Shown here piece after piece: positions 1-64,000 of a DNA stretch of 64,000 nucleotides. The notes under the pieces are model-generated. The model searched no databases and had not been told where the DNA came from. It saw only the letters and a program-made list of their open reading frames with translations. The DNA comes from Blastomussa wellsi (Eukaryota; Cnidaria; Anthozoa; Scleractinia; Plerogyridae). Made by a program: the position numbers and the translations under genes. The DNA lies in NCBI GenBank assembly GCA_947652115.1, contig OX393574.1:12487654-12551653 (forward strand), read 5' to 3'. Every line of letters begins with the position of its first letter. The first letter of the stretch is position 1.

Positions 1-53
1 AGCAGTGCTGAAGTAATTGTTTTTTTAATATATCGATCTTCTTTTCTCTGCAG

Positions 54-137
54 ACATGTAGCATTTTCTACACTAAGAGGTTCTGCATATCTTGTGTTGA
101 GAAAAACATGGGAGAATTCCCTGATGAGATCCACAAG
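54..137 (+). CDS. internal exon of an unidentified Cys-rich protein (partial gene)
   Basis: An 84-nt open stretch sits between a pyrimidine-rich acceptor (TTTTCTCTGCAG) and a donor (AAG|GTAAAATG), so it begins and ends in phase 0. It reads TCSIFYTKRFCISCVEKNMG and then EFPDEIHK. The spacing of the cysteines (C, then FCxxC) recalls part of a zinc-binding module such as a PHD/ADD or treble-clef finger, but 28 residues are too few to name a family. The start of the gene lies left of the window. No following exon could be found with confidence in the next 8 kb. Confidence 0.4.
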
Positions 138-205
138 GTAAAATGAAACAAACTCTTTGAGCATTGAATAAGTTTCTACTTATTATAACTGTTTTGGTGT
201 TACTG

Positions 206-549
206 TTAAAGGCCATTTCCAGTCCGTACTGCGCAGGATTTGTTTACATTTCTGTTTTGAATTTGTTGATACGTTACACTTCGGTAACTGCATACATGAA
301 GTTTTTGAGTCCGCCATCGCGGGTCGTTTTGTTTGGGAGTAAGCAATGAGCTGAAACTTTGGTTTGGAATATTGTCGAGGTTCGTCTACTCTTTATTATT
401 GTTTTGCAAGGATATCAGATGTTAATAAGGAAGAAAAAGGTAAGCTTTTACCCGTAATTTTCATTTTGGTTTGTTTGCTTTTCATCGTGCGAGACTCAAT
501 AAACATTACAGGTGGAGATTGCGCAGTACGGACTGGAAATGGCCTTTAA
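206..549. mobile_element. TTAA-flanked MITE with 25-bp terminal inverted repeats
   Basis: The arms at 210-234 and 521-545 are exact reverse complements (AGGCCATTTCCAGTCCGTAC onward). Each is bordered by TTAA, at 206-209 and 546-549. A TTAA target duplication is the hallmark of piggyBac-type transposition. The 336-bp interior encodes no transposase, so it would be a non-autonomous copy. The small open frames inside it are not genes. Confidence 0.8.
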
Positions 550-3080
550 TATCCATTTTTTTGAGATATTTGTAAGAAGAGGGAATACATATTGGGGTGT
601 ACATTTTACATCTTGAAGTCCTTGAACAAACTATTCAATTTCAATAAAATGCTTTACATTTCTCTTGCTCAGCGACACAAAGGGTATTTAACAAATTTTG
701 TTTCAAGAAGTTGTAAAATGTAAAAACAAAAAGGGAAATCAAAAGCATTACTCAACATAAATTGATAGAAACGTCGCTGTTAGCACTGATGTTTGATATG
801 TGGTGGTCAACAGTCATCAACGGGTCCATGTCTGTTAAATAAATATTTGAACCAAGTTTGCCCTGATTAGAAGAAAGTTGAGGGACGCGAAGAGATGCAA
901 AAGAGAAACAAGATTGAGAAAGCTATTTGTAAATTACCTTATTAATTCAAGGAAACCTATGGATGTTACTTTTCTAATACTCCATTTAACAACAACAAGG
1001 TTTATTTGTACTGTGAAAGTAGCTTAATACTAATTACAAAATAACCGAATTAAAAATACAAACAGTAACTGGTCAGTAAACCATGTTTAATTTAAAAAAT
1101 AAAATTCTGGTGTTCCGGTGTTCCGTGTTCCGGGGTTTTCCGGTGTTCCAGTGTTCCTGATTTTAGTACATGCCAGTTTTTAAAAGAAACAGATGACTGA
1201 AAGACTGAATTTACATACACCTTATTCCAAAATGGTTATCATATTAATATTCTTTTGTTGGCATTCAAATTAGCCCTTCTTGCCTCGTTTTTAAGCTCAA
1301 AAATCAAAAGAATATTTTATCTTGAAGGAGGCAACAAGAGCCAGTTTGTACGTGTATAAATCAGAGGCCATTTTCGAATAAGGTGTATAGGGCTCAATAA
1401 AGTACCAATGTGTGCTTTCTTTGTGCCAGATTTGAAGTCGACAAACATCACTTTAAATACGTAGCTTTCTTTGAAGAAACCTGTTTTCAACCGTGTGGCG
1501 GAACTTCTTTTACCAGTATAAAACGTGGGCAGCTTTGGTGCGATTAGCGCGGCTAGAAACCAAATAAAATCGAAAATTAGTAAAGATGTTTGCGAATGAC
1601 CGATTAGGGACGACAATCGTGAAAAACATTTCAAGGTTCACCACCTGTGTTACAGAACCATTGTCTTACCGGAAGGAAATCGGGATGCCGGAAGGAACTT
1701 CTGCGGAATAATTAGAAAGAAAGTGAACTGGAATATTAAAAGGAAATACGGATTCCGGAAGGAAAATGCGCGTGTAATTTGAGACAAATGAAACGCTTCG
1801 TTTGTTTTTATATGGTAAATTTCCTATGAGCTTTTGTCTTCTTTGACAATGTGTGACGCGCGGGACGCGCGATATTGGATGCGCGAAGTGCCGATAGCGC
1901 GCGCGAGTCTCGCGAGTCCGCAAACCACCCTTTCCGAGACGAGAACTAATGTTTTGGTATTGTTTCTCTCTAATCCCAGATTTCTTTCGGAAGCCGCAGA
2001 CTTCGACTGTTTTACAGTCAATCAGTTTTACCCGCAAACAGCAAACTTATTTTCCCGCGAACAGCAAAAATCCATGTATGGCGTCTGTCGTTGATCGTTC
2101 CTGCGTGAAATTGAGTGGTCTCTCACGTCTGCTGACAGCTTTTCCAGTTTGCGATTATTCAATTTTAAATTTGAGACTAAGGAGCAAGCTGGCGTTTTCC
2201 TCCGCTAAGGCATCTTGTCTTAAAACTCTGTTTTACTGGATCATTTTAATGTCAGGTGGCAATTGAGGGTCTGAAAATTGACCTTTTGTTTGGGCTAAAA
2301 AAGTGCTGAGGTTTCCATTATCAACAGTGATAGCTTCCTCATGACTGTCTTAATTTATTTTGTTTTTCTATTATTTCTGTTATAGGATTTGCAAAGAAGA
2401 AACGTTTCAGGCAGTTAGTTAATACGTTTCTGCTCTGGGGAGAAGTATTCTAAACTGCGTCAACCGCTGCAATAGAAGAGACTCTCTCAAGGCTGTTACG
2501 ACCTCAGACGGGGTTTATGTCTTGTGCCGTATATGGAACTAAAACTTCAACATCTGGGCTGAGACATTCATCATGGTTAGCATTTGTGCGATTGTGTCTA
2601 CTCGGGAAGTTTTTTAAAATTATGTTTTCGAGGACAGTTTTGAACGTTGTACCGGCTGTCTACGTCATGAATGGCTGACGCGAATTCAAAATTAATTCCT
2701 TAGTTATTAAAATTTGTGAATCGTAATACGCTTGTTTTCCCCATTAGCACTTCTTAAGTGCTTTTCTATGTCGCTGAACATTTCTTTGTATTGCAGCTTT
2801 GCAATAGGTTGACGGCCAATTCTCGCTGATCAGTTATCTAACATGAAACTATGCGATTTGCCAGAACTATGTTGATGCCTCCTCCCTTATCCCATCGGGT
2901 AGAGAGTAGTGGACTTATATATTGTTAAGAAAAGAGAAGTTCTAGGTCATGAATGGAATAATTTTAAAAGAAATGACGAAATACGTAGTCAGTAACCCAT
3001 CACTTCATCTATTCGTCTCTGAACTTTGAGCATCGAACCATGTCATCCTTTATTATACAACTTAGATTTACCGACTTAAC
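550..3080. other. no gene recognised
   Basis: AT-rich sequence with only short, unsupported open frames. It contains a short GTGTTCC-type tract near 1.1 kb, a CGGAAGGA-rich patch near 1670-1770, and a locally GC/CpG-rich patch near 1850-1930 (GCGCGCGAGTCTCGCGAG). I see no domain and no convincing splice-bounded exon. Confidence 0.4.
1110..1159 (+). repeat. short GTGTTCC-type tandem repeat
   Basis: Imperfect reiteration of GTGTTCCG / GGTGTTCC over about 50 bp. It is a simple-sequence tract with no other signal. Confidence 0.6.
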
Positions 3081-3084
3081 TGAG

Positions 3085-3720
3085 ATCAGTTTCAAAACAA
3101 AAGCACATTTGAAGCAATCGCTCTTGCCATGGTTACAGACAATCGCCAAGGTCACAGACGATCGAGCGAACCAATCACAACTCAAAGCCATTGCATGCCG
3201 CCGCCGCAAAACGCGGGAAAACATGCACGAGAGGGTCACGATTTGTTTCGGGCGTACAGCTGATGCAATGAAAAAGTGGCACGAGATGTTTCAACCAATC
3301 ACTGGAACCGAAGCAACTGAAAACCTCTCTATGGGAGATAATTACGGAACAGACTGTAGACAGGTCGTTGAGAATAGTACATCCCATCTCGTTTTACAAA
3401 CATTGCACGTCTTCAGTGCTTACTATTATTGTTCTGGAGGTTCTAATGCTAGTGAACTGGACGTTAGAAATGGAAAAGAACGTTTTTGTGTGCTGTACGT
3501 TTCTCGCTGTGCAACTTGCGGCAAAGAATCCGATCACGCACGCTTTTACCATGCGCAATTCCCGTTTAATTGCGAAAGATTACGAAACTTTTATTTTTAG
3601 AGATCGCGAAATTTTTGCTGAAGGTGTCAAAGTTAATGACAGTGAAGGATTGGCTGAAATGACAAACATTAAGCACCCTTCATTTTCAGTTCATTCCCTG
3701 GGAAAATGTTAGACTTCTGA
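3085..3720 (+). repeat. dispersed repeat (CCAATCA / GCGGGAAAAC family), copy 1
   Basis: Shares a series of collinear blocks with 4010-4715: AAACAAAAGCAC, GAACCAATCA, CGCGGGAAAACA, CAACCAATCACTG, CGGAACAGACTGT, CCCATCTC, GACGTTAGAA and TGGGAAAATGTTAGAC. The two copies form a diverged direct duplication about 0.3 kb apart. The CCAATCA-to-CCAATCACTG core (about 200 bp) recurs three more times in the window. The 186-aa frame at 3040-3600 lies across the repeat and is not counted as a gene. Confidence 0.75.
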
Positions 3721-4009
3721 GTTATTTAACCGTTGAGTTTTATCTGCCAGAACGCTGGTTTACTAGTCGAAATGTCAATCCCAATAAAATGTATCCAAAA
3801 CCAGGTGCCGCAGAACTATGGCCGCCCTAGAAAGACGTCTGAAATTCAAGTACGCGCATCTCCTTGGTACTTGAGAACCGACAAAGAAATTTGCCATAGT
3901 GCTTCTAACGTCTTGTGACTCTCAGCCTGGGATAATTTGACTTTATACTGATAAAACTCGCAATGTGGTTACAAGTAAAAATAAGAGCTAAAATTTAAAG
4001 AATTGACTA

Positions 4010-4715
4010 TTAAGATCAGTTTCCAAAACAAAAGCACAAGCAATCACTTTGGCCAATCACCAAATAAACACAATCCTGTGAACCAATCAAAACTTTTAAA
4101 AGCAAACACGTGCAGCCGACGCGTGTACACAAAGCGCGGAAAAACGTGCACGTGCGAGTCACTTCTGGTTGAATGAGAAAGTGGAGTGAGGTGTTCCAAC
4201 CAATCACTGAGCGCCGTAATGTTAAACCAAAGAAACTGAAAACCGCTCTTTCTGGGAAACAATAGTCGAACAGACTGTTGACAAGTCGTTCAGATCAGAG
4301 CAGTATACGGTCGTATACCCCATCTCACTTTACAAACATGGCACGCCTTTTAAAAAGTGCTTACTATATTGGTGATCTGGCAGGTTTAAACAATCTTTTA
4401 AAATCACTGTAAGTGCAACGCTAGTCAACTAGACGTTAGAACTGCAAAAGAACGAAAACTTTTTGACAGTGAGTGTTCTGTTAGACGCTGTGCCACTTAA
4501 ATCAATTTTACAGACAATCAGATCACACACACGCGTTTACCACGCACAAAACCCGTGTGATTACGAGATTACCAAGCTTCTATTTTAAAGATCGCAAAAT
4601 TTTGACTGAATGTGTCAAAGTAATGGCAATGGAGAATTGGGTGAAATATAAAATGAGAAACATTGAGCACCCTTCGTTTCAATTTAGAACCTGGGAAATG
4701 TTAGACTGACTTAAG
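4010..4715 (+). repeat. dispersed repeat (CCAATCA / GCGGGAAAAC family), copy 2
   Basis: Collinear with copy 1 at 3085-3720 over roughly 650-700 bp, with frequent substitutions and small indels. It contains GTGAACCAATCAAAAC, AAAGCGCGGAAAAACGTG and CAACCAATCACTGAGCG. No coding capacity is conserved between the copies. Confidence 0.75.
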
Positions 4716-5689
4716 AAATTTTGGTGTTAAGTTTTAACTAACTGCAGCTCTTTCCCTATGAAAGACAAGATGACTTGTCCAAAAATTATAGACCCAGAGT
4801 GAGTTCTAGAACGCCATAGAAAACTGAGCGACCATCATCGCACGTGCCTTTCAAATGTCACGTTACAATGTTAACTTCCGGGTTTGCGTCAGCCGCTGGA
4901 ACGCTGGCAACGGTACCGAAGTCACCATGGAATAGATTATTTACAAAAGATTGAGGTAAATAAAAACCAAAGCACTCAGAGAGTAAGAATCTTTCGAATC
5001 CTTTATTTTACAGTTTTGCTTTGAAATACACCAAGGCAGTTGTGCTTAAGTGTGGATCGCGTGACTTTGATAGTCGAATCTCGTGATATCTCGTGATTTG
5101 CAAATGGCGCTTCAATTGATTCATTAATACACGCTAGACTCGGAAAATTAACATGCTTTTTAAAAACGGGCTCAAATTTTACATAGTGTGCATTTTTGTA
5201 TCGAATGATAACATAATTTCGGTGAACAGTCGAACATAACTTCATTCGAGCTGATGATTGTAATATCTCCCCTTGTATCTGGCCTTTGATATTGAAAATT
5301 CATTGTTTGCACGCTTTCCGAGAAAGAACGGAAGTTACAATTTATAGTAAAGCTGACACGCTTCGTCGCACGAAAATTTGTGATGGACTTCACCGTTGTG
5401 CTACAAATGGTTTGTGCGATCAGTTTTCATCGGGGTTACATGTAAACAAAGGGCGTCAGTTAGATAGTTTTGGAAGCTCCGTGAAAAGAGAATTTGAATT
5501 TCCCTCGTCGCTGAGTCCTTTAATGAAATTGTTGATTTCGTTTAGTGTTGTTTATAATACGTGTATATTCGAATAACTTGGCAAAGCTGTTTTAAAAGTT
5601 TACACATAGCATTTATCTTTGCTTTGCAGGAAAAGCTTATTTTGTTTAAAAGCAATTTTGAACGTTAGCTGAACATAACGAATGATTTA
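4716..5689. other. no gene recognised
   Basis: Contains small open frames on both strands (longest about 96 codons) with no recognisable domain and no good splice context. Nothing is called. Confidence 0.4.
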
Positions 5690-6173
5690 TTGAGTCGCAG
5701 TAAGTTCGAATTAAGGCTAGCAATTGCGTTATTTCAGACTTTAGTACTAGTACTCTCCAAAGTACAAAGTTTTTCTATCGCATTAAAATCAACGGTTCAA
5801 AGGGTTGCTTCAAGTAAAGTGGTAAAAGAAGCGACTTGTATCAAGAGCGAACTTTCGCTGATCAAGCCTTTTGTAACTGAATTGCAATTAGCGATGCTCC
5901 GAACAGGAACTTGTTGAAATAGCTTGACAATAGAGCTTTAGCGAAACAGGAAAAATCACACATACTGGAACTCTCTGGAAGCCTATGGAGGTCCAAAAGT
6001 ACAGTGCGGATTCTACGACATCCTTTTGGACGACGAATATCTGTGGAAGACCGACGACTTCGCACAAACGCAGTCGTCAGCCAACGGCTAGACATTGTAA
6101 TGGATTCACCTCAAACGTCAGCTCTGAAGAGAAGAAAAGCTTTTCAATCTGTTTGAACGGCTTGGAAGGTAAG
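5690..6173 (+). other. patch of protein-like open frames, possibly an unknown or decayed exon
   Basis: A frame at 5690-5917 reads into IKSELSLIKPFVTELQLAML and stops. After a +1 shift, a second open stretch (about 5923-6160) contains SVEDRRLRTNAVVSQRLDIV and MDSPQTSALKRRKAF. The patch ends in a donor-like CTTGGAAG|GTAAGC at 6173. The composition looks protein-like, but the frame breaks once and no family is recognised. It could be a broken lineage-specific gene, a mis-framed exon pair, or chance. Confidence 0.15.
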
Positions 6174-7984
6174 CAAGCTCATGTTTAAGAACATACTAAT
6201 TTGAAATCGCGATTATAACACCAGTGTTGATAGCTAGGTTAAATACAAATTAAAGCTTGTTTGAAAGAGTAAACCTCATTTTATTCCACTTCCGTGTTTT
6301 CAATAACAACGTTAGGTCTTTGAGAGAAACCTATTTTCATGTTAGATTTGCTCCTTGTTCAGAATCAGAGCATACATAGCTAGGACCAAATAGTTTGTAC
6401 CGTCCTAGCGTTAGTCGTACGAGGCGTTCTTCGAAAAATATATGTGCCACTTTTCCGTCGCTTCTAAAATAACCCACGTATAAGATCGCTAATATCCGAT
6501 CTGCAGTCAGAAACTGTCGACCGCGCAAATTTGAACGCTATTTTCGAGCTTGGCCGTGAATTTCTCTTAACGACCGACCCACGCATGAACCCATTGCTCC
6601 GTTGGCTTCCGCGATTTGATTTTCGTTTTAACTCTGGGCAGCTATTTAATCGCTTTTGCTGTCGTCAATACATGTATAGCATTTACTAGACATAAACATT
6701 TATACTGGACCTCCATCGCGTTGTGTGAGTCCGCTTTGAAGCTTTAACAAGGTGTAAATCAGTATTAGTCATTAAACATGGCTCGCAGAGAGGTTTAGAA
6801 GCGGTCCACATACTAGTTATATTAACGCGTTATTTCGTTGAGTCCAGCGGCTGATAGAAAGGTCAAAGGCACACATTTTTGCGACGAGATTCAAGAAGAT
6901 TTAATACAACACTAGGCATGATCGATATACAGTCTCGGTATTACTTTACAAAACATCACTGTTTACTGCACGCCCTCTGAACCTGTTCATTAAGTTGAAA
7001 AGATAAACCTGCTGTTTTCTCCAACGCTACTTTTCTTACAAGATAAATTTCTATATAAGAATTACAGAGTATTGACGTACAATACTAAATTTTGGATTTA
7101 TAGTTCAGGCCTGCTACACGTCCTAACAAGTGTTTCTGAGCAAAGCGTGAAGTTTTTCGTTAATATTCCTCTAGCGAGCTTTACAACCGAACTGTAATCA
7201 CCTGATATACTTTAAATGTTAAGCGCGATAATAGTTTACACGATGTTTTAGTCAGATCAAGAACTGCTTATACTCGAGAGCTAAAAAATGTTATGCATGC
7301 GTCTAGATCTGTTAGAGCTTTCCATATCGCTCGATCGACCCCTCCCAAATTCGATGCGTGTTACGGTCCCCCGCTTTCGTTGTTGAATTGTCCAAAGGAA
7401 ACTGAAATTCGCGCTAACTATTAGAAATAAGTCGACGGTCACCATGTTTTTTAAAACTCTCTGATTCGGACATCAAGCACTGCTCACAAGTTTCCCTTTC
7501 GGCTACTTAGAATTACTCATGCTTGTTTGTAAATGCGATTTTGCTTGTGGAGAACAGGTTTGGGTTATCGTAAACTACGGTTGAATTGTTATTGTTGGAT
7601 GCTAAAGGGGTCAAGTATTCACGAAAATATACCTTAACACTGTTTAAAGATACTGAGCTAACACGCTGTTCTCAGAAGCGAACTGAAATATTGCACCTTT
7701 TTTTTATTACCAAAAGCCCTCTCAGTTGCCTCTGATCTACCATACCAAACCATTTCCTATGTAATGGGTGTTATTAGAAAGGCGGACAAGCACCTCCTTT
7801 GGAAGAGATTAAAAGCCACTACTTTTTTTGATATACTCAAATTCTGAATATGAATGATTCAAATCAGAGTGGACTGACGTCCTTACCAAATCTCGATAGC
7901 TAACAACGAAACTGGAAACAAAGTTTGTCTTACGTGTAAGGTTAGGCAATTCACGTTCTGTTACATAATAGGGCCAAATTATTT
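6174..7984. other. no gene recognised
   Basis: About 1.8 kb with no open frame above roughly 63 codons and no recognised repeat or RNA gene. Confidence 0.4.
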
Positions 7985-8192
7985 TCTGCTTTTCTTTCTC
8001 CTCGGTCCTAGTTTTTAATCTCTTTTTATCTCACCCATTTTATCGTACTTTCTTAAAGTTTCTTAGTTGTAACTTTCGTAATTATTTTTAGCTTTATATA
8101 TCAAACATTTTTATTACTGTAATTATTAATTGTCACTGAAAAGCCCTCTTAGGGAGTGTCAATAAAGTTTGTATTGTATTGTATTGTATAAT
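7985..8192 (+). mobile_element. probable 3' end of a truncated non-LTR retrotransposon
   Basis: A T-rich stretch leads into AGCCCTCTTAGGGAGTGTC, AATAAAGTTTG and a short (TATTG)n tail (TATTGTATTGTATTGTA). A 3' end made of a hairpin-like block followed by a short tandem tail is typical of CR1/L2-like LINEs and of the SINEs that borrow their tails. No reverse-transcriptase reading frame is left upstream, so this would be a dead 5'-truncated copy. Confidence 0.4.
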
Positions 8193-8934
8193 ATCTAACA
8201 AAGTTGTTTTGTTTTGCAGTTAATTCTAGCTTTATAAATATATACACAGGATAAATGTACTGAATTCGCCTCCTCTATACGTCAGAACTTTTATTAATTG
8301 CATTTATCACACCCGGTACATGATCATACGTGTTTTTATGTGACCAAACATGTTATACAAACTTGATCTCAGGTGGTACGTTCGTTTTAGAGATCCCGAG
8401 ATAACGTTAAAACATGTATTTTAAATTGTGCATTCTATGTTCTTTTTAAAATGAAGACGGCATAACAGAGTTTTGTTAAAATAATGCTTAGTTCTTCTGC
8501 TGTTGTACATTGGACAGAGTTCTAGCGTCTCACGAGATAACCACGAGCCCCGGCAAGTCAAGCTTAAGTCACGAGTCAGTCTGTCTTGCTTGCATTCTTT
8601 GGAAAAGGGCATAAGATTACAAAACATTAAGAATCACGTACTAAATAAAAGTTAGTCCAGTTTTAAGTGGCATCAGAAGTGCCAAATTCTTCGAAAGATT
8701 CGTTTAAGCCAGGTTTGTTTTGTCTATTTGCATGGCTCTTGAGTCGCAGTCTCGCCTTTGACTGATCCCACAACTTTTTTGAGAAACCACCCGTTCTCAT
8801 CTGATCGCTTATCATTAGAACAAGTTTAACCCGATCGGGCAGGTTAGTACTTTAATTGATGACCAACTGGAAATTTGTTGGCCTTCCTTTTCTCCTTTTC
8901 TTTTCGCCTATGTTTACATAAATACCATTTCAGG
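8193..8934. other. no gene recognised
   Basis: No supported feature was seen. The stretch ends in an acceptor-like ATTTCAG at 8934. Confidence 0.35.
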
Positions 8935-9036
8935 TCGGTCCTTTGTCATTCTGACGGTTTCTTTTGATCTCGGCCATGGCCATTTTCTGGGCACTAAATG
9001 CCCCTGTAGACTACACGATGGAGCACCCAGATCTAG
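8935..9036 (+). CDS. candidate first coding exon (perhaps of the helicase gene)
   Basis: An acceptor-like ATTTCAG precedes 8935. An ATG at 8976 in a favourable context (CGGCCATGG) opens MAIFWALNAPVDYTMEHPDL, and a good donor (CTAG|GTGAGT) follows at 9037. The 61 coding bases end in phase 1, which fits the exon at 16271 and would give a 1,029-residue helicase-family protein. Against this, the intron would be 7.2 kb and contain a large satellite, a second in-phase start exists at 16091, and no homology supports the peptide. It could equally belong to an undetected gene. Confidence 0.35.
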
Positions 9037-10140
9037 GTGAGTCTGTTGCTAACTGTCAACTAAAGACATTATTTTCTTTTTTGCACAATTTTTATTTTTT
9101 ATATAATATCTTTTCATACATATTCCAAAAAAGAAAGTAACAAATCTTTTCGCTTGTCTCGAGGTTAACTCGTGATTCGTGGTTAAATTCGGCTCGCGCT
9201 TAGCTTGTGTAAGGACCAAACACAAAAAAAAATGATTGACCCAAAAGTTCCTGCTTTTCTTTTTAAACACAAGAAGAAAAAAAGTGCTCTTGACTCGAGG
9301 CTGACTCGTGACCCGAGTGTCCTGCTTTCTGTCTAAAGTAGTGATTGCAAATATCCGATTACGTTTTAACAAGTTTTTCACAAGAAGGATTTCACTAAAT
9401 ATACACGATAATTTATATTTCAAACCTTTTTGTAAGATGTTTTGTAAAAACAATTTATTCTATTTTACCTCGCTAACAACTGGCTGACAAAAGTTTCGAA
9501 TCATCTCAAATACAAAAGAAAGCAAAACATGTTAAGGGAGTGTTTGTAGCTACATTGCAGCTAATATGAAATCCTAACGTTATAACTTGAACGTAGAAAA
9601 AAATGATTTACGGATTTTCTCGGATATTTCCAGCTGACCAATTCTCGTTAGCTTTTCATCAGCCTTGGAGTGCTTTATTGCGTTAGAAAAAGCAATTATA
9701 CTATTTCTCAAGGAAGGAGAGAATATTCGTTAAAAGAGATCGTGGTATATTTTTCAAGCTCTGTTAATGTTTTCCTGTACAAATAATGTGGGTCAAAGAG
9801 GTTGAGATTGTACTTTTTCAATTCTTAACAGCATTGTGGAATTAAATGGAGAACTGTTATGTTTAACGACAAGACAGCAGTTAAAATGTAAATGGATGTC
9901 GAGTGAGATGATGATAGGGAAGGCTGGGTAGAGAGTTGTTTCATCTTCTTAAATTTCAGTGAGACATAAATACAGCTGCAAGGATAGGCCTGTGTTATAA
10001 TTTCATCATCTATAAGATAAGCGAATATCTTGCCTTTTTACCGTGGAATTAATAATCGAAACTCAGTATTCCAATGATTTATGTAAGTCATCAAGCTGGA
10101 ATCATAGATGCTATAAATGTTATATATTATATAAGTTCTC
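9037..10140. other. no feature recognised (possible intron)
   Basis: AT-rich, with no coding signal on either strand. A 134-codon minus-strand frame at 9049-9453 is Lys/Phe-rich low-complexity translation and is not called. Confidence 0.4.
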
Positions 10141-11473
10141 ATCTTACCTTACCTCACGTGCACCTCACCTTACCTCGATCACCTCACCACGCCTCACCTT
10201 TACATATCTTACCCTACCTTACTTATCTTACCCTACCTTACTTATCTTACCCTACCTTACTTATCTTACCCTACCTTACTTATCTTACCCTACCTTACTT
10301 ATCTTACCCTACCTTACTTATCTTACCCTACCTTACTTATCTTACCATACCTTACTTATCTTACCATACCTTACTTATCTTACCATACCTTACTTATCTT
10401 ACCCTACCTTACTTATCTTACCCTACCTTACTTATCTTACCATACCTTTCTTTCTTACCATACCTTACTTATCTTACCATACCTTACTTATCTTACCATA
10501 CCTTACTTATCTTACCATACCTTACTTATCTTACCATACCTTACTTATCTTACCGTACCTTACTTATCTTACCATACCTTACTTATCTTACCCTACCTTA
10601 CTTATCTTACCCTACCTTACTTATCTTACCCTACCTTACTTATCTTACCCTACCTTATTTATCTTACCCTACCTTACCTTACTTATCTTACCCTACCTTA
10701 CCTCACTTATCTTACCCTACCTTACCTTATTTATCTTACCCTACCATACCTTGCTTATCTTACCCTACCTTAATTATCTTAACCTACCTTACCTTACTTA
10801 TCTTACCCTACATTACCTTATTTATCTTACCCTACCTTACCTTACTTATCTTACCCTACCTTACCTTACTTATCTTACCATACCTTACCTTACTTATCTT
10901 ACCATACCTTACCTTACTTATCTTACCCTACCTTACCTTACTTATCTTACCATACCTTACCTTACTTATCTTACCATACCTTACCTTACTTATCTTACCC
11001 TACCTTACCTTACTTATCTTACCCTACCTTACTTATCTTACCCTACCTTACCTTACTTATCTTACCCTACCTTACTTATCTTACCCTACCTTACTTATCT
11101 TACCATACCTTACCTTACTTATCTTACCATACCTTACCTTACTTATCTTACCCTACCTTACCTTACTTATCTTACCCTACCTTACTTATCTTACCCTACC
11201 TTACTTATCTTACCCTACCTTACCTTACTTATCTTACCCTACCTTACCTTACTTATCTTACCCTACCTTACTTATCTTACCATACCTTACCTTGCTTATC
11301 TTACCATACCTTACCTTACTTATCTTACCCTACCTTACCTTACTTATCTTACCCTACCTTACCTTACTTATCTTACCCTACCTTATCTTACTTATCTTAC
11401 CATACCTTACCTTACTTATCTTTCCATACCTTACCTTACTTATCTTTCCATACCTTACCTTACTTATCTTAAT
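10141..11473 (+). repeat. TTACC-based satellite, 19-bp then 24-bp units
   Basis: Uninterrupted tandem array built from TTACC/TTATC pentamers. From about 10200 to 10660 the unit is mostly 19 bp (CTTATCTTACCCTACCTTA). From about 10660 onward an extra CTTAC is added, giving about 24 bp. The + strand is almost free of G over 1.3 kb. Variant positions (CCCTACC versus CCATACC) form runs of like units, as expected from local unit duplication. The array keeps two frames open for 495 and 565 codons (Leu/Pro/Tyr/Thr only). These are artefacts. Confidence 0.97.
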
Positions 11474-11589
11474 TATCGATTTATCGATTCGCTCCGACGA
11501 AGGGCTAACGCTCGAAACGTCAGCACTTGAATCTCTTTACGGTGGCCAATTGACATTATCAACCCAGTTGATAAAACCAAATTATATTG
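11474..11589 (+). mobile_element. non-satellite module interrupting the array (also at 60.1 kb)
   Basis: About 115 bp of unique sequence (GACGAAGGGCTAACGCTCGA, then CTTTACGGTGGCCAATTGAC, CCCAGTTGATAAAACC) splits the satellite. Nearly the same sequence occurs at 60104-60210 inside an intron of the FGD-type gene, so it is a dispersed element rather than diverged satellite. I recognise the GAAGGGCTAACGCTCGAAACG motif as common in coral genomes, but cannot name a family. Confidence 0.7.
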
Positions 11590-11883
11590 TTACCCTACCT
11601 TACCTTACTTATCTTACCATACCTTACCTTACTTATCTTACCATACCTTACCTTACTTATCTTACCATACCTTACCTTACTTATCTTACCATACCTTATC
11701 TTACTTATCTTTCCATACCTCACCTTACTTATCTTTCCATACCTTACCTTACTTATCTTTCCATACCTTAGCTTACTTATCTTTCCATACCTTAGCTTAC
11801 TTATCTTACCCTACGTTACCTTACTTGTCTTACCATACCTTACCTTGCCTTACCTTTCCTTAATTTAGCTTGCTAACCTTACC
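11590..11883 (+). repeat. TTACC-based satellite, second block
   Basis: The 24-bp-type units resume after the interruption. They become more degenerate to the right (TTTCCATACC, TTAGCTTACTT), as is usual at array edges. Confidence 0.95.
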
Positions 11884-12125
11884 TTAACTTACAATCTTTC
11901 CCGTAAAACCATGAGCACCAGAAATGTTTATGGAATTTAATTGTGTTACAAAGAAAAAGCCAATCAGGTGTGAGAAAACTAAACCGCAATCGGCAACGGT
12001 CATTAGTTTGTGGTTTTGAGGTTTGTTCGCGTGTCCTGAACTTTGCTGCGATTGGTCACTACACAACAAACATTCCAGGATTTTTTCTGGTGTTCACGGT
12101 TTTACGGGAAAGACTGTAACTTACC
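11884..12125. mobile_element. 240-bp MITE inserted at the edge of the satellite
   Basis: The ends are inverted repeats of about 36 bp: CTTTCCCGTAAAACCATGAG near 11894, against the reverse complement of GTTCACGGTTTTACGGGAAA near 12093-12112. Satellite-like TTACC sequence lies on both sides. There is no coding capacity. The target duplication is ambiguous because the flanks are repetitive. Confidence 0.75.
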
Positions 12126-12139
12126 TTACCGTCAGTACC

Positions 12140-12452
12140 ACATCAAGTTTGTCTTGTCTTTTTGTCTTCTTCTATCCTTTTCTGTGCTGTCTTGTCTTTT
12201 CTTGTCTTAATTGTCCTGTCTTCTGCTGCAGTGTCTTGTCTTTTCCTGTCCTGTCCCGTCCTGTCCTGTGTTTTCCTGTCCTGTTTTGTCTTTTCTTTAA
12301 ATTTCTTGTCCTGTCTTGTCTCGTCCTGTTCTTTCCTTTCTTTTCTTTTCTTGTCTTGTCTTGTCATTTCCTGTCCTCTCCTGCAGTTTCCTGTCTTCAG
12401 TGTCCTGTCCTGTTTTGTCTTGCTTTTACTTGTCTTGTCTTGTCCTTTCTGA
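12140..12452 (+). repeat. (CTTGT/CCTGT)n pentamer tract
   Basis: About 310 bp of imperfect TGTCT/TGTCC pentamers, again poor in purines on the + strand. It follows the MITE and the TTACC satellite directly, so two unrelated pentameric arrays lie next to each other. Open frames here on either strand are low-complexity artefacts. Confidence 0.93.
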
Positions 12453-14209
12453 AAATAGAACTAGTAAAAGCTAGAAAGGAAAACTTTAGATAAAGAATAT
12501 TAATAAAATCTTTTACAATCCCGAACCTCGAGCTGTCAAGCATCCAAATACAAGATGGCGGTATAGGGCAGAAAACACGGTCGATCAATCATGACAAGCG
12601 TTCAGACGCCAAAATAACTTCTGTACTGCAAACTAGCTAAGAAATATTCTCTAGTGTAAATTCGTCAAGATCATGATTAAAGAAAAATCGAGTAGAAATG
12701 AGTTAATTAATAGGTCTGAATTTGCAGATTTTTTTATTGTATATTTCATAAAGCCTTAGTCATTTTGGAACTAGGAAGTAGATTTTGTGTAGATGTGTAT
12801 TGATTAACAGTACTATGTAAGTTGTGATATCAGCTTATATATGAAGAGAGTGTCATTTTGAATGGCTGGGCTAAAATTTATTGCCTTGTTTTCGATGACC
12901 GTGAGTTCAAGGTCATTTGCCGTGGGCGATATTTTAGGTTTGCAGACCTGGAACTCTCTCCTCGGTGTTTGGAAATGTGATGAAACACTGTCTCTCGTGT
13001 TTGATGTATGTTTTACTTGAAACGCAGGGAACAAAGTCGTCTTTTCAAAAATACCCGCTCTTCAATTTGTTTCTGGTTCAATTGGGCTTGGTCTGGGTCA
13101 AAAGCCTCTGAAACGCTTCACAGTTTGTTTGCTATTTGCCTGATATCACGATATCATATTTTTATCACTCCTCCCCCATAATGGCGTTACATTTAGACAC
13201 AGGCAACATTAACATTGATAAGAAGAAAAAACGTTAAAGATCAACTGCACTAGTTAAGCAATATTAGCAAGAATCAGGCACAATATTCCAACGGAAATTC
13301 TGATGTGTGAGGACTGCAACTCATTCTGTTCACGAATGAGTGGTGATGTTTCAAAGTGTAGCAAATTTGCGCTTCACTGCTTTTGACTTTGAACCTTTTG
13401 TTATAAACCGTATAACGATCGATTCCCTGAAAAATTCAGCGCCAGATATATCCTGTCCTCTCGTCACACAATGCAAAAATTACTCATGCTAACTCGATCA
13501 AGGTAAACCCTTTCTTTAAATAACAACTGATCTGTGTCAATTGACTGGCTAAGATATATGAAACATTTTTGAACATCTCATTGGAACATTTGGAACATCT
13601 TACCATAGCTGAGGTACGCTCTATTTAAAGCGATAAATGGGTTTTATCTTCTTAATTATCCTTGGCGTAATGAATGGTAAAACCATATAACTGTAAACCA
13701 TGTTTTTCGACCGTAATTTAAGTCTAAGGTATTTTAGTAGTAGCTCAGCTATGTGCGTGAATGTGATTGGTTCTTCGCATTTTCTGTTCGCCGATAGAAA
13801 ACGATTGCGCGTGTGTTGCTCTCTAAAAGATTAGAGTTTTCTTTACTTTTGGCTAAAAGGTACAAAAAATGGTAGCTTTTGGAATGTAATTCGGATTCCC
13901 TCGTTTTCTACGAAAAGTCAACTTAGCTGCACCTCGTTAACTATTCGCCGTTTACCTCATTTTTCCCGGATGGGCCAAAATCTGATTGTTTATTGGCATA
14001 TGTGCAGTTGTTTGCAAAAGTGAAATCGCATCGAAACTAAGTTTTGTCTTCATAACTCGAAATTTAACAAAACTCATAGTTCCTGCTTTCACTTTGACCT
14101 TAGGTAAACAAAATGCCGAAAGTTTTGATCACTAGGAATGATGAATATGCTCTGGATATCGTCGCGTTCTGTTATACGAAAGGTGGCTGTTTGATTGTGG
14201 AAATGAAAG
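12453..14209. other. no gene recognised
   Basis: No supported coding region. A copy of the TGTTTGGATACCC repeat lies at about 12955-13015. Confidence 0.4.
12955..13015 (+). repeat. short copy of the TGTTTGGATACCC / GATGAAACACTGTCTC repeat
   Basis: Contains CGGTGTTTGGAAATG, GATGAAACACTGTCTCTCG and TGTTTGATGTAT. It matches 48226-48282 and, in reverse complement, 53560-53615. Confidence 0.65.
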
Positions 14210-14212
14210 TTG

Positions 14213-14535
14213 TTGTGTGCTGCTGTTTAATTATATTGCACAAAGTGGTTCTAACTTTGTAGTATGTATATGAAATCCTAATGTGTGACCATTCAAATGA
14301 AAGCTATGGAGCAGTACTTTCATGCGGTACTGTTTATTATGCTGTACAAGGTGGTCCTAACTTTTAAGTCTGTGGATGAAACCCTAGTGTGTGACCATTC
14401 AAATGAAAGCTATTGAGCAGTACTTTCATGCGGTACTGTTTATTATGCTGTACAAGGTGGTCCTAACTTTTAAGTCTGTGGATGAAACCCTAGTGTGTGA
14501 CCATTCAAATGAAAGCTATTGAGCAGTACTTAACG
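14213..14535 (+). repeat. 106-bp tandem repeat, three units
   Basis: GTGTGACCATTCAAATGAAA recurs at 14283, 14389 and 14495, exactly 106 bp apart. The second and third units are nearly identical (CAAGGTGGTCCTAACTTTTA, CGGTACTGTTTATTATGCTG); the first is more diverged. Open frames across it are incidental. Confidence 0.9.
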
Positions 14536-16090
14536 AAAGACAGTTGTAAGATTCCCATTCTCCCTCGTTGGTCCACCCGGCCGCAAAAAGCTTGTCAGAC
14601 GCAGATCCAAGACTCGAGCCAAAGCAATACAGAATACAGAGTTCCGCTGAGTGTCAATTTTCTTGGTTTTCAGATCCCGACAAACCATTTCAATTATCCT
14701 CTGGAGAATCGCCTTCTGTTTTCATCGAGCCAATCAGTTATTAATTTACGTTGGGAAATCCAATCAGAACAGTAACAAAGCAGATATCTACACAGATACA
14801 CTACCCGGATCTTCCGATCTAAAGTTGCAGAACTGAGGGTGCGTACGGGGGCCCACACCTAGGCCTAGTGTTTAAGGCTTGTAAACATTTCTTGGAAAAG
14901 TGTTATTTTATAATTATTGTGTCAACAGAACGTTGTTAGCGGGTGTGGGGTAGGGATAACGTCCTTGTCGGTAATTACGTCGCATCCGTGTTGCGCCAAC
15001 GAGTCGTATTTATTCTGACGGTCTATTGCTTAAGTAACGACCAGTCCAAAAAAAGTTGTATCAAATACAAGCAGTCATTTGAATCTTGAAGATTAAAAAT
15101 TATATCTTTGAATTTTTTAATGATATGCAATGTCACGTTGCTTTCCGAGAAACATTTTTCTAAGAAAACGGCAAGCGTGTAAACCTTGTTGCAAACGCTG
15201 AAATCAACAAAACGCCGCGCTGTTACGCACAGAATGTGCGAGTAGCATGGATTTCTCTTTGGTTGTTTCTTGCAACTCGTTCAGGAATGAGCCCCATCGC
15301 TTTCGTAAGTATGCAAGATCTAAATCGATCTTGAATAATAATCAAATTTGGTTTCTACGAAACAAGTTGTTTTCGTTCGACGCTTTCAGCGATGCATTTA
15401 TTTAAGCTTATATATTGTTGAAAAAGTTCGTTTACCGATCGACGCTTTTCTTCCTTTGTCGCTTTAAAGAGTAGACTCGATCAAAGCAACAGAGAATTTA
15501 GTTTGTTACTTTTCATCGCAAGTAACTTTGCCATTCGTGATGAATTATTGGAATAGCAGGTACCCGAGATAAATCTGAGTGATGGCTTGAAGAATGCTTG
15601 CCTAATAACTTCTTCCGCTTGGTGCATCTTAAAAGCGGTCCTTAAACAGAGTCTGAAAGAGTAAAATGTATCAAGTTGAGAATAAAATACTATAATTATA
15701 TTCTTGCAAAGTAACGAAAAGTTGAGATTGAAGCATTTTATGAAGATAATTTCTAATGAACGTTCGATTTCGATGGTGGGTCAGTTTTAAACGAGAAGTT
15801 TTTGGTTTAAAAAGTTTTAAACGAAAAAATGTATGATTAGAAAGTGAAAGTGACACTTCCGCGTTTTCTGAAAACGTTTGGTGTACGTGTGTGATAATTT
15901 GGTAACATATTTATCTTTACTAATATTTTCTGTGCGTTTTCTAGCCGAGCTTTAAGGTACGATGAAAGCTACCAAGTAAAGCAATTCCATAAGTAATTAA
16001 TAATAGTTTGGCTTTAATACTGAGTCTCACTACACATGTACAGTCACACAGTGACTTTGTTGTTGGAAAGTGGGCGGGTCATGGTACATG
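14536..16090. other. no gene recognised
   Basis: Unassigned sequence. A 92-codon frame at 14497-14775 overlaps the tandem repeat and shows no domain. Confidence 0.35.
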
Positions 16091-19000
16091 ATGTTCTCCA
16101 TCAGTAAAAAAGGTGAATTAAAACCAGAAATTGCAAAGAAAACCAGCTCATCGACAAGTTAGGATTTGTTTAAATTATTGTTGTAAGTTACAGCAGTAAA
16201 GTTTCTCAGGTGATAAGCACTTGTCTGTTAAACTTACTATCCTTTTACAAGATTGTAACATTTGTTGCAGGTCCGTTTGCAGGGACGATCAACGCAGAAT
16301 TATTCACGGAAGAAACGATTTCACCCGGAAACGGGAGTCCCTACGTAACACTATTCAACGGTTATGGAAAGAACCACAAGCACATTGCGTTAGGGAATGT
16401 CTACGGTGATTATGAAGCGATATCGCGAAATGGCTTTCAAGAAACAGAGCCACAAGAAACGAGCCCTGAGAGGACTGTTGGTTATGGCAGACCAAGATCT
16501 CACGCAAAAAGACTTCATTCTTGGAGTGGTCCCGTGTCTGAAAGCGAAGATAGATTTAACCACGATCATGTCCACTGCACTAAGGTAGGTGACAAAGATT
16601 CGCATACATTGGTCTCACATGACGTTTTCTTTGAATGTTACTGCTATTGTGGTCAATTACATAGGCGTACGGGCAATTTTTTGCTAGGGGGTGGGGGGGG
16701 GGGGGGGGGTTGGGGCGGTGAACTATTTGCCCCAAATATTCTCGCAAGTTGCCTTCCCAAATTTTCGCATTCGGGCCTAGTGGCCCATCAGGCCGGAGCT
16801 TATCCCGGTTTCTGTAGCATGAGGCGATAGAGTATGTCTACTCCCCCTGGATGGGATGCTAGTCCATCGCAGGGTTACCCCCCAGCTGAAAATTCGCCGG
16901 TGCTCATTTCCCTTTCGTAAACAAGCGATACCATTTTTAACGGTCGATGCCATAATTGGTAGCCAAGCTTTTCGGAATGGACGATGCTATATCTGCTCTA
17001 GTTTAGGCCTGGACTAGGTAGAAACTGGTTATAATTTGGTGATAGACTAATAAACACTCTAAAATTGCTTAATTGCTCACTTTCTAACTAGTTTGCTTGC
17101 GGTTAGCATTTATTTGTTGACTGGGGCAACAGTAAAGTAAAATAAATTAAGAAAGTCAGTTTTTATAATTAGATTTTGCGAGAATTGGATTGGCCTGGTA
17201 GTGTAGTGGTGAGATAAGAATGTAGGCACGTCAGAGGTTCACGGTTCGAATCTGGTCATTGACGTACATATTTTCTTTCTTTTGTGTGGGATAAAAATTC
17301 GATGATAGGCAAGAATATTCAAGTGTCGCTAAAATGGCATCGCTTGTTTACGAAAGGGAAATGTGCTTCGCCGGTACCCATTTATACACCTGGGTGAAAC
17401 GAGGCACTGTGAGAGTAAAGTGTCTTGCCCAAGAACACAACAGTGTTCCCGGTTAGAGGCTCGAACCCGGACCGTCCGATCCGGAGTGCAGCGCACTAAC
17501 CATTAGGTCACTGCGCCTCCCATGTTTAGCAGCAGCAAATTTTGTTGCTTGGACATAAAAATTGACGCTGGTAAACAATGCTTCCCATTCCCTTGTTTTG
17601 CCTGGCTATCATTCTCTTTTCGCACTGGTAAATTTAATTATTTCTTTCGCTATAACCAAGAACACGTATTTTTGTCATTTTTTCCTTGTCTTAGTTAGGT
17701 CTTTTTATTTTCCATTTTCCATCAGTTGTTTTGATTTAATTTTCTTGGCATGGAAAATGTCAAAGCATGACTGATGTATTTCTGAAGAACCCCAGTGTAA
17801 ACCACGTTTGTACTGGTTTTTCTCTGCGAGTTCCAATTTTTGTGTTTCGGGTTCTTGTCCGAATATAAGTACTTTCGCTCATACACAAAATTTTAAAATG
17901 CGCCCAGGGTCGCGTTGTTCAAAGCTGCGTTGAGATAACCCAGATTTGAATTCATAAATACAAGCTTTAAGAGCAAATTCAGTTTAATTCTTTTTGTCTA
18001 TAATTTGATGAGGGAATGCTCTAAAAAATATAGAAAATTATTGGACAAAATATTTTTAAACAAAAGAAAAAGAAACCGGGATTAAAATTTAACCCCGGAT
18101 TAGCACAAATCGGCCTTCGAACAACTGGGCCAAGGACTACAAGAAATAGATATCAAGTAAATTGGCGAAGGAAGAGGGGGAATCGTTCTTATTATTAGCT
18201 TTTAGCTATTTTCCCAAGCCACAACGGCCAAACTTGAAAAACTCAGCCTGACTTTTTCAAGTTGAGATCTTAAGCTTCGTATGGTATCACAATGATATCA
18301 CTCCTTTTCTGGCTCAGTACACTGGCAAAGTAAATTTAAAAGAAAAATGGACCACTATTGGTAGGTTTCCTCACCGTTTCCATGCCTTGGGTGAAAATAC
18401 GTCTTCAGATTTTGGAGTTTTTTGAACGTGACAGTTATTTCAAAGGCGCATTTCAAAAATCTTAACAGAAAACCTTGGTAAATATGCAAATAAGTCTTGA
18501 CTGAACTATAACCTTCTTTTTTTCTTACAGGCAATTGAGGAAACGGGGCATCACACTGGGATGGACGGGAGAATGGAAAGTCAAGGCTGTTGCATTAGGA
18601 AGCAGGACGCAGCTCTACATATTGCTAAACATTTAGAAAATGCCTTCCAGTTGGGTCACCATCCTTCATTTGCGGTCCATTTGGAGTCCCAAGAATGCAC
18701 AGTGGATACAACCCCTAGAAGATGGTCTGCTGAATTTCGCGATACGGATCTGTCAGCCTTACGAACCAAGAGCATTGTTCCCTCGAAGCCGAAAGCGCGA
18801 GTCACTAACCATAGGACAACTACGCGAAGCCATCTTGAAGGTGAAGGTGAGTCCAATAACAAAACACACACCTGCCGAAATGGAGCGCGCCCTGTTATAG
18901 CATATGCCCAAAACATGGCTCTTGAGGACGAACCGAAGTATGAAGATCTTCAACAAAGGATCCTTGTTGTATTGAAACGTTATGGACCTTTGGAGTCTAT

Positions 19001-22000
19001 AGATATTGCCAAGGCTCTTAAATGTGAGATAAGGGAGAAGGTAAACCATGCCCTATACTTGCTCAATAGAAAAGGTCTTGTTTGTCCTGCAGTTTCGAGA
19101 GATGGCTCAATCATAGCGTGGATGTCAGCCGAGCAGCCTTTTCTTGGATATCGAGCGAACCCAGGAGTGATTGGTGGCGAAAGAAGCAAAGACAAATGTT
19201 TTAGAAGAACTTCCTATGAAGAACTCTGTGTGCAGCTAGGGAGGAATTCCCCTGGCGGTGGGTACGATAGTAGGCCAAGACAAGAGCCTCGAGGTGTTGA
19301 CGGCATGAAGCCATGGATGCGATCCAGTGGGAACAGCCCTCCACTAAGTGAAAGAAGTGCGTCGAGCTATTGCAACGTGTGTGGAATTTCATTCGTGTCG
19401 GAGCCGCAATATGAGGAACACCTTCGAAGCACGAAACATCAAAACAAGGTAGCAAAGGTTAGTGCGATTCCATACAAGAAATTCTGCGAGTGTTGCAAAG
19501 TGCATCTAAATTCCCAATCGCAAGCCAAAGAGCACTTCAGCAGCGGAAGGCACGAACAAACTGTTGCGAAGTCTCAAAAGGCACCACCTCAGCAACATCT
19601 TCCATTGATCACTGTTCCTGAGCAGTCCACTCCACAGCTAAGCACAATAACACAGCCGTACGACTACCAGCTTGAGTTGTACAGCAAGGCAATGAACACA
19701 AATGCTGTGTGCTTTCTTCCGACTGGAACTGGCAAAACGCTTGTGGCCTCCTTGGTCATCGCGCACATGCTCAAGTTGAATCCATCTCGGCAAGTGGTCT
19801 TCTTAGTCGATCGTGTTCTTCTCGTCCTTCAGCAAAGTGACTATCTTAGAAAGGAACTGTCGAGTGTCCGAGTCGCGGATGAGAGGGGTACTTTCAAAGG
19901 TACCAGGCCCGTTCGCATCGGAGCGGTCTGTGGTGAAATGAGGAAGCTTGAAGGGAATGCTCGCATCTATGAGCAGGACGTTCTAATCATAACAGCTGAC
20001 TGTTATAGAAATCATCTAAATAACGGAACACTTCGCTTCGATGATGTTTCATTGTTAGTTCTTGACGAAGCACATCACTGCAACAAAGACCATCCTTACA
20101 ATGTCATCATACGAGACTTTTATCTGAGGGAAGATGCTCTTCTCGGTCATCGACCCAAAATCCTGGGACTCGCAGAATCTCTTGCTGGAGAGATCTCTCT
20201 GGACAAAACAACCAAGAGATTACAGAGACTCTTAGGGAACCTTGGCGAAGCACAGATGTTGGTTGTCACAGACCATGCGAAAGAACTGGAAAAGAAGACC
20301 AACAGAGCTCCACCTGACTGCATCGTTGCTTCATATACCAATTCTGAATGCCAGCTCATGGACATGCTTATGGAATACGCCACCAAAGCATTCAACTTGT
20401 CTGTACGATTGAGCGAGATGAAGGACTACAAAGACATCTTTCAGCCATCATCTGGCGGCCATTTTAGCATCGATGACATCTGCCCTGTTCTTGGTGTGAT
20501 CGATAACATTTTACTTTCTCGCCCCGAATCTAATGCCTTGTATTCGCTGCTGCACTTTCAGCACATCTGCGAGGCTGTGTGCACGCTTCAGGAGTGTGGG
20601 GAGCAGATAGCGATGTATCCGATAGCAGAGCTGGCAGACGAGAAGTGTCCTTTCGGGTTTCATTGGGCAGAGAATGCGGGTTTTCCATGCATCAAAGTCA
20701 GGTCCTATTTGGAACATCATCTCAGCAAAGGTAATTTCAATTTCAATATATCATGGTGCGTATTTTTGCAGCCAAACTAAAACTTTGTCAATTAAAGAAC
20801 TCGATATTTTTAGACGATTTGCAAAGTTGGTTTTAAGTAAAATGCCAAAATAATAGTTAAATAAGGATGGTTAGGATTGGAGAAGAATCAGCTGGATTTC
20901 AAAGGACCAACTTGAGCTGCACGAAAAGAGAGTTGATTACGTTCCACGATTTATTCACCATCAGTGTCGTAAAAAGGAACTTAAGCGGTGGTTCTTGTTC
21001 CGGTGAACAAGCGAAAAGAAAATAAGAAATTGCCCTTGCGAAAATGCCATGGAATTAACTTAAATCAAAGTACTTCGTTCCTTTGCGAGCGCATGTGGTT
21101 GAAGAAGTGTCACTTACCTATAGCGACAGTCTTTGTTTCGCCAACTGAGATGAACTGAATTATCTGTTGAAACTTCTATTTTCTTTTCCCATAAGGTTGT
21201 GTTTCAGAGCTTTGTGGGTTAGATTCAGGAATAGAACAACTGATGAAGCAATTTATGAAAGTAAACTGGACTGAAGTGGACTTGGTTTTGGTACTTGTCA
21301 AACGAGCACGTACGGCGCGATACCTGGCTAACTTTCTGTCAAATTGCGGGAGGCTGGTCTCATGGTTACACGGAGTGAGGACCACGTTCTTTGCGAAATA
21401 TGGATGCGGTTCTACTGATCAAGGTAAGGCCTTATTATGTAATTGATTCGTTGGTTGTGTCAAGTGAGATCTCCCAATCTGGCGGAGGGGAGCACAAAGA
21501 GGACTGGGTGGCCATGGAGTCTGCAGCCATCTGTTACTCCGAGTCTAGAGTGTTTTGACATGACGTCACGGCGGCCATATTGGTGTCCCAAAGCAAAGAA
21601 ACGGCGGCCATATCGGTGTCTCAAAACAATCCTCCGGGAATTGAACTCCATTGTTATGAAATTCAGCAATCGAATATGGCCGCTTGTCACGCGTGTGAAA
21701 ATACTCTATAACATCTACGATAGTGAAACTTGGAGGGTGTAAAATAGTTCTAAAACTGGTTATTTATAAGTTTGTGGAAAAAGATGATGACGTCATAGGT
21801 CGTCCAAATCACACCAATGGCCCAATTTATGCTAGAGATGGGTCATGGATGGATCATCCGTATGGGAACGGTAATCTGTCCGATAACTTCTCTTTGTAAA
21901 ATACGGATCATCCGCCCAGAGAGCTTATCGTGATAGTTCGTCTTGACCCACGACTATCGTGGATAATCCGTCCAACGAACTGTAAGACACACCGATAGTT

Positions 22001-22715
22001 CGTCCCAAAATTCGTCCTGTTTTTATGGTAGGCGGATGATCTGTATTGACGGATGATCCGTCGCTTGTGTAAATCGGGCCAATATTTGCGAAAAAACTTA
22101 ATGATGCAAGGCTGATCAATCAGCTTGAAACTGATGGTATTTTAAGTTTATTGCTCATTTGTTGATTGCATTTTGGGAGTTTTCTCCAACAATGGCGTAA
22201 AAGTAACCAAAAACCCAGTTTTGCAATAAAATTGGAAAAGGTCTACAAAAAAGACATGGAAATTCAAACAAGTTCTTGCTTATACAGGCAGAATTCCAGT
22301 TTCTCCAACTGTTCTACTGCTCTGGATAATAGTAAAGGTCTCCGATAGATAAGTGAAGAAACGCTGGAATGTATTATTTAAAATTTAGAAATGCATATTT
22401 TTTATTTGGTTTACAGGAGTGACGCATCCAACGCAAAGAGAGGTGATCTCACGAATTCACGAAGGTATGTTTCAAATTGTCGTCACCACAAGCTTGGCCG
22501 AGGAAGGCCTGGGCCTGCCTATGCCCAGCTTGGTGATTCAAATGGATCCGTCAAGCTCGGTCTCAGCCCTCGTGCAAATACGCGGTCAGGCACCTCTGAA
22601 CGAGGCACAGTTTGTTGCTATCTGCAGGAACGATGAGCAGGCCAAGAAAATTGAAGATTTACTAAAACGGGAAGAAAACATGAAACGTTCTGCTAGACTC
22701 ATAAACGGGTTGTAA
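16091..22715 (+). CDS. Z-alpha / C2H2 zinc-finger / DExH helicase protein (RLR/Dicer-like helicase)
   Basis: Coding exons 16271-16584, 18531-20730, 21208-21423 and 22417-22715 (TAA) join in phase. A first exon at 16091-16112 (MFSISKK; total 1,016 aa) or 8976-9036 (total 1,029 aa) also fits in phase. Domain order, numbered for 1,029 aa: unassigned 1-255; Z-alpha winged helix about 261-327; C-x2-C-x12-H-x5-H fingers at about 405-428 and 443-465; helicase about 500-1015. Motif I is LPTGTGKT and motif II is DEAH. Motif III is GLAES (usually GLTAS), motif V reads AEEGLGLP (usually AEEGLDxP) and motif VI is QIRGQAP (usually QxRGRA). The protein ends at once after the helicase: no CARD, RLR C-terminal domain, PAZ or RNase III is seen. 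By analogy with RIG-I-like and Dicer helicases it may bind viral or self dsRNA/Z-RNA in the cytosol. That function, and whether it still uses ATP, is inference. Confidence 0.75.
16271..16584 (+). CDS. helicase gene, N-terminal exon with ambiguous reading frame
   Basis: Bounded by TTTGTTGCAG and AAG|GTAGGT. The frame that is open throughout and stays in phase with the helicase reads GPFAGTINAELFTEETISPG onward, low in hydrophobic residues. Another frame gives more globular-looking peptide (DLTQKDFILGVVPCLKAKID, then TTIMSTAL) and continues across the splice as LRKRGITLGWTGEWKVKAVA, but meets TAG at 18631-18633. The boundaries are good; the translation is uncertain. Confidence 0.5.
16687..16712 (+). 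repeat. poly-G run
   Basis: GGGGGT followed by 17 consecutive G and TTGGGG. It abuts the 3' side of the minus-strand SINE. It makes an apparent glycine run in a read-through frame that is not coding. Confidence 0.9.
16902..17366. mobile_element. MULE-type MITE with 9-bp target duplication, nested in the SINE
   Basis: Terminal inverted repeats of about 36 bp (CATTTCCCTTTCGTAAACAA, then GCGATACC or GCGATGCC) lie at 16902-16938 and 17330-17366. They are flanked by identical TTCGCCGGT at 16893-16901 and 17367-17375. A 9-bp duplication is characteristic of Mutator-like transposition. No transposase is encoded. A tRNA-like segment sits inside. Confidence 0.88.
17190..17265 (+). repeat. tRNA-like SINE head inside the MITE
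   Basis: TGGCCTGGTAGTGTAGTGGT resembles box A, and GGTTCGAATC (17243-17252) is a good box B. The spacing fits an internal pol III promoter, but the cloverleaf stems do not pair well and the sequence runs into ordinary DNA. I read it as a tRNA-derived SINE fragment and not as a working tRNA. Confidence 0.6.
17521..18530. other. intron of the helicase gene, no other feature
   Basis: AT-rich, with a strong pyrimidine-rich acceptor at its end (CTTTTTTTCTTACAG, 18516-18530). Nothing else is recognised. Confidence 0.5.
18931..19137 (+). other. Z-alpha (Z-DNA/Z-RNA binding) domain of the helicase protein
   Basis: The winged-helix sequence runs from YEDLQQRILVVLKRYGPLES to SIIAWMS. The recognition helix KVNHALYLLNRKG lines up with the ADAR1 Z-alpha helix. 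It keeps the Asn and Tyr that contact Z-form nucleic acid, and the wing keeps the Trp. The Pro-Pro usually found in the beta-wing is absent (DGSIIAW). This is by-eye pattern matching to the ADAR1/ZBP1/PKZ Z-alpha fold. Confidence 0.8.
19363..19563 (+). other. tandem U1/JAZ-type C2H2 zinc fingers of the helicase protein
   Basis: Finger 1 is CNVCGISFVSEPQYEEHLRS followed by TKH; finger 2 is CECCKVHLNSQSQAKEHFSS followed by GRH. Both follow C-x2-C-x12-H-x5-H, the spacing of JAZ/ZFR/ZNF346-like and U1-C-like fingers, many of which bind dsRNA. They sit between Z-alpha and the helicase, about 14 residues apart. Confidence 0.88.
21545..22080. repeat. intronic repeats: duplicated CGGCGGCCATAT block and CGGATGATCC-rich stretch
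   Basis: CGGCGGCCATATTGGTGTC and CGGCGGCCATATCGGTGTC lie 40 bp apart near 21570-21620. From about 21850 to 22070, variants of CGGATCATCCG / CGGATGATCCGT and GATAGTTCGTC recur in both orientations. No family name can be given. Both lie in the last intron of the helicase gene. Confidence 0.5.
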
Positions 22716-22749
22716 AAGGACTTAACTAGGAGTGGACTAGAGCGAATTT

Positions 22750-22995
22750 CAACTGGGTGTCGTAAAACCGAAGCGAAAGTAATTACTTTGGACAATCACA
22801 TTGGACGACCGGCAATCCAGTGATCCAATCAAAACTCGAAGTAATTACCGACGTGTTGCCGCTACAAGCGCGGGAAAACGTTCGTGCGCGAGTCACGATT
22901 GGTTGTGGTTTTTCTTCTGATTGGTTGAAAATGTGGTTCGAGATTTTTAATGTAATCACTGAACATAGTAATGCAAAACAGAAGCAATTCTCGCT
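22750..22995 (+). repeat. dispersed repeat (CCAATCA / GCGGGAAAAC family), copy 3
   Basis: GATCCAATCAAAACTCGAAG, AAGCGCGGGAAAACGTTCG and CTTCTGATTGGTTGAAAATG match the other four copies. It starts about 35 bp after the helicase stop codon and so probably lies in the 3' UTR. Confidence 0.8.
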
Positions 22996-23464
22996 CTAAT
23001 TACTTTTCTACACAATTGAAACCGCTCTAAACAAGTACCAAGTGTTATTTACAGTGGTGATGCACTCATCATCTTCTTAGACGACTTAAGCACTTTTATG
23101 TTGTAATAGTAATCTTGGTTTACATAAAAAATATGCCGGGTGTACGCAAGTAGAACTTGGTCCCAACAGGCATTTTAGGATTTATTTTAAAACATGGTTG
23201 CCGGTGTGTAACTTAAGCAAAATTGGCTGCTGGATCCAGCATATTGTACCTAATGTTTAAAACAATATAGCAGAGATATAAAGTTTGAGACAAGAACAAA
23301 ACGTCATTGATAAAGTCAATACTATCTGTTCTTTCTCATCTTAGAAGCATAAGATGTTTGTAAAATATAATTGAGAAAAATGTGTTCCAGTCTTTGAGTA
23401 ATGTATATCTATAAAGTGAATCTCGGCTCTTGAAACAAGTCAACGTTAACGTGGCAAAAATAGT

Positions 23465-23770
23465 GTCTAGGTTAAAAATTTTACCGGATAAGGGAGATAC
23501 AACATTTCATACTCATCAAGCGAGAAAACGGTTATCGTTTTTAAATTTTCCGGGCGCCATCATTTTGGATTTTATGACGTCAGTTTGTTGTCCCATTGTT
23601 TCACACAAAAGAACCTCTCATTAATAACAATAAGGAAAACGCAATGACGTCATAAAAGCCAACCTGGCGGCGCACCGCGCGAATTTTAGAAGCGACAATC
23701 TTTTCCGTTTTTTTATCATTATGAAATGTTATATCCCCTTGTCCGGTAAAATTTGTAATTTAGATTCTAT
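23465..23770. mobile_element. MITE of about 300 bp with TTTTACCGG inverted ends
   Basis: The left end (AAAATTTTACCGGATAAGGG, then ACAACATTTCAT) and the right end (ATGAAATGTTATATCCCCTT, then GTCCGGTAAAATTT) are inverted repeats of about 45 bp. The interior has TGACGTCA-like sequence and no coding capacity. Confidence 0.75.
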
Positions 23771-26185
23771 TTAAGGGTTCCCTTTAAAAGATAGGGAATC
23801 CCAAATTATGTAAGACCGAAAGTTTACAATTTGCTCACATAGTTTTTTTCAAATGTTATAAAGCGATTTACAAACTTTCATTAAGTGTCTTCAGAAGAAC
23901 TGAAACCGAAAACAGAGAGATTTCTATTTATCAGTGGAAGTAAAATAATGTTTCTTTTTAATAGCTTGAATTAAAATTTCTTAGGTGAATTTAATTAATT
24001 TTTTTAATATGCAATATGACAATTAAGGTTAAAATGTTTTCGGTCAACTTAACTTGTTTTTCATATTATATACTTATATTTGAAATAATTTCTAATCGTT
24101 GCAAGGTCTGTTGCAAAAATTTAAAACCAAATGTTATTTCACGCAAAATAAGTCTCCAGATTTGACACTAGTAAATAGTTTTAAATGCATTTACATAGGT
24201 GTCAAAACAAGTGGGACTTTTTAAAATGTGTTCGAATGGTCCGAGCTTGTTCGGCTTTTCTCAGTGCCATTAGAGTGAAAATATTGTGTGTATAGATTTA
24301 TACATTTCTAGATTGCCATGCAGAGCCTTTTATTCAGCAACTAAATAGACCTAAACGATGTGCCATTTTATATATCTTCGTATTACACACAAGAAGAGTT
24401 TCCAGTCAGAAATAGAGCGCGTACCCGCGCATATGCACTGATAGGTGCATGACGCAATAGGACAGGCACTGTTGCTAAGCAACACCTCTAACAAAATCCA
24501 CGGGCTCAGGTAGTTCTCAGTGAGGAGGTTCTGACCAGAAAAAGCTGCGTCACGATAAAGACCTTTTCTGGAAGTGAAAAATACCTTCACTGAATCAAAA
24601 ACAACTTCGAAATAATAGACATGTAACGTATAGAAAAACACCAAATAGGACATGGTAAACTAAAATACAATAAGGATGGATAAAAATGAGGAGGATTGAG
24701 AGCATAAATTGAGAAGCTTAAGTACCAAGGTCTGCTGTTTGCATTCATAGCCCAATTATCGCGATCATGGACTTAATTCTAATACGTTATTTGGTGGTGT
24801 GGTGGTGATCGGTTAAAAACTCTTTAACCGAAATACACGTTTTTGATATCCTTTGAAAGCTTAATGAGATGAATAAATCAAAGGATGGGAATTAAGGAGG
24901 TGGATTCGGAGGAAGCATGTTTTGATGAGAGATCAAGCAAGTAATTGATAGTAGTTATTGTATTGGCGAGAGAATATATCTCTAACAGAACTGTCATCTC
25001 CTTGTGTTTACCCAGATCTTTTACTGTTGTATAGACGGTCTTTTATCTTAAACGAGTACGCTCGTCTTCTTTATGGTTAGATTGCTTGATTGTAAGCAAT
25101 TTTTTAAAAGTGTACTTTTTGCAAGCTTTATGAGGAACCTTGAAATCGAAAAGCGATGCCGTTTAATTTGAGACTTTAGAAAACATCTGGTCGATGAGTC
25201 TTGCGAGATAGCAAACCAAACACATCCGTTCTGTACAGTTATATTCTCTCGCAAATATTGATTTTAAAAGATAGGGAACATTGATTCACGTTTAATTTTC
25301 TGTCGTAATATCGTCAAAGAAGATTAATGTAAAATCCCGGTGTAAAATTGACAACTCCTCTACTTTAAACTCAGGGGTTTTTGCTGTTTTGTAGGTAATG
25401 TAAGTAGAAAGCTTTGATGATAATGGGTGCAGTAAAGAGGAGTAATTCTTTCTTGTTGCAGGAGTTTTAAATGTAAACGATTATCGTGTTAAAAGAAAGT
25501 GTTATGACACTCAAGTTGTAAGTTAATGGGACGTTTTTTATTGTCGTATTTTGTCATATTTTCGAGGGTCGTGTTTTTTCTTCCAGAAACTCGTTATTAT
25601 TCTGTTAACATGCGTTTTCGTAAAATAAATAGGTTGTCCAGCCCTGATATCAAGTCTTGTATGTGTTTTCTAGCTCAGTTATTTTTAGAAACCTAATTGG
25701 CTGTTACCATGGTAACAGAGCTGAAGAAATGTAGCGACACCCTTGTTAAAACCAAGATGATTCTATGTTTAACAATTTTCAATGGCCGAGTAACATAAAT
25801 ATTAATATTAAAAATCATTTGATAAATTCAAAGGGTTTTATAGTGATTCTAAAAATAGCCAAGCTAAAGGACACATTAACACATGTTCCTTTGTTGGACC
25901 CTCCTGATAATTTTCTCCCGGGTGCGCTTATCAGTAGTGCAAAATTTGTGTAGCCTTTTTGTGTGTTAAATTGATCATCAAGGTACTAAATGTTGTATTT
26001 GAAATAGTATATTTGTACTGCTAAGCTGGAAATAAAATGAATAGAAATAAATGTTTAGAATTTACTTCGACCTTGTGCTTGTATTGCATTTGTGAATGGA
26101 GTAGGAGTCGTAAGCGGATATTTTTTTTCGGGAGTGGGGGGTGGGGATGAGAGGCACATTAATTCATTTTTGGCTGTATACTTAT
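23771..26185. other. intergenic, no gene recognised
   Basis: No open frame above 100 codons with any domain. One palindromic X-box-like site (25701-25718) is listed separately. Confidence 0.4.
25701..25718. promoter_or_regulatory. perfect palindromic X-box-like (RFX) site
   Basis: CTGTTACCATGGTAACAG is an exact 18-bp palindrome containing GTTACC-AT-GGTAAC. This matches the symmetric RFX-factor X-box consensus GTNRCC-N(0-3)-RGYAAC. It is far (more than 2.9 kb) from any gene start I can see, so a regulatory role is only inferred from the motif. Confidence 0.35.
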
Positions 26186-26510
26186 CATTCTCGTCTGCAT
26201 AGCCCTTTTCGTTTCTTTTAGCCTGCAGGGCCTAGGTACGATAAACGAAGGGCTCTGGAGACATAGGATTTCCAGTCCGAGATTCCAGGACTTCCGGACT
26301 TCATGTATATAGCATTGATGTTTCTACATGTTGTGTGTTGTAATAGGGCGGCTGGTCAACATTTTGACTTCCGTTTAAGATTTCTTTTTTCTTAATAGCC
26401 AATAAAAAAATTCGAATTTTTTTGAAAATCGTATGTCCCCAGAGCCCTTCGTTTTTCGTGCCAAGGCCCTGCCGGCTAAGAGAAACGAAAAGGGCTATGG
26501 GGACGAGAAT
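26186..26510. mobile_element. MITE, family of ATAGCCCTTTTCGTTTC elements, copy A
   Basis: Long inverted repeats of about 65 bp at both ends (ATAGCCCTTTTCGTTTCTTT with CGAAGGGCTCTGG at left; CCAGAGCCCTTCGTTTTTCG with AAAAGGGCTATGGGGACGAG at right). They are flanked by GTATACTTAT and GCATACCTAT, a decayed 10-bp duplication. Copy B lies at 60386-60668. No transposase is present. Confidence 0.82.
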
Positions 26511-27055
26511 GCATACCTATAAGGCTACTTTCGAGAGTTCCAGTCTCTTTATCACCTCGCCGTTTTTCCTAGCTTGGGTATACGCCTTGTGTCGCCCGCT
26601 ACACTAGCCAAACACCAATAAGCAATAGGCTATTTCCGAGTTCGAATCTCTTTTCCCTCTGATTCAAAACAAGTCTAAGTGCGAAACTATTCATATGGAA
26701 CAAGCTTGTTTTGCATGAGAATGAAGATGCAAGTGAAACACATTTTCATTTGAATGGTTTCGCACTTAGACTCGTTTTGACAGTGAGGCTAAAGAGAACT
26801 CGGAAATGGCCTCAGTTGCCTTTTGCCTCGACGATAGCGACAATATCGGTTCCTAAAACATTTCAGACCATGCCGATTTAGGCTTTCCAAAATTTCAAAC
26901 CGCTCGATCACCATAAACTACCATTCTGTTCCCCAGCAATATTAGTAACAGATTTTTCGGATACACTAAAAGAACAGCTAGCTTAAAATTTTAAACCATT
27001 GATGACGTCACATGAAAACCAAGAAAAACTGTTGCTGCATGTCTAATTGTTTTAT

Positions 27056-27496
27056 CCCGGGGGGTACTACCCTAAATTTCGGATAGGTGTGTGCCGCGAA
27101 GGTTCTTAAACCCTGACCCTATTTAAGGATTAAAAAAAACGGTATTTGATACCCTATTTAAGGCCAAAACTCGTAAAATCACACCCTATTCAAGGAAAAA
27201 AGGAAAACTAAGAAAGGCAAGAACGGGTCAAGCTTATTTTCGTTTCTGTAACATTAATACACTTAACGGATTCTTCAGATTGAATAGACCGTTTCTTTTT
27301 CGTTTCACTTGCTGTTTACGTACTGCAATTTTCGATACAATTTCGATACCCTATCTAAGGATCACACCAGGAACAAGACCAAAAGGGGCAAAAATTATAC
27401 CAGGCTATTTAAGGATCGAGAACTTCAAAAAACCATACCCTATCCCGCGGCACATACCTATATAGCTCATATATGGGAGTACCTCCTTCCCCCGGG
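27056..27496. mobile_element. hAT-type MITE with 8-bp target duplication
   Basis: Begins CCCGGGGGGTACTACCC and ends GGGAGTACCTCCTTCCCCCG followed by GG, an imperfect terminal inverted repeat. It is flanked by identical TGTTTTAT at 27048-27055 and 27497-27504. An 8-bp duplication is the hAT signature. Internally, CCCTATTTAAGG-type blocks recur in both orientations. The open frames at 27280-27551 are within it and are not genes. Confidence 0.85.
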
Positions 27497-27739
27497 TGTT
27501 TTATTCAGTACAAGGATAATGATGCTTTTTACCCATTTGGTAATCACTTAGGTCAGTGGGACTCCTGTTAATTTTTTTAGAACTATTTCTCTTTGATATA
27601 TAAATAATTTTCTACATGTTTCGACGGTGCATCGGATTACCAGTCGCTGTTCGGGACCGAAGATCGGACTCGAGAGAGCGGCGGAAATCGAGCCAATCAG
27701 TTACACCCCGTATAAATTAAAAAGGTCGGGGTAGCCATG

Positions 27740-28335
27740 CCTTTTCAATACCTTGTCAGCCTTATCAGCTTACATCTTTGGTAATGGACATCCATGTTAT
27801 GTTCCATTTACAGCTGTCAAATCGAGGTATCCGCTGACCAGTACCAAATGACCAGATCGCGGGCTCAGATTTAGAACTCATAGAGGTAACGTGTATTTTT
27901 GAATTTGACCGTTGACCAGGCGTTAGTTTTTTATTGATCGCGGGCTCAGGTTCTATTTTTTTCCTCAGGCAGCATTTTTTAAGTTTTTGTGGTCATTCTC
28001 AGCAGAAATTCTGCAATCCACCGTAAAGAAAAAGATACATTTACCTATAATGCTTTGCGCGCGAAAACTCCAAAAAGTCATTCAAACTCGGCAAGAGCAA
28101 TGTTGTTAGTTCAGGAACGATTTCTCTTAAACCATACCTTTCTATTTACCCTGTGGGCTTTGTTTGGTTCGCAAGGTATTGTGGTGAAATGTACAGCCGC
28201 CTTCTTTTTCTTACCGTGGATTGGAGTTGACGTTTTTCATTCTTACTTAATTATTTCAAAGAAATTATTAAGAACCAGCTTAAATACGGAGCTCCGCTTT
28301 TAGGTTTGGCTAAATCAATATACTAAAAAAGTAGC
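27740..28335 (+). repeat. dispersed repeat (CCGCTGACCAG / GCGGGCTCAG family), copy 1
   Basis: Contains GGTATCCGCTGACCAGTACC, ATCGCGGGCTCAG twice, TTAGAACTCATAGAGGTAAC, and at its right end GGAGCTCCGCTTTTAGGTTT followed by GGCT. Copies lie at 56245-56632 (+) and 63065-63440 (-). Within each, a CCGCTGA...GCGGGCTCAG subunit is reiterated. Confidence 0.75.
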
Positions 28336-30482
28336 AAAAGAGTAAAAGCAGGGTTTTAATTTCGCATCATCAATTTTTTTTTCGCGAGTCTTTAATTTAG
28401 CAATTTTTCTATCCTGGGAATTAGCAACAAGAAGATATTTGTATCAAGGCCGAAAAAGTGTATTTTAAATTAACTGAAATAGAACTGGCTGCATTAACTT
28501 GCAGGTGATTATTCACCTCTTTGATCTTCTAACTTTAACCGTGAAACAGAACTGGTGGAGATTTAGCTTGAGTTTTTAGTTCACTCGCGGCATGCTATAA
28601 AAACAATTCAGTTAGGGCATCCCAGGAACAATTTTTAAATTGATTTTTTAGGAAGCGAGACGTTAAGCGCACCGCACGTGCAGTCACTTCCTGCACGAGC
28701 GACGCGACAAGTAATTCATGCTTTTAATAGCAGTTTCTCTGGAGGAGTTCTTATTTAACAATTAGATTATGAGCTCGAGATTTCTATGGGGTGATAGTTG
28801 ATGAGCCCGAAGGACGAATCAACTATCACCCCATAGAAATCGAGAGCGAATAATCTAATTGTTTCAGTAAAAATCATAATAAACGAGTCATTTGTCGGTG
28901 AAAAAGGTTTAAATCTTCCTGCGAAACTTCGCTAAAGCGCGAAGACGTCGCCGTTTTGAAGACGACTTTCAACCACTGCACTCTAATGGCTGATAGTGTG
29001 CAGTAGCTCAGCCAATCAGATTGCGGCATTTGCATTAGTATACTAGTAGATTTTTACTAATAATAAATATAAGGGTCTCGTCTGAAACAGAGTGGGGATT
29101 GAATTACACATATTTTGGTAAGACTGCGCCGATAACCCACTCAAACTTTTGCAGGTCTCTGCTGGGGCTATTTGCATCCAGTTTACATCTGCCCTCAGAG
29201 TATGGAGGTCAGCATTACCATGGGACATGGAAAATATAGTTCCTTGCGTCAATTAAATAAATTACTACCTTTCTTGTGACCTCGGCTCTGTACCTCATCT
29301 TTTTCGCAGCAGGTTTTTCCGTTTTCCGAGACTCGTGTCGCTTTTTCAAGCAAAAAATATCTCACCTTCTCCTTTCGTGCGTTATGAAACCACAAACACG
29401 CTTCATTAAGAATTTATATTCTTATAATGTCGAAATTTACGTACAGTCAGAGATTACATGAGATGGCATTCCTCTCAGCCTTTTCTTTTGCTAGTACTCG
29501 TTCGTTCGTAACTGATTTTCCAACGCTTTGTTTCATCCATTAGCGATAATGAAAAGACTAATTTGTCAAAGTTTATGGCTAAAATTGGGCATCTTTATTT
29601 CGCTTAATGTCTCTAGCTGTTGTTAAAAAATGGCAGTTTATTCAAATGTTAAGCAAGGTGTAACTAATTCCTGGGTAGAATTTTTCGAAACCCTGCCAAA
29701 TGTGGTTTCTTTTTTATCTTTGAACAAACCGCTGTTATTAATGGAATTGCCACTTTCTTTTTTAAAACACACCAAATAGTCTTGTTTTGTTATGAAAATA
29801 TACATACGGCAATGTAAAATGCGCAAAAACGTTTTTCAATTAACGGCTCGGTGATATTCGCCTGACACACGTTCATTTGCATTGTCGCTATATAATTTGT
29901 ATTTACTATTTTCCATTTTTTATGGGAAATCAAATACAATCACAACAATACCCGGTTATAAGCTGGTTTTATAATAGACGGGTGTTTTGATGGCGCATTT
30001 GGCGCAAATTGCTTCGCTTACGCATATTTATATATAACTTGAAGTGAAAATGTTTTAATGGCAATCACGGTTGCGTGTGAAATGTAACACCGGCAAAATT
30101 GAATACTCGGGTACAAAAGAATCTTTATTGTCCTTGATTTTCAAAAGCCTTAATTCTGTAATATGTCATATTTAAGAGCTTACTGAGTTTTTCTTTGAAA
30201 ACAACAGTAAAACGGAACTAAAGAAATCGTCCCCGCTCCGAATCTGAAGCAATTGAAGCATGTTTCATTAGAAGCCAGTTAAGTTAACGTTTTAAGCAAC
30301 CGAAACACATCAAAAACAGAACAGAAGGCAAATATTGAAGATAATACAATGATAAAGCTTATTTTGTTAATGGTGATACAACTCCAGACAACTGTCACAC
30401 GTTAAACTGACGTACATCTGGTCAAAACGAGGTCTAAACTGGGTGGTTTAAGCGCCTATAACAAATATATTCTTGCGGCAAA
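28336..30482. other. intergenic, one small foldback, no gene
   Basis: No coding region was recognised upstream of the receptor. It contains the foldback at 28759-28863. Confidence 0.4.
28759..28863. repeat. foldback with about 45-bp arms
   Basis: The left arm (CAATTAGATTATGAGCTCGA, TTTCTATGGGGTGATAGTTG) is the near-perfect reverse complement of the right arm (CAACTATCACCCCATAGAAA, TAATCTAATTG) around an 11-base loop. It is probably a tiny MITE. Confidence 0.85.
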
Positions 30483-32870
30483 ATGAATAACACAACTTTG
30501 AAAGAAGAAACCTGTTTCAAAGTGGATATCTTCCCGCTGTTTGTATTTGCTTTCGTCGTAAACATCGCCTCACTTATCGCCGTCTTAAAAGCCAGACCAA
30601 GAAAATCAACTCCAAGTTCTGCCAAACAGATTCACATTTTAATCTGTTGTCTCGCTGGTTCCGACACACTATCAGTTGGTTTACAATGCGTGATGCCTTT
30701 TGCTTCGTTCCTAAATTGCGGTTGGTGGGGAGGCAAACTAACTTGTTCTCTTTTTGGATATGTTAACGCCATCTTGATCTTATGGTCTGCCTGGATCGTG
30801 GCCTTACTGAGTTTTCAGAGATTTCTGGTCACAGCTTTTCCATTGATACATCAACGCGAGTTTACAACGAGCCGGATCAAGTCTGCATTAATTTATTTGT
30901 TTTTTGCGCTTTCTCTGGTCCTTTCTCCGCCATTTTTTGGTATCGGGGAATTCGTTTACTATGAAACCGGCCAATTTTGCAGTGTTAGCTTAACAACAAC
31001 TGGAATTCCAGACACCGTGTTTCTTGGGATTCTTGACGCACAAGGTTTTGTCTGCGTTTTGGCAGTGCTGGTTTTTAATGTCCATACAATTGTGTCACTC
31101 AAAACAAGGAGGTCAGGATCTGCATTTCACACGCAGACAGTACGTGCCATGAAAGATTCCAGCTCAACATTTTTATCTTTAACAAAAACGGTCGCCCTGG
31201 TGTTCTGTATCTGCAATATTCCCCTTTTGGTAAGTTAATTAGGCCCATAGAAAATGTTTGGTCTCCCCAGAAACAAGTAAAGTATGCGAGCCTGAGGAAA
31301 TCAAGTTTCTCTTTAAGGCCCTAGTCAGCCACACCTTTGTTATTGTTTACATCCGAAAGTTTCAGCACAGGGAGCAGAGGAGTTATGCTTGAAACATCAA
31401 TAAAAGAAACGTCTTACCTTCGTTCTTGTATTTATTCAATTCTTTTAGTTAAAACCTCATTTGTGAACCAAACATACGTATATTAATTTGCGATCGATCG
31501 TTTCGAACCGCCATCATTATGAATAGTGCCGAGCACTGTGCATTCAGTTGGACGAAGTCCAACGAATGATTTTCGGAAAGCGAAGCTTCGGCTCGTCCAA
31601 CTGAATGCACAGCGGTCGACACTATTCAGAATGATGGCGGTTCGAAACGATCGATCGCAAATTAATATACGTATGTTTGGTTCACAAATGAGGTTTTAAC
31701 TAAAAGAATTGAATAAATACAGGAACGAAGGTAAGACGTTTCTTTTATTGACGTTTCAAGCATAACTCCTCTGCTCCCTGTGGTTTCAGTACTATATTTT
31801 ACCTGGAGCGCATCAAAACAAAAGATATTGCTGAGAAACTTGCTAAAAGTAATTGAAATACTTCCACAAACATAACCTACAGCAATGCAAAAGCACTTCA
31901 CCATACAATTTCCATAATTTCGATGGCATCGAAAATGGCGGAGGCTGACTAGGGCAGAAGACACAAAAAACAAACGCAGATAATTATCCAGAATTGTCTT
32001 ACTTTTTCCAAAAATAAGGACATTTGGTAGGACAACTGGAAAGGAAACAGTTTTTTCATGATTTTTCATAGGGAAAAAATCGTTGACATTTTGGGGTGAA
32101 CATATATTTTTAAACGGAAGTCGGCTCAACTGCTTGATACATTAAAATTAGAAGAGGAAATAAACAAAAATCAAGAAATACAAACAAGTGTCTGGGAACA
32201 CTTATTTGATTGGCTAACTTTTAACAAAAGAAAAACGAATCAAATCAACCGTTTTATAATCCCTTTGTTATAAGGGGAGTTTGTAACGGTTGATTTGGTT
32301 GGCTAGCCATTCAACTTCTGTGTTCCCAGAGTCCTTTGTTTTTCGTGCTCACTCTTCCCGCGGGAGGCTGGATACGAGAATTCGGTCAGTGCTTTCCTCG
32401 CTCCGAAGACTTCCGAAATTCAATCGAAAGTACTATTTAAATCTGATCTCTGTTGAATACGTGATCAATATCTAATATTCTGGGTAAGATGCTTGAATAG
32501 AGCAGGAACTGTCGCAGCTTTGTAAGTGAACATAGACTTTTTATTTGTACCTTTATGTAATTACCTTCATTTGTCTACTGTTTTCCTCTCGTAGGTCCGC
32601 ATAGCCGTGGACCTAGGCAAGCAGACAACGCACCGAGAACTTGGTTTAGAACACACCCTTACGATGGCCTTGATTTTTGTAAACCCTTTGCTAAATCCTT
32701 TCATTTACGTAGCCTGTCGGAAACGTTACAGACAAAGCCTACAGAGACTTCTTTGTTTTAAACTCTGCATTGGACCTGGAGTCGTTCCGCGGAATAATTC
32801 AGTTTCCGTTATCAAGGTAACGGAGAAGGTTAACCAACGATCGGAGATTTGTGAAGAGACAATGTTATGA
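30483..32870 (+). CDS. class A GPCR, prostanoid-receptor-like
   Basis: Exons 30483-31229 and 32595-32870 join in phase 0 to give 340 residues. The N-terminus MNNTT has N-glycosylation sequons. Seven hydrophobic segments are visible: TM1 with Asn (FVVNIASLIAV), TM2 with Asp (CCLAGSDTLSV), TM3 opening with a Cys (LTCSLFG), TM4, an extracellular loop Cys (GQFCSV), TM5, TM6 with CNIP split from its end by the intron, and TM7 with NPLLNPFIY. A helix-8 stretch CRKRYRQSL follows. The DRY box is replaced by QRF (LLSFQRFLVT). The short TM1-TM2 loop and the overall look recall EP-type prostaglandin receptors, but this is a by-eye impression; the ligand is unknown. It acts at the plasma membrane. No neighbour suggests a pathway. 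Being a class A GPCR is nearly certain; the subfamily is not. Confidence 0.88.
31318..31955. mobile_element. 638-bp foldback element in the GPCR intron
   Basis: GGCCCTAGTCAGCC at 31317-31330 mirrors GGCTGACTAGGGC at 31943-31955. Inside, arms at 31366-31554 and 31594-31782 are about 95% reverse-complementary over 189 bp (CGATCGATCGTTTCGAACCG, ATTAATATACGTATGTTTGG). Its transcript would form a very long hairpin inside the receptor pre-mRNA. It is non-coding; the 155-codon minus-strand frame over its right side is incidental. Confidence 0.9.
32192..32329. repeat. foldback with paired CTGGGAACAC / GTGTTCCCAG ends
   Basis: The outer pair is at 32192-32201 and 32320-32329; an inner pair, AATCAAATCAACCGTT / AACGGTTGATTTGGTT, is at 32238-32253 and 32285-32300. 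It is directly followed by CAGAGTCCTTTGTTTTTCGT, similar to the end of the MITE family at 26.2 and 60.4 kb. It lies in the GPCR intron, about 265 bp before exon 2. Confidence 0.7.
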
Positions 32871-32875
32871 ATAAA
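32870..32875 (+). terminator. AATAAA polyadenylation signal overlapping the GPCR stop
   Basis: AATAAA shares its first base with the TGA stop codon (32868-32870), so if it is used the 3' UTR would be only tens of bases long. Confidence 0.45.
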
Positions 32876-34369
32876 TCTTAATTACATAAACATGCCATTT
32901 GGCGTCTGTTATTCTAAGATTCGAGGCCCATTCCAGCATCTCCTTCCTATTTCGGGCAATTTCCCATGTCCCGACAAAAGTCTCACATATTTTAACTGAA
33001 TAGCTTTCTTTTGGCCTACTACGTTACAATCGATCTTCAACCGGAGATTTATCCTTCCATAGCAATCTCTTTCCCAGAGGCCACGATCCTTTTTTTTAAC
33101 GTGGGCTCTGGATGCAAGATTGCCGTGCCACCGGAAGGGTTAGATTACGTCACCAGAGAGAAGAAAATGGAAGTACAATATTGAAGAACATTTCTGTTAG
33201 AGAGTGTCTCAACTAAAACTTATCAAATTGCTACTGTGTGTAAGCACTTCGAGTTACCGTCACAATAAACAACGTTTTTCTTAAAGTTCACGTGTTCTTA
33301 ATATAATCAGAGCCCTCAGTTTCGGAAAACCCCTTTATCGGTCTGAAATGATGCGGCGAGAATTAATAAAAGGGTTGAAAACTAGAGGCAATTCTCAATA
33401 CTTTATGTCTACTGTTTATTAATCAGTTAGATGCAACTAATATAAATTGAGATACCAGAGCGTCAGCCTGTTTCGTTTAGCTACTAAATACTTAAAACTG
33501 CCAGTGGGATCTCGAGGTGCATGACCTCTATAAACGGATACCTAGCTCTTTAATACGGAAACTTTGTGTGTGCCTTCGGAGTCTGCATTTTTGAGGCTCG
33601 ACTGTATGATTACCAGTTTTACATTGTCAGTCGCGAAAAGGTTTGCGGGAGACTGAAGCCCCAAGGGATGGAAAGTTTGGGCGTTCCCGTTAAACGCGCG
33701 AGAATAAACGGTTGAAAACTAGAGGCAATTCTTCTTGCCTCTTGTTTAACTTGTACTGGAACTGAAATGAGTTAAAAAGATTTCCTGCTAGTAAATGGTC
33801 GTAAACTTGGACATTCATGTAAAAGAAGGTTGTGTGATCAATTAGAGATCGATCACAGGGTATACAATATATAGTTCAATAAATACGGGAAACAATTTCT
33901 GCTGTCGTAGTATGGATGTCCAATTATTTCAGTGTTATACAGTTTACATTGACTCATTCTATTTGCTTGATCGTCAAAATACCGTATTTTTGTTTCTCGA
34001 TTGAACGCCGGGCCCCGAATGAACGATGAGTTCAAGTAAACACAGTTTCTACCCGGGCCCGGTTTCAAAACTGCACCAGGGGAAGGCTATGAGCGAAACA
34101 AATACGGTTCTGAAGAAAAAATGTAAAAGAAAATACTTGAAAATTAACCTAATTAATTAAATGACCAGGTTTTTCCTTCATGGCAGCACATGCTTATTAA
34201 TAACAAAGCTTCTAGGCTCTCAAAAGCCAAACAACACAAACAATCATTACTATACTTCCTACAGCCTCTTTTACAAAGCCGAATTTTCCTCGCAAATCTT
34301 TGTTTTACTAAATCCATTTATCCCACAAGAAAAGCTTCTCAGGTCAAGCTCCAGAAGGTTGGCTCATCC

Positions 34370-34478
34370 TCGGTGTAAAAACCTGTGAAACTCACCAGTG
34401 ACGTCAAAACAAAGAACTCAAAACAATATAGAACAGAAAAACAATAGCTCACAAGAAAGTCACAGGTTTTTACACCGA
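34370..34478. mobile_element. 109-bp MITE, copy 1
   Basis: Begins TCGGTGTAAAAACCTGTGA and ends with its exact reverse complement TCACAGGTTTTTACACCGA. The interior contains ACTCACCAGTGACGTCAAAA and AACAATATAGAACAGAAA, shared with copy 2 at 34961. Confidence 0.88.
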
Positions 34479-34960
34479 AATAAACACAGATGGTCGGGTG
34501 CAGTCACTAAAACATGAATCGATATTTGAGAGGAAAAGTTTCCAGTTTTACAAGATAGATTAAAAAAACTTGATTATTTCGCGCCGATAAAATTCAATAA
34601 CTTGAGAGCATTTCAGTGAGCTTAATTTCCAGGGTAACTTGGAACAAGCCTTGTAGTTCATCCATTTTGGAACAAAGCAAAAATGCACAACCCTTTTTGA
34701 GTTTATTCAATATATCCAGGCTTTCTTCTAGGTGCGATACCAACTCTTTTCGTAATCCGCTTTTGCACCATTTTGCCTTTGATCCGGACCGGCCTCGCAA
34801 CTCCGAGATAATAAGTAAGTAGGTTTTCATTAGATGGAAATCTTTGGAGCAACGGTTTTGTTCTATTTAAATGTTTTCTTAATCCTAACTGACAACTGAG
34901 AATGACAATTGAAAAGAGGTGAGTCTTCCGGGATTTGTCTTCAAGCAAATAGCCCATCCA

Positions 34961-35094
34961 CGGTGTAAGAAACTGTGAAACTCACCACTGACGTAAAACA
35001 AAGAACGAACAAGACAACAAAGAACACAAAACAATATAGAACAGAAATAAAATAGCTCAAAAACAAAGAAAAAAGTCACAGGTTCTTACACCGA
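34961..35094. mobile_element. 134-bp MITE, copy 2
   Basis: Ends CGGTGTAAGAAACTGTGA / TCACAGGTTCTTACACCG. Same interior as copy 1 (ACTCACCACTGACGT, AACAATATAGAACAGAAA), with an extra AACAAGACAACAAAGAACAC block. The two copies are 480 bp apart in the same orientation. Confidence 0.86.
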
Positions 35095-36208
35095 GGTAAA
35101 CCTGAGCAAATTTCCTGATAAAAGCCCAAGTCTTGCATTTTAGCTCCACACTAAGTTTTGCATCTGACAGAATCCATTGGTGAGGGAGCGAATCATTTTG
35201 CGTTGAAGAATTTTGAACTTGTTCAAGGTTAGTGGTTTATAGCGTTTTTGATCAAACATTGCACAACCATCAGTTCCAGAAGTAACTCTCAGAAACAAAT
35301 ATAATTTGAGAGTTTACGCTAGTTTCCTTGTGAGACAACTTAAAACTTTTGGCATCAACATATAGTAGGCTGGTGAAGACGTTTTGAACGTTTAGGCAAT
35401 TAATATTATTCTTACCTTCGTTCGTGTTTAAAACAGCCAAAATAAAAAAAATTGGCTTCTTCGAGCAGAGCAATAAGGGGATGGGAAAGTTATAGAACAT
35501 AAAATCGATTCAGTTTGAATTTGGGAGTTTTATCGAATTCTGATAATGACAGTCTTAATTTACAAGAATTCTCAAAGACGCCCGTAAATTTTGAGACGTA
35601 GTCACTCAATTACAACAGAAAGGTAAGCTTTCATCAGTTTTGTCTTTTGGCGTTGTGACACTGGATGGATGCGGGAAAGCTAAAATCTGCGGTGAGCGAA
35701 TATCTACGAGACGGTTATGGATATACTTTTCTTTGACAGAAGACCTTTCAATTGCTTTAAGCCAAAGCCAAATAATGCGATGCGGTGACATCATGTTAGA
35801 TAGCAGAATTATTATGCTAGTCACTGCTGAAATCGTACTGAACAAAACTTTAAACTTATTCTGAAATATTTACTAAATGCACCGATGATGTATAATGGCT
35901 TTAAGCAGGTTACCACAGTTATCACAAGACAAAACACTCTATGCCCAAATGAACAATTTGTCTTTTGCTCGATCAATTGCTTTCGTGTTGCCAACTTTGA
36001 CAAATGTCACTTTTTTAAACTTTTTAAAACTGGCTTCATATACGTCAGTTCCGAGTAATTGCAAGGCGTTGATTTAATTTGTCAACTTTGACAACACCCT
36101 TAACTGCCGCATACAGACTCTTTCCATCTAGTCTTTCATGCTACGTATGGAACTTGACTGAAGTTTACTTCGTAGAAAGGAGAAATTACCATTGACTAAT
36201 GAACTGCA

Positions 36209-38627
36209 ATGAACTTTACGTTTCAGATGACGCGAATTCTGCTTCTCGGCTTGTCCGCGTTTGTCTTTTGGGTCCAGGCCCCATCAGATTGTCACGCTCG
36301 CAGGGCAGGTTCGAGTTCCCCGGATTTTAGCTATGCTGTTCTGATCGACGTTGGATCCACCGGAAGTACTCTGTACGTCTACAAATTCAACTTGAACAGA
36401 AATGGAAAGGTTGACAGTGTTAAAGACGTTGAAGAGCTCAGCAACTCCGTTGGAAAATTGAAACCTAGTCTTTCGTCGTTGCTTAATAAACCTATCGAGA
36501 TTGAGACGTACTTTCAGAAGTTCTTTGACGAAGCCAAGAAGATTGTTCCAAACGCCAAACAGAGTTCTACCCCGTTTGTTGTGCTAGCAACGGCTGGAAT
36601 GCGCCTGCTACCCAAATCCAATCAAGACACCGTTATGAGCAAAGTGAAACAAATCCTGAGAAGCAATCGATCACCATTCCTCTTCAGAGACTCTAACGTG
36701 GAAGTTATTTCCGGCAAGGAAGAAGCTATTTTTGCATGGATTACTGTGAACTTTATTAAAGGCGTGCTGACTTCGTCAAAGAAAAAGCGCTCAGTTTCTT
36801 GGGGTGTGCTAGACTTAGGGGGAGCCTCTACCCAAAACGCTATGAGTCTTTTCAAAAACGCCAAGAACGGAACTCCTCTAGAACTGGGAAAGAAAAGCTT
36901 CACATTGTTCGCTAGAAGCTATTTGGATATGGGACTGGCAACTTTTCACGATCGCTTCTTGGAATTTCTAGATCAGTGGGAAGGCAAAACGGTAGACAAA
37001 AACGGAAATATCAACAGTCCATGCCATCACCGAGGCTTTAGTGAAACCTTCCATGTCTCGAACGGAGGCCAAACCGTAAGTGTCGTTGGGGAGCCTAATT
37101 CAGAGGTAAGGATCATTCTTTGAAAAATATGTTACACTATATAAGAGGTACGCATATCTCCAACATTTCATTCTTTTTAGGCGCGTAAAGCAAATTTGTC
37201 CTCTTGCGTTCATGTCATATCACAGAATCGTGCGTCCTGCAAATCGAAAAATGAAGTCTTCTAAATCTCGTAAAACCTGTATGTAATGAAAGACATTTTT
37301 CGCATGCTTGACCATAACATTGTCAGTAAAATTGAAACTAACTTTAACAGTAAATTTCGCAATTGCGCAGGTTGTTTCTGTGCTGTTTTACGCTTTGCAA
37401 CTGAGATTTAGAATGGCCAGACCAAGACCCGTTTTCACCAAATCTAATTAAAGTGACCTGCACGGTTTACTTTCAATCGAATGTTGTAAAATTAAAACAA
37501 AAGTAATTACTTTGGTCAATTACAAAGAACGCACACAATCCAATGAACCAATCAAAACTCGAAGTAATGACACGTAACCAAAAGAAAGCGCGGGAAAACG
37601 TGAGCGTGAGAATCGCGATTGATTTTGGTTACTTCTGATTGGTTGAAAAAGAGTAACGCGAGATTTTTGAACCAATCACCGACTATAGTAATAGAAAACA
37701 AAAGCACTTCACTAATTACTCGATTGAAGAGGGGGGCGAAAGGGGGGGTCCGAAAACCGCAGAGAAATACGCCAAAAAAAACGCAAACCGCATCGGATTT
37801 TTTCCCGAATACCGAAACCGCACGTACATGGAGGCCACAATATGAAAGCTGACGTCAGCAAGAATTATGATATATTCTGATAACATTGTCCGTTAATATT
37901 AAACATACCATCATAACGCCAACGGTATATTGTACTACACTATCATAATCTATTTACTACTAACCAAATGCCGACCGTTCTAAAGAGTGTTATCACCGCA
38001 GACACTTTTTTCACCGAAAACTGCAACTTAAAGGTTGTAATAACCGGAAACCGCTTAGGGCTTTAAAACCGCAATACCGCCAGTAACAATAAAAATTACC
38101 ACAAAACCGCATCACCGCGAACCCTTAGGCCCCCCTCATTGAAAATGCTATCTAACCTTATATACTTGCTGGCCAGATAGATTGGTTGCTTGTTCATTTA
38201 CTTGCTCACTTTCTTACTGCAGGTGTGCCGAGAACTTATTGATGAAATGCTGTTTTGTGAGGACCGTCAGTCTGAAAAGTGCCCCTTTCATGACCAGCCA
38301 CCATTAATGGGCAAGTTCATCGCGTTTTCTGCTTTTCATACGGTAATCGACCGTATTGGCGCTCTAATTTGTGATGACAAACCCGTCACTGTGGAACAAA
38401 TTGGTTGCGCTGCCCAGAAGTTCTGCTCGAAACCATACAAGGTGGTGAAACCGATTGACGAAGGATACGTTAAGTTCTCGTGTTTGTGGGGTAATTATGT
38501 GTACAAGCTCTTGCAAAAAGGTTATAAAATGCCTCAAAGAAAGAAGATTTATGTTCAGACGAAGTTAAAGGGGTATTCATTGAGCTGGATCATGGGCGCT
38601 GTGTTGTCCAAAACTGAGCTACTGTAA
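36209..38627 (+). CDS. ENTPD: ectonucleoside triphosphate diphosphohydrolase (GDA1/CD39 family), probably secreted
   Basis: Exons 36209-37105 and 38223-38627 join in phase 0 into 433 residues. The N-terminus (MTRILLLGLSAFVFWVQA) looks like a signal peptide; the first Met adds six residues before it. The five apyrase-conserved regions are visible: ACR1 LIDVGSTGSTLYVYKF, ACR2 VVLATAGMRLLP, ACR3 ISGKEEAIFAWITVNF, ACR4 GVLDLGGASTQNA, and near the C-terminus ACR5 YSLSWIMGAVL. ACR3 contains the catalytic-base Glu and ACR4 the DLGGAS phosphate-binding loop. No second hydrophobic segment follows, and the length resembles soluble ENTPD5/ENTPD6 and plant apyrases more than two-TM CD39. It should hydrolyse extracellular or luminal NTP/NDP to NMP with Ca/Mg; substrate preference cannot be read. 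It could instead be retained in the secretory pathway. Confidence 0.93.
37490..37735 (+). repeat. dispersed repeat (CCAATCA / GCGGGAAAAC family), copy 4
   Basis: TGAACCAATCAAAACTCGAA, AAAGCGCGGGAAAACGTGAG, CTTCTGATTGGTTGAAAAAG and TTGAACCAATCACCGACTAT match the other copies. Located in the ENTPD intron. Confidence 0.82.
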
Positions 38628-38645
38628 ACATTGGGAATGAATTCG

Positions 38646-38651
38646 AATAAA
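38646..38651 (+). terminator. polyadenylation signal of the ENTPD gene
   Basis: AATAAA begins 19 bp after the stop codon. A second AATAAA lies at 39010-39015. Confidence 0.5.
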
Positions 38652-41600
38652 TGCTAGGGAAAGTTGTGTCAGTTGCAAGTTCAAATCAAGATTATTTCTT
38701 TAGCTTAGTTCCCTCTTAGGCCTAATCACTTGTGCTTTTTTCTCCTGTTCCTGTCATGATCTCGTGTTTCTTTGTCTTTGTGAAGTCCCCAAAACTTTCA
38801 CTGTTTCTTTGCCGGATCGGAATTGAACTTTTCATTGTCCAATGTTTCACGATTTTTCATCAGCAACAGCTATTGTATCAAAAGTTTTTGGACAACAGCT
38901 TATAGTCGCTCGCCATTTCAAAAAGGAATGTTGTCTGAAATTAAAATAAGGCAGGGTAAACTTTTGTGTAGCAGTCGAGATTGTATTGTTGAAATGATCA
39001 GTGTTGATCAATAAAATTTTTGACCTATAAAAAGCGTTGTTTGATCTTTCAAACCTTCTTGGCCGGTGCAGTGACAAGTAATCAGTAGTTGAATTGAATG
39101 ATTGGCATTTCATAGCCTGTATTTTGTAAAACAAAATTACCATTAATTTTTTTTTCTCCGTCGAAAGAGAGTATGACGATGTTTGGTCGTCAAGTCCTTT
39201 CGTTCCAAGTGTTTGTGTTCCGGAAAAACCTGCCCAAAAGATTTTAATCTGCCCCATTCACAAAGATTTACAGGTGAATTCGAGTTACTCAACCACCTGG
39301 GTCTTGGCGCGGGAAGAAGTATTCACATGGTTGTAGGGACCAGAATCAGCAAATCCTAAAATGAAAGCTGGTTGTCATGCACGAGGAAATTTAGAACATC
39401 GCCAGGCATAAGTAGTGGTAATAGGACTGAATGGAGTCCAATTCGGTCTGTAATCATACGACTCATTAACAAAATCGGACAACCGCGTAGCGGGATGTCC
39501 GATTTGATTAATCACGAGTGCGATTACAGACAGAATTGGACGACACGAAGTCCTGTTACCAATTAATCATAACTACAACAAAATTCGAGAAATACCTCCG
39601 CAAAGCAAAACCTGTTGACGATTTATTATCGCTGTGATAAAATAAGCGATATTTGAAAATGAAAGTTCTAGAAGTTTCAGTCGTATTAAGGAACCAAAGA
39701 AAAAGCGCGCGCATGTGCAGCACGCAAACCTTGTTATTGGACACTTTCTTATTGGACACTTAGGTTACGCGCGCTCCGATTTGATCAAAAAAAGGGCGCG
39801 CTAAGAACCAATCAGATTCGAGAATTTTGTTATAGTTACAGATTAACACAATTATAAAGAAGACAAAAAACATTCGGCTTTTCACCTTTAGTTTTTTGTG
39901 CGGTGGTCTTCACTCTATTCACAGGTTAAATTAATACACATCCGAAAGATAAATGCTCTCACAAAAACTCGATACACATTTCACTCCTGGTAGAACGATA
40001 GGTAAAATTAATCTGTTCACCAAAAGTAACTGGGAACGACGCCCTGATAAAGATATTGATTGGGTACCGGTTACCGGTTTTTTGGTGTCCGTAGACTTGA
40101 TTTTCCCGTTTTCGTTTTCACTGATCATTCAAAAGAATTACTAATTAAAACTTCATTTTGCAACCGTGCAGAATATTGGTTTGAGAAACGTGATTGGACA
40201 AAATATCGAAATCCAAATTTCGAATTTGCATTTTTCATTTTATTAGAGGGAATAGACCATTAAACTATTTCAATTTTGCATCTTGTCACAATGCCCATAT
40301 TAAGCTGTTTTATTAACTTCACCGGGAAAAATAAATGTAAGCAGCGAATTTTGCTGAAATGCGCTTCAGTACAAGGACAGAACTTTCAACATGACTTCCT
40401 ACAAAACAAGGAAATGAACGGAAGAGATTAGATTAGAACCATCCTCGGGAAAATCAAGTAGATTAATATATCAACACTTATTAACCACTGAATCAGTGGT
40501 CAGGATTAATTTGTGTTGAACTATTCAGTTATTGGAAGAAATTAGCTTTGTAACCTTTTGAAATTCTGTGTGCGTTTCAAGGCTCCGCTTTTCCGCCACG
40601 CCCTGCAGCAAAATGGCTCGATCCTATGGGAAATTAGGTGCTGACAACGGGGGTGGGCAAATCTTTCCATGATTTTTTTCGAACCTGTGAACTGACCGGA
40701 AATAATAAAATACGTAATAATAAACAGTCAACGGCACGAAAAAGTTGTATATTGTCCGTTTTCACGCATCTTTTCTTTGCTTATTTTGGATACCCGTTTA
40801 GAATTAGGGAAAAATAAATCGCGTTTCTGCCTATCTTCCCCTCTAACTGATAAGATCGAAAACGTTTTTTATTTTTATAAAAAATCGGGCATGCGTGTCA
40901 AAGGGTCGTTGTTATATCTTCCTGCCTGCTTTCGTACTCAAATATACTCAAAAATATACTGCCATATACGGAAAAAATGTGATGTATTTATCGTTAGCTT
41001 TGGTGCGAAAGAAACTATTTTACGTCTTTCTTTAAGTTATTTTGGATGCCCCTTTAATTGCATTTTAATAGAATTAGAGGGGCAAACGCGTTTTCGTCTA
41101 CGTCCACTCTGATACAATCAAAACTGCTCATCATTGCCATCAAAAATACGCCAATTTGAAAACGCTATTTAGGGTGAGTACGAATGGGGACATTTCAACT
41201 TCCGAGAACGCAGCGTTTACGAGCGTTGTAGGCCACAGGTAAAAAACCGAAATGCGTTTGTGCGGACGAGGCCTTGAGATGCAGGGAAAAATGGCCATGG
41301 GTGATGGCAAAAGTCCAATGTCAAGCATACAGATCAAATGATCAAAGCATCGGCCAGTTTTATCATTAATTTCCCGAGTTTGACACCCACTTCCGTACAC
41401 AATCAGCTATTTGCTGTCTACTGGTCAATCTCTAAACGAATTTGTGTGTGACTGCATGGAAAACAGACATAATCGTGTTTTCCCTCTTTTCAACTACTCG
41501 CCGAGCTACTTGGTTTTCTCATGCGGAATGGGCTTGGATCGATCGCAAACATTTCGAAAATAAAGTTTTGGAAAAAATTCGAAAAATACAGCACAAAATA

Positions 41601-41802
41601 TTGAGAACGAGAGATATACAGGCTGTAGGGTCAGCGGTTTCTAGTATGCAAATCATGTGATCAAGTCAGGGCAAAGGAAGTGAGGTTTCCTAGCGAATGG
41701 ATGTTTTCATCACAAAAGACGTGCAATATTAACTTGGTAAATCACGATTGTAATCGTTGCAAATGCTAAGTGGCGAGTTCTTTGCCTTGTGCATAAGGGA
41801 GA
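38652..41802. other. intergenic, one foldback, no gene
   Basis: No gene was recognised. A foldback is listed at 39416-39560. A smaller hairpin (AACACTTATTAACCACTGA / TCAGTGGTCAGGATTAA) lies at about 40472-40516. Confidence 0.4.
39416..39560. repeat. foldback with about 65-bp arms
   Basis: GAGTCCAATTCGGTCTGTAA, then AACAAAATCGGAC, pairs with GTCCGATTTGATTAATCACG, then GATTACAGACAGAATTGGAC, around a loop AACCGCGTAGCGGGAT. It is likely a small MITE. Confidence 0.85.
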
Positions 41803-44800
41803 ATGAGCGTAAAGGAGAAAGCTAAAGCGTTTGAAGGTAAAGTATACCGTTTAAATGCTGCGCGATTCGCCGTGACTTTGAGCTTTGGGAATAGCTCGAA
41901 TATTTGGGGGTGTTTCTTGCTTGATCGAAGATATTCTTGCCTCTTTCAAAAGGCAGAACGTTACTTTATTAATAATTACGTTTGTTTTAGACCAGAACAC
42001 ACTATGGGAGAAATCTGTTTGTTTAGGACAAGTTTAGACGCGTGAAAGTGTATTGCAATGACCATTTCCGCCTGCAAATTCAACATGTCGTCGATTACTG
42101 TATCGTGTTTCTGTACTTAGGTTTAGCCGAATATTTTGAAGCATGTGTATTCTAATATTCCCCATATATTGTATGGCTTGTAGATAGACACTCTGTAGTC
42201 GGCGGGAGTCCTCCACCCAGGAAAAAGAGTCGTGAAGAGCTTATTGGTGAGTCAAACTTTAATTCACGCTTCTTGAAGTATCGCAGTTAATAGACCTCTT
42301 TAGCTTCGTTTGTTTGTTGTCCCATTTCAGACCACGTGATATTACCCTTGAGAATTATTGCTTTCAAATTTAGAAAAATCCACGTGAAAATGAATGAATA
42401 ATTTGCAAATGAACAAAGGACAAATTCTCTAGAGAGCATCACATGATCTGAAATGGGCAATTTACATACGAAGCTAAAGAGGTCTATTAGATCATTGTAA
42501 AACACTCGTTTTGCCATTGTCTTTGTTGCTGTATATATATTTTTTATTTACGCTTCATAGCCTCTGTTTATTTAACTTGACGATTTTCTTTCCTTATTTA
42601 CTGACTTTAAGCCAATCTTCCTTAGAGGAAAAGATTTCCGATTATCGTATACATCATTGTCACTTTAAACAATAGAGGTTGATTTCAAAGACCTTTCTTG
42701 TAAGAGTTCACGAAAAACTTGAGTGTTTGTTAAATTTCAACACATTTTCCATTACCTTACTTAGTTTTCACGTTGTATGACACCTGACTGTTTTTCGAAA
42801 ACATTTTATTCATTTTGTGTTATTTATCCATTAAACATGCCATAACCTCTGTCCCTCAGACGGACTGACTAGGCATAATTCTGTTTACCCACAATAAGTC
42901 CAATAGTCTAACTATAGTTTATCTGGGGAATACTGTTTAAATTAATAAAGTCAAGACAGATTGGATCATTTTATGTAAAAAATGCGCAGAAATATCGAAG
43001 GAAATAATAAAAATGTACAGTATATCACGAAATATGTTTAATGCTCAGTGATTTAAAATCGGCCTTGATATACTATAAACATGGTGTATGATTTATCATT
43101 TACAGTGCTTGAATTCACTAAGCACCAATGGCCAACGGAAATCCTCTGCTACTTTGTTTAGAAAAGTTGGCTACCTTTTCACTGAAATCTAAGTAATTAA
43201 AGTTTGATAAAAAAACATTAAAATTGTCGGCTACGGTACTCAAACCAGCTGGCTACATAAAATTTATTGAAACCTCTGCATTTAAGCGCTGTGATATTTA
43301 ATGCAAAATAAATTGAAGTCACCATTTTGATCACACAAACCGTACGATATTACCTTGTTTACTAAAAACATTGTGGATTTGCTGTTTGCACTGGAACAGA
43401 CAAAAATTGTCTGAACATTCTGTCCTTTTATCAGAAATTGGCAAATTTTGTTTGGCCTTTATCCGATTGCAACTGGCAAGCACTGGCAAGCAAGGGCTGT
43501 GCAAGTCATTTGCCCAGGGATGGGGGGACTTATATATGAAAGGGGCAGGGATGCTCGTCGTCTTGCTTAGGGGTTTAAATTCCAGATTTTGGTCTCACTT
43601 AGGGTGTTCTGGGCAAAACGCCATTATATTTAGCCGTGAAGGTCTCGTTTAGGGTTGCATGCAAAGAAATATAACAATATATATTTCATTTGTATATTTT
43701 TAATTCTCTTTTAGAGGTCAAAAGATGTTTGGGCCACGCCCAGATCGGTCTCCTTTAGGCGTTAAATTCCAAATTTCAGACGAGCACCCCTGCCCCTTTG
43801 ACATGTGAGTCCCCCCCAAGGGGTTGTTTGCCATTACCCATTTAGGCTGCTGCAACTCCGTAATGTGCAGGATGAGATGATTTTATTATTCTTAAATATT
43901 TATTCTTCTTTACAGGAAACAAGGATGACAGTGACACATTAGGAAAGTAAGTTGATACAAAATTAATATCAACACACTCAAGTTCTTGATTTTTTAACGT
44001 GATCCAGTGCTTTCAATAAGTGCCAATGGCTGACGAGAAGCATCAGCTATTTCGTTCTAATTTGCTTAGAAACGTTGACTACTTCTTTCGCTAAATTTGA
44101 AGAAATTAAAGAAGGATTCTTATTGCAAAAACAGTCAGTTGCTCTATTCAAACCGGCTTCCTACTTCAAATTTTATTGTAATCACTAATGATCTAATGAA
44201 TAATAAGAAGAAAATTCCTCATAACCACTGCTTTCCACCTGATCCTGTGTGAACTGCATGCTTTCTTGGTAGCATGTCATGTCACATTCTTGTTCTTGAA
44301 TTTGAAAGGAGTGTGCCTCCATGTCAGCATGGGTCTCCTTCTATTTTGCCTGGTTTGCAGGTTCCAGTCAAGGGCTATCTTTGCTATGCTTCCTTTAGGC
44401 TTTCTGAGCATTGTGTTCATCTATTACCAAGCCCTTAACGGAACTGTACCTCCAGTGGCTTCATATCTGACTGTTGCCAAATTAAGATCTTCATGGTTTA
44501 TCTTCCCCAGACCAGCTTATGGCAATACCTTGTAGCCCCGGTGCTCCACAGATAAAACTGATTACAGAGCTTGTTTGGCAGATCGCTGGCCATCCTCCAA
44601 GTCTCTGCTCTTTAGAGGGGGGAATTTAAATCACTTCCTAATTATTTGTACACTGGTAATTTAAGTGTACAAGGTTTCCCGTAAATTCCTAACTGGCTTT
44701 TTGTTTAAATCTTCCACAGCAGGCATACAGTGGGACCCCCTGTGCCGCCACCCAGAAAATACAAAAAGAATGGAACAATCAGACCGCCTGGTGAATCAAG

Positions 44801-47800
44801 CCCAAACACAGAAAGGAAAGAGAACATGCAACCAGAATTAATCACAGCAAAAACATCAAGCAGCCCTGATTCACAGACACGGAAAAAACCACCAAGACCT
44901 CCCCCACCACCGAGAGGAAGTTCTCTTGGGCGGAAAAGTACATTAATCGCAAATATACTGGCACCACCATCTGGCGAGAAAAAGATTAAACCTCCTGTCC
45001 CTCCAAAACCAAAGAATTATGTTCCAAAGAAAGTTTTATTACCAGGTATTGTCAATGTGGAGAGTGATAACAGTAAAGTTTGTCAACCAACAAAAAACAG
45101 AGCTGATTCTGCACCGGAGTCTTCTACTACATCTGAAAAGCATGAGCCAAATTTTTTTGTCTCTCTAGAGAAGGATAATGCTGCTCCAGAGAGCCTTGGC
45201 TCTAAAACGTCATCACAGTTTTTTGTTTCTCTGGATGAAAAACGTTCTGTTGACAATTTTGTAAAGAGAGATACAACAATTAACGGCATTGCAAATGGCA
45301 CAACAGATAGCAACAGAGTTCATAAAAATGGCAAAAGGATAACTTCAGGAAAGGACTCGCCCGATCCCCTTGAAGGGTTGGAAATAACTGTGGATGTATT
45401 AAGTGATGAAGAAGATGACCTTATTGCAACAGTCTATGGAGATGAGAAAGGAAATCATTTGCTCGAACCTGTAGATATGAATGGTGCATCAGATAGTGCT
45501 GATGTTGTAATGAGTGACCAATTGTATGATGAAGTTAAACCTGGAGATAGTTTGAGTGGACGTAAACAAAATGTTAAGATTTTGTACAGTGTGGAGCTTG
45601 AGGAAGAATGTTCGGTCACTATGATAGACAATGCTTCAGAGAGAGAAGAACTTGATGATATTTCAGTGCATAAATGTAGTTATGTGCCTGAAACAAATGA
45701 AGAAGAAGCAGTTGAAGAAATGAGTGAATCAAGGAGTAAAGTGGATGAACATATTGAATTTCATGAAGAAACTCCTAATGATGTTTGTGAAAATTCTGAC
45801 TCCCACCCTTCGACTGTAGTTACGTGTACAACTGAAGTAGAAAAGGAAACAAGAGAAGTTATCAATGATGTTAATGTTAATCAAGTAGAGCAAGATGTTT
45901 CTATGTGTTTTGTTGAAAAACCAACTGAAGATGGAGAGCTGTGTGGTATTGACATTTTGGAAAATCTTAGCGATGATAACCAGGAAAACATTTCAGATGA
46001 CAATGCATCTGCTGTTGAGGAGTTCTATAAGAAAACTATGGATTATGATGTTGATGTTGAAACTGATTTGCAAAAGGAGGACTTAGATTTACTGCAAAAT
46101 GAACAGGAAAATCAGAGGGACAAGAGTTTTGAGGACAAGGGGGCAATGGCAGAGTCCATAGATGAAGGTACTGTTATGGAGTTGAATCAGGGTGAACCAC
46201 AAGAAAATAGTGACATTATTATTGCTGAAGCTATAAGGGAAGGTACTTTGGTATCTGTGACTGATCACATAGCTTCCGAGGGGACTGCAAAAGGAGTGAA
46301 AGAAGACAACCCAAAGGTCATCACGGAAGAAGATTCTGCGGGTGTCAGTGACAAAGAATTACCAGCAGAAGAAAGGTTGGAAATGAATGCAGTTTCCTTT
46401 TCAGAGAATAGTCTTGACACACAAGCTGATTTTAAAAATATTTGTGAAGACGATTTTAATGATGAAATTGAAGAACAATGTACTGGTGATATTATTGAAT
46501 CAAAACCTGATCTGCCTATGAGCTCTTCAGAAGAAGTGGAATCTAAAAAAATTATGGCAGAATTGAATGAAGAAAGCAAATCTGAAGAACATTTGTTTGA
46601 GGATACAGTTTCTGGAAGTAAAGAGGAAGATATTGTGAGACTAATAGGAACTGTATGTTCAAACAAGAATGTAGACCATGTTGAAGCAGACAATGAGGTG
46701 GAAACTCCAGTTGTAGAACCTGTATCGTTAGAGGCATCAAATGGTGCGCCAGTTTGTACCAAACGGGAAGAAACGGGGAATGCCGTTTTCACTCCAGCTG
46801 GACAGTTTAGTGCCGAGTCACAAGAAAATGAAGATGCTGAGGAACCACACTCCCCAACCTCACCACCACCATTACGCCCAGGGAGACGCAATCGCCAAAA
46901 GCATGCTTATGAAAACATTGACCCTACTAAAAAACAGCTAGAGGTCATAAGCAAGAGTGGCACATCAGTAAGGAAAAGTCACTCTTTTAGCAGTTACGAG
47001 ACAGTTGTCCTTTCCCTTCCACGCCCTGTGCAACGAGTGTCTGATGATGAGGCAATTTACAGAGTACCTAGTAAAGTGATACTAGTTGCAAGCTATGCTA
47101 ACGATGAATCTGAGTACAGTGTTCCTTATCCAATTTCATCTCGTAAGATTGTTGACGACAATGAATACTCTGTGCCGAAACCAATCGTAGTCCCAGCACA
47201 TGCAGTTACAGACAGGTGGGAAGTCGATAAAGGAGATATTTATTCTGTACCAGGTCAAGTAACGTCAGTGCCTGTGGTGGAAACATTTGCTGAGTCTTCC
47301 AGTAATGAGCCTGTTCATGCAGCTCTGCGAGAGGGTGATAGCATATATGCTGTGCCTGGGCAGGAACAACCAAAAACTGTAAGTGCAATCCCTGTTTCTA
47401 ATGAAGAAGAACAGCAGATGGCAGTCACTGTATCAGCTACACCGCCTCCAAAACCTCCAAGATTGAGTCTTACAAAAGATGACATGAAGATGAAGGTAGA
47501 TGTGGGTGATGCTTCCAGTTCCTCCAGCACAGAGACATCATCAAAGGAGTCACCCAAACCAGCCCCAAGAACAAGGGAGCAGAGAAATTCGCCAAGCCCT
47601 GTTCCAAGGAAAAGCTCCAAAACTGCTGATTCGTCAGAATCTGGCACGTCTCAAGGGGGTGAGTCCCCAGTCCCAGTTCCACGAAGTCGCTTGAATGCTA
47701 TTCAAACTAGCAAAGAGGCTGCTTCCTATAATGTTTCATCTTCAGAGCTTTCCACGTTGTCTTCTGAGATTTCTACTGAAGAGAGTACTGAGAAGGAGCT

Positions 47801-50800
47801 GACCCTTAAGCGAAAGCCGCCACCACGACCACCACCACCCAGCGGCAGAAGGAGCATATTGAGCAACGAGGACAGCATGCCCCCTCCTGCATCGCCCGGA
47901 CCATTTGGAAACGAGTTAGACTCAGATTCTGATTCTGATGTTGGAGAAGATACAGTGCCAAAGGTATGGCCTCTTTATAATGTACAGTTGCAGTAGATAA
48001 CTTGTAGTTCCGGAAAGTCTCCTTCTCAAACACATAATTCATTGAGTTAAAACAAAGAAAATCATAAACCGTGACCGTGGTTTGGATACCCGATCTTAAT
48101 TAGCATAGATTTTGACGATTTTATTTCTCTGTTTACTCCTTAGTTTTTTGTTTTGATTGAGCAGATATATCAAACACTCAAGACAGTGAAGTTTGTTAAA
48201 AATACTCCGCTCTCAGTACTCTCTTCTCAGTGTTTGGATACCCCGATGAAACACTGTCTCTCATGTTTGATATATTAGATAATCACCCCTGCCACCAACG
48301 TGATTGGAAATTCGCGGGGGCTTCTCAATGACCAAAGAATTAAAGAAATGAACATGAAGCTAGTTAATAAATAAAATAATACTAGTTTCTAGAGGGGCTG
48401 GGGGAGTCTAATAATAATTCTTTCCATCAGGGTGGTATGGATATTTTATGAATCTAAACAATGTTCTCAGGGGTGGATTGTGTACTCACCTCAGGAAGTC
48501 AATCTTTTTGCCAGGAATGGCTCTTTGGATACACAGAACCGACACTTTTAGACAACATTTTTTTTTTCACTTTAGACAACAGTTTTCCTCCCTCCACAGA
48601 AACCATCACCAAACACATGATACTTTTACACTATCTAACAAGCTCCCAAGAGCTCATCTGTGTTATGTGGATGAATGAAAATTTTACGAAGTTCATCCAC
48701 AGTTTATTCGAGAGTGTGGTTAAGACTGTCTACAGTCCCCACATGTACTAATTACAGACCCCACACGCACATTTTGTAAACCTTGAAGTTGATTCAGCCA
48801 TACAATATTGTAAGAACTCATTCCTTAAACATTGATTAAACAGATGATCCAAAATCTTCTGTGGAAAGCACTGAAACTGAACCCAAATACATGAACAGAG
48901 GTTCTTGTTCTGCACTAAGTTGTATGTTTAGCAGGTTTCAGCATTGTTGCAATATGTTAATTTGTTGTATGAACACTTCTGAAGGGTCCACCCAAGCCTA
49001 AGACCTACCACATTGCTCATGAAATTTTGACAACTGAACGTACATTTGTGGATGCCCTGAAGCTTGTGTTTGAGGTAGGTGACAAAATAAGGCTGGCACT
49101 GAACTGGTAAGCTTCTTTTGCACCTGGTCATCCAACACCCTGCATTGTATTATTTAAAGTAACTCTTGCTCCAGAGGGGGAGGGGTACTTTTCCATCAAA
49201 TCTTATTGCCGAACATTTTGGAAGATTGCTCCATCAATCAGTTAGTGAGAACATTTTTAAAATTAATTAATAACACTGCTTTTTATATTTTTTAGAACTG
49301 TTTGTAATTAGAATTTTATATATAATCATTTGTGATATTTAGACAGTATAATTATTTTTTTATTATTTTGTAGATGTACAGTTTCATTGTAAATAAGTGT
49401 CAACTTTATGAATACTGTGAATAATAAAATATTTTAAAAAATTAGTCTGTGGTCCATAATTTTAGACTGCTGGGTGGATTGATTCAGATATGTCCAGGAT
49501 GTGGTGCAAGCCCTTTATGACAAGCATCAAAAAGTGTCCTCATTGATAAAAGTTGGCTAAACACACATAATGCTGTCAAATATGATTCAGAAGTAATATG
49601 AAAATGGAAAATAACCCAGTCAAATATGAAGTAGAAATTGAACAATACCTTCGTTCAGTCCTAGACATAAGTGGATTGATTGTGCATTCCTACTGCACAT
49701 TGTGTTTGTAGATATGTAAAGATCAATCTAGTGATCAATTGGATATGTAAATTCAATTTCTCTCTTTGTAGGAATGCTATGGTACGATCAAAACTGCTAA
49801 TGTTGTAGCTGATGCCATCCTGGCTGACATATTTCGGGATTTAGAAAACATTTATTTGCTGGATTCTAAATTTCTTCAAGAGTTAGAAGAAAGGATGGAA
49901 ACATGGTAACTATGAATCCATTAGATTATTGAACCTGCTTTTGTGGCAATTTGTTGTGTTGGTTAGACGAAGTGAGCCACATTATTGTACTGTCGGAATT
50001 ATTTCTTTAATAAGCTCTTTGTATACAAGAGTCAAGCGGCTGTCATCACTCTTGTTTATTATTATAGTAACGAGAGGCAGATCGGACATACATGTACCTT
50101 GAATGTCACTGACCTTGTGATTCACACCAAGTACCGTATATCACATATGGGATGTCACGCTTCAATATAATGCAACAACATAGCGCGAGTCTCATGCAAG
50201 CCTCAAATTATTTGGTTTTCAATTGTATGTCACTTTGGTAAGGTTTTAACCAAAACTATGCTTTTTTAATTGAAAAATCACCCACAATTTTAACGTCCCA
50301 AAATATTACAATTCAACTTGTAAGCCACACATGTACACATTGTGGACCTAGTGTGATTGTTGTCTTTACTTCTAGGGAGGAGCATGAGAGAATTGGTGAC
50401 ATAATCAAGAAATACGGGCACTTTTTGAAGGTACACGTTAACCCTGATTGAGTTTTCTATTTCTGCAGTTTCAGTTGGTAAACTGTTTATTAGACAAGTC
50501 TGTCCTGTGGCCAAGGGTGTGGCCTTCATAGCCAGAGCTGTTAGTTTACAGTTACGTTGTACCTCAGTATGAACTGTATCCAGTTATACTCCTGGGTGGA
50601 GTCCAGGCAGCTCCTGGTACATTTCCAGGGTCTTTTGCAGTAACTGTTCGTCCACCATGCCATACAGGCCCTTTTTACTATTATTGAATATTATTGTAAT
50701 TATGAATACGTAACTAGAGCAACGTTCAAAGTTGTTTCTAGATTAAACCTGAAAGTGTTTTAATTAAGCTTTGATTTCGTTTCAGATGTACACGCAATAT

Positions 50801-53800
50801 GTGAATGGTTATGACAAAGCGATGAGTGTGTTTCAAGACACGATGAAAGAGAATCCAGAGTTTGCAAACTTAGTTTCTCAATTCCAGGTAGGAAATGGTC
50901 AAACATCATTATTTATGCTGTATGATTACCTGCACAAACTCTCTAGGAATGCATACATAGTGGGAGGAACAAGCATCAGTTTCAGCAAATCTTCGTTCAA
51001 GCACTTGCAGAGTATTAATCTGTAATTTAGATAGAACCACCTACATGTAGGTTGGCATCATTTGAACACAGTTGGAGATTTGTTTTTGTTGTGGACGTCA
51101 GTATTATTGTTTTTTTTTTTGTATTTTCAGGCCAGTGAAAGGTGTCATGGTATGATTCTGTCAGCTTACATGCTGAAACCCGTACAGCGGATACCAAGCT
51201 ACAGACTTCTTCTAATTGGTGAGCTGTCATTTTGTTGACAATGCAGGACACTATCATTAAATTTCCCTTGCAAGCCTAGCACCTTTACATGGCAGTTTCA
51301 GATCAATCATTGTTCCTGGGTAAACCGCCACCCACCCCACCCCTAGCCAATGTTTCTCAGTGACTTGTGACTTTAGGGGTGGGGTGGGTGAAATGATGAT
51401 TGATCCACAGTTTCTAATACAAGATAGAGCTGTTGCACCATCAATGACAAATCTATTGTCAGTGCCTCTTTAAGCTGCATGAAGTTTCAATCTTGTTTTT
51501 CTTTTCATCTTTTTAGATTATCTAAAGCATTTACCAAAGGATTCTGAAGAATCTAAAGATACAGAGAGTGAGTGACAATTATTTCCTGCTCATGTTTGTG
51601 AATTACAATTACTGATACACGTTGATTCAGCTATTGCAAGAATTCTATATGACTGTGTGTTTCTTTTAAAATTTGTGATTGTTTTTCCAATAGCTACACT
51701 GAAGATTGTATCAGAGGTTGCGACACACATCAATGAGTCGATGAAGAAGATGGTAGGTTACAGAAAAAAATGCAATAAATAAAAACAAAAGAGATAGTAA
51801 AGAGAATTTGGCAACTGATCACTAGAACCTTGGATAAATTCTCTTCACTGGGAACCACTCTCTTCTGTCTCGTACTGTTACCATAACATAGTTTGTTGAT
51901 GTTTAACAGGACAGCTTTGAGCAGATGTTAAAACTTCAAAGGTTGCTTGTGGGACACCCAGAGATTGTCAAAGCAGGACGGGTTAGTGGCAACCACTTGT
52001 GCTGTATAATAATTAAAAGACCTCAAATTCTGGGCAGTTATGTTAACTTAGTTTTAAAAATTGTCTTAGCATAAGATACCTTTAAAAAACAATTATTTGT
52101 TCTTCTGGTGCTTATGCTTATGCTTATTATTAAATTTAGTTATTTCTTCAACAACCTACATTACCAGTAAAAGTTAGGAAACCTAAAAATAATAGTTTGC
52201 TAAGGAAGAAAAACACCAAAGGAGTGATACTAAACCAAAAAGGAACAAGGATGGCTGAGGATGGGGAAGATTGAAGCAGATTGGAAATGACGATTTTGAA
52301 AAATTTAGGACAGCCATATATGTGGGTGCTTGTTTAGAGTCCCTATAATGTTACCTCTTAAATTGCCATGAAATTGTAAGAACCTTAAAAAAGAGTTACC
52401 TTAAATTAATAACCAAGTATAAATTATCATTTCCTTTTTTTTACAGGACTATCTAAAAGAGGGAACATTAATGAAGTTGTGTCGGAAAGACATGCAGGAG
52501 AGAATGTTTTTCTTGGTTTGTAAACATATCTATTTGTTACAACATATCTATTTGTTACAAAAGAAAATTTTACATGTAGTGAAAATAAAATATATTTTCA
52601 AACCTAAGTGGCATCATCCTCAATTTCTAGAACTTCCCAATAAATAACTCAACCAAAATTGAGCTGTTTCCCTGTGATTTGCTTTATTCAGGCAAATACT
52701 ATCATTTTCCACTGAATTATTGACCTCTCGATTTCTCAGACCACGTTCTGTTTCCGTTTGAGGGTAGAAAAATGTGGAATGCCGCTGTAGGGGGCCACTG
52801 GCATGGCAGATCATTTTCAAAGCATTGATTGCTGTGGTCAGTTGGGTGAACAAGTGTCAATTTTAGCAAATTTTCATTGAAGCATTCCATGAGTTTCTGA
52901 TTTAATTTACCCGATCAAAAGCTGGCAGGAGAGCTTGCAAATACACCAAAAGTACTCTCGCAGTCCCATCTCGAAGGAGGGATTTCATCATAACCTCATC
53001 ATAACCTGGTGCTTGTTCTCTCAACTGTATTGTTTTAATTTCATTTTCCTCAGCTCACTGATGTTCTGCTGTATACCACTCCTGTGGGAGGAAATCAGTA
53101 CAAGCTCAACAAAATGCTTCCTCTATTGGGAATGCAGGTGAGTATCACATGGTTTGTCTGTCACAGGGCTGCTGATCAGAGGAGAAAATATTAAGGTTTG
53201 TAGGGAAATATGACGATACGACTATACCCATTAAAATACATGGCTAAATTGAATTTAGGACAAGGTGCTGTTGTTTGGCAACCCACGTCAGTTATGCCCA
53301 TTGAGGGAGGTAAAATGTGCGCCCGTAGGGACATCACATGCTCCATGTCCCAGCTGGGTCCTGATGTACAGTTTGCTGTCTTGCTTGGGGATTGAATTTT
53401 TTAGATCAGTTGTGACTATTTTCAGAGGTTTCTGGTTTTACGACACTGAATTGAAACTCGTTCTATTAAACAAAGAAAATTATTACCTTGACGGAGGTTT
53501 GGATACCCGGTCTCAAGATTGCTACGATTTTAACTCTGTTTAGTTTAGTTTTTGTTTAAATTGAGAAGATTAAATATCATACACTGGAGACAGCGTTTCA
53601 TCGGTTATCCAAACACCTGGAATCTTGCTCCCCTGCGTGTCGTATTTTCACATCTTTTCTCGCAGTTTGGCTTTCCAGTTAATATTATATAAAACCATGA
53701 GAACTTTCTCGTGTTATAGTGTATCAATTTTTTGTTTGTCTTTTGTTAGGTGCTTGTATCAGATTCTCCGGACTTTGTAAATGAGTTCAGTATTATTAGC

Positions 53801-56800
53801 ACTACAAGATCGTTCACACTCACTGCAAGGTCAGTTCATTGGCCAGTACTGCTAAGTAATCATAATATGACTGAAGGAAGTATAATTCAAGAGTAAACGG
53901 ACAAGTAAGTTCGAAGTTGGCTAAGCGCGCACATAGTATCCTTATATCAGTGTTACCAAAAAACTACCCTGTCCAAAAATCAAGACGCTCCAAAATTTTT
54001 GAAATGTATATTTCCACTTCTCCTTATATAAGCCCTCTCGAGAATTAGCCCTCCTCCCCCGCCCCCTTGGAAGAGACGTGAAGCAAGCTTATTTAGGAAT
54101 TGTATAGTATTCTTAGATCTGCTATGCAGTGGACGGATTTGTATTTGAAGTTTGTTGTTCCTTTTTTCAGTACACCAGAAGAAAGAGATCAGTGGATTGA
54201 GGTTTGGGTTCTATTGAATCATTTGTGCTAGTGATTCAAATAAACTTCAAATTACTTATGTGGGATTTTGTCTCAAATGTCAAAAGTATTCCCGTTTTCT
54301 ATGGTTTTGATTTGTTTAAAGAACATGCGCCACATTCGTAACCAATTGGAAGTAAAACCAAAACCAGTCGTGACTGCAATACCTCGACGGTAGTTTTGTT
54401 GTTCCCTAACTATCTAAGACAGAAAGGAAAAATGTGCAAATCTGTGATCACCAAATGCTTGGATGAAGAATATACCAAGTTGTTTGCTTTTAGTAAAGGG
54501 TACAGCTCATTCAAGCTCCAAAATATTGTAGCTCCTAGTGGGTTCGACAGGCTGGCAAAGACTGAACAACTGCTCACTTCCTTCGAATCACACTGTCTCG
54601 CACAACTGTAACCTGTAACACTATCATCTGAAGTATAAATGTGCAGTATGACTATCTTAATTTTCAGGCTTTGAATAACGCGATAGATGTTGTTACAAAA
54701 AGGAAAATCACATTTGTAAGCAAGACAAAAGATGCAGCGGGACTGGTAAGAAAATAATCATGCCGTAGGTTTATTTTATTTTTATTTTATTATTTATTTG
54801 CCTATTTATTTAACATTACAAAAAATATATATGGCTTAATATACGGCGAGGTGACCTCTGGAAACCACCAGGCTTATAGTTGAGGCCACCTCGTACATCG
54901 CAATATTTTAACAAAAGATAGTGCTATGAGTGTGCGGCTTGGACAAATTCATTTATTATTTTACTAAAAATTCAAGCAATTTATTCTTAAAAGTTGCAAA
55001 ACTTGACAGAGTAGTTATTGTGGCAGGAAGAAGGTTCCAGATTTTTGGACCTTTTTAGATTAGTTCGACAATGATGCGCTCGGTAATTATTGGCTGTTCT
55101 AGTGTCGTAGTTATGGATTTGACTATTCGTAGAAAACAAGTTGATAAACACCGGGGGTAAAAGATTATTATGATAGTAATACATGAATTTAGCTGTTTAA
55201 AACGCATTGATTTGAAAAATGTCTAAGATTCCTAGTTTGGAAAATAAAGGAGCTGAGTGTGCTCTATAGTCTGAATTTGTGATAGCTCGCACAGCCCGTT
55301 TTTGCAAGTAATAAATCCTACTTAAGTTGCTTCCCTATGCCTAAGGAAAAACTAATAAACAGAATATAAACAACAACCAACAATTGAACAATCGCGTTGT
55401 CAGAGCCTGCATCAACCTTACTCAGCGGTCAGGAAACACAGCGGCTCCAAGAATTCAAAACCGGAACCTGGAATTTCAGTTTGATTGTTCGTTCAAAAAC
55501 CAATAAAATTTTGCCGTATTTTTGCGGGGCTTTTACTCAAGCCCAGAGGTCTCGGTTCTTGGTACTGACCCAAAGAATCGCTTCCTTTGGGGACGAGGTT
55601 TCTTGATGAGTTAGTACTGAAGAGATTAAGATGATTTCCGCAGAACATTCGAGCGATAATGGCAAAAATAAAGTTACCAAAAACATCTCATAGCATGGTA
55701 ATATTTTAACTAAAGGTAAGAAGATCTTATCAAGACTTAAGCTCTCAAGCTGACCCCGCGAGAGAAAATTCAACTTGAAGTTATCCATATTTCAATTAAA
55801 AGGGACCTTTCGCATTAGTTGAAAACACAATAACACACGCTTTGAGCACTCTTACGAAGTTTGACATTAAATTTCTCGAGAATGTGTGGGGATTTAATCG
55901 CGGGGTCACCTAGAAAAATGAATTACAGTGAGATGTTTTAATAGTATTAAAAAAGTTACCGTGTTGTGAGTAGATATTTAGTAAATAATTTTTGCACTTA
56001 TTGCTCGAACTTTGAGCGAAATCCGTCTTTAAAATTGCTTTAGTCTCCGAAAATTGCTTTAGCTCATGTTTGCTGCTAACAAAAGATACGAAATGTTAGT
56101 CAAGATAGCCAGCAACCTGGTGGAGCTCGTAGTTTTTGCCAACAGACAAACTTGGAGATTTTGCTAACAAAAACCGCGGGTTGCTAGTAGTTTTACTTTC
56201 TCTTCTAGCCCCAAGGCACGAATTTTCTAGGTCTTGCTGAATTGACACATTTCTAAGGTATCCGCTGACGAGTATCGTGTGGGAATATTGCGGGCTCAGA
56301 TCTGGATTTGACATGTTATTTTAAAGTTGCACAGGTAAAAAGGTTACCACAAGCTTACATCTTTGCGATGTTATGATCAGTTGACAGCTGTCAAAAGAAG
56401 GTATCCGCTGATCGGTATCACATGGCCATATCACGGGCTCAGGTTTAGAACTCATCGAGGTCATGTGTTTTTTTAACTTGTCCGCTGATCAGGAATGGTA
56501 TATCATTGGATAGCGGGCTCAGGTTGGACAGTGAGATTATTTTCACAAACAATTTTAAAAGAACTTTACCAGCAAATAAATAATATTGGAGCTCCACGTT
56601 TAGGCTTGGCTATTATCTATATATTACTGTTGCCAGGAGCCCATGAGAAGGAGCCTCCATCTCCCATACTGACCATCTGAATCAACCCTGTCCCGTATCT
56701 TTTTATTTTTAGAAGCATTTCCCACGGTGGTTTCGCGGGTGTTTTTGTAATAGCCAATCATGTGAGAGCTCACTGTTCTAAAGGACAGGGTTGACTCAAG

Positions 56801-59800
56801 GGCAAAGTACGAATGGAGGCTCCTTCTCATGGGCTCCTGCTGTTGCTTAATTTCAGGGAATACAGGAACAAGATGGAGATTTTAAACTTGGCGAGAAAGC
56901 TCCTGTGTGGATTCCAGATGCTCGGGTCACCATGTGCATGAGCTGTACGTCGCCATTCACTCTCACAAACCGCAGACATCACTGCCGGGCTTGTGGTAAC
57001 GTGAGTACAAACATGCAGAGAAATACTGGAATTTGCCACTTCAGAAAATACCATACTACTCTTTGTTTTTTCCCCCGAGATTTTTGATAAGCATTTTTCC
57101 AGTTTGCCTGATCAGCATTTCATTTCCCTCTACATTCCCAATATATTTTCAAGCAAACAAGTTGTAAGAATAGAGACAATCATCAACAGGGGATATTGTC
57201 TTGATCTGCCACCAAATTCTTAGAACTAACATTAAGGACGTGTTTAGTAATTAGTAACGAGAATTCGGGTTTTGATCTTTTTGTTTCAGGTCGTGTGTGG
57301 ATCGTGTTCTGACAGCACCGCTCCGCTAGCGTACTTGGATTATACGCAGGCTCGAGTTTGCGACAAATGCTATGATTTACTTTTAAAAGGTAATTTGAAA
57401 CGTTTTAACGGAGACATTTTAAGCAGGGTACAACTTCATGCCTTAAAGAAATCGCGCTCGGGTTGAATCTTGCAGCTGCGTGAAGGGTTTGTCCGTTCAT
57501 TCAGAAATTTCGAGTTTTTAAAGTCGTGTAACAGTATCTGTCATTCTTTTATTCCTTTCGGGAATTTAATTTTCACAAGAAATAGGCATCGCTTTGTAGT
57601 AGACCTCAAGCCTCTGCACACAACTGGCTGAGCTTAGACTTCCCAGCCAATCACGTTACAGCATTTGCATTTGTACACCAGCTGATAGAGTTCTATGGGA
57701 GGCGCGGCGGTCAGGGGCAAACCAATACCCAAACATGGGTCAAGTATCGCCCCCTCCCCCAGCGGGACTCCTAGCCTCTTGATGCTGCAGAAACCGAATT
57801 TATTTAAACATAGGCAGCTATGAGATAGGGGCTTAACTACTGCTTTACTGACTTGCGTCTAGAATTCTGCTAATTGGTGTTATTTTCATGGCAGATTTTC
57901 ACACAGATGAAATTCATATAGACGTGGAAGAAGTGGCTGCCTTGCCGCCGTTACTGCAAGAATCCGAAAATGCTGAGAAATTGTTACAGAAGCCCACCAA
58001 ATTTGAAATGATGCGGCGATTTAAGAGCAGAAAGAATAAACGAAAGTCGCAAATACTGCGTCCATCTCACTTAACCGAGGTGAACAGTTTGATTATTTTT
58101 TTTATTTCTCCTTACAATGTTAACCAGAACGGATATGAGAACAAAGAAATTCATCAGTTAGGGTTCATTATATGGACGGCATGAGAGTGCGAAACAGTGG
58201 GTAACTCTAGGCGAGTCTCAAGAAAAAATAGAACGCATGTTCAACGCTCGAGAGTCAGACTCAATTTGAGTCAACGTCGGGGATTTTTGATGATTGTAAA
58301 AAAATGTCGCCGAATTGGGTTCAACTGTTTGCAAAGCGATTCGTTTTTCCACGAGAACTGAGTGCATGAGGGTTCCGGTCTGATTGAGAGTAATAGTTTG
58401 AATTCTTGTTGTTTATTCTTGGTCCCAATTTTGTAGCATATTAGTGATGGGTGTAAAGAGAACTGCCAACTGCAGAATATTCTCTGGATATTTGACGAGA
58501 TTGGCGTGACTGGCATGAAAAGAAATAGAGGGAAAATTGCTTTTTTTACCATTTTCAAGGAAGGCAGTTTCTGTTTTACATTTGAAATGTTCTGTCTGTC
58601 GTTAGGTTGTCGCGAATCAGGAAGGGAGCCAAATGAGTGGCTATTTAAGATACAAGAAGGGACGGCATGGATGGAAGAAGTCCTGGTTTGTTTTGAAAGA
58701 TAACGTTTTATACTCGTACAAAGCCAGCTCGGTAAGTGGAACAGTCACTGTTAAAGAGAGACGTTATGGATATGACAACAATTTACACGGTTTAGACTTA
58801 AAGTCTTAAAGAACTTTGCCAACAAAAAACAAGAAGTAAATTAATGTTACAGTGTAAGTTACCATTTTGTCACACATTATTACTTTAATATTACAGATTA
58901 AGTCACCGTTTTGTCACACATTCTTCTATCCTAAAGTTCCTCATCCCGTAAAAGCTCTTTTTTTGGCCCCGGGAAGTGTGTGTGTGTGTTGCGGGGGGGG
59001 GGGGGGGGGGCGTTATTTCTTTCAAAGACCTTTTGAGGGGGGGACAGGAAGTAGGGTAGTAAGACCAAAACTAAAGTTTTCACTCTAACCAATCGCAGAG
59101 GTCGTGGGCAGTCAGTGAACCAATCAAAACGCAAAGCTAATAGGTGCAGCCGGTGCGAAGCGAGGGAAAACGTGTGCAAGCAAGTTACGATTGGATTAGA
59201 AAGTGGTGCCAATCTTTTTAGACCAATCACTGAGCGAATAAATGTAAAACCAAAGCACGCGCGAATTGCTTTCGACTGTCAAGTGTTAACCATTGTAATT
59301 AATTCTTTTTAGGATGTGGTGGCCCTTGAAACTTTACCAGTGCTTGGCTATCAACTCGAAGACCTTGGGAAGGTATGTGCTTCCGTTAATTGCTAATAAA
59401 GGAACCCTGTCAAGGATGAGACATCTTGAAAAGTTTAGGCAAAAATTTTCAAGTTCGTCAATTACAATCCTTACTCATTCGAAGCCATCCTTGTTTCTTG
59501 TCAGTTTATTGTTACATTTGTGTTTTCTTCATTAGTAAACAGTTATTTCAAGGTTTCCTTTGATTAGAAGGCAATTTTATACATTAACAAACATGACTTC
59601 ATTCATTACGACTAAGCCCTTTAAATGGAGCTTTGTCATCTTTCGTGCACTTTGAAATATTTTGCCTAAATCTTCCAAATCGTCATTTCCAATCCGTTTC
59701 AATCTTCTCCATTCTCAGCCATCCTTGTTCCTTTTGGTTTAGTATCACTCCTTTGGTGTTTTTTCCTTAGCAAACTGTTATCGGTATGTTTCTTAAATTG

Positions 59801-60214
59801 TAAGGGTAATTTAGGTTGTCGAAGAAATAACTCAAAATTTTGTGATGTAGCTCCTTCAAGAGCTTCGACAACAAATACAGCCGAGCCCACGTAGAACGAG
59901 AGAAAGTGTATTTCTTGTTTTAAACGCCACCAGAGAACTTTCATTAAGCTATCATGGCATTATTTTGCAGGAAGGAGATGATTTTGCATTCCATCTCAAA
60001 CATCAAGGTGTTCCGCCGCTAATTTTCAAGGCAGACAATGAAACTTCAGGAACAAGGTAATAATTCAATTGCTGACGTTTCGAGCGTTAGCCCTTCGTCG
60101 GAGCGATTCGCTCCGCCGAAGGGCTAACGCTCGAAACGTCAGCTCTTGAATCTCTTTACGGTGGCCAATTGACATTATCAACTCAGTTGATAAAACCAAA
60201 TTATATTGTTATAC

Positions 60215-60259
<45 letters not shown>

Positions 60260-60829
60260 CTAATAATTCAATTTATTAGAAACTAGCCATGGAACATGGT
60301 AATTCCTGTGTTTTGATTGGTTAACAGCCCATGGTATATGACCTCGTATACCATGGAACACATAAATATAACACTGTGTAGAGCTCATTCTCGCCCCCAT
60401 AGCCCTTTTCGTTTCTCTTAGCCGGCTGGGCCTTGGCACGAAAAACGAAGGGCTCTGGCTGTTTGAGAACAAAGAAATCTTAAACGGAAGTAAAAATGTT
60501 CGGCGGCCGCCATATTTCAGCACACAACATGTAGAAACGTCAATACTATATACATGAAGTCCGGGAGTCCTTGAATCTAGGACTCGAAACCCTGTCTCCA
60601 GAGCCCTTCGTTTCTCTTGCCAAGGCCCCGTCGGCAAAGAAAAACGAAAAGGGCTATGGGACGAGAATGTGTGGAGCTAAATGAACCCATTTCCAGAGTA
60701 GACATGCGCTGAGAGTGACCTCATTAGAGTATGAAGATATAGTTTTAGAAATGGTTTTTGGTTAAAGAAAGCCTAAATGTTTTTAGGTGGATACGAGAGC
60801 TAAAGAAAGCAACCACGATGGATACCTGA
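41803..60829 (+). CDS. FGD6-like: FYVE, RhoGEF and PH domain protein (FGD5/FGD6 type), 24 exons
   Basis: Exons: 41803-41836, 42184-42246, 43916-43946, 44720-47963, 48985-49074, 49772-49905, 50376-50430, 50786-50887, 51131-51218, 51517-51567, 51694-51752, 51910-51981, 52447-52515, 53054-53137, 53750-53829, 54171-54201, 54668-54745, 56857-57000, 57290-57389, 57895-58079, 58606-58731, 59313-59372, 59971-60056, 60787-60829. All junctions keep phase and the sum is 5,109 nt, giving 1,702 residues. Order: a long acidic and Pro-rich N-terminus (1-1124), RhoGEF (about 1130-1341), PH (1342-1455), FYVE (1456-1536), PH (1598-1702). FGD proteins activate Cdc42-type GTPases, and the FYVE finger binds PI3P on endosomes. 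The start [11 protein letters not shown] is the first in-phase ATG found. The long N-terminus favours FGD5/FGD6 over FGD1-4; which of the two is not decided. Confidence 0.94.
42288..42489. mobile_element. 202-bp MITE in FGD-type intron 2
   Basis: TAATAGACCTCTTTAGCTTC and GAAGCTAAAGAGGTCTATTA are perfect inverted ends, and CCCATTTCAGACCACGTGAT / TCACATGATCTGAAATGGGC form an inner pair. TA at each boundary would fit a Tc1/mariner-like TA target. Confidence 0.86.
43521..43818. mobile_element. 298-bp MITE in FGD-type intron 2
   Basis: GGGGGGACTTATATATGAAA, then GGGGCAGGGATGCTCGTCG at left, mirrors CGAGCACCCCTGCCCCTTTG, then ACATGTGAGTCCCCCCC at right. It is non-coding. It ends about 97 bp before the 31-nt exon 3. 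Confidence 0.8.
44720..47963 (+). CDS. FGD6-like: FGD-type gene, large N-terminal exon (exon 4)
   Basis: 1,081 codons. It opens with SH3-ligand-like proline motifs ([31 protein letters not shown]) and continues as a long Glu/Asp/Ser-rich, probably disordered region. Near the end it carries a Grb2-type YENI motif (46909-) and five Tyr-x-Val-Pro motifs: YRVP 47058, YSVP 47115, YSVP 47166, YSVP 47241, YAVP 47346. Then come PxxPR motifs ([22 protein letters not shown]) and [12 protein letters not shown]. The acceptor is a tandem CAGCAG (NAGNAG), so the exon may start at 44720 or 44723. Confidence 0.93.
48060..48285 (+). repeat. TGTTTGGATACCC repeat, intronic
   Basis: Two GTTTGGATACCC blocks (48079 and 48229) enclose a hairpin made of ATATATCAAACACTC...GACAGTG and CACTGTCTCTCATGTTTGAT. 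It is related to 53460-53620 and 12955-13015. Confidence 0.65.
48985..51981 (+). CDS. FGD6-like: FGD-type gene, RhoGEF (DH) domain exons
   Basis: Eight small exons (5-12). The start [20 protein letters not shown] is DH conserved region 1, and [20 protein letters not shown], then LIDYLKHLP, is the conserved CR3 helix that contacts the GTPase. Together they give about 200 residues, normal for a DH domain. The acceptor of exon 5 (ACTTCTGAAG) is weak, but an in-frame TGA just upstream rules out a longer exon. Confidence 0.92.
51301..51415. repeat. 115-bp foldback in FGD-type intron 9
   Basis: GATCAATCAT...CCACCCACCCCACCCCTAG pairs with TTAGGGGTGGGGTGGGTG...ATGATTGATC. Confidence 0.82.
52132..52312 (+). 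repeat. dispersed repeat, also on the minus strand at 59.7 kb
   Basis: TTATTTCTTCAACAACCTAC, CACCAAAGGAGTGATACTAA, GGAACAAGGATGGCTGAGGA and AAATGACGATTTTGAAAAAT match the reverse complement of 59658-59845. Intronic, non-coding. Confidence 0.82.
52447..54745 (+). CDS. FGD6-like: FGD-type gene, first PH domain exons
   Basis: Exons 13-17 encode [67 protein letters not shown] and NNAIDVV. This is the beta-strand pattern of a PH domain ending in the Trp-containing C-terminal helix (ERDQWIEAL). It sits directly after the DH domain, as in all Dbl-family GEFs. Confidence 0.9.
53460..53620 (+). repeat. TGTTTGGATACCC repeat, intronic
   Basis: GGAGGTTTGGATACCCGGTC at left and CGTTTCATCGGTTATCCAAA, then CACCTGG at right form inverted ends; the interior (TTTAACTCTGTTTAGTTTAG) matches 48110-48150. 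Confidence 0.7.
54780..55385 (-). pseudogene. 3' remnant of a LINE reverse transcriptase (dead copy)
   Basis: Read on the minus strand, the frames contain [40 protein letters not shown] and [20 protein letters not shown]. This is the conserved C-terminal tail of CR1/L2/Jockey-clade non-LTR reverse transcriptases. An in-frame stop sits between the first two blocks, and a frameshift follows RTNLK before [16 protein letters not shown]. An AT-rich (AAATAA)n tail ends the copy near 54785. It lies in antisense in FGD-type intron 17. Confidence 0.85.
56245..56632 (+). repeat. dispersed repeat (CCGCTGACCAG / GCGGGCTCAG family), copy 2
   Basis: Three reiterations of CCGCTGA followed by GCGGGCTCAG or CACGGGCTCAG (near 56262, 56403 and 56480), TTGACAGCTGTCAA, TTAGAACTCATCGAGGTCAT and GGAGCTCCACGTTTAGGCTT followed by GGCT, as in copy 1 at 27.8 kb. 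Confidence 0.78.
56634..56839. mobile_element. 206-bp MITE inserted just before the FYVE exon acceptor
   Basis: Perfect 27-bp terminal inverted repeats (CAGGAGCCCATGAGAAGGAG at left) at 56634-56660 and 56813-56839, flanked by identical CTGTTGC at 56627-56633 and 56840-56846. An inner inverted pair, AATCAACCCTGTCC / GGACAGGGTTGA, is also present. Only 17 bp separate the element from exon 18 at 56857. Confidence 0.93.
56857..57389 (+). CDS. FGD6-like: FGD-type gene, FYVE zinc finger exons
   Basis: Exons 18-19 contain all three FYVE signatures: WxxD ([11 protein letters not shown]), the basic [10 protein letters not shown] that binds PI3P, and RVC (ARVCDKC). The zinc-ligand cysteine pairs CMSC, CRAC, CGSC and CDKC are all present, so the finger should be functional. 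Confidence 0.95.
57895..60829 (+). CDS. FGD6-like: FGD-type gene, linker and C-terminal PH domain exons
   Basis: Exon 20 encodes an acidic then basic linker ([20 protein letters not shown]). Exons 21-24 encode [33 protein letters not shown], a short strand exon, [20 protein letters not shown] and [14 protein letters not shown] before the TGA. The Trp-containing last helix ends a standard PH fold. Confidence 0.9.
58977..59010 (+). repeat. (TG)n followed by an 18-G run
   Basis: GTGTGTGTGTGTGTTGC then 18 consecutive G, in FGD-type intron 21. Potential quadruplex-forming sequence on the coding strand. Confidence 0.9.
59085..59310 (+). repeat. dispersed repeat (CCAATCA / GCGGGAAAAC family), copy 5
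   Basis: GTGAACCAATCAAAACGCAA, GAAGCGAGGGAAAACGTGTG and TAGACCAATCACTGAGCGAA match copies 1-4. Its right end abuts exon 22 at 59313. Confidence 0.8.
59440..59845 (-). repeat. two adjacent copies of the 52.1-kb repeat, minus strand
   Basis: 59658-59845 matches 52132-52312 in reverse complement. A second, more diverged copy lies at about 59440-59570 (GAAGCCATCCTTGTTTCTTG, TTCATTAGTAAACAG). Confidence 0.7.
60066..60215 (+). mobile_element. dispersed module with a 36-bp foldback (also at 11.5 kb)
   Basis: GCTGACGTTTCGAGCGTTAG, CCCTTCGTCGGAGCGA is followed by its near-exact reverse complement TTCGCTCCGCCGAAGGGCTA, ACGCTCGAAACGTCAGC. It then runs into CTTTACGGTGGCCAATTGAC and AACTCAGTTGATAAAACC, the same sequence that interrupts the satellite at 11474-11589. 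It lies in the last FGD-type intron, about 10 bp from exon 23. Confidence 0.82.
60386..60668. mobile_element. MITE, family of ATAGCCCTTTTCGTTTC elements, copy B
   Basis: Same ends as copy A at 26186-26510 (ATAGCCCTTTTCGTTTCTCT...CGAAGGGCTCTGG and mirror), flanked by GTGTAGAGCT and GTGTGGAGCT, a 10-bp duplication with one mismatch. The interior is in inverted orientation relative to copy A (TCTTAAACGGAAGT here, ACTTCCGTTTAAGA there). Confidence 0.87.
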
Positions 60830-60970
60830 GCTTTGATACAGTCCCACACTATAAAAGTAACACATTTGGACGTTAAAACAGTGAGTCACGCAATGCAGGT
60901 CTTCTTGTGTGATGTCACGGACTTCTGAAAGGTGGAGTTCTTTCAAGGACGACATTTTATCCGTGTTCGG

Positions 60971-60976
60971 AATAAA
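60971..60976 (+). terminator. possible polyadenylation signal of the FGD-type gene
   Basis: AATAAA, 141 bp after the TGA, in an AT-rich context. Confidence 0.4.
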
Positions 60977-63900
60977 GTTAAATATAAAGTACGTTAGAAT
61001 TATTTTACAATAGCTATAAAATATATTTTTAAGTATATGCGTAGAGAAATTGAAAATTTTAGTTTAAAAGCTTAATTCTATGATGTGTAAGATTTATCGC
61101 TGTATCATAAATGAGACTTGTTTACTCAGGCTTGGGAATAAGAATCATTTTCGGAAAATCTTCGTCGAACACTCGGGAAGTGCCCGATTTTTATAAACCA
61201 ATCAAAAACGAGCACGAGCTCACCCCAGTTCTCGAACGTTATCACGTGATAATGGGGCTATATGGGTTCGTCTTGTTGCTTAGTAACTCGCTGACACAAA
61301 CTGCGGGCTCAGGGAATTCAGCCGAAAAGGTCTTGCTCTTCTGACTGAAAAATATCAGATAAGTTAGGAAGCACAGATAAATTTTGAGGCAGGACAAAAA
61401 ACCTTCAGCCTTAAAATTGTCGATAGGGAAAAATTATCGCGTAGAGGCTATCAGGTCTTCATTCACATATTTGTAACTTGCATTTAATTTTTGCTCGTGG
61501 TTGTTTTCGCTGCATTAGTTTTACGAACTCTTGACGAGTTCTTCACGAGTTATTCTCGAGCTCTTCCAAAGAGTTCTTCACAAACTGGACGCCTTTGATA
61601 GGCAAACACAGAAACAAAACTGTGGGTCAAAAATGTTCAAATACGCCTGATTCGCTAAGACGGCGTAAATTTGATTGTATATAAATATTACTTTCGCGGA
61701 AATACAAAGAAATATATTTGTCAAGAAATTGAAGTTGTTTTCCAATTTATGATGTAGGCTAATTGTTTTCGCCCTGTTTAGAGAAGATGGTTATGAATTG
61801 ACATAGAATTGTATAAGTTACACCAAAACATAAAATGTACTTACTATATGCAATGTCGCATTTTATTTGCCGACGAGAAGACGGGAGATTACAAGGGAGT
61901 CGTATAATATATCATCGATAATTTTTAATGTAATGATTTTTTTTATTTTAACAAGAACGCATGATAAAAAACAAAGGAATTTGCATTCACACTTGTGAGT
62001 TAAAAGGTCTTAAGTGTGGTCGTTTCCTCTTTACAAAAGTGCATTTTCGGCAAACTGGTCTTGTCAAATTTGAAACGTTCGCCTGTTAGTTTCGGATCGT
62101 GCAATTCATACTCGTAACTTTGTTTTTGTTTATAAACGACTTTTAAGACCTTACACTAACTGGTGAGTGAATTATTTAGCTAACTAGATGTTGATCTCTC
62201 TATAAAGAAATAAAAGATTTATACAAACCATGGTGTCGAGTAAGTTCTTTGACAATCAGAAGGGGTGTGACCACGTGTCTATTACGTGCACGTGTCACAA
62301 AAGTTGCACCTCTTCCCATAATTGGGACCAACCTCTTTCCCAGTGTCCTCTCCTTCCCGTCAAGAGAGGACCCTGGGAACGAGGTTGAATAGGAACATGC
62401 TTATTTTTGGGGAGGGGGGTGCTCCTCTCTGTTGGGGTTCTTTTTGACTGGTGCCCAGTCCATTTTAGGTAATTTTTTTACTATCGTAAGCGTCGTGGAA
62501 CCCTCATGGCGGCTATTTTGAAACGACTTTAGATTCTCAGAAACGACTAGGAGCTATAGGTGACGAGGTACGTATGAGCAAGTAGTTTTAAGCAAAACAT
62601 TCACTTTCATTAAGATATGTTGTTTGTGGGTAAAATCCAAACAAATCTCTCGACACGTCTAACATTGGGAGCGACTGAAATTAACTGAGTAAGTGGAAGT
62701 AAAGTAACTTCAAATTCCTTGCAAAAACGTTGTAACAACAGCAAACAACACCATGTTTGATTCGTCAATTTTATTTAGTAATATCGTTTATCTTTGTTGC
62801 TCAATTCCCCGAAAGTTCGCCGTTTGAAACCCGCACCTTACCTTTTTTGAAAGGAAGAACGTCATTTATATGCAAACATTATGCTTGGGCTACCTGTGAA
62901 CTATTGTGTGCACGCATAAAGGTCTCACTCCTTTTATCAACCAGCATTTGAGCGAGTCAAATTGCCGTGGACACATCAACCCCGCTGCCTATTGTTACTT
63001 CTGGTAAGCCTTCAGTTAATACGCCTGTGGATGACTTTGCTGTCACACCAACACAGTGTAACTGCAACTGGTTCTGATTAAAATATAGATTTAGCCAAGC
63101 CTGGGAGCGAAGCTGCATAGTTTTTGCTGATTCATAACAATTTGAGAAAATGGTCTAAATCAGTGAAAATTCTAGCGTACGCAACTCCTCAAGAAAGATT
63201 TACCGAAATCAGAATTGTCAACTCCAGTCACAAAAATTCCGCCGAGGATGGCCATGAAGGTCAACCAAAAAATCGGACCTCAGCCTGCGATTTAATGGAA
63301 AATCATTGCCTGGTCAGCGGTCAACTTAAAAAACTACGTGAGCCCTAACCTAAGCCCGCGATATGGGCATGTGATACTGGCCAGCGGATACCTTGTTTTG
63401 ACAGCTGTCAATCGATCATACAATAGTGGTTTTGAAAGTTCTTCACGGCAACAGACTTGGGTAATGCTATTTCCCGCCACAAAACGCACTCACCGGAACC
63501 TCGATCCCAAGCCTAATCCGTGCGTACGTACGCTGGCGACCACCAGATTTTCTCGGCTTGATGGGTTTACCAATTTCTGTAGGTATGGATGCTCCGCTCG
63601 CGCGCGCGGGAGCTCCGCTATTACCCTTTTCGAGGCTTTTTGGATGACATCTGGCAGGCAAAAATAAAAATATGGCTGACTGGCGGAAAGCACGAAAGAT
63701 TTTACACGATGCTTGAAACTGCAGAATAAACAGTTTATTGTTTGTTATTAGTTTGCTTTAATATTTTGCATATAAGTGTTTTTAAAAATGTTCAGTATGT
63801 GTGCACGTGCCAAAAAGAAACGTAAATGACCGCATTCTGGTTGCTTATTCGTTTGAAAACTAAAATTCTTCCATACATCACTATAGTTAGATTATATTGT

Positions 63901-64000
63901 TCTGGACGGGCGCGTAGTGTTACTAAAAAGGGTTTGATTTTTCCTATCAGCTACAACAAGGTTTTTCCTTGTAGAATAGAAAAAATACAAACAATTGTGA
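60977..64000. other. intergenic, no gene recognised
   Basis: AT-rich. It holds a partial GCGGGCTCAG repeat near 61260-61320 and the minus-strand copy at 63065-63440. Short frames (up to 109 codons at 63338-63667) overlap repeats and have no domain. Confidence 0.4.
63065..63440 (-). repeat. dispersed repeat (CCGCTGACCAG / GCGGGCTCAG family), copy 3
   Basis: Read on the minus strand: TTGACAGCTGTCAAAACAAG, GTATCCGCTGGCCAGTATCA, CGCGGGCTTAGG and, at its end, GCTTCGCTCCCAGGCTTGGC, TAAATCTATA, parallel to copies 1 and 2. Confidence 0.7.

Follow-up and report, generated by a model that had tools for sequence, protein, structure and literature searches.

Known animal Zα proteins pair this domain with a deaminase (ADAR1), a kinase (PKZ) or a RHIM module (ZBP1). 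In vertebrates, Z-RNA and double-stranded RNA (dsRNA) are read by separate proteins: ADAR1 and ZBP1 on one side, and on the other the RIG-I-like receptors (RLRs), for which ATP-driven proofreading of self versus non-self RNA has been proposed. In anthozoans, a "new Zα containing protein" has been predicted (Romero 2024, PMC11298590); the portion of its main text available to us names neither a zinc finger nor a helicase. Here we describe a gene of the coral Blastomussa wellsi, located in a window (the whole stretch of DNA analyzed) of 64,000 nucleotides of contig OX393574.1, in which Zα, two zinc fingers and a helicase are encoded in this order. Its product has Zα in common with ADAR1, PKZ and ZBP1 but differs from them in the partner modules; it has zinc fingers and Zα instead of the CARDs and C-terminal regulatory domain of RIG-I, MDA5 and LGP2; and, unlike Dicer, it is devoid of PAZ, RNase III and Dicer dimerisation domains and lies outside the Dicer clade. 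Domain content and tree thus agree with the proposal, made in a previous sequence-only reading of this DNA, that the architecture is distinct from all these proteins. The same coral has a separate ADAR1-like gene with Zα (L001).

The gene is single-copy and consists of five exons spanning 5985-22715 (+) and coding for 1074 aa (Table 1). This model was picked from 72 open combinations by its fit to P0001, a relative from Oculina, and by the best splice sites, and its exons have canonical GT-AG sites. ORF analysis of the window revealed a frame (18501-20780, +) open over 759 codons, in which Pfam identified zf-met (two stretches), zf-C2H2_jaz and DEAD/ResIII (E about 5e-13). Zα, both fingers and the N-terminal half of the helicase, with LPTGTGKT and DEAH, are located on one uninterrupted 2.2-kb exon. 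The single in-phase frame claimed earlier holds for these parts but does not extend to the C-terminal half of the helicase, which is encoded by the last two exons outside the Zα-finger frame; that the fusion is one gene was confirmed by the shared exon and by the same order in relatives. Two positions had to be corrected: the gene, thought to start at 16091, begins 10 kb further upstream, according to tblastn, and the Zα domain, placed at residues about 261-327, corresponds to residues 304-366 of the model. Intron 1 is 10 kb long and repeat-rich. The motif TVGxGRP[RK] of the N-terminal tail was found in six rows of our comparison, the window protein among them, and residues 1-257 of relative P0010 had pLDDT < 50 in a structure model. 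The PGVIG motif between Zα and fingers was absent from every other protein collected up to that comparison.

Table 1. Features of the coral gene, with positions in the window.
Feature	Position	Strand	Residues	Evidence or remarks
Coding exon 1, N-terminal tail	5985..6168	+	1-61	tblastn of P0001 residues 1-60 (match at 5985-6167, E=1.8e-11); donor GTAAGC
Coding exon 2, with short motif TVGYGRPR	16271..16584	+	62-166	tblastn of P0001, E=1e-28; splice sites
Coding exon 3: Zα, two zinc fingers, helicase N-domain, Hel2i	18531..20730	+	167-899	open frame; Pfam; splice sites
Zα winged helix; N338, Y342, W363 at ADAR1 N173, Y177, W195	18942..19130	+	304-366	Pfam; local profile; structure model
PGVIGGER motif, Zα-finger spacer	19161..19184	+		PGVIG[GAE]E[RKI] in 28/30 anthozoan-type rows
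JAZ/met-type zinc finger 1, C-x2-C-x12-H-x5-H	19371..19439	+		Pfam zf-met, zf-C2H2_jaz
JAZ/met-type zinc finger 2, C-x2-C-x12-H-x5-H	19485..19553	+		second zf-met stretch
Helicase motif I, LPTGTGKT	19716..19739	+		intact
Helicase motif II, DEAH	20064..20075	+		intact
Helicase motif III, GLAES	20166..20180	+		replaces GLTAS
Coding exon 4: helicase C-domain start, motif IV VLVLVKRARTA	21196..21423	+	900-975	tblastn of P0003, E=2.5e-20; splice sites
Coding exon 5: remaining helicase C-domain	22417..22715	+	976-1074 and stop	tblastn; Pfam Helicase_C 34.7 bits
Helicase motif VI, QIRGQAP	22575..22595	+		G-R-x-R in non-anthozoan rows; both arginines gone

The Pfam z-alpha match in the window frame was weak (17.1 bits, E=0.006, below the 21-bit cut-off). 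A profile generated from ten relatives, with the window protein left out, scored this protein at 42.4 bits (E=1.4e-13), and among the 722 window ORFs of at least 40 aa the second-best reached only 2.8 bits; in addition, the Zα stretch scored 46.9 bits against a maximum of 7.3 in 2000 shuffles. These results indicated that the weak match was not due to chance. The structure model of the domain had PKZ, ADAR1 and ZBP1 domains as top matches, with many bacterial-type winged-helix regulators close behind, rank 5 (ZBP1, 10.6) and rank 6 (a bacterial-type winged helix, 10.4) being a tie. When seven relatives and the window protein were combined in one profile, the first 24 PDB rows were all Zα/Zβ proteins or chimeras thereof, including 2l4m and 4hob, which we take to be Zα/Zβ proteins although they were deposited as uncharacterized. 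Profile scores and model therefore back the previously claimed Zα fold (of the contact residues, the Asn, Tyr and Trp named with it are present in the window protein and the two wing prolines are absent), and the predicted winged helix-turn-helix of Zα type assigns the window protein to the Zα domain family.

The anthozoan-type set contained 29 rows (P0001-P0029) and the window protein, 30 rows in total; the relatives were placed in Anthozoa by similarity, except for P0001 and P0027, which have names of their own. The Zα-finger-helicase order recurred in these relatives, in single frames on transcript-sized contigs, and two C-x2-C-x12-H-x5-H fingers, which in the window protein are JAZ/met-type as judged by Pfam, were present in 30/30 rows. 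Zα was detected in 23 of the 30 at E<1e-4 with a local profile whose training set was ten of these rows, and in 9/29 anthozoan rows at E<=0.05 with Pfam z-alpha alone. P0025 was scored as positive through its N-terminal copy, P0007 (0.046) and P0029 (0.091) were borderline and stayed outside the 23, and no Zα was detectable in five rows with the local profile. None of these five had an intact Walker A, versus 17/25 of the others (Fisher p=0.009, a statistic that ignores kinship among rows); since the rows are related, this association was not relied on. As to the origin of the domain, the two-Zα arrangement of P0023 suggested that it may have been captured from coral ADAR, whose Z domains are in tandem. 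In a tree of 18 Zα domains, in which only two of 15 inner branches were starred, the first Z domain of coral ADAR was placed apart from the N-terminal-most Zα of P0023, P0025 and P0029.

Of the 23 rows positive for Zα, eight, the window protein among them, retained Asn, Tyr and Trp together, and, judging from these rows, the contact residues of Zα are lost repeatedly in Anthozoa. The rows closest to the window protein (P0001-P0009) all lack at least one of the three, both wing prolines (192-193) are replaced by Ile-Ile in the window protein, and Zα is the domain least conserved with respect to the Oculina relative (44% identity versus 80-93% for fingers and helicase). Together with the five rows without detectable Zα and the caution, in the part of PMC11298590 available, that prediction of Zα alone is no proof of function, this would fit a relic winged helix that reads no Z-form in this and many other stony corals, the protein being a zinc-finger dsRNA-binding (pseudo)helicase. 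We consider this a real possibility, although a doubtful one: the window protein itself keeps the three residues, as do seven rows beyond the nine closest (six with Pro-Pro-x-Trp and P0022 with Pro-His-Val-Trp), and rapid change is also compatible with an arms race.

Sequence and models showed a helicase core similar to those of RIG-I, LGP2 and MDA5. No match to CARD was found in the window exon 2-5 frames or in full-length relatives P0001, P0009, P0010 and P0016, and none to the C-terminal regulatory domain (PF11648), PAZ or RNase III in these frames or these four relatives; the gene ends past the helicase, and the protein stops near RIG-I residue 771. Its best PDB sequence match was AncD1D2 (4.8e-21), a reconstructed ancestral Dicer. 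In the helicase tree, the window family fell in an animal zinc-finger-helicase clade of its own (support 100/100), separate from the clade of RLR rows, which were thinly sampled (three, then four). The helicase described earlier as RLR/Dicer-like is thus neither an RLR nor a Dicer proper; it represents a third animal lineage, with zinc fingers, outside the RLR and Dicer clades.

In two of the searches for relatives about 8000 candidates were scored, and wider relatives may exist. The non-anthozoan set comprised 30 rows (P0030-P0038 and P0041-P0061); P0039 (an RLR), P0040, Dicer, Hef and other rows, and P0092-P0098 were left out of the counts, P0095 being examined apart. Fingers with the above pattern were present in 25/30 and in P0095, the five rows lacking the pattern being all short (549-611 aa), and the local profile detected Zα in 0/30 and not in P0095. 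In Mytilus (P0033, "RIG-I-like"), Ptychodera (P0030), Lingula (P0055) and Lineus (P0095), fingers precede the same helicase within the same clade; these proteins differ in having intact motif VI and Walker A and no Zα, and fingers were more numerous in the four rows counted (P0030, 5; P0033, 5; P0032, 4; P0095, 8). Clade members were seen in molluscs, a brachiopod, a nemertean and hemichordates, and a row with an scpid/scgid label is presumably from the sponge Sycon; databases name them "RIG-I-like", "dicer-like" or "uncharacterized". As far as these rows show, the zinc-finger-helicase part looks old and Zα alone seems an anthozoan addition.

The SF2 set I, II, III and VI is incomplete in the window protein, in which only the first two motifs are intact. 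Both motif VI arginines were present in 29/29 non-anthozoan rows (21 by pattern, P0059 as GRTR and seven read separately), the fragment P0038 being left out. Two other helicases of the same genome show GRAS, with the first arginine kept, and are otherwise seemingly intact; a helicase missing just the second arginine may therefore still be active. The missing motif VI arginines and the altered motif III nevertheless make an active helicase doubtful here. Walker A is changed in 13/30 anthozoan-type rows, although the lysine proper is missing in just 5/30, and from this comparison the ATPase is apparently eroding across Anthozoa. The single Nematostella model in the set (P0027, isoform X2) has a broken P-loop and no Zα was seen in it. 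These data weigh against a second alternative, an ATP-driven RNA interference helper, comparable to nematode Dicer-related helicases, that would feed Dicer or an RNA-dependent RNA polymerase, with Zα and fingers picking substrates. The intact Walker A and DEAH of the window protein would suit such a role, and so would the nearest helicases of the same genome, which carry a RIG-I-CTD-like domain, are sister to the window family (94/86, short of full support) and in one case continue in a single frame into an RNA-dependent RNA polymerase; given the defects in motifs III and VI and the recurrent Walker A changes, we find it unlikely. Finally, a chance join by misassembly or by two adjacent genes taken as one, which the unlike domains at one locus and the nature of intron 1 could suggest, is highly improbable and is refuted for the Zα-finger-helicase core by the shared exon and the continuous frames of relatives; the link to exon 1 is predicted from homology, within a model with canonical splice sites.

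P0018 and P0019 show the substitutions (Tyr177 replaced by Phe, Trp195 by Tyr) described in Acroporidae/Caryophylliidae variants in the available part of PMC11298590, and the anthozoan protein predicted there very probably belongs to the window family. The conclusion of that paper compares new architectures with ADAR1p150-DHX9 synergy, which suggests that its authors may have been aware of the helicase. The Zα-finger-helicase fusion appeared in no title or abstract opening found in the open-licence literature. The claim of a new type of sensor is thus only partly upheld: the architecture is unlike that of known Zα proteins, but the 2024 paper, as far as available, had already predicted an anthozoan Zα protein.

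The explanation we favor, with about even confidence, is that the gene belongs, as a single-copy anthozoan representative, to an old family of animal zinc-finger SF2 helicases and gained Zα, judging by the rows compared, in the anthozoan lineage; its product would act as a dsRNA/Z-form sensor or scaffold in which ATP-driven unwinding is weak or absent. Zα would read left-handed RNA or DNA stretches, while fingers and helicase clamp would read right-handed dsRNA, joint binding conferring selectivity and avidity. The P-loop would still bind ATP with hydrolysis weak or absent, and the helicase would consequently serve as a nucleotide-gated clamp and not as a motor for unwinding. The N-terminal tail, which is about 300 residues long, contains the conserved TVGxGRPR and is disordered in the model of a relative, could provide the output; alternatively, the protein would simply sequester foreign or self dsRNA from other machinery. 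The overall role would be that of an antiviral or self-RNA sensor or scaffold, and we infer the antiviral function. More tentatively, and on balance improbably, Anthozoa may have remade an old dsRNA helicase as a conformation sensor, selectivity having moved from ATP-driven proofreading to a Zα reading Z-form RNA while the motor lost the motif VI arginines and, in many rows, the intact form of Walker A. The protein would in that case add a further, fourth class of cellular Zα sensor, dating back to cnidarians, to the deaminase, kinase and RHIM types.

With Zα linked to a dsRNA helicase, the Z-RNA and dsRNA signals would be joined in one protein. The comparison also brings to light a lineage of RLR/Dicer-like helicases with zinc fingers in animals, and corals and sea anemones would allow testing whether Z-RNA sensing is older than interferon.

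The closest protein match of the gene was P0001, a protein of unnamed function from the coral Oculina patagonica, with 74% identity across exon 3. Comparison of P0001 with the window by tblastn yielded five collinear coding pieces, and GT-AG splice sites joined them into a 1074-aa model with a single stop. The sequence-only reading had placed the gene at 16091..22715; its end was exact, and its start was corrected, since tblastn and the splice sites place coding pieces from 5985. The 10-kb first intron contains a long CTTACC-type tandem array (periods 19/24/48; window 10200-11892) with several open frames, easy to misread as coding. When the exon-3 protein was searched against its own genome (368 Mb, 124 contigs), the window locus was the single full-length match.

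Features of the window gene, its neighbors and locus L008 of the same genome
Feature	Position	Strand	Evidence
Coding exon 1	5985-6168	+	P0001 tblastn, canonical splice sites
Coding exon 2	16271-16584	+	P0001 tblastn, canonical splice sites
Coding exon 3	18531-20730	+	P0001 tblastn, canonical splice sites
Coding exon 4	21196-21423	+	P0001 tblastn, canonical splice sites
Coding exon 5	22417-22715	+	P0001 tblastn, canonical splice sites
Zα	residues 304-366, exon 3
PGVIGGER, conserved motif	exon 3
Two fingers, C-x2-C-x12-H-x5-H	exon 3
Helicase N-domain with LPTGTGKT and DEAH	exon 3
Rhodopsin-family receptor	30462-31235		7tm_1, 55.9 bits
GDA1/CD39-type nucleoside phosphatase, two exons	36203-37120, 38181-38624		178.9 and 45.9 bits
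Open frame, 1095 aa, proline- and acid-rich	44709-47993
L008 RIG-I C-terminal-domain-like zinc domain	N-terminal to helicase		21.7 bits, below cut-off
L008 DExH helicase	same 1277-aa open frame
L008 RNA-dependent RNA polymerase start	profile 1-116 of 582		PF05183, 81.9 bits

Exon 3 by itself encodes Zα, the conserved motif, both fingers and the helicase N-domain. The proposed union of Zα and helicase on one mRNA was supported by this single exon and by single frames in relatives. In five anthozoan-type relatives (P0003, P0009, P0010, P0016, and P0019) a single frame holds Zα, fingers and both helicase halves. These frames continue across the positions at which four introns split the coral gene, 16.7 kb long, and the contigs that carry them (3.5-5.4 kb) were therefore taken for transcripts. 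In P0003 the Zα is degenerate and the sequence begins after exon 2. The Pfam z-alpha model gave only 17.1 bits on the window, below its cut-off, and 45.9, 38.6, 30.4 and 46.8 bits on P0010, P0016, P0022 and P0023. A Zα profile of ten relatives scored 42.4 bits on the window protein (E=1.4e-13); no other window ORF of at least 40 aa scored above 2.8 bits, and the best of 2000 shuffles scored 7.3. The Zα-finger-helicase gene is real and conserved. An additional, weakly scoring Zα-like domain lies nearer the N-terminus in P0023, P0025 and P0029, giving P0023 a tandem arrangement like those of ADAR1 and ZBP1. In P0027, the relative from the sea anemone Nematostella (LOC116604124 isoform X2), Zα was not detectable by profile search, the P-loop is broken (GADKT) and the motif VI arginines are absent.

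Both arginines of motif VI (G-R-x-R), which we take to contact the ATP gamma-phosphate in RIG-I, occur in 29/29 non-anthozoan rows that reach the motif and in 0/8 anthozoan rows. The window and Oculina proteins read RGQAP, both arginines lost; P0003 and P0009 keep the first. All 30 non-anthozoan rows have an intact Walker A (GxGK[TS]), as do 17 of the 30 anthozoan-type rows, the window among them; the lysine itself is missing from only five of these 30. Window motif III is AES instead of TAS. ATP hydrolysis has probably been lost or strongly weakened in the B. wellsi protein, against which count two paralogs in the same genome with GRAS in motif VI and an otherwise complete helicase.

Zα is the fastest-changing domain: identity to Oculina is 44% there, 48% in the preceding linker, 61% in the N-terminal exons, 80 and 93% in the fingers, 92% in the helicase N-domain, 85% in Hel2i and 80% in the C-domain. 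Such change would fit either decay or an arms race. That Zα is a relic on a dsRNA-binding pseudo-helicase is the main rival, possible and rather unlikely.

The 44709-47993 frame had no Pfam match at E<=0.1; by eye, its repeated YSVP/YAVP motifs look like SH2/SH3 ligands. Elsewhere in this genome, L008:2604-6434 (C23:3034500-3042000), a single open frame of 1277 aa, is an animal helicase-polymerase fusion; Dictyostelium offers a parallel in polymerases with helicase. About 190 kb away, L003 (C23:3226005, minus strand), in the part that was read, carries RIG-I_C-RD (28.7 bits, above cut-off) ahead of a helicase, and is of the same type there. L001 (C1:5342611) is ADAR1-like: a single open frame encodes its Zα, dsRNA-binding and deaminase domains; a second Zα-like stretch further upstream looks degenerate by eye.

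"A new Zα containing protein" has been predicted in Anthozoa (Romero et al., 2024; PMC11298590); according to that study, Poritidae and Actinidea keep all important residues, and Acroporidae or Caryophylliidae carry Y177F and W195Y. Since P0018 and P0019 carry exactly this pair, the window family was taken for that protein. Its architecture is not described in the main-text parts of PMC11298590 that were consulted; their conclusion refers to Fig. S3 and ADAR1p150-DHX9 synergy, suggesting that the helicase may have been noticed. Searches of open-licence main texts turned up no paper on the fusion or on the finger-helicase clade as such. Among Zα proteins the gene represents a new variant, set on an animal helicase family that has drawn little notice. 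With moderate confidence, and ahead of the relic, its product would most likely be a Z-RNA/dsRNA-binding sensor or scaffold whose motor is weak or dead.
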